Assembly: GCF_036785885.1 (NCBI RefSeq)
Contig: NC_092316.1
Span: forward strand, 49,671,001 to 49,735,000
Reading direction: 5' to 3'
DNA: 64,000 nucleotides
Source: Coffea arabica
Taxonomy: Eukaryota > Streptophyta > Magnoliopsida > Gentianales > Rubiaceae
The notes under the pieces were generated by a model, which worked only from the letters and a program-made list of their open reading frames with translations, did not search any database and was not told where the DNA came from. Positions 1-64,000 of this stretch are shown piece by piece. How positions within the stretch are numbered: position 1 is the stretch's first letter; the number at the start of each line of letters is the position of its first letter. A program made the position numbers and the translations under genes.

Positions 1-644
1 ACCAGAAATAATGAAAACATTGTCAGGTGATCATATTAATAACAAAAGCAGAAACGCAGAGCTAATGTAGGAAAATAAGAAGACATGCCCAGTTTCCACA
101 CGGTCAGTAACCTTCATCAGCCATAAGCTACGTAGTATCTAACCTTGCTTTGCTTTAGATGCTCTTAGAACACCAACAGTTCACCCTTTGCAGCAATACT
201 TCAGCTCAATTTCCAGAACTCAATTTCTTCAACTCTCCCATTTTCTCCTGGAGCTCTCAAATGCTCTTCTCATGATCAGTATGGCTCAAGAAAGTCTATT
301 CCTTACCAAAATTAACGTTCAGTCAGCTACCATTGTCACATCAACAACCAAATGGGCGCCCATTTTTAGCGCCTTTTCTCTTAGCCGAAATTAGCAATTC
401 AATTTATTATCAAATTCTAGTTAAGTTACTTAATCCTTTCTATTACTCATTTCACTAATTAATTCATGTTATTATCAGAATTTATTACTTCAACAGCAGG
501 GATATTTGTGTCAATTCAACGTCTTTCAAGTTATTTTGGAACCCAAAAATCTGACAGGGGAGGTATAAGGGATTTTCGGAACTTCAGGGGAGGTCCTTGA
601 GACTGTCAGAAACCTCAGGGGAGGTTTTTGAAATTATCCCATGG
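1..644. other. Intergenic, no gene seen; MITE-end motif
   Basis: No convincing coding region. Positions about 540-640 contain repeated AGGGGAGGT/CCTCAGGGGAGG motifs followed by GAAATTATCCC. The same terminal motif occurs on long-TIR elements elsewhere in the window (for example 23,279-23,909), so this is probably the end of a related, truncated element. The short open frame at 188-394 has no recognisable domain and is ignored. Confidence 0.4.
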
Positions 645-3600
645 TAATATGAACACTGTTTTATAGTAAAGATGAGGGATAAAAATGAGTTTGAGATTTT
701 ATGCATGTTTTATAGTTTTTAATAATTTTATAAGAAGGCGAAATAAATTTCACAATTTCATAAGGGCATTTTGGATTATTCATTCAAAATTTTGGCCATT
801 AAATATTTTTGTTACCAAAATGGTAAATTCAAGGGAAGCATGTGCAATTTTTCAAATTTTAAGGGAAATAGATGAAATTTAAAAAAAGAAAAACCTCAAG
901 AGAGGTACCCCATTTTCTTATGCAACTACTTGCATATGGGTCCCCACTTGGTACGCAATGGATCTTCTATCCCACTCTCCGTACCACCTTCTATCTCAAT
1001 TTTTATTATATTATTATTTTTCTTTTATAAATATCATGTTTTAGTTTTTTTTTTTCTTAAAATCTAATAACAATTAATCGAACAAAAAATAAATACAATA
1101 GTCTAAAAAAAAGAAATATAAAATCAAAAATTAAATTTTAGCAAAAAATTTTTAAAAATTCATTTTTTGATTAATACAAAAAATTTAACAAACTAAAAAA
1201 ACTACATAAAAAATGAGATTTTTTAATGAATTTTCTACTTATTTTCTAATTTTTTATTTTATATTATTTTTTTGAAACTGTTGTATTTATTTTTTACTCG
1301 ATTAACAGTTATTAGATTTTAAGGAAACAAAGAACTAAAACATAATGTTTATGAAGGAGAAATAACAATATAATAAAAGTGGAACAGAGAACGGCACAAG
1401 GAATGAAATAGAAAATCCGTTGCACCCTTGATGTCAAGTTTGAATCCATCAAATGCAAATAGAAATTTGTAGCCAATTGATATAATTACGTCTATTTAGC
1501 TTGTAATGAAGGTTGCCTTAGAAAAAAAAAATACTAATCCATATGGAAGGTGTGTTTTTTTTAGTGGTTGTATAAAATTTTACTATAACTTACCATAGAA
1601 TCGATGGACAAAAAGTTTTGTATATTTAAGGGTTTGGGAAAAATTTTAAAAACTTTCTTTTTTTTAAAAATTTCTTTTCCTTTTCCTTCTATTTTTCATT
1701 TTTTTTCCCCTCCTTCCTTTCCTCTCTTCTTCTTCTCTTCCTTTGCTCACATAGCAACATCTATGGAGTTTCTGGCAGCGGTGCCATTGCTAGCTGCCTT
1801 CTCCATTGACCAAAATTTCACCCTCCACTTCGTTTTTCGCATAGATTTCATTTCCGGTATTAGTTTTTAGAAAACACAAATAAAAATTAATCAAAACTTG
1901 TAGAACAACTGGTAGACAAAGTTTTTATCCCCCTTTTCTCCCTCCCTCTTCCACCTTCTCTTCCTTCCCTCCATCTCCTCTCCCGTGACACTCCCTCCCT
2001 TACCCCGATTTGGTCCAGATCTGGACAGGCAAAGGAGGGTTGCGAGAGAAAGAGAGAAGGGAGGGAGGAAGGAGAAGAAGAAAAAAGGAAGATGGGAGGA
2101 GGGAAGAAAAAGAGGGGGAAAGGGTGGTGGTAGATTGAGGAATGGAGAGAAAAAAATAAGTAAAAAGGGAAATTTGATATTTGAGGTTTTGATATTTGAG
2201 GTGTATATTTTAAAAATTCTAAAGAGTTTTTTAAAATTTTTATAATTAAAATTATTTAAAAACTTATAGAAGATAAATTAGGCAAAAAACTTGCCTCCCA
2301 AAAGATTATTCTATCAAGACTTCGGTACTGCAGAATGATTTTTGTACTTAGGAATGACGTAGATACTTAAATTAATTAACAAAAATTCTAAAAGATTGTT
2401 ATAGCAGTTTGTGCCAATGGAGTGGTAAAGTGGTATGATGTGGTACGGATGAGTTGGGAGTAAAAGGCCACGTTAGGACAACGAAACTGTAAGGACTGCT
2501 GTGATGCTGCGGTCCACATTGAAAGCAGCCATGACAACCTGTCGGTGGAGGGGGACCCAAGCGAGAGGACTTGAAGAAGACTTTTTTGTGAGTCACATCG
2601 TGAACTCGAGAAACAAAATGTAACAAAAACAATTGATCGGCGTCGTACAAGGTATAATTATCGAGAGAATTAACGAGGGATATTAATCTGTACAACTACT
2701 TCCACCTACATTTCGCCCACCAATGTTGGTGAAAATTTTTTACTATTATACAAAACTGAGTTACAATCAAAGTGAAATTTGAATTTCAACGGCATGAATA
2801 GAGATTTTTTGAAAATATGGAATGTTATGTAGTTTTTTTTTTTTTTTTAAATTTTGATACAACTGAAAGCAACATATATTTAGGTATATTTATGAAAAAT
2901 GCTCTCATTTTGGTACATTTAAAGATTCGATTTATGGATACATATAAGTATTTCTGGAATATAAAATTAGTTTTCAATCTTTTTACATCAAGTACAACTC
3001 TTATAAACTTATATGTTGATGTAATTACTGAAATGGTGTTATAGACACAGTTAATTGACGGAAATATATTTTTGTGATCGACGGAAAAAATTGGACACAG
3101 TTTTAAAATATATTTTTGTAATCGACGGAAAAAATTGAAGTAGAGCATAAATTTGCTCATGGATTATTATTTGCAGTTGGTTTGAATAGAAAGAAAGAAC
3201 ATTATGATTGTAGGTAGGAAAAAAATCAAAATATGTAAAAGAATATGCTTGCAAATTATAATTTATAGTTTTTGTAGATAGAAATAAAGAACTAAGAATT
3301 CTCAAATTTGATTCCTATGATTCCACATAAGATCCTAAGATCGTAAATCATTTAGAGGAAATTTAGATCCTTTATACGATCCGAATTGTTTACCTGAAGT
3401 GGTATATCGGATCGTAAGATCCATGATTCGGATCGCCATACCTTAGCTTCAATGCGGATCTGAAATTTGTGGCAGCAATTGTGCAGGCGACAAAGAAGGG
3501 CCACAATAATGCTGCTTTTGGAAGACTGTGAGTAGGTTTGGGCGAAAAGATACTTTCATATTGCCACTTCTACCCCCATCATCGAACTCATAGCCCACTG

Positions 3601-3688
3601 GAATGAAAGCTACAAGTTGGCAGTTGCATTGGGGAAATTGAAAAGAGAAAAAAAAATTAGAGAATACAGATTGAAGTATTGGTCGATT
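645..3688. repeat. Copy A of a ~3 kb dispersed repeat
   Basis: This segment aligns by eye with 9,646-13,240 in the same orientation. Shared landmarks are TTATGCATGTTTTATAG (about 698 and 9,698), ACTTCGGTACTGCAGAAT (about 2,320 and 10,490), the GGAGTGGTAAA block (about 2,419 and 10,819), and GGCAGTTGCA near 3,620 and 13,175. Copy A carries an extra block between about 1,424 and 2,290 (the polypyrimidine/polypurine element) that copy B lacks. It lacks the SINE, LINE and other insertions found in copy B. No coding region can be supported. The repeat may be a degraded transposon or a segmental duplication; I could not define terminal repeats for it. Confidence 0.75.
1549..2270. mobile_element. 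Polypyrimidine/polypurine hairpin MITE-like element
   Basis: The left part (GTGTGTTTTTTTT, then TTACTATAACTTACCATAG) and the right part (TTTGAGGTGTATATTTTAAAA) resemble the ends of the element at 32,695-37,500. The middle is a long CT-rich tract (about 1,690-1,990) followed by a GA-rich tract (about 2,030-2,130), so the single strand can fold back on itself. It is absent from copy B of the surrounding repeat, which supports insertion. Open frames at 1,604-1,870 and 1,985-2,245 are low-complexity artefacts. The exact ends are uncertain. Confidence 0.5.
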
Positions 3689-4206
3689 ACTGCAGCTTAT
3701 CATCTACTATTCATAACGGATGAAGGATGTAGATCTAGTTTGCTGATTTGAAATCAACGTTGTAAAATGTTGTTAGAAAAGCTAAAGTAAATTAAAATTA
3801 TTGCCATGAGAGTACAAATTCAGTTGTGTTCCACAGAGTTAATAATATCACGCAAAGAGTTTTCCAGTTACCAACATTATTGCTCCTCTTCAACTGCATT
3901 TTGTTCAAACATCAAAACCGTGCAGACCTTAGGCCTTATCCTTATTTCCTTTAATCATTTCTCGTGCAAACCTAAAATAGTTCGATCTTGCTTACTCTTG
4001 GAATTCTAAAGTTTGATTTTTGGTTTGGAAAGTAATTGTGCATAATCATAACACTGTACGTGTTCCTGAAGGCGGTGGAGTTCCACAATCAACAACGATA
4101 AATTGGATTTTCAAAATTTTACTTTCGTGAAAGAAATTGTTATAAATCAGGGAATTTGGGTCAAGTTTGGTTTATAGTAGTATATTTAGGCTCTGCATGA
4201 GTTAAT
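3689..4206. other. Intergenic, nothing recognised
   Basis: Unique-looking AT-rich sequence between repeat copy A and a MITE. The small open frame at 3,806-4,009 shows no domain or codon pattern that would support a gene. Confidence 0.3.
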
Positions 4207-4682
4207 AGAGGTGTCGACTACAACCCAATTATATTGATCCGTCCAAATTTGCCCACTAATAATCAGCTCAAATCCGCCCATTAACTTTAAATGAGTCTAA
4301 ATGTTTACCCAATTAAACACATTTATCTGGTGGGTAGTGGATTGATTCAACTCACCCATTTTTATCGATTTAAAAATAATTATACATTTAAATTCAATTT
4401 TAGTAAGTGTTAAGGGGATAAATTTGAATTTCCTACCAGTCTAATAATAATAAAATACTGTTATTTCTTGTTAAACACATGAGACAAAATTTTTTAAAAA
4501 AAAAGTAGAATTTCAAATGAGCCATAAGTGGATAATTGAGTATACCTATACTCATTTATTTAAATGGATATAAATAGGTACCCATTAAAATAAATGAGTG
4601 TAAATTGATTGACCCAATTATTAAACCTATTCCTAATTATGACCCGTCCAAATCCGACCATGTCATCCACTTTAACACCTCT
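4207..4682. mobile_element. MITE with AGAGGTGT terminal inverted repeats
   Basis: The left end begins AGAGGTGT and the right end finishes ACACCTCT, its exact inverse. Inside are mirrored blocks: ATCCGTCCAAATTTGCCC near the left and GACCCGTCCAAATCCGACC near the right, plus repeated CCCATT/AATGGG motifs. There is no open reading frame. I saw no convincing target-site duplication. Its interior resembles that of the element at 23,916-24,765. Confidence 0.55.
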
Positions 4683-5669
4683 ATAACTTAATGAACATTT
4701 TAATTATTTTGTACAAAAAAAAAATATAATCTTGACACCTAATGCGTAATTTGTATTTGTGAACTTTCTCTATCAAATGCTATTCCTTTGTGTACGAGGC
4801 ATAAATTTTCACAAGCCAGACATAACAATTAAAAAAAAAAAAGCTTTAAAGTAGATAACATTCAAATTTTCATATAAACTATGGATAACTATATATCAGT
4901 TGCCTTTATATAAGTTAATTAGAGGAAAGCATTTTTTTTTCTTTGAATATTGGTCAAAATAATAATCTGACTACATAGCATGTTGCGCAAAAATTTTTAT
5001 CATATAGTTCCCTACGTGCAAGTAAAAGAGGACGTAGCAATGCCATCTGTAACTCCTCAAGTATCTAATTATCAATTATAATCATCAAACGGATTTTTTA
5101 TTTTGAATGTTTGGCTGTAACAGTTTCTCCTTGCAATATTAACATTAAATAGAAAGAATTAAAACTCAATCACTAGTTCACAGGCTTAAAGAAATTTATG
5201 CTTAGAAATGAAAAGGATGATAACATATGACCTCCTTTCTTCTCCTCCTTATTTTATTTTTGTTTTTATTTTTTATTTTTTATTTTTTTGCAAAGGATTT
5301 GCTACTGCTATAATATTGCAATTTCACACCTTTTCCCACTTTCTTTTACATTATATAGATTTTCGCAGACAGTCATCAAAATCTTAAATACGAAATATAA
5401 CCATTAATACACCATCATCCTGATAAAATAGCTTTATTCAAGTGGTTGATTTCCTTACAAATACAAATTTTCACTAGAAATCTAGTTAATTAGCTATAAA
5501 AATAGCTAAAACATACAAAAATTAAATAATAAAACACACAAAATACACACTTATCAAACATTAAAACATCAAATTGAAACAAAAATTTAAAATAAAAAAA
5601 AAAAAGCACGATCAGCGGTTCATGCATGTAAGAGGAATTGGTGTTGCATTCCTCTCTAGTTTGATTAGA
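4683..5669. other. AT-rich intergenic and sulfotransferase 3' region
   Basis: No coding region recognised. The part closest to 5,670 is downstream of the minus-strand sulfotransferase stop codon and probably includes its 3' UTR. Poly(T)/poly(A) runs are frequent. Confidence 0.3.
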
Positions 5670-6677
5670 TTAAGGATAGTATATATCCAAACCAGCCCCT
5701 TGAAATTTCTTGCGAGCGATTTCATCGAGACGTTCCTTCATTTCTGGTGTCAAGTGATTTTTCCAATCCCCAACAACACCACGCCGGAAGAAGGAACTCC
5801 TAGGCAGCCCACTGTCTGCACGTCCTTCCTTGTTTACCTGCATACCTTTGAGCCTTTCAAGACTGCATCTCGATATAATCCTATCAACCTCATCGTCATT
5901 AATAAAAGGGCGACCAAGAAATGAAGCCAGCTTAGTCACTTCACCTCTAGGGTTCATTTTCATATCCTCATACCTCAGAAAGAGTATCTTATCAGGCCTG
6001 GCTAAGCTTTCTTTCCAGTAGCCAAGAACATGATCATGGAAAGGTCCAAAGAGGTGAACTCCTTTACAGAAACTATCAAAGGCATCTTCCATAGGATATG
6101 GTTCCTCCTCGGGCTTCTTAGCTGCATTGACGAAGTACCATAGTGACACCAGTACATCTTTGGGATCTCGAGCAATGTATACAATCTTACAGCCTGAGTT
6201 TTTAACAGATTCAGGCAACATTGAATAAGGTACATGAGTTTGATATAATCTTGGTTGAGCTTTTAAATTTGGGTTTTCTGATGCTCTTAATGGGTTGAAG
6301 ATTTCCATCTCCAAACATGGAATCAAGTCGTGGGGAAAATTTTCTTCCAAAAGGTCATACTGATCCTTGGCATCATTGATATTGTTGAAAGTCCGAGCAG
6401 GATGACCGTCCATAATGGAGACCATAAGAGATTTAAGCCAGGTAGTTCCTGATTTTGGTGGAGATGAAAGCAGAAAATCATTGTCTTGAGCCTGAAAATT
6501 TGATTTAGCAGCTTTGGCTCCTTCCAGCCATTCAAGTGTGTACCAAAAGCCACCGTACTTATAAAGATCATAAATACCCCACCATTTTTCCACCTTTGGA
6601 AGTTCATCTTTTGCATGGCCTGGAGACAAGGTCGATGATGTAATTTGGTTTTTGAACTCATCTGTTACCAAATGCAA
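5670..6677 (-). CDS. Cytosolic sulfotransferase (SOT family)
   Basis: Encodes a 335-residue soluble sulfotransferase, the usual length for plant SOTs. Such enzymes transfer the sulfuryl group of PAPS to hydroxyls of small molecules (flavonols, brassinosteroids, hydroxyjasmonate, desulfoglucosinolates) in the cytosol. Visible motifs: the PAPS phosphosulfate loop PKSGTTW at residues 74-80; the likely catalytic His148 in YQTHVPYSMLP; the 3'-phosphate site with RDPKD at 170-174 and Ser178; and the C-terminal RRGVVGDWKNH at 298-308 (GxxGxxK motif). All key residues are present and the frame is intact without introns, as is common in this family. There is no signal peptide or membrane segment. The start is the only in-frame Met before the conserved core. 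The acceptor substrate cannot be told from sequence. No SOT paralogue was seen nearby. Confidence 0.95.
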   Translation of the reverse strand: MHLVTDEFKNQITSSTLSPGHAKDELPKVEKWWGIYDLYKYGGFWYTLEWLEGAKAAKSNFQAQDNDFLLSSPPKSGTTWLKSLMVSIMDGHPARTFNNINDAKDQYDLLEENFPHDLIPCLEMEIFNPLRASENPNLKAQPRLYQTHVPYSMLPESVKNSGCKIVYIARDPKDVLVSLWYFVNAAKKPEEEPYPMEDAFDSFCKGVHLFGPFHDHVLGYWKESLARPDKILFLRYEDMKMNPRGEVTKLASFLGRPFINDDEVDRIISRCSLERLKGMQVNKEGRADSGLPRSSFFRRGVVGDWKNHLTPEMKERLDEIARKKFQGAGLDIYYP

Positions 6678-9645
6678 GAGATACCGGTGAATTTTTCACA
6701 ATTAGACTAATGACACATTTAGCTTGATTTTATCAACCACTCCAAGCCATGTGTCTGGAGCTTTCCAAAAGGGGTCATATGGATTATTAATGGTCCATAT
6801 TTGTGATTCATCACTTAAGTGATTCAACCCACTTAAATCCAAATAGTAAATGGACTGCAGATTAATGGATGATGAATATCAAGCTATTTGGATCTTGTCT
6901 TTTTCTTCTCCTTCCACCACCATCGGCTTTTGCATGAAATTTTACTTTCTTTTTTTTTTAACATTTCTTTGAAATTTTCTAAGGTCTTTATTTTATAAAA
7001 AGGATTATCAACTTAAAACAACTCAAAACTCAAAAGATTTCTGTGGATATTCATTAATATCCACTCAAATGTTTTAGTGATCCAAACCCATTAAAATGAG
7101 GTGGATGTGGATCATTAAATGGATTCAGATATGCATCCTACTTACAGGAATAATAAAAAATTCAGCACTTAACAGTCAATAACATGAATATATACTCTTA
7201 AAGTGCTATAAATTTTAAAGAAAGGTTGTAACGTCACCTGTTTGATTAACTCCTTGGCTCTCCATCTTTGTGACGCGGGGCAATCCTCTTCTGTTAGTTA
7301 CAAAAGGATAACAGGGGAGAGGAACAGAAATGTTTTATTTTTGAAAGGAACAAAAGTTTTGAAAGGAGCAGAAGTTCGAATTGACATCTACCTACTATTA
7401 TTATATCAAGTGGCTCCCATCCCATCTATTTTGACATGTGCCTTATTACTCATTTGAAAAAAAGTTATCTTTATTTTTTTTTCTATTTCTTTTGGCTTTC
7501 TTTTTCCCCTCATTTCCTCTTTTCTTTCAAGCAAGACAACCACAAAAAGCCTCATCCTCATCTAAACTATCACTTGCACGTTCAATTTTAGTTTTCATTT
7601 ATTAAAATTTTTATTTGGTAAGAGGCTGATAGTGCTGGGATGGAGGAGGAAGAGTTTGACAAGTGAAGATCCAAGGTGAATGATGACTAGAAACGGAATA
7701 GAGAGGTCTGTTGAATTTAAAATTAATCAAAATCTCTTATTTTATAGATAAACAATTATATTTTCATATTTTGATTTATTTAAAGTTTCTTAATAGCAAA
7801 AAATGGTTATTTACTAGATGAGAAGGATGATATGTAAAGGAGTTACTGAGTTGGGGCTAGCAATTTAGGATGTGAATAAAATATTTCGTATAATCTCTTC
7901 ATTTTGGGTTACTGAGTTGTATCTATGATAGGTGGTTTATTTTTCATGGTATGATAGTTTGAGAAGAAAAGAAGTGTAAAATTAGATTTTAAAATCATTT
8001 GCTTAAGTTGGTTCTATGAATTTGTATTTTTATCATTTTTATTGTCCCTAATGATAATATAAGCTAGATGTGGAATTGGATATATCATGACTATTTGGCT
8101 AAAGGAGTTGATAAATTTTTATAAACTCAAGTTGTTGAATTGATTGCTATTGTTAGGGAATTGCAATTGGTGGTGGAAGTCAAAATTGAAACTTTTAGCC
8201 TAGAGTGTGATTCGACAAAAAAATTGTTAAAAAATTCAATCTTGATTAAGAAGACATTTTTGCGATCAAACAAATGGTTGGTTTCGAATTTATACATGTA
8301 CATTTGCATTCATATTTTTATCTAATATCACTATTTGTATTCTCAAGCTGTTTGGCAGATAATATTATCACTTGTTTGTAATGCTATTAAAAAGGATTTA
8401 AATGGATGGATTAATAACTTATTTTTTCTCTGAAAAAAAACAACATATAGGTTTGTATGTTTTGAAAAGGATAGAAAAATGTTCAAATTTGTATGTTTTA
8501 TCGATGTTGAACATTGTGACATATCTTGGTGACTTTCTTAGTGTATGTTTGGATCATTCAGTTTTTCAAAAACTAGTTTTTTAAATACTATAAAATTTTT
8601 TTAAAAGTACTTTAAAAAATAGCATAAATTTTTTTAATGTTTAAAAAATATCCCAAAATATATTTTAAAAACTCTACTACTCTTAAATAATCCATAATAT
8701 TTTCTAAACATATCCCAAAATATGCTCTAAAAACTCTGGTATAGTAAAATTTTTCAAAAACATCCCCAAAAACTGCTAGAGGTATTATGACTACTTTTGG
8801 TTTTTTCACAATTAAAGCTATACTACTATTAAATTGGCAATGTAGTGTACTTATTATTTCTCCTTTTTTTGGTATTATTATGCACACATAGTATTGGTTC
8901 AAAAATCTTTGTCCAAATCACGATAAATAGGGGACTAACTTCATAAACAGAATTTCTCTTTATAGCAATTTTTAATTGTTTTGATGCTCAAATTTTCTCC
9001 TATATTTACCGAAAAGATTTATTGCCCTGTGTTTAACTAAACTTCTAAGGGCACAAAGCACGGGCAAGATACCTCTGGTGTGAAACTACTTGAAGATTTA
9101 GAGTTGCAAGATAAGACAGGTGGCCAAGCTACACACCATACATTTGTAACAAGCAAGATAGGAGGTTTTTGACAATTTCACCCAGCACTTTTAAGACTTT
9201 TAATATTACATTTAACTCCCTTAACCCTAGAAAATGATCATAATAGTCTTAATATTTTAATATTTTTTCATGCAATTAAATAATTTACTCCTAATCTTGT
9301 TCATCTGAATGCATCACACAATTAGATATTTAATCGAAACAAAAATAAAATTCACTCATGGAATAATCGATTATGTCCTAAACACAATTATAACATATTA
9401 CAAATTAATTTTAGTTTTGCTTGGAGGATCTGAAAATAAATAAAAGACGATGTAAGTTTGGTTTAAAAAGGTTAGGATTGGTATTGGTGCTCCAAGATTT
9501 GAAGGATATAATATTGTATTAACGCGGTTATTGAAATTCTTTGAGTTTAACAGTGTTTTTTTATTTTAATTTTGATTGAGGTTTGAGGATTTGGGGATTG
9601 GTGGTTGTAACGGTCATGGTGATAATGGTACTAATTTGAGATGTA
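6678..9645. other. Long intergenic stretch upstream of the sulfotransferase
   Basis: No gene supported over almost 3 kb. It contains the sulfotransferase promoter (just above 6,677), mirrored AT-rich words such as GGATATTCATTAATATCC near 7,043, a truncated MITE-like segment at about 8,540-8,790 (begins TGTTTGGATCATTC and has repeated CCCAAAATAT/AAAACTCT words), and a Helitron-like terminus near 9,050-9,080 listed separately. Short open frames here have no recognisable domains. Confidence 0.3.
9049..9079 (+). other. Possible Helitron-type 3' terminus (weak)
   Basis: The string CACGGGCA is followed about 10 bases later by CTGG and then T. Plant Helitrons end in CTRR before a T, shortly after a GC-rich hairpin that often contains CACGGG. 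A similar arrangement occurs at 11,908-11,937. The hairpin is imperfect and no 5' terminus was found, so this is only a hint. Confidence 0.2.
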
Positions 9646-10563
9646 GTAATATGAAAGGTTTAAAATAGTAAATATGAGGGTGAAAAATGAGTTTAAGATT
9701 TTATGCATGTTTTATAGTTTTTAATAATTTTATAAGAAGGTAAAACGAATTTCACAATTTCATAAGGGCATTTTGGATTATTCATTCAAAATTTTGGCCA
9801 TTAAATAGTTTTTGTTACCAAAATGGTAAATTCAGGGGAAGCATGTGCAATTTTTCAAATTTTAAGGAAAATAGATGAAATTTTTAAAAAAAAAACCTCA
9901 AGAGAGGTTTGTGAAATTACCCCATTTTCTTATGCAACTACTTGAATGTGGGTCCCCACTTGCTACGCAACGGATCTTCTATCCTACTCTCCGTACCACC
10001 TCCTATCTCAATTTTTATTATATTACTATTTCTCTTTCATAAATATCATGTTTTAGTTCTTTTTTGTTTTCTTAAAATCTAACAACAATTAACCGAATAA
10101 AAAATAAATACAACAGTCTTAAAAAAGCAATATAAAATAAAAAATTAAATTTAAGCAAAAAATTTTTAAAAATCCATTTTTTGATTAATAAAAAAAATTT
10201 AACAAACTCAAAAAATAAAATATACATAAAAAATGAGATTTTTTAATGAATTTTCTACTTATTTTCTAATTTTTGATTTTATATTATTTTTTTGAGACTG
10301 TTGTATTTATTTTTTACTTAGTTAATAGTTATTAGATTTTGAGAAAATAAAAAAGAACTAAAATATAATGTTTATAAAAAAAATAACAATATAATAAAAA
10401 GTGAAACGAGAACGGCAAAAGAAATAAGATAGAAGATCGGTTGCAAAGGGTACTATCCCACTTGCCTTCCAAAATATGATTCTATGAAGACTTCGGTACT
10501 GCAGAATTATTTTTGTCCTTAGGAATGACGTAGATACTTAAATTAACAAAAATTCTTAAGATT

Positions 10564-10777
10564 TTTTGTTTTTTTGGTCAGCAACGATACATTTGTATAA
10601 CCTACTCTATCCTAATCTAGGGAAAAAGGGAGCCTAAGGAGGTTGTTGTGAGGGCTAGTGGGCATACAGATCTAACTAAATTAAGGGAGTACTATGACAC
10701 AATCTTTAAATTTTTTTCACTGCTGGTAAGGATTGAACCCTCGCTGACAACCCAAGGAGGGACCTACTGGCCAGTGG
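10564..10777 (-). mobile_element. tRNA-derived SINE with target-site duplication
   Basis: The insertion is flanked by near-identical direct repeats of about 21 bp, TTAACAAAAATTCT(T)AAGATT, at 10,543-10,563 and 10,778-10,798. Copy A of the host repeat has this sequence once, at about 2,377-2,398, which is the empty site. Read on the minus strand, the element starts with TGGCCAGTAGGT (degenerate box A), followed ~22 bases later by GGTTCAATCC (good box B), and ends in an A-rich tail (ACCAAAAAAACAAAAAA). This fits a tRNA-derived SINE mobilised by LINE machinery. It encodes no protein; the small open frame across it is spurious. Confidence 0.8.
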
Positions 10778-11907
10778 TTAACAAAAATTCTAAAGATTGG
10801 TATAGCGGTTTGCGCCAATGGAGTGGTAAATTGGCATGATGGGGTACGGATGAGCTGGGAGTAAAAACATGCTGGGAACGAAAGTACGAAACTGAAAGGA
10901 TTGCCGTGATGCTGGGCTCCGCATTGAAAGCAGCCATGACAATCTGTCGGTGGAGGGGGACCCAAGCGAAAGGACTTGAAGAAGACATTTTTTTTGTGAG
11001 TTATTTCGCGAACTCGAGAAACAAAGGGTCCGTTTGGATTCCTTATTTCTATCTCTATTTTTGAAAAATTATTTTTTATATTCCAAATATTACAATAAAT
11101 GTATACAAGGTATAATTATTGAGAGATTTAATGAGGGATATTAATCTGTACAACTACTTCCACCTAGATTTCACCCACCAATGTTGGTGGAAATTCCTTA
11201 TACTATATAAAATTGAGTTATAATCAAAGTGAAGTTTAAATTTCAACAGCATGAATAGGGGCTTTTTGAAAATGTCATGTAGTTTTTTTAAAAATTTTGG
11301 TTCCTTATACTATATAAAAATAAGTTATAATCAAAGTGGAATTTGAATTTCAACGGCATGAATAGAGATTTTTTTTGAAAATATGGAATGTTATGTAGTT
11401 CTTTTAAAACTTTTGGTACAACTGAGAGCAGCATGTATTTAGGTGTATTTATCGAAATGCCCTCATTTTGCTACATTTAAAGATTTGATTTATGGATACA
11501 TATAAGTATTTCTGAAATATGAAATTATTTTTTAATCTTTTTGCATCGAGTACAGCTCATATAAGCTTATATGTTGATGTAATTACTGAAATAGTGTTAT
11601 AGACACATTTAATTGAAATATGGTTTTTGTTGTGCAATTAACACAAAGACATATTAACACATTGTGCAATTAACACATTGGTATAACTAGCGTTGGAGGG
11701 TAACAACTTATATCTTCTATTGGGCGATTTTCAACTGACATCTGCAAGGGACTTTTGGTGATGGTAAAATTGTAAAAGTATTGATAAAACAAAGTGTACA
11801 AGTATGTGTTGCAATTGGAATGTACTATTATTAATTTTGTTATATTTGATGACTATTTCTTTTCAGAATGTACTATTATTTGTCTAATGAAAAATCTTTT
11901 TTAACTA

Positions 11908-11937
11908 CGGCATCAATACACGGGCACTCCCCCTAGT
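11908..11937 (+). other. Possible Helitron-type 3' terminus
   Basis: Reads CGGCATCAATACACGGGCAC, then TCCCCCTAG followed by T. CTAG before T matches the Helitron CTRR|T end rule, and the preceding CACGGGC segment resembles half of the subterminal hairpin seen in many plant Helitrons. It lies inside a block of copy B (about 11,630-12,125) that is missing from copy A, so something did insert here. The 5' TC end was not located. Confidence 0.3.
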
Positions 11938-12718
11938 AATATTCAAGGTAATTAATCAAGATGGATGGATTTGTATGAAATAATTGTAAAAGGAGCAAAC
12001 AAATCAAGCAAAAAATTTGTGAATAGTGGAAAGACAACACTCGAGAGGAAGAAGGCGTAAGTAAATAGAGGTGAAGGGGCAGCTGCTGCGTGGATAAGGT
12101 AATATGTTGTGTAACTATGATCAATTATTGGACATAGTTTTAAAATATATATTTTTAATACAGGGAAAAAATTGAAATGCGGAATAAATTTGCTCCTGGA
12201 TTATTGTTTGTAGTTGGTTTGAATAGAAAGAAAGAACATTTTGATTGTAGGTAGGAAAAAATCAAAATATGTAAGAGAATATGCTTTCGAATTATAATTT
12301 GTAGTTCTTGTGGATAGAAATAAAGAACTGAGAATTCTCAAATTTGATTCCTATCATGATCCTATGATTCAACATAAGATCCTAAATCACTTAGAGTAAA
12401 TTTAGATCCTATATACAATCCGAATTGTTTACCTGAAGTGGTATCATCGGATCGCGATACTTTTGCTTCAATGTGGATCTGAAATTTGTGGCAGCAATTA
12501 TGCAGGCGACAAAGAGGGGCCGCAATAATGCTACTTTTGGAAGACTGTAGGAAGATGTGTAAAGATTCCCAACCTTTTTTTTTTTTTTTTTGGATCAAAG
12601 ATAGCCAACTTCTAACAATATCATGGTGAGTAGGTTTGGGCGAAAAGATACTTTTGTATTGGCCACTTCTGCCCTCATCAGAATTGATCGAACTCTTAGG
12701 CCATTGGAATGAAAGCTA

Positions 12719-13165
12719 TTTAGGCTTCTGTTCAGTTCCTTCTGCTGAATGTTGGGCTCTTAGAGAAGGCTTACAACTTGCAAAAAATCTCAACATCCAC
12801 TCTCTCGAAGTGGAGATGGACTCTGCCTTTATCATCTCCTTGTGTAAGTCAAATAATCTTATTTCTCATAAACTTGCACCTATTATTCTTGATTGCAGGG
12901 AGCTATTGACTACATTCCAGAAAGTATGTTTTCACCATAATTAAAGAGAAGCAAACAAATGTGCAGACATCCTTGCCAACTGGGGAAGAAGCAACACTCA
13001 AGACTTCACTTTTTTTGAATTATGTCCTAATTTTGTACTTCCCTTACTTTTGCAAGACTTAAAGGGGGTTTCCACCCCACGGATGACTGTACCTTAATTT
13101 GCACTCTGTTGACTTGATTTTATTTTTAATGCATCCTTATTTACCAAAAAAAAAAAAAAAAAAAA
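12719..13165 (+). pseudogene. 5'-truncated LINE: RNase H domain plus poly(A)
   Basis: Only the 3' end of a non-LTR retrotransposon is present. The frame reads GFCSVPSAECWALREGLQLA, then VEMDSAFIISL and, after one stop, REANKCADILANWG. This is the plant LINE RNase H (RVT_3-like) domain with its conserved Glu, Asp and terminal NxxAD..A region. The in-frame TAA at 12,942-12,944 sits where related elements usually have a Tyr or Val codon (H-x-Y-R-E-A-N), so a point mutation broke the frame. The next stop is at 13,095-13,097, followed by a short 3' UTR and an A20 tail at 13,146-13,165. Copy A (about 3,609-3,620) has the uninterrupted site GAAAGCTACAAGTTGG. No long target duplication is visible. 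Confidence 0.85.
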
Positions 13166-13240
13166 CAAGTTGGCAGTTGCACTAAGGAAATTGAAAAGAG
13201 AAAAAAAAAATTAGAGAATACAGATTGAAGTATTGGTCGG

Positions 13241-14596
13241 TTATACTAATATACTAAATATAAACTTAAGTTTCATCATTCCAAAAGAACCGGTCAATAT
13301 GGGATTTCCAAAAAAATCAAGTAAACATAAGATCGGTTTTAGTCATTGTTATATATGGAAACAAAGCCAATATACTTTTCCCAAACTCTTAAATACACAA
13401 AAAAATTTTCTACTGATTCTATGGTAAGTTACAAAAAAATTTTATACAAACACTTAAAAAATACACCTTTTAAATGGATCCCTTATAATGAAGATGGACG
13501 CATTAGTGCATTTGAGGAACTAGCACATTGTGACTCTGAACACTGCACACACTACAGATGTGTGTGTGTGTGTGTGTTTTGTTTTCCCAAAAATTCAAGA
13601 ATATGAAACTGTGTCATTTGATTTGATTTGATTTTGAATAAACACTGCCACATTTTGGATATTTTCTTTTCTAGTATTTTCGAGTTTTAAAGTTTCCATT
13701 CATGCTGCTTGGTCAAGTGGTCCCTTCTGATTTCCCATTTGTTAATTTGAGCCCTAATTTCATTTGCTATTTAGTTTCTAAACTTCCTAAACATTTTAGT
13801 TCAACTCCAAACTTTTTCTAACTTTTGCTATTAAGTCCCCAACATATCTTTAACTTTGAAATTAGGATTTTTTTTTTTTTTGTTTTTGTTTTCCTCCATT
13901 GCTATATTGCCTTTATATATGCAATGAAAAACGCACCCTATCTCTATCGTACATTTTCCCCCTTTTTTCTTGTCAATTTCTCCTATCTACATGCACAAAA
14001 TCTCAAATTCATTTTAACCCTAATCTCTACTATTTTAAACCTTTTATATTACCACATCTCAACCATTATCACCGTGACCATTGCAACCATCAATCCCTAA
14101 ATTCTAAAACCTCAATCGAAATTGTGTATCAACTATAATCTCCTTGATTTCTTTTCCTAACTATTTTACATCACAAGCAGACATAAGAAAACTCTAGTAA
14201 TTGAGTATCAACTATAATGAATAAGATAGCAATTAGTAGTACTATTATACCTAAATGCACCATAGTACTATTTGCTGCATTTCATTTCACAGCACTATTC
14301 AAATCCCACTCACTTGGGGAGTCCAGCTACAAGTTGTAATAGAGCATCAAGGCTTTTTCTGTTGTAATAAACAAGAGAAAATATGAGATCCATAAGTACA
14401 AAACATTTAAGAATAAAGATGATACAGCTTGACATTTCTGAAATCCCTGAAGCGTGGAGCAAACCTTTCGCTCATCATAGTGTATGGCTAAAGAAATAAG
14501 ATGAAAGAAATTGGACTCTGATAATTGGGATACAAGTTGTGAAAACCTATTACATTTGGAAATCAGGTTTCTATAGGATATTATACTGATTTCATA
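13241..14596. other. Intergenic and lipoate ligase 3' region
   Basis: No gene recognised. It contains a (TG)n run at about 13,558-13,578 and, from about 14,250 to 14,596, sequence likely to be the 3' UTR of the minus-strand lipoate ligase. Open frames at 13,233-13,606 and 13,825-14,138 look like chance frames in AT-rich DNA. Confidence 0.3.
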
Positions 14597-17500
14597 TTAT
14601 GCTGGTTGATAGACGCTCTCAGACTGTAAACGAAGTGCTGCTTCTTCAAGTTCCTGCTTTCTAAGTGGTCTAGATGTGGGTTTGAATTTTGTGTTTGAGG
14701 CAGGTTCGATTTCCTCCATCTTCATTGACTTCAAAGAGAAATGGTTGCCAAGTGCACGTACGGTCCTGTTTATAAAGTTCAACCTCGGAAGATAGTCCTT
14801 CATACGGCATAAGAAATCCAGATGGCCCCTTGCCTAAACAGGAATGGTAAGACCTCGTGAGTGGGTTGACATATGAGTTGTTCAATAGAGTGCATGAAAT
14901 GAAAATCAACTGTAATTAAATAAGATAATCCAGCAGTACTAGAATTAGATCTTATTAAACAGATAAGCTCAAAAGGCTGCAATTATAAAGTAAGCAGTGT
15001 AATGTATATTGGCAAAATCATGACTATTGTCACATAGCTTTAATACACAATCATCAGAATAGCTTCTTTAACAAGCTGTTTAGTTCTTTCTGCTGCAATA
15101 GTGTTACAATGTACATACTTAGGGGATACAAGGCATGACCGCATGAGTACGATATATTCAGTCACTAATGAACTGAAAAATATACACTAGGACATTCTCC
15201 GAAGAAAAAGATAGACACAGAAAGGACAAAGGCAAATATAAGAACTCAAAGCCCTGTGGGCAGGCATGGAGGAAGGGAAATTAATTCCACTTCAAAGCTT
15301 TTTCTATTTAGTCAGAACAAAGTACGAGTAATTTGTGCAGGAAAGTCAGCACCTGCTTAGTAGAAGTACATGGACATTAAGTAGGATACGGAAGGATACA
15401 CTTTCCAAACAGGTCAGTACCACAAGAATATACTCCTTCACACTTAAGGCATCACAACGTTGTAGGCAAGTAAGCTCAACCTACTTGTCAAACCTCTATA
15501 AACATACTAGCTGATTATGTTTGGCATTTTCAGACTCCGAGCAACATCTTTCATCCCAACATAGGTGGCTGCTCATCAGTTCATCTACAGATTTTCATAA
15601 GTTGCAGAAATTAAAAAGGAGGCAGGTTATGTCAAAAGTTCCACACTCAGCAATTTATCAATTTTTCCTTCCATCTGTAAATAAAAGTTGGCATAACTGC
15701 ATAATTAATTTCATCTACACAAATCAATTGATGATCACTATGTTTAAGTGACTCATTCAATATATTATCACAAAATGGATGCCAAACTAAATCTATATCA
15801 ACCTTATCAAAGCCACCAAAGAAAGAACAGCCAGTCTTGAAACATCTATTCATAGTCTATCCAGTTCACAGTATATCTGGTGTACGATCTCATATTCCCA
15901 CTTTCCAGGGTTACATCTTGACACTCTCTAATTCAAAGTAATCTAACATAAAGAATAACTCCACATTCAATTATACACATAAAGAATAACTCCATATTCA
16001 CAAAAATTCAATTATGCTAACTCCACTTCAGATCTCTCATACAAGAACCCATGTTTATGTGTGGCAACCCCAACAAACCCCACAATTTAAATAAACGAGA
16101 AAGATAAATAAATAAATGAATAATTTCTGCAGTTCTTAATTTCTTCTCTAGTGTACTTAAATCTATTCAACACAACACATAAAATATCCAGTGTAGAAGA
16201 ACAATTATGACAGAGTTGTAAAATAAATGAGAAAGATACTAACACACCTTTCGATATTCAGGTGCTCTGGTTGGAAGTTTGAGATAGGCCATGTTATTCA
16301 CATCATAATCCCATAGGAAAGATGTATGGTGTATCCACCGTGCTTTAGTAATAGATTGTGCATTCCCGCCAAATTTGCGGTTGCCAAAGACATAATCTAA
16401 AAGAAATTAAACGAAACACAGTTTGTCAGTATAGCTGTTTACATTACATTATCAGTTAACTTATATCAAATTGGTAAGAGGAAATCATCAGAGACCCATT
16501 GTACAAGGTACCAACACATTATTTGCATTAACAATGAGAGACATGCAGAAGAAAATGTAAACTGAAGTTTTTTAGCAAAATGACTGCAGAAATAAAAAAG
16601 AAACGAGCCAAAGAGTGAAAAACAAGTGCCAAAATGTTTTTGAATCAAAGACATGGCAGTACTTGTTTTGCTAGAGGTGGATTAGTGAAAACTGCAGACG
16701 ATGAAACAAAACCCTTCAGATTTAGTACAGACGTCAATGCCAAGGAAAACCATTAAAACGTCTCATTTTTCCTATCAATGTATTTACTGTTCATGGACAA
16801 AATAAATTAAGCATGAAAAGAAAAGTATTGGATGATCAGTTACACGTTGAGACAAAATCTTATGAGGTAAGTGGCAATAAGTATTATCATGCAAATGATG
16901 AACTCTAATAGGAAAGAAAGTCAATGACAAAATGAAACACCAGTTCGGCCATCCAATGTAACGGCATTAATATGGTCATAGAATAAGCAGCAAAGAAAGT
17001 TTAACTGTCCAGAAAATCAGCATATTGATAAATTTGGTGTGCCTGTTAAAGAACTCATGCATTATATTTTATATAAATATCAAAAAAGAAATCCATAATT
17101 TTAGTCACGTACCATTCTCACGCAGGCTGAAATGCCCAACATCTTGAAATACTTCCTGGTATAACAAGCTACTCCAGCACATAATGGGCCTAGGATATGG
17201 TTGTACATCTGGAAGCGCATCCTTATTGCATATAAAGGTCACAAATACTGTTCCATGATCAACAATCACAGTACCACCTCCTGTAAACCTTCGGATGACT
17301 GCAACCTTGTCTTGCAAGACAGAACTGATTTTGAGAAGTTCAGCAGGCTTCCTATGGAAACATATTCATGTAAAGATTAGCTTCTTACTTCCACAACTCG
17401 AGGATGCTTAGGGGATGAGCAGTGATTGCCAGTCATATCCCGGGTTCCTATCGAGTCAGAAAATACCTGACCTGATTATAAGCTTCCTAAAATTTTCTGA

Positions 17501-18424
17501 CATGTTCTGAAATAAAAGCAATAGGAGAAAGCAAGAACATACTACATCTGTAAGGTAACTCATCATGATGCAGATATGATGTAATGTAAGAACAGGAGAT
17601 AAACATAGGAGAAAGAAGGAAGAGGCTAAAAAGAAAAGGGACAGGAGATTAGAATTTTTTGGTGAACAAAAGAATGACTTTCTCCAAACAAACAAGCAGT
17701 AATCTGCAGTTATTTAAACAAGGCATAAAGGGAAAGTTTTCCCCGCCAATTCACCTAGAAAACTACACTAACAACAAAGAAAACTAAAATGATAAAGAAA
17801 AAAAAAGTGAAAAAATTCCAATCCTTTATTAACTAATTAATTCTGTTTTTTTTCTAAGCCTTGTATAGTTCCTTTCCTCAAGTAGCTCATTAAGCTAATC
17901 AAATGGAACAAAAATTACACACTCCAATAGAGTGCTGTGCTCTCCATCTTAATTAAGCTCAACATAACTCTTCCCAGGAGCTGGTATAAATTAGAAAGTT
18001 TCCAATTATTAACAAATAAAGCATATTAAGCATTCATTCTTCATGCTAAAGCAAAATGAGAACCAAAAATCAGTAATCGCTTGACTACTTAGCTTGGTAT
18101 AAATTCACATGTCCAATGCTTCATTCATCCAGTAACTAAAAGTGGCAGAACAAAAATTACCTTCCTTGAAGGAGTCAAGGAATCTAAATCCAGGGCATAA
18201 TTTCAGGTGGGAAAACTGCACTTTACCCAAAAACCATACAAACTAAGATCATTAGGAAAAATATCACATATTTCGTCTTATAAAGGACCAACTGCCACTA
18301 CATTTTACCTAATACAGTTACAGTTCCCTAGGTCAATCCATGGAAACAGCACAATTAACAATTCTTCCATCAATGATACTTAAGGTGGTATAGAATGACT
18401 AAAGGTTATTAATTACCAAAGGAA

Positions 18425-18474
<50 letters not shown>

Positions 18475-18717
18475 AGGGAGGGAGGGAGGGAGAATATGAA
18501 TTTACGGCCCTTCATCATTTGATAGAAAGGTAGATTACCCGGAAACTCCTATCACTATATTGCGATCATTTGTTCCATCATTAATGATGCACCAATTATC
18601 TGATGAAGTACGAAGCAGCCGTTCCTCTAGATGTAGCTGTTGCAAGATGGGCATTCCTCTTAGCAGGACAAGATTCATTAATGGAAGTCCAACCATTCTG
18701 ACTTGATGTACTGACAT
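14597..18717 (-). CDS. LPLA: Lipoate-protein ligase A-like, four coding exons
   Basis: Four exons join to a 267-residue protein: 18,717-18,539, 17,351-17,113, 16,396-16,248 and 14,833-14,597. Every junction has GT donor and AG acceptor and the phases agree (Gly60 and Asp140 codons are split). The family attaches lipoyl or octanoyl groups to lysines of mitochondrial 2-oxoacid dehydrogenase subunits and glycine cleavage H protein. Visible motifs: RRFTGGGTVIVD at residues 80-91 (the RRxSGGGxVxHD loop of the LplA/LipB/BirA fold) and GNRKFGGNAQ at 144-153 with the presumed catalytic Lys147. I chose the Met at 18,717 because GLPLMNL, 10 residues in, is where homologues begin to agree. An in-frame Met also exists at residue 8. 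No obvious presequence is seen, so the organelle assignment comes from family knowledge. The last intron is about 1.4 kb. Confidence 0.92.
18428..18492. repeat. (GA)n-(GGGA)n microsatellite in an intron
   Basis: About 20 GA units run directly into five or six GGGA units. It lies in the first coding intron of the lipoate ligase, only about 45 bp inside the donor site at 18,538. On the transcribed (minus) strand this is a CT-rich tract just downstream of the donor. Likely length-polymorphic. Confidence 0.9.
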
Positions 18718-19984
18718 TGAGAAAATTTTATCAAATCTCAAATCTTCCTTTTTTTCTGCACTGATAACCACAATGAATGTGAACTGTTGTTTCAGAGTAA
18801 GCAGGATATGTATAATTAAACTTGTACGACAACCTAAATTATGTAATATCATCTGCAGGTAAGATTCTTCACATGCTTCCTAAATTCTCAGTGAAATGAA
18901 AACAGTATATAAAGGCAGGCCTGAAATCGCAATGAAGTATTTAAGTAGAGTTCTAGGCAGTCCAAGAACAATGATTTCTTAATCCAAAACAAGAATGATT
19001 CCAAGCTCAGGACTTCTTCAAGTTTATGCATTGCCTCTACAAATCTGACTAAATTGAGAGTTAGGGAAAGAAAAAGTCCTGAAGCTTTATGCAGTAACTT
19101 TGATATATTATCTGGATTAACTTTTTATACACTGAAACTTCATACAATAACTTTGATATATTATTATGATTTCTTAATATGAAGTACCTAATCCATTATA
19201 ACCTTGTTACTTGCTTGCCCCGACTAATATAACTACCCTTCAATCATCATCAACCAAAAAAAATTTTAAAAATAAAACTAAACCATGGCATTAGCCCAAT
19301 AAAGAATCAAGAATCAGCTAAAAAGCTGCTTCAACAGATCGCTATAACGTCCACTTTGGATTGATGAATTTTGATTTAATCGAGGGTTTCAAATGAATAC
19401 ATTTCAAATCCTCATCACATAAGTTTGGCAAAGAAATATATTCGGTCAAATAATGTGAAACCCACTGCTCACAACTAAAAGATAGATTAATCCCAAAAAA
19501 AAAAAAGGAACACCCCTCCTCAAACTTGCCAAGCCAAAGTTCACTCAATACGCCAGCACAACTACGCCGAAAACGTCCAGCCACAGCTCAAAGGCAATGA
19601 TGGTTTAGGCATATTCACAAACACCTAGAGGTCCTATCACGAAAACATCCTCAATTCAGCATTGTGCTTGTAAACCATTCCCAGTTTACATAAATTAATT
19701 AGCTAAGATGAAGCAACATTTTTTTGAGATTTAATTTTTTTCTCTTTTGAGGATAATTCAAGCTCAAAACAAAATTTGATTCACGAAAAAACCACAAAAT
19801 TTGAAGGAAAAAAATTCAGCGATGGGATTTCAAATCCAAATTCTCCCAAATCCACCCATCCAAACTCACCCTGAGCTGAGCTCCAGAACAGCATAGACAA
19901 AAAAATTCAGAAACATACCCAAAAAAAGAGAAAGAAATTTAAGTGACAAAGGAAGTTATAAGCAGAAATCACAAACTAACTAAC

Positions 19985-20060
19985 CCGGTTCATCAGCTGG
20001 TCACCGGAGATGGAGAAAAGCGGCCGGAGCCAAATGGAGCGATGTAGTCAAATTGTTCGA
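19985..20060 (-). other. Probable non-coding first exon of the lipoate ligase
   Basis: On the minus strand a GC-rich stretch (GACGCCGTCGAACAATTTG onward) ends in AACCGG followed by a good donor GTTAGT at 19,984. The coding start lies 1.27 kb downstream, so a 5' UTR intron is likely. The acceptor before the start codon is uncertain; a CAG at about 18,763 is plausible. The exon contains one ATG shortly before the donor. The transcription start was placed only roughly, from the change to AT-rich sequence beyond 20,060. Confidence 0.45.
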
Positions 20061-20314
20061 CGGCGTCGTCTTGAGCAAAACGAGAAAATTTTTTTTTAAA
20101 AAATATTATACTTTTTTCCGGGGGTCAATGTGGGCTGACTTGTTTTACTTTTCTTTAACGCTAAGCATGGGCCTAAATTTTGTTCATCTGCAAGTGAACT
20201 GATGGTGGGCCTAGTTGTTTCCAGACTGTGTGTGTTTGTGTGTGTATTGAAATTTCAATATATATATATTGAAATTATACATTATTAACAATTAGAGAGG
20301 AAAATGAGTCAAAT

Positions 20315-20870
20315 CAAACTGAGTATCTCATGTTTGATCTCTGTTCATTAAGTGATTCGAACAAGGTTCGTGTTCGTTCGTTCACTTTCGAATTCCAAAC
20401 TTGTGTTCGTGTTCAATCTGTTAAACAAAATTCAAGTTCGAATTCGAGTTCGTATTCGGCTCGTTTAACACGAACATGCTTGAAAAGCTCGAATCCAGAT
20501 TATTTTAAGTCTTAAATATGCCATACAAATCATTAATCATTCTAAAAAACAATTAAAGCACTAAGTGACTAAATTCTATTATTCATTAACTATATAACTA
20601 ACATTAACATAAAAACAACAAATAAAACAAAGCAATTTACCCTCCAAATATAAAAGTCCAGCCATAAAATCAACCTTAAAATTTGTCAAATGACAATTAT
20701 GCCCATGTTCGCAAACGTTCATCAAAACTTGCGAATATGCTCATGTTCGCTCGATTATTAATCAAATAAAAAAATTTATTCGAACTCGGTTCATTTAAAG
20801 TTTCGAACAAGCCTATCATGAACATGAATAAGTCGAAACGAACCGAGCTACCGAATAGCTCAGTTTGTTT
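20315..20870. mobile_element. MITE-like element, CAAACTGAG inverted ends
   Basis: The left end reads CAAACTGAGTAT and the right end AGCTCAGTTTG, inverse of each other. The interior is full of TTCGAA/GTTCG words (GTTCGTGTTCG, GTTCGAATTCG) mirrored across the element. No target duplication was clear. The interspersed open frames (20,330-20,515 and the minus frame 20,697-21,035) are not genes. Confidence 0.4.
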
Positions 20871-21309
20871 AGCAGCTGTATTAACAATGTATATTGTATT
20901 ACATGAAGTGTATTTTTTTAGTTTAAATGGTATATATTTCTCAACTTTTAATTTATGGGGTGAATCTGGCTCTTGATTATCTAGAATCATTGCTACTATA
21001 TTTGTTTCGAGTTGCCCTCTCCTTATTTTATGCACATATACTGTAGATTTTCATACGTTTTAGATATTACATTCAATGTAAATTCACAAATCAAACTTTC
21101 TGTGGAGAATTGCAGAATTATTTCTTGAATAAATATGTTTTACTTTTGCCAAAAAGCATAGTTAGTATACTAAAAATCCGGAAATCAAGTTAACCTATCA
21201 ATACTAAGGAATTAGGAGAAAGGAAAGGCAAAATTAAGATATAAACAAGGTCCAGAGGAAAGTAAAATATATCTTGCGGTGGACCATTTGTGGATGATAT
21301 AAAAGTAAA

Positions 21310-22232
21310 AGGGTTAAACGCGCAAAACCCTCCCGAATTTTACTATTAATGCGTTTTGCCCCCATGAACTCATTAAATAAGTACTTTGCCCCTTATTTGA
21401 TATTTTAAAACAAAAGTGCCATTACTATTTTATTGTATTTTTTTTTTGTTTATTCATTTCTTTTTACTATTTTCCTTTTTTCACTTCTCTCATGTCACTA
21501 TTTTATTTCACTTTCCTATTAGTATTACTAATTTGTATACTTATTATAATATTATAATTATCTTTTACTTATAATTTCATTCTTGTTTTATTTTACACTC
21601 TTAGAAATTTCAAGACAAATTGTATAGTGTAGAAAAATGATATGTGCCTATCACAATTTTTGAAAAAAAGTGTATATAATTAGCAATTTGACTATTTAAA
21701 AAGATATTAGCAAACTAAAACTATGAATTACCTAATATTTAAAATTATATCCCAAAAAATAAAGTAATATTTATATTTACTTTTTAATGTATAGTTAATT
21801 AACCACTATATTATTACGGTTTAAATTTGTTACTATTATTATTAAAAATTAACTTATTTTAAGTTATAGACATATTGATTTAAGTAATATATGAAATAGT
21901 CTATGCACACAGACAACATGTAGTTTGTTGTGCCATAACCTTTATTATCATTATTTTTCAATAACAAAAAGTAAAAGAGCTAGAAATAAATAAAGAATTA
22001 GTTTAAAAAGATTAAAATTCATATATACATAATAATGGTAAAGAGAAGAAAGTAGTTGATCACATGAGAGAAAGGACAAAAAAATAAAAAAGAAATAAAA
22101 CAATAATTAATATGGAAGAGATGCTTTTGTCCTAAAATACAAAACAGGAGGATAGAGTGTCTATTTAATGAGTTGAGCGGTGTAAAGTGCAACTGAGGCT
22201 AAAGCTTAAGGGCTTTAATTTGTTTTACCCAA
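21310..22232. mobile_element. Long-TIR MITE (AGGGTTAAAC.../...GTTTTACCC)
   Basis: The left end (GGGTTAAACGCGCAAAACCC, then CATGAACTCATTAAATAAG) is mirrored by the right end (TATTTAATGAGTTGAGCGG, then TTGTTTTACCC). The inverted repeats extend for roughly 100 bases with mismatches. No coding capacity. The element type (Mutator-like or other) is not determined. Confidence 0.5.
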
Positions 22233-23278
22233 CTTAATTTTTAGAAAAATATGCTTTTGTAGTTACTTAATTATGCTTAATGGTACAAATTTTTAGGCCT
22301 AGAAATTGTTTGATCATACCAAATTAAGAGGATCCCAAATACTTACTTTCTCCCATATTTTAGTACCCGTGATAATTATTCTAATGCACTGAAATAGAGC
22401 TTCTTCCGAATAAAAGTAAGGCCATGTTTGATAGCCCAGTTCAGTTCTTAAATTTAATAACTTCATATCTTAATATATTCAGATTGTTTGACAATTAAAA
22501 ATTGAACATCTAAATTAAATAAGTGGCACTAATTTCATAAGCAAAATTTGCTCCCAAAATTAAGTGATAAACTATTCAGTTATCATTGAATGTATTAAAT
22601 TTAATACTTAGCAATTCAATAATTTAATAGATTTAAACTTCAGATTTCAAATTTCAGTCTTTAATTTTATCAAACGCACCCTAAGATGCTAAGTGGTAAC
22701 GTGAAGAAAAGGCAGTATTCGCCTAAGATAATTACGTTTTTTAGGGTCGGATATATTGCTTGATATGAATTTTGCACCTTGGAGAAAATTGTTTTACTTA
22801 CATTTTAGTCCAAATTAATTTTTTTTTTCAAAATTCAGTATTAAAATTGCATGCTAGATATTTATCATAGTTGGAAAAGGTAGTTTTATCTCCGCCATGA
22901 TAATCAAATCAGAAGCCTTTTATTATTAACTACTACAAGTATCTCAATTCACAAACTTACTTATCCATGTCAATTTTTTTTCTCATTTTTTGTGTAAATT
23001 TTCTCCTCTTTCATGTTAGAATTATGTTTAATTGCATTCTTTTAGCTACTTCAACTTGTACCCTTATGCTGATTTCTTTGGGTACCACGCTTATGGGTAG
23101 TAAAATTTGCAAACTTAGACATACAAGTTCAATGAAATAGTAATTAGGCATCAATGAAAAAAAAGGAATTATGTACCTCACAATAAATTTATGTTAGAAT
23201 GAACCCTTGTTTAAGTTTTTGCCACAAATCTCATAATTTGTTATTTAGCTATTCTTCTACTTTCTTTGATTTTTTTTG
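22233..23278. other. AT-rich intergenic, nothing recognised
   Basis: No gene, RNA or clear repeat could be supported. The words AATTTAATA and ATTGAATTTAATA recur at about 22,450-22,680, probably from an old MITE. Confidence 0.3.
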
Positions 23279-23909
23279 AGATAATTTCAGAAACCTCCCC
23301 TAAGGTTTCTAACAATTATAGTCACCTCTCTTGAAATCTAAAAAATTACAAAAATCTCCCCTAGAAAGTATGTTTTAGTAACAAATGGTGATCCAAGCAC
23401 AAAAAAGTCTAATGAATATCCTATATTGCCTCTATTTGATTTACAAAATAAATTAAATGACAAAAGAAATCAAATATCAGCATTACTTGCTAAGTAAAAA
23501 ATTTTTTTAAGGTAATTCTTTATAGTAAAATTTAGGTCATATTTTAAGGCATCATTTTTAATGTTTGGACTTCTTTTTTTCTTTGCTAAGTTCTGAAGAG
23601 ACTATTTTTAACAAATACATCATTACTAGTCGGCTATTAAAAAACAAAGGAAGAAGTTAATTTAAATGATCTAGAAATTGAATATAATGTATTAAGTGAG
23701 ACAAGAATTTTTGGATAAAGAAATATTTACAAAATGTGGGTTGCATTCTTCTTTACACCCACTTTTCACTTAGGATCCGTAGAATTGTCAAGACTATTAT
23801 AGTCTTTCCCTAACACCAAGATAGATAAGTGTAATTTTTCAAATCTTAAAAGAGGTGACTACAATTGTTAGAAACTTAGGAGGGGTTTATGAAATTATCC
23901 CATATTATA
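23279..23909. mobile_element. Long-TIR MITE (GATAATTTCAGAAACCTCCCC ends)
   Basis: The left terminus GATAATTTCAGAAACCTCC runs into TTCTAACAATTATAGTCACC. The right terminus is its inverse (GGTGACTACAATTGTTAGAA, then GAAATTATCCC). The inverted repeats are about 70 bp with few mismatches. No reading frame. The same terminal motif occurs near 600, 9,900 and 29,340. Confidence 0.7.
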
Positions 23910-23915
23910 TTGCAG

Positions 23916-24765
23916 CTATAGGTGTCAAATAAACCCATTTAATGAAATTTACCCATACTCGTCTGTGAATAGTAGTCGGATATGAGTATCTTAAATTTTT
24001 ACATATGGATATAAATGGATTACCCAATAATACCCTTTTTATAAATGGGTATACTCGAATAACCCACCATACTCAATTAACCCAATTATTCTCTTTATAA
24101 AAGAGACTATAGTCATTTTGTCATGATGTCTTACTTAATCTTTTTCCTTAAATTCTTCATTTTGTCATGATATTAACTATTTTTGTTTCAATTATTATTA
24201 TTATTTGTTACTTTTATCTTATTATTTTATTTTTTTTGTAATTTGTTAACTTGTTCTTTTTCAGCATTACTAATTTATAACAAGTTTTAGCCTCCTTTCC
24301 TACCTTTTCAAAATAAAATTTTAAATTTATGCAAAAAAATGCTAAGGGTTAAAATTTTTTGGATTAAGTTTTTATATGAACTTTCATATTATTTAGTCCA
24401 AAATTTTATATTCTTATTGTTTAATTATTAAATTGTATGTAATTTTGTGACATAGGGCACGAATGAAAAAGAATGGTAATTGAACTTATTGAGTATTATA
24501 AGTAAATATTTAAAATTAATGATGGATGCAAACTGCAAAAGGTGGCATAAATTGATAATTTAGTTTATAAAATGAATTTAGATAAGTTTGTAAAAAGTTA
24601 GAATAAATGGGTTGTAAATGAATAATTGGGTTACCCACTTATTTTTTGACTTATTCATTTACACTCATCTAATTAAATAGAGTATAAATGAGCTGATTCA
24701 TTCATACTCATTATCCATTTTAACACGTCCAAATCCAAACAAATCACTTATTTTGACACCTTTAG
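23916..24765. mobile_element. MITE with CTAWAGGTGTCAAA inverted ends
   Basis: The left end is CTATAGGTGTCAAATAA and the right end TTATTTTGACACCTTTAG. A 6-bp direct repeat TTGCAG flanks both sides (23,910-23,915 and 24,766-24,771). The interior has mirrored ACCCATT/AATGGGT words (for example AATGGGTATAC near 24,044 and GAATAAATGGGTT near 24,602). Noncoding. It starts only six bases after the preceding MITE ends. Confidence 0.6.
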
Positions 24766-24771
24766 TTGCAG

Positions 24772-26975
24772 CAAACAATTTAACCAATGATGATTACCTT
24801 TATCGATTCTATAGGACAAATACCTAGGCACGGCCACGCATCCGTGGGCGGCACCGCACAAACCAGTACTCAAATAAAATGAGACTTCTTCTAATTGAAT
24901 ATTCAAAAGGATACGAACGTAAAAGTTTAACAGCTTTTTCCCAAAAAATAGATTAAAAAAGAATGGAAAACACATCTCCTTCGAAGTCACAGCATTTTAA
25001 CATGTCTAATAAGCATGAAATGAAATAAGCCTAAATGCAATTTAAAGAAACTAGAAACAATTTACCAAAAAAGGACAAAGAAAGAAAAAGATGTAAAGAA
25101 ACAATACACAAACAACCAGAAAAAGAAACTAAAAAAAACTAAAATGTTACAAGTTTTCGGGGCTTTTGCAATTTCCGGTCATAATTGTGTATCAGAGAAT
25201 GTCTATATTAACTCAACAAATATAGATATTAAAATGGAAAAATATAAATACTACGATAACTGTGTGCAATAAAAGATTTTGATACTCACATAAAAAAAAA
25301 AAAATAGCGTCCGAATATCAGTCCCATTTATCCAATTAAAAAATCAAATTAATCCCTTTAATCTATTACTCGTACTGAAATGTTGAGGCCCCAATATTCC
25401 ACAAGTCGATGATATTCACAAGATGAATTTGCTTAAGAACCCAATGAATGAAGGGAAACAGTGAAGTGCAGGGAAAGTTCTGAGAATTGGCAAGGAAGTG
25501 GATTAGGCTGCTTACCTACAAGCACTTTTAGAGTTTGGGAGTTCAGAATTCAACAGAATCGAAAAGAAAGGAAGAGAAAGATAAATTTTCCTACGTTTGG
25601 GACTTTCAAAATAGATGGAAAGGAAAAGAAACGAACGGATTTTTAAGGATGCCAAAGTGCTGCTACAGTGCAAAATCTTTTCTGACCAAAACGGGCGGAA
25701 AGTGAATGAAAACTGATGGAAGCTTACAAAACTTTTTCTAATTGCCCATTTTATCCTCACAAAGCTATTGAATGAAATTTTATTTACATATATATCCAAA
25801 ATCATTCTACTTCCATCTAAAACTCCCAAACAACATTAAAATCTGTTCTCTTCCTTTTTATTCTTTTCTTTTCTTTCATAACTTAACATTTCCCATCTTT
25901 TCTTTTCTAACCTAAGCTAGTTTGGGATATACAAGTACAAGTCAATTTTCCCACACTGTACCTGGCTCTACAATTATTTCATGCTTATGCCTGGCCTGTT
26001 TTAAGTTGTTACATGGCCCAAAAAAATAACAAAGGAAAGGGTACTAATTAGACTATCATCGTTGTCAAGATTGTCAATTTGCTCAAGATGCCTTTCATAT
26101 TGAAGTCAGCAGAGAAATGATCGGTAGTCCAATTATTTTGTCATATTAAGAAGTGATTTCACTTCTTAAATGTAATGGAGTAAATAATACGTAATTTGAT
26201 TTTATAAGAAGCAAGTTTGATTAAAGAATTATTGAAAATTGTCCAGCACACCATATCCTAATGGTAGGATAAACATGCACTAGAAACAACAGATTTAATC
26301 GATCTGCAATTTAACATATGTAGTATATCTAAAAATTTTTATACAGATCTAAAATACAAGAAATTTTCAAATTGTCTTTTATTGACAAATCACTGTAGTT
26401 ATTTTCTATGCATGTTGCAATTGTCAGATCTGTTAATTAAGGTTTTTAAGTTCCAAACTAGAATTTTACCTGTGCCTTAGCACGGTTTTTTTTAATTTAT
26501 TGTGAATTTATACAAATATGAATAATTTAAATATGAAAATTAACAACAATCCTACAAGTCCATTCATATTAACTTTAAAAAATTAATGTATTCTAAATGT
26601 TCAATTATTTACTAATTTTTAAAAAATTTGTTTATATACTTTCACTATAATATGATAGTATATATCAAATAATGTATCTCATATCAAAAACTTGGTAGAT
26701 ATTCTTTTTTTATATAAATATTTTTTAGATAATTTAAATTTTTATAATGACCATAAATCTAGAACTATATATTCACATTTAATTAAGTAGAAAAGATCCA
26801 TCAATCCCCTTTTTTTCATCAATAAATATTTAGTTTCCAACAATATTAGTAATTCTGTTGGTGTAATAATTAATTCTCTTTTTTATGCTAAATTAATTCA
26901 AAATTAAGGGAAGAGATGATTAACAATTTGGACACTAATCAATGATATGGTGATGAAAGAAAGTAATTTATGGAA
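24772..26975. other. Intergenic, one small MITE candidate
   Basis: No gene recognised. At 25,533-25,831 GTTTGGGAGTT and its inverse AACTCCCAAAC bracket about 300 bp, which may be a small MITE. The remainder is AT-rich. Confidence 0.3.
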
Positions 26976-27530
26976 TATGTAAGATTTTAATAATTATAAT
27001 TTGAAAAAGGCTTCACTATAGTTCTATATAATAATTTGATAGAAAGCAGATATCATTAAGACAAGATTAGTTATTTTTTAAATTTATTTTAAAATTAGGG
27101 ATAATTTTATAACATATAATATAATATTCAATATGGGTAAAACCCAAATGACCCATCACCCGTTAATTCATTTTAATTAGGCATGCCACATAGGAGTGAG
27201 AAATGCTCTCATTAAAAGAGCTACTTTCATATATATATATATATATATTTTTTGGGATATGTAAGATTTTAATAATTGTGATTTAAAAAAGGTTTTACTA
27301 TAGTTCTATATGTAATAAATTGATAGAAAGTAGAATCATTAAGATAAGATTAGTTGTTTGTTAAAGCAATATTATTAAGATAAGATTAGTTATTTTTAAA
27401 TTATTTTAAAATTAGATATAATTTAAACATATAATATAATCCAAATAGGATTCAATATGGGTAAAATCCAAGTGATCCATAACCTGTTGCCATGTAGGAG
27501 TGAGAAATAACTCTAATTAAAATAATTACT

Positions 27531-27535
<5 letters not shown>
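26976..27535. repeat. Imperfect tandem duplication, unit about 280 bp
   Basis: The two units begin with AAGATTTTAATAATT at about 26,981 and 27,260. They share TTCTATAT, GATAGAAAG, ATTCAATATGGGTAAAA and TAGGAGTGAGAAAT in the same order. The first unit ends in an (AT)n run at about 27,231-27,249; the second ends in the (CA)n(TA)n array listed next. Each unit may therefore be an element with a microsatellite at its 3' end. Confidence 0.7.

Positions 27536-27605
<70 letters not shown>
27535..27605. repeat. Compound (CA)n(TA)n microsatellite
   Basis: About 18 CA units are followed directly by about 17 TA units. It closes the second copy of the tandem duplication. Confidence 0.95.
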
Positions 27606-27606
<1 letters not shown>

Positions 27607-28329
27607 TGAGACTGGTTGAGATAGACTCAAGATCCACACAATTTTCAAATCTGACAACCAAATCTAAAATAAATTCAAATCTAGCAACCAAAAATGAAAA
27701 ATAAAAATTCTCACTAAGAACCCTTAGGAGAAACAGAAAACTCTCATTAAGAAAATTTAGGAGATGTTTTATTAGAAAAATGAAATAAAATGAAATTTAT
27801 GGCAAAGAGACTATGGAGGAAGGCCTTTTGAGAAGAGGAGAAGAAGCAGAGACAATTTGGAGAAAAGTAGAAGTAGAGAGAAGTTGTTTTTGGGATTCAT
27901 TAGTAGCAGGTACTACGTGATTGAAACAAGATGATCTTGAAGTTTTTCTTATTTTTTTGTATTGATTTCTTATTTTTTGTCTATTGATTTTACTAGTATT
28001 GATAGGAAAGCTTTGAATCCCAATCCTTGCTAGGTGAAGAGAGCTTAACTACCAAATATTATCAGCATAGAAATTATTTGCTAAATTTTATTTGTTTGCA
28101 TTATCAACACATTTTTCAATTACTTTTTTATCTCACATATATCACATCGAAAAAGTGCTACAGTATTTTTCACAAAATTATCCTAAATAGTCTACTATCC
28201 AAACACTTGGATTGTTCAAAAATGTAACATACATAAATAGATAATAATACTGTAGCAATAGAAGGTTAATTTGTAATTTTTTGGGTTTGGTGCCTTTATA
28301 GTGGCAAAATATCTGAAGGATATGGTCAC
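27606..28329. other. Intergenic, downstream of the EF-hand gene
   Basis: No gene supported. The part adjacent to 28,330 is probably the 3' UTR of the minus-strand EF-hand gene. Confidence 0.3.
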
Positions 28330-28965
28330 TTAGCAAAAGCTAAGTTCAATAACCTTCACGAATTGTCTCAAATCAATTCGTTTATCTTCATTATTGCTGA
28401 ACCCAATAATCATCCTTTGGCATTCCAATTCTGAAAATTCTGTGTAACCTAACGCGCACAAAGTTTTGTCCAAGTCTTCTGCATCTACGTAGCCATCTTT
28501 GTTAACATCAAACACGTCAAAAGCTTCCTTCACTTCTTCTAGACTAGGCTCAATTTCTTCAAACAAAGTTGAAATTTCACCTAAGCCTAATCTTCCTCGA
28601 AGCTCATTTGCACTCGAGTCCCAAGAAATTCCTAGATTTTCCATCACTGTTTCAATATCTCCCTTGATCAATCCCTCGTTTTCTACATCTTCATTGATGC
28701 ATGGTTTCAAGAATGAGGCTACGCCGGCCTCATCCACATTTCTCCTCTTACCGGCAAAGCTACTCCAGCAGCCCTCAAATGTACTAATGAGGGATTGAGA
28801 ATATGATTGAAACAAGAAGCGAAAACATAAACACAAATGTTGAAGTCTAGCAATCCAAATGAGGATTTTGCATGTCAAAGTGAAAATCACAATTGACAGT
28901 GGATTTTCATCCTTGGTGACCATTGAGATGAATTCCAGTGTTGAAATTGAGTTGATCGTTTCCAT
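28330..28965 (-). CDS. CML-type EF-hand calcium sensor with N-terminal hydrophobic segment
   Basis: Single-exon gene for a 211-residue protein resembling the plant CML45/CML46 group. Residues about 22-39 (PLSIVIFTLTCKILIWIA) are hydrophobic and could anchor the protein in a membrane. Residues 140-152 (PSLEEVKEAFDVF) lead into EF-hand loop D153-V-N155-K-D157-G-Y-V-D161-A-E-D164, which has good calcium ligands except Asp instead of Glu at position 12. The second loop, S190-N-N-E-D-K-R-I-D-L-R-Q201, lacks the first Asp, the central Gly and the final Glu, so it probably binds calcium poorly. Such proteins relay calcium signals in stress responses. The start is the first Met of the frame and precedes the hydrophobic segment. 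The family is clear, the exact orthologue is not. Confidence 0.88.
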   Translation of the reverse strand: METINSISTLEFISMVTKDENPLSIVIFTLTCKILIWIARLQHLCLCFRFLFQSYSQSLISTFEGCWSSFAGKRRNVDEAGVASFLKPCINEDVENEGLIKGDIETVMENLGISWDSSANELRGRLGLGEISTLFEEIEPSLEEVKEAFDVFDVNKDGYVDAEDLDKTLCALGYTEFSELECQRMIIGFSNNEDKRIDLRQFVKVIELSFC

Positions 28966-29335
28966 GACAAATTTTTTTTTTATTTTTTTGTGGGAGAAAT
29001 CAGGCTAAAAAAAAAAAGTAGAATAAGGGAATAGATGTCTTTTATTTGCTTGTGGGATGTTGCGAACGGATAAAAGTTCCACAATTGTTAGGTTTTCTCG
29101 AACAGGTGCCATAGAACATCTTGAATATATAGAAGTGAAATTACCAAAGTCTTGGTGAAATGGCAATCAAGGAAAGTGCAACGAAAATGTAACAAAGTTT
29201 CCAAACAGTATTTGACAATGACCTTCATGTTCTGATGCCTCTGGAGTAACGTGTAAGAGTCGTCAAGGGAACTTCGTAGCACTTAACCTTGCAATGTCAA
29301 GCATCCAATCATGGCTCTTATTGCTTTATTAAAAC
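28966..29335. other. Upstream region of the EF-hand gene
   Basis: About 370 bp before a MITE begins. It has A/T runs just above the start codon. No definite promoter element identified. Confidence 0.3.
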
Positions 29336-30084
29336 GGATAATATCAAAAACCTCCCTAAGGTTTCTCTTAATATCACCTAACACCCTAAGATTTTAAAAA
29401 TATTACTTACCTCCCTTACTTTTGTTCTTCATATAACAAATTTTTTTAAAATCCTAAATTACCCTTCTACTTTGTAAATAAAAAAGCACCTAGATCACAT
29501 TGTTTATTTCAAGAAAACCACCATTTAAAAAATAATTTCTAGTAGTACTACCAGAGCATAATACTATAATCCATAAAAATATATATTTGAAAAATAAAAA
29601 AGATATTTACAAAGAAATACAGCTTACTAATTTAACTCTATATGTTCAAAACCAATTTCTGATAAACTTTATCTTTTTTTTTTCCAACTTCTTTTCAACT
29701 CGTGCCCAAATCTTTAAATTGTACTAATCATTATAAAAAATAACTTAAAATAAGCAAATAAATCATATCTCACTCTATCACAGTTATAAAAAGTAAAAGA
29801 TAACAAAATTTAATTTATTATAATTTACAAATAGAAAATTGCATAGTCATCCAAAAAATGAGTAAGAGAGAATATTGGAGAAAAGGGAAAGAGAAGAAAA
29901 TGACTTTTGTTTCCTTTTTTTAAAAATATTTTTAACTCCATTTATTTGAATTATGTTTCAAGTGAGGATTAATATAGTCTTTTTACAATTATTAGAGGAA
30001 TTAAGTGATATTTTTGAAACGTTAGAGGTGCCAGGTGATATTAGGAGAAACCTCAGGGAGGTAACTGATATTATCCCTCATTCC
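29336..30084. mobile_element. Long-TIR, Mutator-like MITE
   Basis: The left end GGATAATATCAAAAACCTCC continues TTAATATCACCTAACACC. The right end is the inverse (GGTGCCAGGTGATATTAGG, then GATATTATCC). The inverted repeats are about 75 bp. A 10-bp direct repeat TTATTAAAAC flanks it at 29,326-29,335 and 30,085-30,094. That length suits Mutator-type target duplications, although eight extra bases lie between the right TIR and the repeat. Noncoding. Confidence 0.65.
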
Positions 30085-30894
30085 TTATTAAAACTTGCAC
30101 ACTTTTATTAGGGGGAAATTAAAACCAATACACAGTCGTTATCATTTTACCAAGTCTACGCCATATTTTAGCATTAGACAATGTGAAATGACATATCTAA
30201 TTCCCACAAAGGAGAAGTGACATTCTGTCCATTAAGAATAAGAAAAAGTAAACTTGGACGGTTCCCCTATGTAGGATTGGAGTTACTTTGAAAAGATTTA
30301 GCAAGTTCTTTGATTCTTTCCAATGTGCTAAAGCAAAAAAAATCTGAGCAAATTCTACATCCCAGACGAAATGTGAAAACGAGTGAGAAAAGACCAAGCA
30401 ACGGAACAAGATATTAAGTAACATAGCATTCTGGTTGGCTTGACTTCTTGTACGGATTAAGTAGGTCAACCACTCATTTGTAATCTTTTTTTTCTGGCCT
30501 CTGCTGACAAATTTCTTCGTGGTTATGATAGAAATCCAGCATATTATATTCTGTAAGGGCCTTTCCGCAAAGTGGCAATTGCCAAATACTTGCTAACAAT
30601 TGTTCCAGCGTTCTTTTCTTGAATAAATTGCATGGTGAATATCTCATTGCGTAACCGAAATGACGAGCGCTAGAAACCGATATGGCGGCTGTCATAATCT
30701 TAAAAACAAAAAAAATTGAAATTATGGGAAAGGTCCTACTACATTTATATCCCTTTAAAACGAACATGTAGCTTGAAATTAGTCTCCTGTTAACGTCTTA
30801 GCCGTGGTTGACGGTGGATAGTCCATTGATTTTTAGTTTTTTTTTTTCCTTGTTTCTATTCCCTTTGTTATTTTGATAAGGACAAATTATATTT
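30085..30894. other. Intergenic, nothing recognised
   Basis: Minus-strand open frames at 30,197-30,469 and 30,474-30,767 have no recognisable domains. No RNA gene seen. Confidence 0.3.
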
Positions 30895-31295
30895 TACCCC
30901 CTGTGATTTAGCATTTTTTTATATAACTTCTCTATGGTTTCAAAAACTATACATAGCCCCCTCATGATTTGGATTAAAGTGTCGAAATGACGGAAATAGT
31001 TATTTGTAATGGAACTTCTAAAAATGTCGAAATTATCCTTATAAATCCATGACACACTAACCCCCTTATGCTTTAATACTTTATCATATAACCCCCTTAT
31101 GGTTTTCAAAATATACACATAACACTCCTTGGTTAATAAATAATGTTCAACTTTACATAAAGGTATTTTTGACATTTTAGGTGACTCCATTACGAATGAT
31201 CATTCCCGTTACTTTGACACTTTAATTCAAACCAAAAGGGGGCTATATATAGTTTTTAAAACCATAAGGGACTATGTAAAAAAATGCTAAAAGTA
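30895..31295. mobile_element. Long-TIR MITE (TTAGCATTTTTTTA ends)
   Basis: The left arm (GATTTAGCATTTTTTTATAT, then TTTCAAAAACTATACATAG, GGATTAAAGTGTCG) is mirrored by the right arm (GTTACTTTGACACTTTAATT, CTATATATAGTTTTTAAAAC, AAAAAAATGCTAAAAG). Inverted repeats of about 130 bp make nearly the whole element a hairpin. The ORF at 30,894-31,190 runs through it and is not a gene. Confidence 0.65.
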
Positions 31296-31669
31296 TGAAG
31301 CCACGATTTCATATAGTTTTAATCCACATCTTTATGAAGCCACGATTTCGTAACATTTAACCAAAAGACGCATCAATGCTATAAAGCAAGCATTGATTAC
31401 TGATTAGCAAAGTAAGCATGAAGTAGAATGAGGCAATTCAAGTAAAATGCCGAAAATTCCTTTCTCATTTATTGGATCTAGAAATAAGAGAATATATTGA
31501 CAAAGGTATTATAAGACATTTTAGTACTTAAAAAATGACACTGATATAAAACATACTTTTATGTTGCTTCAAAAGTATTTAGAATTTTTCGCCTGCAAAT
31601 GGCAGTACTGTCGGAGCTAATTGTTAAAGACTTCAACCACTTAGGAGTACCATATTTAGGAATAAAGGG

Positions 31670-31875
31670 TTAATTTCATTTTGTAACCTTCAATTATACC
31701 TTGATTCTGATTTTGGTCCCTAAATTCTAAATTAGAATCCTTCAATCCCTAAACTATGGGCTGATTCTCACTTTAGTCCCTAAATTCTAAATTAAGACAT
31801 TTGATTCACTAAACTATATACCTTATTCACACTTTAGTCCACAAATTATAAATGGAGACACTTTAGTCCCCCTTC
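31670..31875. repeat. Short tandem repeat, about 60-bp unit
   Basis: The phrase TTTGGTCCCTAAATTCTAAATT recurs, with changes, at about 31,712, 31,770 and 31,834, separated by TTCACACTTTAGT-type words. It resembles arrays found inside noncoding plant DNA elements. Confidence 0.6.
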
Positions 31876-32115
31876 TCTCTCCCTTCCTCCTATGCTCTTT
31901 TCCTCCCTCCTTCCCCTCTCTTTCCTCGCTCTAGCCTCCTCCTCTCCTTTCCTCTCCTCTCCCCTCTCCTCCTCCTCCTCCCCCTTCATCGATTCCCTCA
32001 AGGGAGGAGAAAGGGGAAGGGGCTGATGAAGGGAAAGAAGGGCGTGGCAGGGAAGAAGGAGAAGGGAAGAGGAGAGAGGAGTGTAGGAATCCTATCGCCC
32101 TCCCCCTCCCTCCTA
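31876..32115. repeat. Partial polypyrimidine/polypurine element; paralogous empty site
   Basis: A CT-rich tract (about 31,876-31,980) turns into a GA-rich tract (about 31,999-32,090). It is nearly identical to 32,966-33,140 plus 37,231-37,262. At 32,041-32,048 the sequence GGCGTGGC is followed directly by AGGGAAGAAGG. This is the uninterrupted equivalent of the hAT insertion site, which has GGTGTGGC on both sides of the transposon. Confidence 0.8.
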
Positions 32116-32694
32116 GATTAAACTAGATTAGATTATAGGAATTCTATTGTTGCGACAAAAAAAAAATTCAGATAAGGATGTAACTTTTTTCTTTGGTTAG
32201 GTTAAAACTTCGTTTCCAGGAAAATAAGTTGTACAAGAATCATTGGCAGAGAAATGCTTGATAGAATTGAAACCTATATGATTAAATCTGAATTGAACTT
32301 TGGGCAGGTTCAGGTATAGCAGTAGCTAGTGGTACAGGTGGCTTCAAATTAGACGGTCATTTTTCTTTCTTTCTTTTTTTTTTTTTTTTGAGATTCAGAC
32401 AAGACTTGAAATGTAAACTACCTTATCTTACGTTCCACATCTGCCAATTGCAAATTTTCGTTCAAGTTGAGAAAAGTACATAAAGTAAGAGCTTTTTAAT
32501 TAGATTTACAATTTTCTCAAGATTTAGAATTTATAAGATTTTGAAGTAGAGAAATTTCTCGATGCGAATCTTTTACCTATTTTATTGTCCTCCTAGAGAT
32601 GAGGTAACAAGACATGTTATTTACATTAATTGCCTCGGGAAAACTTCTTGTAAAATGTCTTCAATTGATTGAAACTGGAAAATCATCCATTTGA
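32116..32694. other. Intergenic, nothing recognised
   Basis: No gene supported. A long T run lies at about 32,370-32,389. Confidence 0.3.
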
Positions 32695-33319
32695 AATGTG
32701 TGTTTTTTTGGATATTTGTCAAAAAACATATATAGTGTAACTTATCGTAGAATCAGAATAAAACTTTTGTGTGCTTAGAGTTTGCAAAAATTAAAAACTT
32801 TACTTTTTTTTTTCCGTTTTCTTTTCATTTTTTTTCCTTTCTCTCCTCCGTTCTCCTTCCTCTCCTACATCCCTACACCAGATTCGCTCTTCCTCCCTCT
32901 TGACTACCAACCGCCGCCTTCCACCAGCAGCGGTGGCAGCCACCCATCTCTCTCTCTCCCTCTTTTTTTCCCCCTTCTCTCTCCATTCCTCCTATGCTCT
33001 TTTCCTCCCTCCTTCCCCTCTCTTTCCTCGCTCCAGCCTCCTCCTCTCCTCTCCTCTCTCCTCCTCCTCCTCCCCCTTCATCGATTTCCTCAAGGGAGGA
33101 GAAGAGGGAAGGGGCTGATGAAGGGGAAGAAGGGTGTGGCCAGTGGCGGAGCTAGGAATTAACTTTGGGGGGGGGCGAGTCTATAACAATGAAAGTAAAA
33201 TATATTTACAAAAAAAATATAATGTGAACATATATACCACAAGATTAGAAACAACCTTATATAGAATGAAAATTACTTATACGCTTCACATATACAAAAA
33301 TATCATCATATTTACAAAT

Positions 33320-35791
33320 CTATTTGACTGTGTGGGACATATGAAATTGTGCACGACGACTTTTAATTTTATCAAAGTCATCAATGATTGAATTTACATC
33401 AAAAGTTCTAGTAATTTCTTTCTCAATATACATTATCATAGAGTTGGCAAGAAAGTCTTCCTCCATCCTAGAACGCAAACAAGTCTTGATGATTTTCATA
33501 GCAGAAAATGCACGCTCTGTTGTAGCTGTTGAAACAGGAAGAGTCAAAATAAGACGAATCAATCTATCAATAAGAGTATAGCACATTGACTTTCTTGTCT
33601 TCGCTAACACTTGGCACAACTCCTGAAGTGATGACAAATTTTGAAGCTGAGAATTACAGGAAAACTCAATCTGGAAAAGCTCTAATTGAGTTCTTAAGTG
33701 TAACTTCTCTTGATCTGTGAAGTCAGCTGAATAAAACTTGTCTGCAAGTTGACAAATTTGTTCAATATTGAAAGCCTGAAAATTATCTTTGGGGTGCAAT
33801 GCTGAACTAAGAATAAGCAACTCTATTACATCTTCCTTAAACCTATTCTTCATTTCAAGTATTTGAGAATCAACCGTTGCCAAAAACACATCAATCCTGT
33901 AGTGATGCTCCATGGTAATTGGATCATTTTGTTTTCGAATTCTTCCTCGACCTGCTTTATAAATGACATTCATACCGGGCATCTCTATATTTCGTGCATC
34001 ACAAAATGTCTTTACATTGGTGAACAATTCATTCCATCCATTATCTCTGTAACTTTGAAGTCGATCCTTTGTTACTGAAACCAATTTAAGGGCATTCAAA
34101 ATATCTTGAGATTTGCATTGTAAAGCTTGAGAAAGTACTTGTGCAAATCCTAAAATGTCCCTCATCATATGCATAACAAGAACAAAATCAAAGGATGTCA
34201 TGAAATCATAAACTCTGTCAGCTTCACTTCTTTGAGTTGATGTATTTCCATAATTGATAACATCAATTAGGACAGAGCAAATGTCTTCATATTCTGTGAA
34301 TAAGCTACAGATAGAACTAAAATGAGACCCCCATCTTGTAGTCCCTGGCCGTTTTAAGGTACCCATCTGATTCTGACCCCTACCAGTCTCAAGTTCATCA
34401 ATAGCAATCAATTCAGCAATTCTAGCAGCTCTAGCAACTCTAAGTTGGTCCACCCGTTTGCAAGAAGATGAAACTAAATTTATGAGAAGAGATAAGTTTG
34501 TAAAGAATTGTTCCACAGGAATTACCTCTTGAGATGTTGCTACCAATGTTAATTGCAGTCGATGAGCAAAACAGTGAATATAATATGCATAAGGGCACTC
34601 CTGAATAAATAATGCTTGCAGTCCATTCCATTCTCCACGCATGTTACTAGCTCCATCATATCCTTGGCCACGAATGTTTTGCACACTCAGATTATGGCGA
34701 GAAAGGACATCACATATCTCCTTCTTCAAAGTCAAGGAATTGGTTTCGTGCACATGAACAATGTCAAAAAATCTCTCTCGAATATAGCCTTGCTTGTCCA
34801 CAAATCTAAGAACAATAGCCATTTGCTCTCTTTTTGATCTATCTTGAGCCTCATCAACAAGTATAGAAAATTTTGAATCACTAATCTCCTCTCGAATATG
34901 CTTTTGTATCTTGATCGACCAAATGGACAATATCTCCTTTTGGATCGTAGGAGAAGTATAAGATGCATTTCGAGGAGCATTATCAAGAACCACAGCAGCC
35001 ACTTTTTCATTATAAGAAGACACATGCTTGATCAACTCAATAAAATTACCTCGATTGTTAGAATCTAAACTTTCATCATGACCCCTAAAAGCCACCGCTT
35101 GAAATGCACACCATTTTGCAGCATCTATGGAAACTTGAAGTTGCAACCGATTTTTTGCACCCTGCTCAGAATTTTGCTTCTCAATAATTTTGTCAAGATG
35201 TTGCAATGAGTTTCCCAAATCATGATAGCATTGCATTTCCACTTTGTGTGATGAGTTAGGATCTTTTCCAATGTGATTTAAAAATGCACAATTTTTTCCA
35301 TCATTTACTTTCTTCCATGATCTAAATCCACTAGTTGTGAAGGCCATTGATCCAAAACGGTCCGTTGGCTTGGAAAAAAGTGAGCAAGGAAGACAAAAGG
35401 CAGCATTCTTTGTTGGAGAAAATTCCAACCAATCTGGAAACAATTTATACCAAGAGAAAAGGAAACGTCGGCCCTTCTTGTCAACAACCATTGATTCAAT
35501 CGGAAGCTCAGGTTGGTATGGCCCAAACTTAATATATGCTCTCCGTACCTCATCCCTTTGATGCTCTAGATATTCCCAAATGGATTTTCTCTTTCCAGGA
35601 TCACGTTCTATGGATGAAATATCAAACTCTAATGATTCAGCTCTACAAAATTTCTTTGTTTGATGCTTAGGAGAAGAATCACGAAGAGGATAAGGAATTT
35701 CACCACTTCCACTTGGTTCTAGACGTCTTTTCTTGAAAAAAGAATCAATTGTCCTGTTGGCCATTACCACTATATTTGCAACAAACAACAA
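33320..35791 (-). CDS. hAT-family transposase (TTF zinc finger / DUF4371 / hAT dimerisation)
   Basis: 823 codons without interruption, related to the plant 'TTF-type zinc finger protein with HAT dimerisation domain' and zinc-finger MYM-type 1-like families. The likely start is the second Met, at MANRTIDSFFKKRR (residue 10), where homologues begin. In order: a TTF-type zinc finger (residues about 90-180, with CLPCSLF and the W/F-rich surroundings); a DUF4371/RNase H-like catalytic region (about 200-450, including LVDEAQDRSKREQM and YDGASNMRGEWNG); and the C-terminal hAT dimerisation segment (about 735-785, LPVSTATTERAFSAMKIIK). It would act in the nucleus, cutting and pasting its own element. 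Host-domesticated relatives exist, but here TIRs and a target duplication show it is a transposon gene. Confidence 0.93.
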   Translation of the reverse strand: MLFVANIVVMANRTIDSFFKKRRLEPSGSGEIPYPLRDSSPKHQTKKFCRAESLEFDISSIERDPGKRKSIWEYLEHQRDEVRRAYIKFGPYQPELPIESMVVDKKGRRFLFSWYKLFPDWLEFSPTKNAAFCLPCSLFSKPTDRFGSMAFTTSGFRSWKKVNDGKNCAFLNHIGKDPNSSHKVEMQCYHDLGNSLQHLDKIIEKQNSEQGAKNRLQLQVSIDAAKWCAFQAVAFRGHDESLDSNNRGNFIELIKHVSSYNEKVAAVVLDNAPRNASYTSPTIQKEILSIWSIKIQKHIREEISDSKFSILVDEAQDRSKREQMAIVLRFVDKQGYIRERFFDIVHVHETNSLTLKKEICDVLSRHNLSVQNIRGQGYDGASNMRGEWNGLQALFIQECPYAYYIHCFAHRLQLTLVATSQEVIPVEQFFTNLSLLINLVSSSCKRVDQLRVARAARIAELIAIDELETGRGQNQMGTLKRPGTTRWGSHFSSICSLFTEYEDICSVLIDVINYGNTSTQRSEADRVYDFMTSFDFVLVMHMMRDILGFAQVLSQALQCKSQDILNALKLVSVTKDRLQSYRDNGWNELFTNVKTFCDARNIEMPGMNVIYKAGRGRIRKQNDPITMEHHYRIDVFLATVDSQILEMKNRFKEDVIELLILSSALHPKDNFQAFNIEQICQLADKFYSADFTDQEKLHLRTQLELFQIEFSCNSQLQNLSSLQELCQVLAKTRKSMCYTLIDRLIRLILTLPVSTATTERAFSAMKIIKTCLRSRMEEDFLANSMIMYIEKEITRTFDVNSIIDDFDKIKSRRAQFHMSHTVK

Positions 35792-37140
35792 CCTGCAATC
35801 GAAATAAAATTGATTGAGAAATGCTGATTATGGCCTATAGAGATGGAATAAAAGCAGCAAGAACATTTGCAACCTAAGTAGACATAAGTGACATGCACAA
35901 AGTATTATTCAATAATAAAATGCAAACAAATGATAAAAGATCTCCATTAGAGCAGAACAAGTTCTCATTTCAAACATATCTCAAGGAAGTTTTCATAGCT
36001 TGTTATTAAATCGGCTGAACTTGAACAACTAACACCTACTTGAACTCATCAACTACTGTAATCCGAAAAATAATCAATAACTATCCATGCCAGTAAAAGT
36101 ATCCATGCCAGGCTCATGAATGCAATTTATACGTTCCAGAAAATTAATTTCTCAGTGAAACTTGAAAGCAACTCAAGTACCACTGGTTTTTCTTAAGCTA
36201 CCATGTTTTTTTACAAACATGAGCCCTTTGTCAAAGTTGTCCAAGTCACATCACTTATTATTTTTTTTCCCTAATAAATGATTTCCACTTCCAATTTACT
36301 TCATGGTGATCATTTGTTGTGCGGCTCCAAGAAAGGTTTCAGACACACGAAAAATGGCAGATGGTTCCAACATTAAATGTGCAAAATAGACTACTTAAAC
36401 TCATCAAGGCTACACCAATGGGTCATAAGTAGACAAGACTCCATTTCCCGCCAAAGGAAACTCAAGCTCAGCTCTGCAGCTGCAAAACGTAACAACTTTT
36501 TAATGTTGCATTAACTGAAACTCAATTTATAGTTCCTACCAAACACACACAATTCACAAAGGTGGGAAAAAAAATAAATTCAGTAAAATGACAAGCAGAA
36601 AACTAAAACTCAATGCGACAAGTTATTTCCCCAATAAAACTCAATGCTACAAGTACGAAAAATAATACAAGTCCTTCTCGATCAATTCATCAAACAACTA
36701 GCGGGCGAACTTTTTTACACCCACATTTTACTAAATAAATTTGTACGTAAAAAAAAATTTTTTTTACACCCCTCCAATTGTTAAAAAAAAAATTACCTAG
36801 ACAGCTAGACCATGCAAAATGCAATGGTACAAATGTACAATCCTTAGCCAGCGGGGGAAGGTCTTCACAGGAGAAAGTTTCTTCAAGCCTTCACAGGAGA
36901 AAGTTCTTTGGGCCCAAGCCTTTGACGTTTCTATTTTCTACTTTGACGTTTCTACTTAGGAAGAAGAATTGTGGCAGTCAATTGCCAAGTTAACTAATGG
37001 GCTACCTTTTCTTTGCACTTCATACGTTAAAAAAATAATTCTCTGTTATTTGGACTTTCAAATATTATTATTTGGGCCCTTGGGGGGCAAAGTGAATTTT
37101 TTGATTAATTTTTGGGGGGGAAAAACATAATAATAAATTT
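35792..37140. other. 5' leader region of the hAT transposase
   Basis: About 1.35 kb between the transposase start and the right subterminal repeats. No second open frame of note; the plus-strand frame at 36,778-36,993 is spurious. It probably holds the promoter and possibly a 5' UTR intron of the minus-strand transposase. Confidence 0.4.
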
Positions 37141-37500
37141 TTTTTTACTTAGAAAAATTTTTTTTTAACAATTGGAGGGGGGGCGGTTGCCCCCCCTGGC
37201 CCCCCCCTTCCCTCCGCCCCTGGGTGTGGCAGGGAAGAAGGAGAAGGGAAGAGGAGAGAGGAGAGAGAGGACGAGAGGAGAGGAGAGGAGGGGAAAGAGA
37301 GAGTGAGAAGGAAAAAAAAAGAAGAGAGGGACTACTGGCACTGGTGAGGGAGATGTTGGCGACTATAGCGGTGGGTTAAGGTGAGAGGTATTGGTAGAAG
37401 AGGAAGGTGATATTTGTTTTTGATATGTTGGCCTTTAGGGTGTGTATTTTAAAATTTTGGGATTTTTTGGAGTTATTTTAGACAAAATTGTTAAAAAAAC

Positions 37501-38079
37501 TTGTCTAATAAAAATCCCTTAAAAATCAGGCTTTCAAGCAAATAGAGTTGAAAGATGAACAAAATTAGTTGATTCTCAAATTGAACTCATTTTAGTAAGA
37601 GCTCGCTCAAACTTGGTTCGCCAACTAGTCAAATCAAGTTTGAACAGTATTCTATGTTCAATAATATGCAAACTTGATAAAATGTTCGTTCAAACTTAGT
37701 TCGATAAATAAACAAGCCAATTTTAAACTAATTTTGGACTCGTTAAAATAATCAAATAATCTTGAATATTAGGGTGTTCGACTTGAATATACTCGTATAC
37801 ACCGCTACGAGCAGACCCCATGTTAGTTACTAAACTAATAGTCCTCGCAAAATTTTTCTTTTTCAATTTCTGATGGCGGTAGATGCGTAAGATAAAACTA
37901 GTGGAATTGCAAGATAAAATAAAAATGGCAAATTGATGAACTTAAAAAACAAGCGATAATATCATTTTCTTTATTACTCTTTGACAAATCCAACAAGCAA
38001 TATAGCAAATAATTGCTATTATTACACCATTATTATATTCGTCTTTGTGTGTGATGGTATGTTGTTACCGGCCATTGTC
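37501..38079. other. Intergenic, degenerate TTCGAA-rich element
   Basis: Contains CTCGCTCAAACTTGGTTCG-type words (about 37,600-37,760) typical of an old DNA-element remnant, then sequence shared with the 3' flank of the peptide gene relic near 42,900 (TGGTAGATGCGT at about 42,910, GGTAGATGCGTAAG here). Confidence 0.4.
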
Positions 38080-38199
38080 TCAAGGAGGAGGATTGCAGCA
38101 GCAAAGTTTATGTGGGCTCTGGCCATGTACAAAAATGCATTGTCCACTAGTAAAGTTTTTCCCATTGGCAAGGTAATCTCAGATGAGATCCAAAAGGGT
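38080..38199 (-). pseudogene. Defensin-like peptide exon 2 relic (copy 0)
   Basis: On the minus strand an acceptor GCAG is followed by an exon that resembles the peptide exons at 41.2 and 43.2 kb. One frame reads DYLANGKNFTSGQCIF, then SPHKLCCCNPPP and a TGA stop at 38,082-38,080. The triple-Cys end and GxC motif are hallmarks of plant defensin-like (DEFL/LCR) peptides. The copy is broken: a TGA stop sits where copy 3 has a Gly codon, and the Cys codons of the C-x3-C pair are lost (TGC to TAC in one case). The signal-peptide exon expected just upstream is missing, although sequence typical of the family's upstream region (AAGATTTACTTAC) is at about 38,360. Confidence 0.65.
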
Positions 38200-40239
38200 C
38201 TGCGATAATCATTATGTAATTTGGATTTACTTTTTCAGACCCACCCAAAAGAATCTGGATTTGAGTTTGAATCAAACTAAATTAAATGAATGTGAATTTG
38301 AATCAAAGAGATCGAATCCAAACCCTATCCATTGACATGGTTAATTACAAGCTAACTAAGATTTACTTACAAAATATGTAACACGCACAACATACATAAT
38401 CCTGTGATCAAGAATTATAGTATGGTGTCTCAATCGTTCATTTTAGGACAAGGGTAAACAATTCAGGATTTTTTTTTTTATAATTTGGTAGACGGGTTTC
38501 TTCACGGAAAATATTCATTTGATCATGGCTCCCAACTTCCAAGATACGAGCAACAATTACATACTTGAAGAGTGGCCATATTTGTACCTTTTCTTAATCT
38601 TTAAGGTCAACTAATTAGGCTAATCACAAGAAAGACAAACAATTCTAGTAGCCTGTTGAATTGAAAAGATGTTGTTTCGTGTAGTTTAAGGACAAAATGA
38701 AGTATAAAGGACCTATGTCAGCTTTGGTACTGTAAACTTATGAGTAGTATGCTTGAATATACTGCCTAACTCATACTAGTTGCTTAATAAAATGTAATGA
38801 ACTTAGCAAAAATGTACTTTTAGTTCTCAAAGTTTGAGCTTTAGACAAATTAATTTTTAATGCATCAGACAGAATAAATATGGCCTTCAGAATACTCAAT
38901 TTTGATCAAATTAGTCTCCAATTTTTTTTTATCTTAGCAAATGTAGTCCTTAAAATTCGTTGAAATTAAATTTTTAATTTTTAAAACTTGGGGCATGGAT
39001 TGCAGTAGTTGGTCAATTGACTTCTTAGTTTCAACTGCCTGAAGACAACTAATTAATGGAACTTTTTCAATTGCAAATGTTGAAGGCATTAATTCGTTCA
39101 TGTTACTTTTCTAATTAAAAAAAAAAACTAATCAGACACAATTTTGTTCTATGATTTCTCCTAGTGCTGAACAATTAATCTTCAAATTAATATTAGGGAT
39201 AACAAATTTAAAAAGTCTTGAACGTAATTTGATTGTTTCATACTCAACTGATGGCCATTAAACCTTAATCCATGTATATGTCCATGATGTAGCATTTTCA
39301 AGTTGTCAGCAATTGGCTTCCATAAGGGGAAAAAAAATCACTCTATTAGTTTCTTGATAATACCAATATACAAAGTCACAAAAATTAGTAGAGTTGAATG
39401 TGACTATTTACTTGAACGACCAAATAAACCTGTAAGTGTACCTCAGACCATGAAAAATGGGAACTTTTCTTACAAAATTTTGTTATTTGTCCCCAGTCAG
39501 CAAAACTACAACTTCAAGGGACCAAATTCATTTTTGATGAAATATTGCCCAAATTATGAAGTGCTTTTAGCTATCAATTTTTCACTCGTAGTCATTAACT
39601 TCTGTTAAGCAAAGTCAGATTTGGCACAAAATTCAAGTATAATTCTTCGTAAATATTACAACCAAGGTAGAACAAGTTATTCATAAATAAATAGGTCAGA
39701 GTTCATGCCAGTTTTAGATGGATTAAGAAAAAAGGCAGAACAAGTTATTTACATATTATTTTTATTATTTTAGTAAATATGCAATAATTAATTACAACAA
39801 TTTTTTTTTTAATCTCATCTCGTTATGATTCTAATAAATTAGATTTACAGATTAAGCAACACACAAAAACATGTCCTCATACCCCAACACATTAATTGGT
39901 GTTTGGAACTTGGACCCATATTTGCAAAAATGATCAGAGAATCTTTTTGGATGATCATAGTACTTCCATTTTCAGTTCAAAGAACCCTCATATAATGTCC
40001 AATGAATTTCCAGCATAAAATAAAGGAGAAAATTAATCTTTGGCAGATCAAAATTAGTACCTTTGTTATTTAATTATGACAAAACAATAAAGCCGTCCAT
40101 AGTAATTGATGAGGAAATTGAACCTTTGAAATAGAAATTCTTTGTTGTTTAATACTAATTAAGGGTGCCAATTAATTTGTTGCCCAAATTTTAGTTTTTC
40201 ATTTATTCCTTTTATTCCATGCATAGATAATTCAATAAA

Positions 40240-40314
40240 TATCAGTAGTACATGATGATGCCGTAGGGAGGCAGTAAAAGCAAGAAAAATAAGAAGGTAT
40301 TTGTACAGCCCCAT
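40240..40314 (-). pseudogene. Defensin-like signal-peptide exon relic (copy 1)
   Basis: Reads MGLYKYLLIFLAFTA from an ATG at 40,314, nearly the same as MGLHKCLLIFLAFTA in the gene at 41.9 kb. After that a one-base deletion relative to the other copy changes the frame (SLRHHH...). No cysteine exon follows within 1.5 kb. The family's upstream word TAAGATTTACTTACC is at about 40,471. It is therefore an orphaned first exon; it could only be used if spliced over 2 kb to the 38.2 kb relic. Confidence 0.65.
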
Positions 40315-40714
40315 AGATTTTCTATTCTTGTGAATCTAATTGTCGGAAAGAGAATATTGAGGGACTAATCATGAAAAATTAAGAACTTCGATTATTAACA
40401 TATTTAAAATTAAACACAACGATGCATAACTACACAATTTGGCTTGTGGACCCTTACCATTACACGCTCTCTAAGATTTACTTACCCAATATAAAAAAAG
40501 CGCAATAATTATGAAATTATTTTGACAAAAAGGACAAATTTGATTACACAGTCTTATGTTCGATCCAGTAAATCTTACGTTTATGACATTCAAGTACAAG
40601 CTTAGCAAAGTTCATACTCTGCAGATAATCTTTGAAGGAGTCAAAAGCTGGAGGGGCAATTCTATTTTTGATTTCCAATGCTTGACAAAAGTGACATAAA
40701 TGAAAGTAGAAGCT

Positions 40715-40975
40715 GAATGAAGTTGAGGCCGATGAGGTCTTGATTTAATAGTCGAGATTCAAATAGCAGAAAATAGAAATTTTGTATTCAAATCTCACTG
40801 TATGAGGGTTTCATATCCCACTCTTCATGGTTTACAAGTTGTAAGGCTGTGCAGTTATGATAATAGTTGTAACTCTCTCCATTATTGAATTAGTTGTTGT
40901 TAATTGTATTACACCCACTTTTATGGATTTGTCACAATCTTGTTAAAAAAAAAAAAGAAAGAAAGAAAGAAAACT
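40715..40975 (+). mobile_element. Possible SINE (weak)
   Basis: GGCCGATGAGGTCTTGATTT and GTATTCAAATCTCAC resemble degenerate tRNA box A and box B, and the segment ends in a (A)n(GAAA)n tail at about 40,945-40,972. No target duplication was found, so the call is tentative. Confidence 0.3.
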
Positions 40976-41193
40976 TGAGAATTACAAAACTAAAATAGAC
41001 AAAAGGTGAAGCTTAACAGATCAAAAATCCAAATTTTTTTTTTTCAAGTTTGCCAATGAACATAAAATGCAACGAATCCTTGGTCTTATTACACCACATT
41101 CCTAAACTGTTATTTCATATTCATCTTTGTGACTGATCATATGACCACAGTCTCATCTTTGTATATTGTGAGTGGTCGTACGGCCATTGTCTC

Positions 41194-41994
41194 TCAAGAA
41201 GAAGGATCGCAGCAGCAAACAATCGGGGTGATCTGGACAGATACAAGCACCGCCATTGTAGTTAAGCCCTTTCTTAAAGCAATCTTGAAAGCACTGAGGG
41301 TCTCCATAAGTTGCAGAACAGGGTTGATAGCAGGGTCTGCCAGTTAAAGCAATACAAAAATGCTTAGCAGTGGCTTGGATAAATAGTCATGCATGCATAA
41401 ATTGGTAGAGTTCTTTAAAAGATAAAAAAAAGGAACTATTTTTTTATAAAAAAAAAATTAAGACGTTTTTCAATCACTTTTATTTTATTTTATTTTATAG
41501 ACATTTTTCTTAATAAAGTGGTAACAGTAAAAGTTCTTTTAAAACACCTAAATGCACAATGATGCAAACAGACGTGGGATCTAATAAGATGTTTGCAAAA
41601 GCTCATAAAAGTTCTACCAAAATTACGATATAAAAGTTGAAAGTTTGGTTTTTTGGTTTCATTTTCTTTGACTGAAATTTAAGGTCTAGGGGATTTGAAC
41701 TCCTAACCTTTAATTGCTGAGTTTAATTTTTTTTTTAAATCATACAAAATTAAGTTCTCGCACAGAAGTACGATATAAAAGTTGAAAGTTTTATAAATAA
41801 TTAAATATGATTTTTAACATGTTACAGAATTAAAGCAAATAAAATTAGAAAATTTGAATACAATTAATTGTATCTCTTACTCGCAAGAAAATCCAATAAT
41901 TACCTATGGCATGTGAGAATGCCATAGTGAGAGCAGTGAAAGCAAGAAAAATTAGAAGACATTTGTGCAACCCCATCAGATCTTCTTTTATCAT
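41194..41994 (-). CDS. Defensin-like secreted peptide gene (copy 2), frame-damaged
   Basis: Exon 1 (41,994-41,904) encodes a signal peptide, MGLHKCLLIFLAFTALTMAF, and ends at donor AG|GTAATT in phase 1. Exon 2 starts after GGCAG at 41,336. Spliced in phase 1, the frame stays open to TGA at 41,196-41,194 but reads almost no cysteines until a final CCCDPSS. The other frame of exon 2 contains the family pattern: C-x3-C-x8-C-x3-C-x11-C-x-C, with YGDPQC, FQDC and NGGACIC. So one base seems lost near the exon start and one gained just before the CCC codons; the two shifts cancel. An intact relative would be secreted, with disulfides of the cysteine-stabilised type, acting in defence or cell signalling. 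The current gene is probably a pseudogene or encodes an altered product. An alternative start is 41,976. Confidence 0.6.
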
Positions 41995-43180
41995 GTAATT
42001 CTTGTTGGTAGGAGAATATGTATATACTGTAGAGGGAGTTATTGGAGCCACAAGATATTCCAAAATGAGTGCAAAGTAGCTCCTTAAATACTGCAGTCAT
42101 GCAAGACTGGTAAAATAAACACTAAGATATGTAATTAAATAATTTGGCTCCTAAATCTTAATCATTAATACAGGCTCAGTAAGATTTACTTACCAAATAC
42201 AAAAATTGGTGAATGATTGATTATGCAGTTATTATGGCAGAAACAACAAGATTAATCCTGCTCAATAAAAATTATACACATGTTGTATGCACAACCTGTT
42301 TTTTTTCCTCCTAAAATACAGACAGGTTTTGTTAACACTACAATTTACTCTAAGCTATTTTACTTGAAATTAGATGGTTTTTTCAGTCTTAGCTGATTAG
42401 GTGCGTGTGCTGGTCACTAACAATTGACTCTTGCAATTGTAGATTTAATTTCGTTCAAGTTGCGAACAATATCCAGAATAAGAGCTTTTCATAATACAAA
42501 TCAAAATTTGTCAACCTTTTGCACTGATAAGATTATGCAGTAGCATACACACACAGACACTTGTACATATACATAGGTGTGCATGTATATTATATTATAT
42601 CAAGACAGATTCTAAACCTTAAAATAAAAAAAAAATAAAGATAGTTTGAGATTCAAACCACTGACCTCATGATCAACTGACTAATGCCTTACTAATTAAT
42701 TAAGGAAATCTCTATGATAAAACCTTTAGAGATTTAAGTTTCCTCCAAGAGATGAGGTGGCGAGACAAGACGTGCTTGGCTATATGAATTGGGAAATTTG
42801 TTGCTCGAAATGTTTTTAATAATTCAAATTGGAAATATTAGAGGCTCATTTAGTTGCAAAAAGATTAGTCTCTGCAAATATTAATTCTTAATTCTGGCAG
42901 TGGACCTAGTGGTAGATGCGTTGGATAAAAGTATTACTTGAATGAACTCGACAACTAGAAAGTAAAATGAAAAACAAACATTTCAACAGAACAAAGGAGA
43001 AATAATATTGCTTTTGTTTGCCAACTCATGGAAAAATTCGATAACAAGAAATATAGCAGCAGATATTCCTTATGGGGGTTATTAAGCTATATTCCTCTGA
43101 ATAAAGGATAACGTTCCTCTACCAATATTATACTTGTCTTTGATCATATGACGTTGCTAGCCACTGCATAGCAGCAAAGT

Positions 43181-43646
43181 TTATCGCGGCTCTGACCTTT
43201 TACAAAAATATCCACTAGTAAAATTTTTCCCTTTGGCAAAGCAATCTCCGTTGCATTCGGAGTAGGGGTGCAAACGAATCGAGCTGCTCAATTCAAGCTC
43301 GAGCTAGTCGAGTCAAAGTCGAGCTCAAAATATTAAGTTCGTCGGGCTCGCGAGCTCGAATATATATATTTTTTTATTTTAATAGTAAAATTACATAAAT
43401 ATCCTTAATATTTTATTATTTATTAAGAAAAATATTATTTTATTTATTTTTTAAAAAATAAAATAATTATTTTTATTTTTTTGGCTCGAGTTTCAAAATT
43501 GTCAGCTCGATCTCGAGTTCGAGTTCGATAAAATTAAGTCAAAACTTGGCTCGATTAGGCCAAATTTCGACTCATTTGTAGCCCTAATTCGGAGTCCCCA
43601 TAAGATAGTGAACATTTTCCATAACAGAAAGGATGAGCGGCATATT
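43181..43646 (-). pseudogene. Defensin-like peptide exon 2 (copy 3) split by a hAT MITE
   Basis: A strong acceptor (T-rich tract, then GGCAG) precedes the exon at 43,646. In phase 1 it reads EYAAHPFCYGKCSLSYGDSE, then the MITE interrupts at 43,586. Beyond the MITE (from 43,254) the frame resumes with CNGDCFAKGKNFTSG and ends at TAA 43,183-43,181. Cysteines follow C-x3-C-x8-C-x3-C, as in copy 2. Compared with copy 0, about five bases are missing near the end, which brings the early stop and removes the triple-Cys tail. No signal exon was found upstream: only about 100 bp separate this exon from the copia LTR at 43,751. The gene is certainly non-functional as it stands. Confidence 0.75.
43263..43586. 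mobile_element. hAT MITE, 324 bp, with perfect 8-bp target duplication
   Basis: Starts TAGGGGTGCAAACGA and ends TCATTTGTAGCCCTA, imperfect inverted repeats. The 8-bp ATTCGGAG is present on both sides (43,255-43,262 and 43,587-43,594). Subterminal regions are packed with GAGCTCGA/TCGAGTC words, as in the elements at 49,422 and 54,704. No coding capacity; presumably mobilised by a hAT transposase. It landed inside the peptide exon described above. Confidence 0.92.
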
Positions 43647-43750
43647 CTGCCAATGACACAAAGCAAAGGAAAAAAAAAATCCTATTAGCATGCAGTTGAT
43701 TGGTTAATATTCTTACATACATAAAATTTCTTAAAACTTTTACCAAGAAG

Positions 43751-44383
43751 TGTTGGAGAAATGGGGATCACAAGTGTATGGAACCTACTACAAAACTATT
43801 ACAAGAATAATATCAAGACTAAACTAATTTTTTTTGGGAATTCAAGAGAGTTTCCAAGGCGTGTGATCACTCTTCTTAAGGTATGATTTGCCCCCACTAT
43901 CTTGCTAATCGGGTTGAAATGGTAAATTATCTCTAGGATACAATGGAAACAAAAACTAGTCTAAAGCAAGTTTAAACTCAGTTTTCACAAGAAAGAGATG
44001 CAAGAAGTTGGTTATGCGAATCTAAAATAGCCTAAGCACAAGTTACACAAGAGAGGTTTAGACTACCTCTATGAATAGGCAATCCAAGAGCAAGAGTACA
44101 TGAATTTCACTTAGTGTCCATTTATGAATATAGTACACCAAATACATGAACTAATGAACCTGAGAATATACATCAATGTATCTTCACTTAATGTTCATTC
44201 ATGAATTTAGTACTTCAAGTATATGAATGGAGTAGTTCCATAAATGAACAAATGAACTTGAAAAGATACATTAATGTACCAATGAATCTTGTAGGAAATT
44301 CATGAATCAAACTTTTAGACATGATAAGAAAAATCATGTCACAAGTCATGATCAATTTTTATACTACAAACTAATTTCCAACA
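43751..44383 (-). repeat. 3' LTR of the copia element, with polypurine tract
   Basis: In element orientation it begins TGTTGGAAATTAG and ends TTTCTCCAACA, with the standard TG...CA ends and a short TGTTG/CAACA inverted repeat. Directly upstream (44,384-44,395) the minus strand reads TAAGTGGGGGAA, a typical polypurine tract for plus-strand priming. Length 633 bp. The host-side target duplication cannot be tested because the other end of the element is lost. Confidence 0.9.
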
Positions 44384-44495
44384 TTCCCCCACTTAGTTTG
44401 TAGTATGAAATGCTAAACCAACACTTATGATATCATGCATAAAGAAAAGTAACTTTCGTTTTAAACTTTTCCTTAATGCAAATAATTCACAAGTT

Positions 44496-45259
44496 CTAAT
44501 CAAATCAAGGTGGTTAGATAGCTTAAACCAAGATTTGAAATTAGAATAGAAATATCACACACATGAACTAATCAACTTGCATCCAACAATCACATTTCAT
44601 CTTTAACACTATTACCGGCCATGTGCTTATCTTAGTTCATGATCATGTATAAAAGATTACCCTAAACTTTTACTAGAAGCGGCACCACTTCTATAATCAT
44701 ATAGGTAAATCATATTTGTAACTTTATCAAATAAAGTACTAAGAAATATGCTTATTAAGAGAATATTTCTCAACCTGCTCAATTAAGAGTAACATGATGT
44801 ACTACCACTTGGAATGGTATACACAAAAATTTGCAGCACTCACAATCACTTATTTTTAACCTTTAAACCTTTCAAACTAATCAAATCAAGGTGGCTAGAT
44901 TGCTTAACCAAGATTTGAAATTAAAATAGAAATATCACACACATGAACTAATCAACTTGCATCCAATAATCACATTTCATCTTTAACACTATTACCGGCC
45001 ATGTGCTCATCTTAGTTCATGATCATGTATAAAAGATTACCCTAAACTTTTACTAGAAGCGACACCACTTCTATAATCATATAGGTAAACCATATTTGTA
45101 ACTTTATCAAATAAAGTACTAAGAAATATGTTTATTAAAAGAATATTTCTCAACCTGCTCAATTAAGAGTAACATGATGTACTACCACTTGGAATGGTAT
45201 ACACAAAAATTTGCAGCACTCACAATCACTTATTTTTAACCTTTAAACCTTTCAAACTA
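44496..45259. repeat. Tandem duplication, 2 x ~381 bp, inside the copia element
   Basis: 44,496-44,876 is repeated at 44,877-45,259 with only a handful of differences (for example GGTTAGATAGCTTAAACC against GGCTAGATTGCTTAACC). It lies between RNase H and the 3' LTR, in the noncoding 3' region. The high identity suggests it arose late, perhaps by template switching during reverse transcription or by unequal crossing-over. Confidence 0.95.
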
Positions 45260-45302
45260 GGGGTAGTACTAAAAGAAGGTTGGATTACCATTACTAGTGA
45301 TT

Positions 45303-45905
45303 CTAGACAAAGGGTTTTAATCCCATTCGCGACGTTGTCGAATTCACTAAGTCTCTCGCAAGAGTTTTAGTCAACGAATCTGCTAAATTATTATAAGTTC
45401 TTACAAACACAATTGTGACAACGCCATCAATCAACATTTGTCTAATATAGGTATGTCTCAGACTTATATGTTTAGGTTTACTATTGTACACTTTGTTCAA
45501 TACTCTAGACATAGTAGTCTCACTATCGCAAAACAAAGCAATTGCAGGCATAAGACGAGGCCACAGATTTATATCAAATAATAAATCTCTAAGCCACTCC
45601 ACTTCTCTGCATGTAGAAGCTAAAGCTATGAATTCAACTTCCATGGTAGAATGAGTAATCATAGTTTGTTTCTTAGAAACCTAATAAACAGCTCCACCAC
45701 CTAGCATAAAGATCCATCCACTAGTAGGATTTTGATCACCAATACTAGTTATCGAACTAGCACTTGTATTCCTCTCAAGAACACTTGAAAAATTATTGTA
45801 GAATAGACCCAAATCTTTGGTTCTTTTAAGATAACCAAGGATTTTAGTCACTGCTTTCCAATGATCTTTACTAGGATTCTTCGTATACCTAACTAATCTA
45901 CACAC
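45303..45905 (-). pseudogene. Copia RNase H region, frame-broken
   Basis: Two frames carry the C-terminal part of the copia polyprotein: 45,905-45,681 (RYTKNPSKDHWKAVTKILGY) and 45,662-45,303 (EVEFIALASTCREVEWLRDL, CDSETTMS, KHISLRHTYIRQ, NNLADSLTKTL). These are the expected RNase H motifs, including the final ADxxTK. At least one stop separates the two pieces. Confidence 0.88.
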
Positions 45906-45908
45906 TGA

Positions 45909-46876
45909 TTAAGAAATATCTGGTCTTGTGCAACTCATTGCATACATTAAACTTCCAATTATACTTGCATATTCTAACTGAATAATTGGATTACCAGCAT
46001 TCTCATATAATTTGAAATTAGGATCAAAAGGAGTAATAGCCTCTTTCACATTCAAATGTTGATACTTTTTCAAAATTTTATCAACATAATGCGATTGTGA
46101 AAGTGCAAATCCCCCACCATGCCTCTTAACTTTAATCCCTAAGATAGAAACCACCTTTCCAAGATCTTTCATTTTGAAATTGTCAGAAAAATACTTCTTA
46201 GTATCTACTACTGCTTGATCGTTAGTATCAATAATTAGCATGTCGTCTACATAGAGACAAATGATCACTCCATACTTGTCACTGAATTTAGAATAAATGC
46301 ACTTGTCAGTATTATTTGACCTAAATCCATGTGAAAATAAAACAATTTCAAATTTTTTATACCATTGCTTAGGTGTTTGTTTCAATCTATATAATGATTT
46401 TACAAGTTTACACACCTTATTCTCATTTTTAGGAAGTACAAAGCCCTCCAGTTGTTCTACATACACCTCTTTATCTAAATTACTATTTAGAAAGGCTGTC
46501 TTGACATCCATTTGATATACAAAAAGGCTATAGATTGAAATTAAAGCCAAAAGTACTCTAATGGATGCAATTTTAGCAACTGGTGCATATGTGTCGAAAT
46601 AGTCAACACCTTCCTTTTATCTAAAACATTTGTCCACCAACCTAACTTTATAAGTTAGTATGGATCCATCCATGGAATATTTCTTTCAAAATACCCACTT
46701 ATAATGAATAGGTTTAGAATCATGTGGTCAATCAACTAGGACCCACGTACCATTAGATAACAATGAATCCATTTCATCATTTACCACCTTTTTCCAAAAT
46801 ATTGAATCTCTATATTTCATAACTTCACTAAATGTTTTAGAATCATCCTCTACACTAAATAAAATTGGAGTTTTAT
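45909..46876 (-). pseudogene. Copia reverse transcriptase, stop-ridden at the N-terminal side
   Basis: The longest open part (46,550-45,909, 213 codons) contains YQMDVKTAFLNSNLDKEVYV, CKLVKSLYRLKQTPKQWY and the catalytic CLYVDDMLI (YVDD) motif, ending at a stop after AMSCTRPDIS. Upstream, 46,876-46,551 continues the RT domain but contains several in-frame stops. The catalytic core is preserved, yet the gene cannot make a full enzyme. Confidence 0.9.
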
Positions 46877-47870
46877 TTAGTCGAGAATCTCTATTGCCTT
46901 CAACAGGAAAGACAATAGCTTGTGAAGAGATAAAATCGGAGAGTGGACTCTTTTCTTTTCTTTGTCTCTGACTCCTCCTTGATTCAAAAGGAGTGTCAAT
47001 TTCCTTCTTTTTTTTGTACCATTAGAAAGATCAGCACTATTAGAAGAACTTGGTTCATTGTGTGGATCATTTTCAACTCTTGAATTATTGAGAAACTTAT
47101 TCTTAAAAAATTCAACATCTCTTGATTCTACAATCACATTAGAATCAAGATCAAGTAGCCTATAGACTTTAGAATTTTTAGAATAGCCAACGAATACATT
47201 TTTAAGTTCTCTAGGTCCCAATTTTATTCTTTAATTTTCCAAAACTCTATAATAAGCTATACATTTCCAAACTTTTAGATAATTCAAGTTTGGTTTTCTT
47301 CCCTTCCACAACTCATATGGAAACACTTTAGTCTTCAAGAAGGGAATACAATTATGCACATGACATGCAGTCAATAAAGCCTCGCCCCACAAATTCTTTG
47401 GCAGACCAAAACTTAAAATCATGGCATTTACCATATGTTCGAAAATTCTATTTTTTCTTTTAGCCAAACCATTTTTTTGTGAAGTATAAGGAGCACTTGT
47501 TTGGTGTACACACCATTATTTTCATAAAAATTTGAGAATTCGGTAGAAAAATATTCACCACCTCTATCACTTCTCAATATTTTGATTTTTTTATTTAATT
47601 GATTTTCAACAAAGAGACTTATATGTCTCAAACATATAAAAGATTTCATCTTTTATTTTCATCAAATATACATGCACACATAGAGTAATCATCAATGAAA
47701 GTGATGAAATATCTATTACCATCTCTTGTTAAAATTCTATTCAACTCACAAACATCCGAATGTACAAGATCAAGCAATTGTGAGTTTTTTTCAACTTTAG
47801 GAAAAGGCAACTGTTATCTTGGTTTGAACACATGTTTCACACTTCTTATTCACATTGTCACTAAATGAAA
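46877..47870 (-). pseudogene. Copia integrase region, fragmented
   Basis: Three frames carry integrase pieces: 47,649-47,428 (KILRSDRGGEYFSTEF, part of the D,D35E core), 47,467-47,231 (NRIFEHMVNAMILSFGLPKN, PYELWKGRKPNLNYLKVWKC) and 47,221-46,877 (KNVFVGYSKNSKVYRLLDLD, the C-terminal region). Frameshifts and stops lie between them. The first catalytic Asp region just upstream of 47,649 is damaged. Confidence 0.88.
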
Positions 47871-49247
47871 TTAGACCATTTTTAGACATTGTTGTAGCAT
47901 TTTGTGATTAACATGTCCTAATCTATCATACCACGAAAAGTAAGCAAAATTAACAAAACAAAGAGAAACATCATCATTCTTATTGATACTTAATTTAAAC
48001 ATGTCATTACAAGAGTAGATTTTTCCAACAAATACACCATTCTTGAACAATATCACTTTGTTGGCCTCTAGTACAGCTTTCAACCCTTTCTTGTTAAGAA
48101 TATCAGTAGAAACAAGATTTTTTATAATATCCGGAACATGAAGTACATTAGTGAGGACTAATTTCTTGCCGGAAGTGAATTGAATATTCACACAACCTTT
48201 GCCATGAACTTTAGCCCTTACACCATTTGCCATCACTACTTCATGTTCTTCAAGAATTTCATAATTCTTGAATTGATTCTTGTTATTGTACACATGAATG
48301 GCTACATCAGAATCATTCCACCAATCCTTGGAAGAATTAGGTGTGGTCATGTTCACTTCAGTCAATGTACCAAGTAACATCATAGCAACGATTTCTGAAA
48401 TTTCGTCAACAAGATTTGTGGTTGAAGCACCACTAGTCTTTTGTTTCTTATCATACCGGCATTCAAATTTGTAATGGCCTTTTTTGCTATAATTATAGCA
48501 ATTTCTATTCTTCTTCTTATTGTCATTAGAATTAGTATTATTAGGTTTCTTCCTTTTGAAATTGAAAGACTTTCTTTCATTCACAAAATTCACCTTAAAT
48601 TTATTTTCCACTTTCACTTTAGATTCAACATTCACATCTTTCTTTTGAAGATTTCTAGCATTTTCTTCAATCCTTAGATGTTTCAAAACACCATTTAAAG
48701 TCAAAATTTCAGAAATATGGAGCAATTCCTTTTGATAGTTATTCCAACTAAGAGGCAACTTGGAAAAAATAGCCCTCACTTGAAATGCTTCTGAAATTTC
48801 AATACTTAAATCTTTGAGTTTTGAAACAATCACTTGCAAATTGTGAATTTGATCAAGAAGTGGGGAATTGTCTATAAATTTGAACTCAAAGCATTTTTTG
48901 ATAAGAAACTTATCTGAGCTTTGCTTTTGATTGACATGTTGACACTCAAGGGTAGCCCAAATCTCCTTTGGTGACTTGACGGTTGTGAATAAATCATAGA
49001 AACTATCTAACAAACTATGGAGGATGTGACCTTGACGCACTACTTCATCTTCTTCATGTTTTTTCCTTTGTCTATTCAAAACCTCTGAATCGTCATCCTT
49101 TGAAGGAGAAATTTCTGGAAGATTTGGGTTCAACACATATGCCACCTTCAAGACTGTTAAGAAGAAGATCATCTTATCCTTCCACCTATTGAAATTGGTT
49201 CTGATTCCATCTAAGTGGTCCAAGTTGACAAAGTCTTGATTCATCAC
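47871..49247 (-). CDS. Copia gag-protease-preintegrase frame, 458 codons
   Basis: Open from MMNQDFVNLDHLDGIRTNF to the gag-pre-integrase motif WYDRLGHVNHKML. The N-terminal half is the UBN2-type gag (RWKDKMIFFL, LLHISEILTLNGVLKHLRIE). A zinc knuckle at about residues 249-262 reads CYNYSKKGHYKFEC: the second Cys of the CX2CX4HX4C motif is Tyr. The protease active site is DSDV instead of the usual DSGA (WWNDSDVAIHV). Both changes suggest that gag and protease lost function although the frame stayed open. Confidence 0.85.
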   Translation of the reverse strand: MMNQDFVNLDHLDGIRTNFNRWKDKMIFFLTVLKVAYVLNPNLPEISPSKDDDSEVLNRQRKKHEEDEVVRQGHILHSLLDSFYDLFTTVKSPKEIWATLECQHVNQKQSSDKFLIKKCFEFKFIDNSPLLDQIHNLQVIVSKLKDLSIEISEAFQVRAIFSKLPLSWNNYQKELLHISEILTLNGVLKHLRIEENARNLQKKDVNVESKVKVENKFKVNFVNERKSFNFKRKKPNNTNSNDNKKKNRNCYNYSKKGHYKFECRYDKKQKTSGASTTNLVDEISEIVAMMLLGTLTEVNMTTPNSSKDWWNDSDVAIHVYNNKNQFKNYEILEEHEVVMANGVRAKVHGKGCVNIQFTSGKKLVLTNVLHVPDIIKNLVSTDILNKKGLKAVLEANKVILFKNGVFVGKIYSCNDMFKLSINKNDDVSLCFVNFAYFSWYDRLGHVNHKMLQQCLKMV

Positions 49248-49739
49248 CTTGATAACAGATTCTTAAGTAGACTCCATACCAATCTCAAATCAGACCTTAA
49301 GATAGTTGAAGAAATGGGGATTACAAGTGTATAGAACCTACTACAAAACTATTACAAGAATAATATTAAGACTAAACTAAATTTTTTTGAAAATTCAAAA
49401 GAGCTTTAAAGGCATGTGCTTTAGGGATGCTGTTGAGTCGAGTCGAGTCGAGCTCGAGTAGTACCATATTCGAGCTCGAGCTCGAAGGTTATGAGCACTA
49501 CTCGAGCTCAAGATCGAGCTCGAACAAGCCTCAAACTTCAGACTCGAACTCGACTCGATGTAGTTAAAAACAACTCAAGCTCAAACTCATATAAGATTCA
49601 AGCTCAAGGACTCGAGCTAAACTCGTAAAATGAGCTCGAAAACCTTTGTTTTCTATACCAAAATTCAGCAAAAATTGAGTGCAAAAAATCTGTGCTTTCC
49701 TTCAATAAAATAGCAACTCATATTAAAACATGCATTTTG

Positions 49740-50594
49740 CTTTATTTCAATGCAAATGCCAACCATGTGATTCAAGCACTCTAAAATCCACAGTATCAAA
49801 CTAGTTAATATGACAGTTTCTCAATAGCCAAAATAGCCGTGTAAGCAAAAGAAATAGAGAACTTGATATTAATAGAATTTAGTCACAACACACTGAATGT
49901 ACAGATTTGAGATCAAGTTCTCTGTACAACATTCTATTAAGATCCATTGCCAAGATTCTATACAGCACCTCATGTATAGATTTTAGTCAAAAGTCAAAAC
50001 ACAACTTGGCAACAACTATACAACATTCACTTGAGTAAAAAAAAAAAATCACCAGATTCACTACAGCTATACAGATTTGAGTCCAAAGTCAAAAGTCAAA
50101 ACACAACTTGGCAACCACAGCTTGTCAACATTCACTGGAGTAAAAAAAAATTACTAGATTCACCACAACTGTACAGATTTGAGTCAAAAGTCAAAACACA
50201 ACTTGGCAACCACAGCTGTACAGATGTGAGACAGGTCATTTGAGATGTTAACTGCATAGAGTTCATATTCCAAAATTCCAAGTTTCTAACACCTATTGCC
50301 AACCAAAAAAATATAAGTCCTGTCAAATATCACCAAAGACAAAAAAATGAATCAAATTAAGGTACAAAATTATCGAGAACTCTAAATAACTACAAATCCA
50401 CAATGCTAAACCTGATTCAAAATAAGCCCTTTGCAATAAACCTTCAAACCTTGAGCAATTCAATTTCTTTGATTATTCTAGCATGATGCATTTACAATAA
50501 AAACCACCCAAGGCAAATAATTTAGAAATAAAAGAAGTCATAACTTGTTGAACTTGGCCATAAAAGTTGAATAATAAAACAATAAAACTTACTT
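49740..50594. other. Noncoding part of the BED-hAT element with direct repeats
   Basis: Between terminus and transposase. At about 50,030-50,220 the phrase CAGATTTGAGTC(C)AAAGTCAAAA with ACACAACTTGGCAACCACAG recurs three times, an imperfect tandem array of roughly 100-bp units. No gene; the plus-strand frame at 50,031-50,243 arises from this array. Confidence 0.55.
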
Positions 50595-52704
50595 TCACTT
50601 TCTTTGAGATCCTATGAAGCTTTCTACACCAGTTCCTGCACACAACAACACCTGAACTGTATCTGAATGAAGGGAAGCACGATAACTATCAATAACTCGA
50701 GTTTTGGCATTAAATGTGGCCTCAGATGCCACTATAGTTACAGGAATAGCCAAGATGTCAGCCGCTATTTTGGGACAATATTGGATATGCAACCCTATTG
50801 CTTTTCCACCACTCTAAACAATCATAGGCATTTGGGTTAAAACTCGTCTTTAGGCGAGCCTTTTCTCAATAATCCACCAATTCAGATCTCTGTGGCTCGG
50901 TAGTTTCCATTTCGTCACAGTACTCATCAAAGTCAACCCATCTAGAAGAAGATGTTGCATTTTTTTGTGGCCTTTTTGAAGCACATGAGTGGACTACATT
51001 TTCTTTTTCAATTGCATTCAAATTTGCATACTCATCATAAAGCTCAAATAAAACTTTCTTCACACTGGAAATATGTTCTTGTGCCTCAAAAGATGGAAAC
51101 ATTTGAGGGAAGGCGAATTCAACAACTCTCGTTTTCTGCCTTGGATCTAGAATGGTAGCAATAGCCATTAACAAATTGCATTCACCCCAATATTTGTCGA
51201 ACTTGACCTTTATCTTTCCAACCATAGCTCGGATGAAGTCATTTTCACCATTCACTCAAGAATCTAAGACTTTCTTAATTTTCACAACCTCTTGAAGGAA
51301 CAAATTGCTCGTAGGATATTCACTCCCGGATATTACATGCATGGCTGCCCAAACTTTCTCTAACACAGAGCACACTTTTTCTGTTTTTTCTCAATCCTCA
51401 TAAGCTGGACAAGAATCATAGAATGGCTCTCTATCTTGAAAATGAGGAAAAATATCTTTGAACTTCATAGCACAACTTAGCATTTCGAAGGTGGCATTCC
51501 ATCTTGTTCGACAATCATAAAGCAATTTCTTCCCCAATATTTGAAGTTGTTGTGCAATCTCAGCGAACAACAATAATCTAGTCTCTGAGCAATTGACAAA
51601 ATCGACACTGTTTCTAATTTTGTTTACAATATCCACAATCTCAGAAATGCTGATGTGAACAATAAGGTTCAAGATATGCGCATAGCATCGAACATGAAAC
51701 AACTTGCCACCACCTAATAGCTTTTTCGATCTACTAAAATCATCCCGCAAAACTCTAATAGCCACATCATTGGCCGAAGCATTGTCAACTGAAATTGTGT
51801 GTATCTTCTGCTTGATACCCCAATCCTTCATACACTTGAAGAGTGAAGCAGCAATCTCAACCTCTCGTCTAGGAGGTGGCATGTGAACAAAGTTGAGCAC
51901 TCTCTTTTGTAGCTTCCAATCCGAGTCAATCTAATTGCCAGTAATAACCATATATTCGATCTTTTGATTTTTGAATTTTCAAAGATCGGTTGTGAGGCTC
52001 ACCTTTTTCACATTTCTCAACTTGTTCTTCAGCTTCTTTTTCTCAAGTTCATAGACTGCTACACAATCATTTTTTGCTACTCCTCTGGTGATCTTCTGCC
52101 ACTCGGACATTCCACGCTTTAGAAAAATATTCAAACATTCTTCTTCCAGAATGGTAAAGGGATGTTCGTGCATCAAAATCCAATGTGCAGCTGCTTCTCT
52201 CATTTTCTCCATGTCAAATTTCTCGGTATGCAAAGGTGGTACAGTAGGAAATGCGTTATTAGCCGGTTGAAAGTTCAATTTTGTTTGTTGTGCAGCTTGT
52301 CTTAAACTTGCTTTTCTAGATGGACATGAGTTCCAGTGCCACCACATGCTAGATGTTTGCTTTGATTTACCCCTTGATAGCTTTTTATTGCAGTAACGGC
52401 AAATGGCATAGTAATTGCCATTTTCTTCAAATTCGTTGAAGTCCTCCCAAGCTTCAGAAGTTTTATTTCGTTTTGGAATATGGAATTCATCATCTTCATC
52501 TAATTTATCCTTTTCTCCTTCTGTATTGTTATTGTCAGCAACCACAACTTGTTGTCCTTCTTGTATATTACCTAAAAAAGTACTTTGTGTAATCGGATCT
52601 TTCTTCCCTTTTCCTTTTCGTTTTTTGTTTTGTTTCTCTTTTCTGCTCTTAAAGAGGAAGGATAACAGGTCTCTACTTACCTTTTCAGTAACACGATTCC
52701 TCAA
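50595..52704 (-). pseudogene. hAT transposase, RICESLEEPER/BED type, broken
   Basis: Reading the minus strand: 52,704-51,979 encodes a basic N-terminus and a BED zinc finger (SEAWEDFNEF, CRYCNKKLSRGKSK, MWWHWNSC). 51,900-51,391 encodes the catalytic region (ISVDNASANDVAIRVL, KLFHVRCYAHILNLIV, RTRWNATFEML). 51,255-50,866 encodes the conserved middle (ILDPRQKTRVVEFAF). 50,792-50,595 encodes the hAT dimerisation end ([17 protein letters not shown]). In-frame stops separate the blocks, for example at about 51,976, 51,930, 51,391 and 51,255. It cannot yield a full transposase. Confidence 0.9.
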
Positions 52705-52720
52705 CTTCTAAGTTATAGGT

Positions 52721-54267
52721 GAATAGCTCAAAAAATCGAACTCAATTTCATCCTACCTCAATCTTACCTTATGCAATGAATTATTTAAGCGTTTCTATCT
52801 TTTTAGATGGTACAAAAAATTTAACCGTTTCATTACGAGATTAGAATTATGAACATAATTTTTTGTGACATTTTTGGTATTGATGATAGTTGATGAGTTG
52901 GAGACTCAGCTGAATTAAGAATAAATGCTAAATGGATGATCTAACTACACTAAAGAAAGAAATTTCAAGAGTGTGGATGTAATAAAAATTGGATTTGGCT
53001 AATTTGGAATCTAGCTTAACAATTAATATAATATTTTGAAATATGCTATCATCGCACAATTATGCCCTAAAAGTATCATTATAACAAAAAGATAGTCAAT
53101 AGCAGGAGTAGGAGTGTAAGCGAGTCTAAACAAGTCGAACATTCCTATGTTCAAATTTGGTTAATTATTTTGATGAGTTTGAAATTTTATTCTAATTTAA
53201 CTTGTTTACTTATCGAGTCGAGTTTAAACGAGATTTTATGAAGTCAAACTGGAATGAGTTTGAGTAGTTTGAATAGTTTATATGTAAAATTTAACTTTTA
53301 TACTAATCGAATCGAGTTCTAATAGAACTTAAAAGTATATCAAATACAAAATGCTATTTAAGTTGGTTTCATTAGTTAACAAATCATATTCGAACGAGTT
53401 CTTGTCAAATCAAATTCAATTAAAATATCAAACATAGTTTAGTTCGTCAATCAACCTAAGCAAGGGAATCCACTTGAATCATCTTTGGGACTCAAGCTTC
53501 ATGGTTGACAACATTTCAAAGTGCATCATCCTTGAGTTCAATCTCGAATTGGTGGGACATAAAATGCACTACATATAGGGCTGAGCCTGAATTGCACCTT
53601 CTAGACCTTTCACTTGAAATGACGAATAAAGCACTAACCAACCAAAGAAAAAAGAGTTGAATGATAATTTTTGATGGGAGGTTGACTTTGGAGTCTTTAG
53701 TGCTACATACATGGTTCTCGACAGGGTAAGGCTTGGAATAGTAAATCCCATGATGGGTAAACAGTACTACTTTATGCAACTGAGCCCAAGAGATAGATCC
53801 CACTAAGTATAAGAAATTGGACAAAATTGTGGTCATGAACAAAATAACTGGCCCCTGATGTGATTTTTTTTCTAATATTTTAACTTTAATTACATTGGCA
53901 TAAATCACGTCATTAGTTTTCAAAAATATATCCTAAGAATTTATCTAGTCAACCATTTAGTAGCATGATCATTTAGCCACCGCGACATCCTCCCACCATG
54001 GTGTTTGTAAAGATAATTTGGACTTAAATAACGTCATAAAAAGTCAGTGGGGACGTCAAATGTTACTCTAGTCTTAAAAGGGCTAACCTCACTGTGCACT
54101 TTGTATACTTGTATCACATTCTAACATTGCACTATAAACTTTAATTTTTAAAACTTTGCACTTTAACCTTTCAGAATTGTTCCATTTAAATCCAATCGAT
54201 AACACTATTAGAAAACCTAGCGGAATTGAGGATCGTACAAATCAATGACCAAGTACTGAGAGTGATT
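52721..54267. other. Intergenic with a truncated hAT terminus
   Basis: At 53,109 TAGGAGTGTAAGCGAGTC resembles a hAT MITE left end, followed by GAGTCGAG-type words to about 53,460, but no right end was seen. The minus frame at 53,516-53,923 (135 codons) has no recognisable domain and is not called a gene. Confidence 0.35.
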
Positions 54268-54364
54268 TTTTTTTCTTTTCTTTTTTTTTTAAGTGAGAGG
54301 ATTTAAATTCATTATTTTCTAGTTACAATCCCTTTCATCTCAGCATCCAATCCAACCGTCTCCC
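54268..54364 (-). mobile_element. Short SINE-like insertion with 15-bp target duplication
   Basis: Flanked by AGTACTGAGAGTGAT (54,253-54,267) and AGTATTAAGAGTGAT (54,365-54,379), 13 of 15 identical. On the minus strand the ~97-bp body starts GGGAGACGGTTGG, includes GAATTTAAATCC (degenerate box B) and ends in a long A-rich tail. This fits a small tRNA-derived SINE. Confidence 0.6.
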
Positions 54365-54703
54365 AGTATTAAGAGTGATCAAATAAAGCAAAAGGACCAC
54401 ACATGGATCAAAATGATACATTGTCATCGATATGCACTGTCTTCCCAAGTAATTTTGCTAACAATAATGTTACGAGTTAGATTTAAATGGGAAAAGGACG
54501 AGAGGTTATGTTACAAAATATCCAAAATTAAAGTTTAAAGTTAAAAAAAAAAATAGGGTACAAGTTCAGAGGTACAAAACAAAAATTAATTCATTTTAAA
54601 TGCATACACAATTTATGTATGTTCGCAACACAATCCTGTAGAATTGCTCAAAAGGAAAAGATAATTAGGAAGAAATCTTAACATCCTCCCCCCACCCCAC
54701 CCC

Positions 54704-55099
54704 TAGGGGTGTTCACGAATTGAGCCGCTCACGATCGGATACGAGCTCGACTCGGTCAATATCGAGCTCGACTCGCTCGAGTTAATTAAGTCGAACTCGA
54801 GCTGCTCGCGAGCTCAATTATATATATATTTTTTATTTTTTATTTTAATAATAACATTACACATATATTCCTAATATTTTATTATTTGTTAAAAAATTAT
54901 TATTTTATTTATTTTTAAAAATAAATACTTATTTTTTATTTTTTAAAAATACATTTATTATTATTATTATTTTTTTAAACTCGAGCTCGATATTTTGAGC
55001 TCGTTAAGCTCGAGCTCGAATTCAAGTTTTACAAAATTAACTGGAGGCTCGACTTGATTAGGCCAAAACTCGGCTCGACTAGGCTCGTTTGTACCCCTA
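54704..55099. mobile_element. hAT MITE, 396 bp, with perfect 8-bp target duplication
   Basis: Begins TAGGGGTGTTCACGAA and ends TCGTTTGTACCCCTA. CCCACCCC is present on both sides (54,696-54,703 and 55,100-55,107). Subterminal GAGCTCGA/TCGAGCTC repeats, and a central block of AT-rich sequence, match the MITE at 43,263-43,586. Noncoding. Confidence 0.92.
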
Positions 55100-55481
55100 C
55101 CCACCCCACAGAAAAAATAAAGAACACCTTAAACTTTACCATCTTTTGTTTGCTCTATTCTACCATAAATTAGGCCTTGGTACGTATCCAAGATGTTGAA
55201 AACACGCTAGTTTTTTGTTTCTTTTTTTTTTTCCTATAGAAAAAAATGTTAGGAGGACAAGCTCATCCCATTCTAAAATCAAGTCAAGTCATCGGCGCAT
55301 TTTTTCAATGACTTAGAGCGATTTTTTTATGATTCTCTACCAATGAGAGATTATTGACAACAGACCTTATAAGCTTTAACTTGAATAAGGTGAATGAGTC
55401 TTATCAACTCAATCAACCCTAGATAGCAGAAACCATGTTAGTATCTATAAGGTTTTTCATATGTAGAATAACAGAAAATTT

Positions 55482-56096
55482 GCTCCGTTTGAATTAGCTG
55501 TTTTTGAAATATTTTACTATAACAGTTTATATAAAAAAAATTTTACTGTAGATGTTTTTGAAGGGGTTTATGGAATATACCTTAGAGTACCTTTAAAATT
55601 AAAATATTTTTAAAATACTTCTTGAAAATTAATATTACCACCCATAACTATCCCCACCGCCACCACCCCCTCCCTCTTCCTCCTCCCCTCCCCTTCCCCT
55701 CCACCCCTCGATCTGGTCACAGCTAAATCACGACCAAAAGGTACCAAACCTTCTGGCTGCGATTTGGCCTCAACCAACCAGATCGATGGGGGGGGGGGGA
55801 GGGAATGGCGGGAGGGTGGCGGGGAAGGGGAAGAGGGGAGGAGGAAGAAAAGAGAGGCGAGGAGGAAGGAAAAGGGAGGGGGTGGTGACGGTGGTGGGTG
55901 GCGGTGAGAGAGGGGTGGTGGTGATAGGTGAAAAACGTTGTAGAATTTATTTTATTTTAATTTTTTATGTGTATTTGCGAATTATTTTTGATATATTGCA
56001 TGGATGAGATATTTTTTGAGTTATTTTTGTTTGTGAATTGCTGTAGTATTGTATTTTAAAAACTTGCTTTAGAAAATAGGCCAATCCAAACGGAGC
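55482..56096. mobile_element. Hairpin MITE with GCTCCGTTTGRATT ends
   Basis: Left terminus GCTCCGTTTGAATTAGC, right terminus CCAATCCAAACGGAGC. Inside, a C-rich pyrimidine tract (about 55,650-55,705) is followed by a G-rich purine tract (about 55,788-55,920), similar in design to the elements at 1,549 and 32,695. The glycine/arginine-rich frame at 55,786-56,007 is a product of this tract, not a gene. Confidence 0.75.
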
Positions 56097-56500
56097 ATAT
56101 TTTTCATTCCCAAACTTTGGGTCATGGACACATTTCACCCTCAAACTTTTTGACATACTATATTTAGTATCCAAACTATCAATTTTTGACCAATTTCATC
56201 CTCAAAATAGGAAACTAATCAATTTGAAAGGAAATCAGGCATCTAATGAGCATGAATTTGTTGAGTAAAACTTTTGCACTGTTTAAAATCAGCAAAATGG
56301 AATGGCTATCTTCACTCTCCCAACTACAATATCTTTCTTCCCAACTCTAATTTCCATTCAAATTGATTAATTTTCCATTTGAAGATGAAATTAGTCAAAA
56401 ATTAATAGTTCAAATACTAAATGTGTTATGTTAGAAAGTTTGAGAACTAAATGTGTTCATGATTCAAGGTTTAGGGATGAAAACTAGAGCATTTTCCCAT
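56097..56500. mobile_element. Long-TIR MITE interrupted at its left end
   Basis: The left arm (TTTTTCATTCCCAAACTTTG, GACACATTTCACCCTCAAAC, CTATCAATTTTTGACC) is mirrored by the right arm (AAAAATTAATAGTTC, GAACTAAATGTGTTC, GGGATGAAAACTAGAGC). The inverted repeats are about 110 bp. The left arm starts immediately after the previous MITE, which probably inserted into its terminus. Confidence 0.55.
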
Positions 56501-58848
56501 AGAATAGCCAAAGTATTAGAAAATACCTCAAAAGAATAATACACTCATTATCCGTTTTAGTTTTTAGGTGAGGAGACATTTCTAACCACTTGGTTAATAT
56601 AGTACTCAAAAAAAAAAAAATCTGATATCTCTTTTTTGGTATACTAGGATTTTTCATATATATTTGAGAGAATGAAAGAAGACCACAAAATAATAGAATT
56701 GAGATTGCCTGAAAAGGTGAAAATGCAGTTCTGTCATGCACATGGTTGGTTGCAAGATTCCTAAGCAGATTTTTTGTGGGCAGCTAGTATTTGATTATCC
56801 TTATTCGATATTCGATATTCCCTCCCTATCAGGAAATTTCTTGATTTCCATCAATTATTCTATGTAGAAATGGGACCAGGTGACTACAAATTCTAGCCTA
56901 CAGGCAGTTTTTGATGTATATGACAATTGGATTAACATTAAAAAAAATATATATATATATATGTGTATGTATGTATGTATATATATGTATATGTGTGTGT
57001 ATTCTTTGGTTTAAATGACAGTTTTTTCTACTAAGCAAAGGTATACAGTTTTTTTTTTTTTTTTTACTTTTCCTAGAAAATTCATCAAGTTTGAATTCGA
57101 ATTAAGTGGTAAATATTTAAAAAGGAATTTGAGAAAAAAAAAATCCTTTCTCTTGACTTCAATTATTTGATCCAAATAATTAGGGTTTTTAGTTATCGAG
57201 GCAGTGCATTCTGCGCGCCTGAAATGATACTCTGCCCCAAGAGAAAATTGTCATTTAGTATGTGCCTAATGCCTTTAAAAGGCAAAGTGCAATGGGGAAA
57301 GGAAAAAAAGAAAAAGAAAAAAGCATGTCCTAAATGCCAAAAGTGTCCATGGCTTTATGTTCATATATAAAATTTTGGGTCCCATGCAAACTAATTTCTG
57401 AAAAAAAGATGTGGTTTGCAATTGTTGAAGACATGAAAATATCTCTTGTGTCTTGTATTGCCAATCCACCAGGAACACATAATTGTCAGGATTTTGATGA
57501 TTCCACCAATAGAAAAGGCAGATGTCCCCATTCTTGTCCACATCAATATGACAGTGAGAAAACAATTTCATTTATTTCTCAGCCTAATGGGCCTGATTTC
57601 ATAGACTTATCAGCATCCCTCATTTTCAAGAAACTCATGACAAGCAGGGCAATAGTTTCCAGGAAGTACAAGACACTGCATCAAATTCTCATTTCTTTTC
57701 TTCTTTTTTTTTTTTAGATACTGGAAATCTATGTTCAGCCATTCAATTGTATAAACTTTTTGATTGGAGTTCAAGAACTTGGGGAGTTTACCAATTATGC
57801 AAACTTAAGGAAGGAGGATAGAAGAGAAAGGAAAATGTTAGGTTGGAATTGAGAGGGTTGGGTAGGGTGGTGAGTTTAAAGTCTTCTTTTATTCCCATCA
57901 GTGATTGTGGTTTTCATTTTGGTCCAATACATTAAAGTCATCTTTCCACTTCCTTTTGACAAGTTGTTTGCCTTTGAAAAGGAAAGCAACTTGGCTTTTT
58001 CTGATAAAAAAAAGGAAGAAAAGAACTTGTTTTGTTAACTAAATTTCTCAGAGCTAACTGTTTTGATAAAAAGGGCAATAGGAAGTTAAGGACCTTACAT
58101 GCACTGACCACATGCAGCCACTCGACTCCAAGCTGCCACCTACCCTGATGCATTCTTATGTTTTTCATGTTTGTAAGCATTTGGCATCATTTTATAAGAT
58201 AGATTTGGGGTTGCATATTTTTGGGAACTGAACAGTACTTCATTTTCTGCAAATCTACATTCCTTTCCTGTGCCTCAGGAAATGATAATAGATGTGAAAG
58301 GAGCCCTGAGTTTTCAAAAGCTTTCTGCTGATCAAACTTTTTGATTCTTTGAACTCTCTGAAAATCAGGAAGTGGATGCTTCAGCATAACCATAAACAAC
58401 AGAAGGGGATACAGTCAAGAAAACAACAACATTCTCTGCTTTTTATTCATACCATGATGGAGAATGGAAAAAGGCAGCTTTTCACACTAACTAGGTAGTT
58501 ACATCAGACCACGTTTAGATGTTGGTGCATCTAAATATGTATCACTCTCTCACAGTCACACACTACTATCTGTCAGTATTTCTTTATAATAATATTTACA
58601 TGAAACCACACTAGCCAGGTACAAAAAAGAGGCACCTGCTCTGAAGATTACCAAAAAAAAAAAACAAAAAAAAAAGAGAGAACTGATTTTCTCCCAGAAT
58701 TGCCTCAACACTCTAATATGTTCACGAGGCAGGAAAATCAACTAGTGGCAAAAACTAGTCTGAAGCGGGGGCAAGTGATTACAAGTCATTCAGTTGAGCT
58801 GCACTCAGTTTTCTTGGATTGTTGATGCCCCTGACAAAAGTGCACATT
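56501..58848. other. Intergenic and Dof gene 3' region
   Basis: No gene supported. It holds AT/GT microsatellites at about 56,945-57,000 and long T runs at 57,048-57,065. The overlapping frames at 57,275-57,571 (minus) and 57,334-57,717 (plus) show no domain. Sequence close to 58,848 is likely the Dof gene 3' UTR. Confidence 0.3.
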
Positions 58849-61086
58849 TTAGGCACTCTCTTGGAAGGTCACAGACCTTGATAAGGCAGCAGGGTTAGCT
58901 TGCAACACCGGCGATGCTGTTGTTAAGTGTTTCTTTTCATCACCCTTTGGTTGAAGGGCCTTGAAAAGCCCGCCCCTGCTGATAGAGTCGTAATTAATTC
59001 CAAGGGTTGTCCATATCGAACTCTTTGCAGCTTCGTCAGGATCATCAATCCTCAAAGTTTTGGGAATCAGAATTGATCCTTCAGAAGCCCTCTGCTCTTG
59101 GGAATCTTTACCCTCAGGATTGTTTTGTTTAATCAACTCACCATTTCTGGAGTGCTTACCTAAAGTTGGTGAATTAGGACCAGAGCCTGAATTTTTTTGG
59201 TTTCCTGTAGGAAAGACAGGGGGTAACCATGGAATACTCCAGGCACCGGGCACCCCGCAGTTCCAAAAAGGAGTGGGGTAAAATGGCATGGGAAACCCCG
59301 GGGGGCAAATGGCTGGCAAAGGAACAGTGGAACTCCAGGGAAAAGCCCATGGGACCCCAGGAAGACACGAAACTGGAGATGGAAACCCATTGATTTGTTG
59401 CATAACTGGCTCTTGGAGCCCATTTTTGGCTCCATCGACCGTTGAATTCGATGTTGTGACAGAAGAACCACTAGAGCAATCGTCACCATTTTCCGTCCCT
59501 TTTAAAGAAACTGAAATTCCATGATCAAGTTGATAGAATCCATTTTGGCTTCCATTTGGTGACTTCTTCTCTGCTAGATTCAAAACTGAAGCCATGGAAT
59601 CACAAAGCGGGGAGTCAGAACCAAAAGAAAGCACAGTTCCATTGGGTTTAAAGTTCAAGTGGTGAAATCCATTTGGAGTATCAATTCTAGCAGCTTGAAG
59701 GGCTTCAGAGATAGTGATATGGCGACAATGTGAGGCAGAATTCTTATTTTTACGTCGACCAGCTCCCACCGGCACATTCCTCATCGTTCCCCCAGCGGTC
59801 CAATACCTCTGGCAGCTCTTGCAGAAATGGCGAGGCTGATTAATGTTGTAATTGTTATAGTAACAGAATTTTGTATCCATACTATTACAGCGAGGGCATG
59901 GAAGAATTTTATCTGGCTTCTTGAGAGTTTTCTGTTGTGAATCAGTAGCATCGCTCTGATCATTTTCAGCCTTTGGAGGTTGTTTTACTGGAGAGTCCTC
60001 ATCTGTGGAGTAATTGTTGGAGTTTCCATCAGAATCTGATGAGCTTTTAAGAATTGGTAATTCTTCTGCAATTGGATCCTTTACTCGTGGCTCTGAGCTG
60101 CAGAGCTTCCCAGATGGACAATCCTGAAATAACACATATTTTCATATGAGTTCCACAAATGGTAAATACCATCACAATCTACAAATAAAACAAAACCATA
60201 GCAAGATGATTGTTCAACTCCTTGCAGTAATTCGTCTTCATAACCAATATAATATTCCCATCAAGAATCTACATAGAGCAAAATTTCCCCCAGGAGGTCC
60301 TAGTTCTTCCCACCAATGTTCAATTCTGGCAGAATAGGCAAGGGTGCAGATCTTTTAAAAGGAATTAAACAATGAGAAGCCTCTTTTGACTTGCAGAAAG
60401 CAGACAGCAGCACTACTAGGCTGTCAAATTACCAGGATTTACAAAATTTATTTGCCACAGAGAATAACAAAGTTCTCATCCAAAGGCTTACAAAACAAAG
60501 CAGAGGTACCAATTACCAGCAAACACTTCATAATACCTTATTAGCCAATAGCTGAACTACAGAACACAGGGCCAGAAGGCTGTTGGGCAAAGAATATCCA
60601 TTTTGTAAAAACAAATCCACGAGATTAAATAATAGTCATCTTAAAAGCAGAGTGGAAACTTCCAGAATCAAACACAATTTTCATTGACAGTTTCAAAAAG
60701 ACAAAAAAGGCTTAGCAGAATCAATTCTGTTTCACTGCCAAAAATGAATCTAGAAACTAGAACTACTCCAATTCAAGGCATTTTTTTGGTACACACAGTA
60801 CACCTTCAGCGTGTGTATTTCAAAAAGAAAGAAAAAAAGGGTGCTAAAACAGTACCTTATCAGAAGCAGTTTCTCGCTTCTCTTGATCTTTCTCATCTTC
60901 AGCTTTTCTGCTGTCCATAGACAGATCAGAATCCGACCCGACGCTGTTTTCTCCGCCAGAAACACTAGAAGAGTCCTCGCCGGCAGCCGGAACCACCACA
61001 AGAATCCGCTTGCCGTTCTCCAGCAAGGCAATCTTTTTCCCAAAAAGCTTGATTTCTGGGTCCTTCATTTCCATAATTTCCTTCAT
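58849..61086 (-). CDS. CDF: Cycling DOF factor-like transcription factor, two exons
   Basis: Exon 1 (61,086-60,856, 77 codons) ends GATAAG|GTACTG. Exon 2 (60,123-58,849) follows TTTCAG in phase 0, giving 501 residues. The Dof zinc finger is at about residues 149-205, with C153, C156, C178 and C181 in the CX2CX21CX2C arrangement. It binds AAAG cores. Near the N-terminus EIKLFGKKI is the KLFG motif of cycling Dof factors, reported to recruit TOPLESS. C-terminal conserved blocks are [21 protein letters not shown] and, from residue about 428, [20 protein letters not shown] (the region contacted by FKF1/GIGANTEA in CDFs). The protein ends [10 protein letters not shown]. Known family members repress CONSTANS and FT in the morning and affect abiotic stress. 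Starts at Met1, Met5 or Met7 are possible; Met7 ([10 protein letters not shown]) best matches the family. Confidence 0.94.
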
Positions 61087-62818
61087 TTTTTATCAATCCG
61101 TTGCCCGGTATCGTCCCGGAGGATGTCGTTTGACTCGTCTCCTTCTCCTTCTTCTCCTTCTGCTTCTTCTTCCTTAAAAAAAATATCCACAAAAATAAGA
61201 AAAGATGCTGCTGCTGGCAAGAGCTGAGGTCTGAGGGGGCTGATGAAAAGGCGCTAAGAAGTCTTTGTTGGCATCGTTGAGAAGTGTGATTTTGATCTGC
61301 GTTTAATTAATAACGACGAGGGGGATGTGGGTGCCACGTCAGCAGCTGATTAATTTTCTCAGCCACAAGTTTTATTGTGGCCCTTGATGCCCGTATCTTT
61401 TACTCCCCTTGGCAATTTTTAGATTTCAGACAAAGCATCATGTTAGCTCCACTTTATTACTACTAGTTTACTTTTAATAATATTAGTACATGATTCTACT
61501 ACTTCTTGTTGCATGGAAACTTTGGTGCACTCTCACTTTCTACTTTTTCCCTTTTTTGTTTTTCTTTACAATTTTTGGGTGTCATTTTTGCCCATTCTAA
61601 AAACTTGTTTGCAATTTCTACCCCCCACATATTGTAGTAGCCGTCGTGCTATAAAGTATAGACATGTTTAAAAAGAAGAAGAGGGTATCTTAATCTTGGG
61701 TGTGAATTAGATGTTGAATGCTATATTGATGTAGTTACATCTTTTTTCTTTTAAATTAAAAAAAAAACATTGATACAATCCGTCAAAAATTTCGAAAAAA
61801 AAAAAAAGAAAGGGGGAAAAATGAAAAGAGCTAACTAGAATCAAGATGGATTGTTCGGTGTTTTTGCTTACTTTCTCGAAGGGTATAATCGTCATATAAT
61901 GCATGTATACTCGATTGACTTATGAAATTAAAATTTTTTATTTGAAAAGAGAGGAAAAAATTTTCTACGTAGTTGACCATATCAATAGTGATCAATCAAT
62001 CGGCTCAAGGTTTGATTGGAAATCTGTGTGTAAGCATGGATATATTAAAAGACCTTGACCAAATTCATTAAATAATACACCAAGTCTTGAGTGCTAATTA
62101 GAAAAAGAAATCCAAAAAAAAAAAAAGAGAATATGAATAAGGGCAATATAATAATAGGTACAACAAAGTATTTATTCAGGCATCTTTGAAGGGAATAATC
62201 AAGCCGTTCCTCTCTCTCTCTCTCTCTCTCTTTTTTTTTTTTTTTTTTTTTTTGTCAAACTCTCTCTCTCTCTCTCTTGAAGGTATTGCTTTTCTCTTGT
62301 TGTACCTAGAATCCATCTGGGAGACTGTTCTGTTCTGAAAACGTAGCTTTTCTTAGTGAAGTGGCAGAAGACTATTGAGTAAAATGAGGATAAAGTCGTA
62401 CTCTGGTGGGAACTTTTAGGTAATGAATGGCACTTCAGTTGTGAAGGAGTCATGGGTTTTTCCTCAAAAAAGAAAAAAAAGGAATTAGGAAAAAGGGCAG
62501 GAACGGTTGCTGGTCAAGATTTGATCAAAAAAAATAATAATAATGTAAGATTTAGATTTTATTTTATATATTATTTTTTATATTTTATGTGAGATTTACA
62601 AAATTTTATTTTATAGTTACACATTATGTAAAATGAATTATATCTGTATAAATTAAATTATATTTTATGTAAAATACACAAAATCAATCCGAACGATTTC
62701 TCTGTTAACTTTTGGTGCCACTTGCCACAGATCCAAGTACTCATGGGTTTCACAGGAAAAAGAAAAAATAAATAAATAAAAAAAAGAAAGAAAAATGAAA
62801 ACTGACCAGTTAGGGTGC
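61087..62818. other. Dof gene 5' UTR and promoter
   Basis: Immediately upstream of the start (61,087-61,200) the minus strand is GA-rich (GAAGAAGGAGAAGGAG), consistent with a 5' UTR. An ACGT-core element GCCACGTCAG lies at about 61,331-61,340. Two CT repeats sit at about 62,211-62,231 and 62,261-62,278, separated by a long T run. No other gene seen. Confidence 0.4.
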
Positions 62819-62824
62819 CACGTG
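62819..62824. promoter_or_regulatory. Perfect G-box CACGTG upstream of the Dof gene
   Basis: The palindrome CACGTG in the context GCCACGTGTTCC lies about 1.7 kb upstream of the Dof start codon. G-boxes are bound by bHLH (PIF) and bZIP factors in light and clock control. Any regulatory role here is inference. Confidence 0.3.
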
Positions 62825-64000
62825 TTCCGTTGAAGTTGTCTCATTGTTTAGGATGCCCAGCCCAAATTATTGAATGTTTCTCTTAATAATAATATTTAAT
62901 TAGATCCACCCAAAAAAAATCATATATAACTAGAAAAAGTGCAGATTAAAAAAATTGAGGCATGCTAATTAAAAGCAAATAAAACAACGATTGCAATTAA
63001 AACTTTTATGCTGGATCATTTTTAAGGTCACAATCAATTTCAGCACATGACTTATTTTTCATTTTTCTTTTTCTCTGTTTTTTTTTTTTTTATATTTTTG
63101 CTTGCTTGTTAAATAGCTGCACATGTTGGTATGATTATTACTCCCAATTTCTTTTCTTATCAAATTATCCATTCATAAAACAAATTTATTACTTCCCTAA
63201 AATCAATGGCCCAAATTCAACTACTTTTGTCAAGCCGAGCTATTTGACCAATCATGTCTTCTTTTACGGAAGTCTTCAACCAACTCAAGCATCTCAACTC
63301 AAGAACTTAAGGGGGCCTAATATACAATGCATAAAAATCTCCCCCTTAGTTCCACAAAAAAAAAAAAAAAAAAAAAAAAGGAGACTCATATATTTTTTTC
63401 CCCCGGAATATCATGACACATTAGAATGAAATTAAAAAAAAAAAGATGCAAAAGACATATATTTCCATGAAAAGAAGAGATAATTGTAATAATGGCCTCA
63501 ATAGAATTTGTTTTTCTCGTTGAAAAGAATGTTAATATTTTCATAAATACTTTTTTCTTTTTAGTGGCTGCGATCTTTTGCCATAGTCCAATTGCCAGAT
63601 TTGGAGGGGAAGAATAGGTTTCTTAGGTTTTGTGGCCATTGTTAGTGCACTCAGCCAGTTGGGAACTCATAATATCTTGAGCCAATGTTAAGGTTGTTGC
63701 ATTTACTTTGAGTCAACAACACATGTTATAGTTCTTTCATCTTTTCTTTTCCCCCCTTTTCTTTTTGGTAATAATAATTTTCCAATGATATATGCTTGAG
63801 CAGGAAGTATTTCCCACGTCAGGATTTACTGCAACGTTGACTTGGAATCGAAGAAAAAGACGGGGCTTCATCCCTCGGTGTAACTCCAATTAATGGTCAA
63901 GTTAATAAATATGTATTAAATTCAAGAAAGAAAAAAAAATAATAGAGAATCTGATTCAAGAAAGATTATCTGATTATTCTTGGATCCATACATCTTGTGA
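62825..64000. other. Intergenic to window end, nothing recognised
   Basis: AT-rich with an A21 run at about 63,355-63,379. The plus frame at 63,106-63,429 has no domain and runs into the poly(A). No RNA gene seen. Confidence 0.3.

Follow-up and report, generated by a model that had tools for sequence, protein, structure and literature searches.

The NCR genes of pea and Medicago are described as two-exon genes, mostly with the signal peptide on the first exon and the mature peptide on the second (PMC9515463), and 317 defensin-like (DEFL) genes of all classes are given for Arabidopsis (PMC3525529). The AtLURE1 genes of Arabidopsis thaliana (CRP810_1) lie in a tandem cluster of defensin-like genes, with a pseudogene among them; that source describes the cluster as species-specific and lists six genes, of which five carry no pseudogene mark (PMC3525529). 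No paper on defensin-like genes of coffee was found among the literature matches listed, which does not prove that there is none, and PF24552 was named in none of the papers searched.

Relics of defensin-like genes on C7

The window, i.e. the whole stretch of 64,000 nucleotides from Coffea arabica that was analysed (contig NC_092316.1, positions 49,671,001 to 49,735,000), belongs to C7 and carries on its minus strand, at 38.0-43.7 kb, parts of four related two-exon genes (copies A to D; Table 1). A near-perfect DXMT exon likewise suggests Coffea arabica. The relationship of the four copies, proposed in a preliminary description of the sequence, is borne out by the sequence itself and by DNA self-comparison of the window, which aligned 396 columns of A and B (E 1e-24) and also paired D with C (E 9e-15) and with B (E 2e-7). 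The coding structure is broken in all four copies. In our reading the locus is very probably an old tandem array, now non-functional, of four or more two-exon defensin-like genes. As a pseudogene cluster it is genuine and of a kind already known; it illustrates gene birth and death clearly, though in a fairly ordinary way.

Table 1. Features of the defensin-like array and its surroundings (positions in the window)
Feature	Position	Strand	Sequence or basis
Copy D, exon 2, 3' part; KLCCCNPPP and stop	38083..38178	-	sequence
Copy D, upstream word	38358..38370	+	AAGATTTACTTAC
Copy A, remnant of exon 1; no splice donor left	40270..40314	-	peptide MGLYKYLLIFLAFTA
Copy A, upstream word	40473..40485	+	AAGATTTACTTAC
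Copy B, exon 2; cysteine frame, PF24552	41219..41335	-	sequence and Pfam profile
Copy B, exon 1, signal-peptide-like; phase-1 donor GT next to it	41905..41976	-	peptide MGLHKCLLIFLAFTALTMAFSHAI
Copy B, upstream word, sense GGTAAGTAAATCTTA	42181..42193	+	14-mer also upstream of C3 gene
Copy C, 3' portion of exon 2; damaged, CC end altered	43171..43261	-	sequence
hAT-like MITE in exon 2 of copy C	43263..43586	.	class by resemblance
Copy C, 5' portion of exon 2; phase-1 acceptor immediately before it	43588..43647	-	sequence
Copia element directly upstream of exon 2 of copy C; 5' LTR truncated	43752..49418	-	common to C8

The signal-peptide-like exon is present in A and B, at 40.3 and 41.95 kb as first reported, and the two peptides agree at 13 of 15 residues; the cysteine exon was likewise recovered where it had been placed, in D (38.1 kb), B (41.2 kb) and C (43.2-43.6 kb). 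The claim of a phase-1 intron also held, with the donor GT of B exon 1 in phase 1 and exon 2 of C beginning in the matching phase. The triple-Cys end ascribed to the cysteine exons is clean in D; in B it lies in another frame than the remaining cysteines, and in C it has been altered.

Of copy A only the upstream DNA and exon 1 remain, and no exon 2 was detected for it. For copy C, a search for exon 1 gave nothing above noise in the whole window or in C8 46.34-46.38 Mb; its exon 2 is interrupted by the MITE, which is flanked by an 8-bp target duplication (ATTCGGAG, at 43255 and 43587) and has inverted ends of the TAGGG... type. Copy D lacks the 5' part of exon 2, and its fourth Cys is changed on C7 and kept on C8. 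Exon 2 of copy B does not continue the reading frame of exon 1 across the splice junction, and a further frame break precedes the CCC end.

The homoeologous cluster and the timing of decay

A homoeologous cluster on C8 contains the same four relics in the same order, with the same copia element beside copy C, and there too the coding structure is broken in all four copies. The two clusters were compared lesion by lesion. The presence of the same relics and of the copia element on C8 indicates that most of the decay is older than the C7/C8 split, and the lesions common to both clusters are thus old. Later lesions differ: the MITE of copy C is absent from the corresponding place on C8, and the C8 counterpart of copy B has neither start codon nor stop codon. 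The earlier statement that each copy is damaged in a different way needs to be qualified: the damage is not only independent, since several lesions are shared with C8. The homoeologous copy in this way orders the lesions in time, shared ones before the split and private ones after it.

Copy B might still be a gene if another donor/acceptor pair brought the cysteine frame into phase, to give a longer peptide without the CCC end. The cysteine frame runs open over 77 codons, and inspection of the sequence by eye shows candidate sites: as donor the second GT after exon 1, and as acceptor an AG that lies some 26 bp further upstream than the usual one. However, the intact-looking relatives on C3 and C4 (see below) use the phase-1 junction, and there neither homoeolog of B stays in frame. 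In addition, start and stop codons are both gone from the C8 copy, and the CCC end is out of frame on C7. We regard a functional copy B as very unlikely.

For the old, decayed array, the following course is proposed. Each gene of the array would once have encoded a secreted peptide, with the signal peptide on exon 1 and a cysteine-stabilised domain on exon 2 (spacing C-x3-C-x8-C-x3-C-x10/11-C-...-CCC), and duplication would have built the array. Before the C7 and C8 lineages parted, a copia element would have come to lie next to copy C, A would have lost exon 2, D would have lost the front of exon 2, and a shortening at the start of B exon 2 would have broken the frame; after the split, the hAT-like MITE would have entered copy C on C7, the frame of the C7 copy B would have been broken a second time, and the C8 copy B would have been deprived of its start and stop codons. 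A pair of homoeologous single genes, one on C3 and one on C4, would have kept the intact form. Support at the sequence level comes from the family match by profile, the gene structure, the intact-looking paralogues, and the shared and private lesions; splicing, secretion, fold and role of these peptides are predicted.

Intact-looking paralogues and family assignment

Intact relatives had been expected elsewhere in the genome, and a genome search for paralogues with a signal peptide, the cysteine pattern and the same intron phase had been suggested as a check. The search of the window's own 1.2-Gb genome found intact-looking paralogues of this form on C3 and C4, each of 87 aa with eight cysteines and a CCC end. 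Their gene models have, at sequence level, an exon 1 of 94 nt and a phase-1 intron with GT-AG ends (109 bp in the C4 gene, 95 bp in the C3 gene); the first exon is signal-peptide-like with a hydrophobic N-terminus, as judged by eye, and the first four cysteines are spaced as in the relics of the cluster. The C3 and C4 genes differ at 10 of 264 coding sites, versus 41 of 475 sites in flanks and intron (Fisher p 0.015). Most likely they are homoeologous single genes that would encode a secreted CS-alpha-beta peptide of roughly 55-60 residues, with a putative role most likely in defence or in pollen-pistil/cell signalling. They are short enough for gene callers to overlook, and are candidates for studies of coffee defence or fertilisation.

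The dead cluster could still matter if it gave rise to small RNA or antisense transcripts that act on these genes; relic CRP genes and pseudogenes of Arabidopsis can be transcribed in flowers (PMC3422182). Against this, identity between the C4 gene and relics C and B is no more than 56-60% over 72 aligned exon-2 sites, which makes the relics poorly suited for small-RNA targeting, and we consider such a role highly improbable.

The defensin-like identity first proposed for the cluster is confirmed for the cysteine exon of copy B, which scored 35.9 bits on a 40-aa stretch (33.7 bits on 39 aa) with the Pfam profile PF24552 (Defensin, Defensin-like; curated cut-off 27 bits). The C8 copy of B scored 33.1, the C3 gene 43.4 and the C4 gene 45.4 bits, with similar values in the genome-wide search, in which PF24552 identified at least one intact-looking locus per homoeolog. 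Among the relic pieces tested, D remained below the cut-off (17.6 bits), and the two C pieces and A gave no match. Compared with PF24552, copy B has two extra cysteines before the end. A single-sequence model of the B exon-2 stretch, which is a weak model, gave strand-helix-strand, as would be expected of CS-alpha-beta with the last strand missing; no PDB match to this model was found, and a PDB sequence search gave nothing for B and a best E of 0.2 for the C4 peptide. Family membership suggests defence or signalling as the former role of the cluster peptides.

Alpha-hairpinins have only two C-x3-C pairs, placed on two antiparallel helices, and the C-x3-C-x8-C-x3-C spacing is hairpinin-like. 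An alpha-hairpinin identity in place of a CS-alpha-beta defensin-like one was nevertheless rejected as most improbable, given the four further cysteines in the intact C3/C4 genes (eight in all), the PF24552 match, and the two strands and one helix of the weak B model.

The peptide comparisons were controlled with 50 random sequences generated from the window's dinucleotide frequencies, which are not exact shuffles. The exon 1 peptides of A and B matched at 28.1 bits, well above the control (20.4 bits); the exon-2 pieces, as short peptides, matched each other at 20.8-24.6 bits, with best control scores of 20.0-26.2 bits depending on the piece. No more than two pieces scored above their own controls, the second C piece and, by a narrow margin, the D piece. 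Although the region is transposon-rich and several of the short exon-2 pieces match each other no better than random sequences, a dispersed noncoding repeat resembling exons by chance, named from the outset as the reading to exclude, is rejected as extremely improbable in view of the Pfam match above cut-off, the intact-looking C3/C4 paralogues, and the confinement of the exon DNA in 1.2 Gb to the two homoeologous clusters (at least four places for D exon 2 and at least six for B upstream and exon 1 DNA, the query's own included; the counts are lower bounds).

The upstream word and comparison with known systems

The repeated upstream word noted at 38.36, 40.47 and 42.19 kb was confirmed: the window contains three copies of AAGATTTACTTAC. 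Allowing one mismatch at most, the expected number is 0.24, and 1 of 100 shuffles reached three. The exact 14-mer of the copy B word is found also before the intact C3 gene. The word (sense GGTAAGTAAATCTT) sits roughly 160-300 bp before the start codon, leaving out a later insertion on C3, and apart from it the promoters of the defensin-like paralogues hardly align. As a tentative reading, the word may possibly have been conserved across these paralogues, either as a cis-element or because it is the 5' splice site of a leader intron; if true, it would mark further unannotated peptide genes of the same class and their common regulator.

The coffee genes resemble the plant DEFL/CRP genes (LCR, LURE, NCR) in having two exons, with an intron, whose splicing is predicted, between the predicted signal peptide and the mature domain. 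In contrast to these genes, the coffee array is wholly broken on both homoeologs. A small family of predicted secreted peptides is seen to contract, a tandem array having given way to the one intact-looking locus found per homoeolog. For Arabidopsis the DEFL genes of all classes number 317; in coffee the PF24552 profile found at least one intact-looking locus per homoeolog. Like the AtLURE1 cluster, the coffee array is tandem, defensin-like and contains pseudogenes; unlike that cluster, it is broken in all four copies and is common to both homoeologs.

Relic copies on C7 and their C8 counterparts

The analysis covered the minus strand between 37.5 and 44.5 kb, which was compared on both strands with itself and with the remaining window; the relics of four defensin-like genes (copies A to D) were translated in the three minus-strand frames. 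Copy B is the most complete of the four, with a signal-peptide-like exon 1 and a cysteine exon 2. At the DNA level, 40201-40544 (copy A) aligns with 41863-42256 (copy B) at 63% over 396 columns (blastn, E 1e-24), and in the self-comparison of the window copies C and D match in exon 2, at 80% over 89 columns (E 9e-15), as well as in a portion of the 3' flank, where the match is 61% over 209 columns (E 3e-5). Comparison of the peptides alone gives weaker support than the DNA: the exon-1 peptides of A and B score 28.1 bits (maximum of 50 random sequences, 20.4), and exon-2 pieces score 20.8-24.6 bits between copies (50 random sequences, 20.0-26.2 depending on the piece).

Coordinates of features in the window
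Feature	Position	Strand	Remark
Sulfotransferase	5670-6695	-	ordinary gene neighbour
EF-hand protein	28330-29004	-	ordinary gene neighbour
hAT open frame	33320-35827	-	835 aa; domains DUF4371 and hAT dimerisation; possible young autonomous element
Copy A	40314-40270	-	exon 1 and upstream DNA retained
Copy B exon 2	41335-41219	-	translated in minus-strand frames
Copy B exon 1	41976-41905	-	phase-1 GT donor directly after
Tandem duplication	44496-45259		380 bp, 97% matches; within copia element adjoining copy C
DNA transposon pieces	50866-52707	-	a further element, hAT type by resemblance only
Stretch tested for families	51391-51930		no Pfam family matched
BED zinc finger	51979-52707	-	within that transposon
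Relative of copy C MITE	54704-55076		67% over 374 columns
Dof zinc-finger protein	58849-60141	-	ordinary gene neighbour

The same four relics lie in the same order on C8 (46.354-46.360 Mb). On both chromosomes a copia element stands directly upstream of copy C exon 2, copy A has a ruined donor and no detectable exon 2, the front of copy D exon 2 is missing, and copy B exon 2 has a shortened start, so that its cysteines no longer share the frame of exon 1; these lesions are old, since they are common to C7 and C8. Confined to C7 are a hAT-like MITE in copy C with an 8-bp target duplication (43255 and 43587), a short deletion preceding the CCC end of copy B, and a changed fourth cysteine in copy D. 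Confined to C8 are the loss of both start and stop codon in copy B and a disturbance of copy C that differs from that on C7. All four copies are therefore broken on both chromosomes.

Long collinear blocks link C7 with C8, those of at least 1 kb being 86-95% identical with gaps counted; PMC10805892 describes a Coffea arabica assembly of 22 chromosomes whose collinear subgenome parts average 94.9% identity. The C8 blocks matching 32166-33140 and 37259-40572 adjoin within 6 bases on C8, so C7 carries about 4.1 kb that C8 lacks; this is why the hAT open frame at 33320-35827 may be a young autonomous element. Methyltransferase matches lie mostly on neighbouring contig pairs up to C22, with none on C15 or C16. 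Methyltransf_7 groups occur at 0.68-0.81 Mb on C1/C2 and 32.9-36.1 Mb on C17/C18; among the first-exon matches listed, three are on C2 and one on C1, and a single exon examined on each of C1, C2 and C18 is closest to caffeine-pathway enzymes. The C1 exon aligns with 3,7-dimethylxanthine methyltransferase 2EFJ over 121 residues, of which only the last differs; the C2 and C18 exons match 2EFJ and 2EG5 best, less perfectly than the C1 exon. Both are Coffea canephora structures. Together these features point to Coffea arabica as the probable plant, in which C1, hence perhaps C7, may represent the canephora side.

Family assignment and paralogues on C3 and C4

In copy B, the 40-aa cysteine stretch matches PF24552 (Defensin-like) with 35.9 bits (E 7.9e-9; Pfam cut-off 27 bits), and a 39-aa version with 33.7 bits. 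A copy D piece aligns with the end of the profile, below the cut-off (17.6 bits, E 0.004); the Pfam search matched copy A and two copy C pieces to no family. The window occupies C7:49671001-49735000 of a genome with 1,197,963,845 bases in 131 contigs. Across this genome, PF24552 found at least four places, i.e. C4, C3, copy B and its C8 partner, and the C4 peptide as query found at least the same four; both counts are lower bounds from which fragments C and D are absent.

C3 and C4, which align around their defensin-like gene, thus carry the kind of intact paralogue, matching in intron phase, that the preliminary description said would support its claim. Each gene has an unbroken frame of 87 aa, a 94-nt exon 1 ending in phase 1, a GT-AG intron (95 bp on C3, 109 bp on C4) and eight cysteines (C-x3-C-x8-C-x3-C-x10-C-x12-CCC). 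The two differ at 10 of 264 coding sites, and at 14/196 upstream, 13/91 intron and 14/188 downstream sites (coding versus all three pooled, p 0.015; versus the two flanks alone, p 0.088), and neither gene has lost any of the eight cysteines or either splice site. Judged from these sequences, the genes are likely live, fast-evolving and weakly constrained. dN is about equal to dS, which counts against constraint, and function may already have been lost with the loss still invisible in the sequence.

The upstream word

AAGATTTACTTAC stands 159 bp (copy A) and 205 bp (copy B) upstream of the ATG, is present at copy D, and has been preserved on C8 at the corresponding places of all three; the upstream DNA of copy C has been replaced by the copia element. 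The exact 14-mer GGTAAGTAAATCTT lies 778 bp upstream of the C3 gene, or about 299 bp discounting an insertion. This solo-LTR-like insertion (TG...CA ends, about 475-480 bp, flanking CATTA duplication), some 250 bp before the C3 start codon, is absent on C4 and could alter expression of one homoeolog. The C4 gene has GGTAAGTAAAGATT at 283 bp upstream, with only a 10-mer in common with A and B. A shared exact word of at least 14 is not rare by itself, because 52 of 1,821 pieces of 400 bp drawn at random from the window have one in common with the C3 upstream kilobase; in a second sampling the printed words of at least this length were simple AT or TATG repeats, except for AATCTTTTTCCCAAA, which came from pieces with starts at 60.7-60.9 kb. 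The upstream word may act in the promoter; alternatively it may be the donor of a leader intron, as GTAAGT is the consensus of 5' splice sites.

Relation to known defensin-like genes

In plant defensin-like genes, the signal peptide exports the precursor from the cell, and the cysteine domain adopts a CS-alpha-beta fold and targets microbes or fertilisation receptors. The present family would encode a secreted CS-alpha-beta peptide with a presumed role of this kind. The cluster is a new instance of known plant defensin-like genes, and not a new kind. PMC9515463 describes pea NCR genes as mostly two-exon, the signal peptide usually lying on exon 1 and the mature peptide on exon 2, and the coffee cluster fits this layout.
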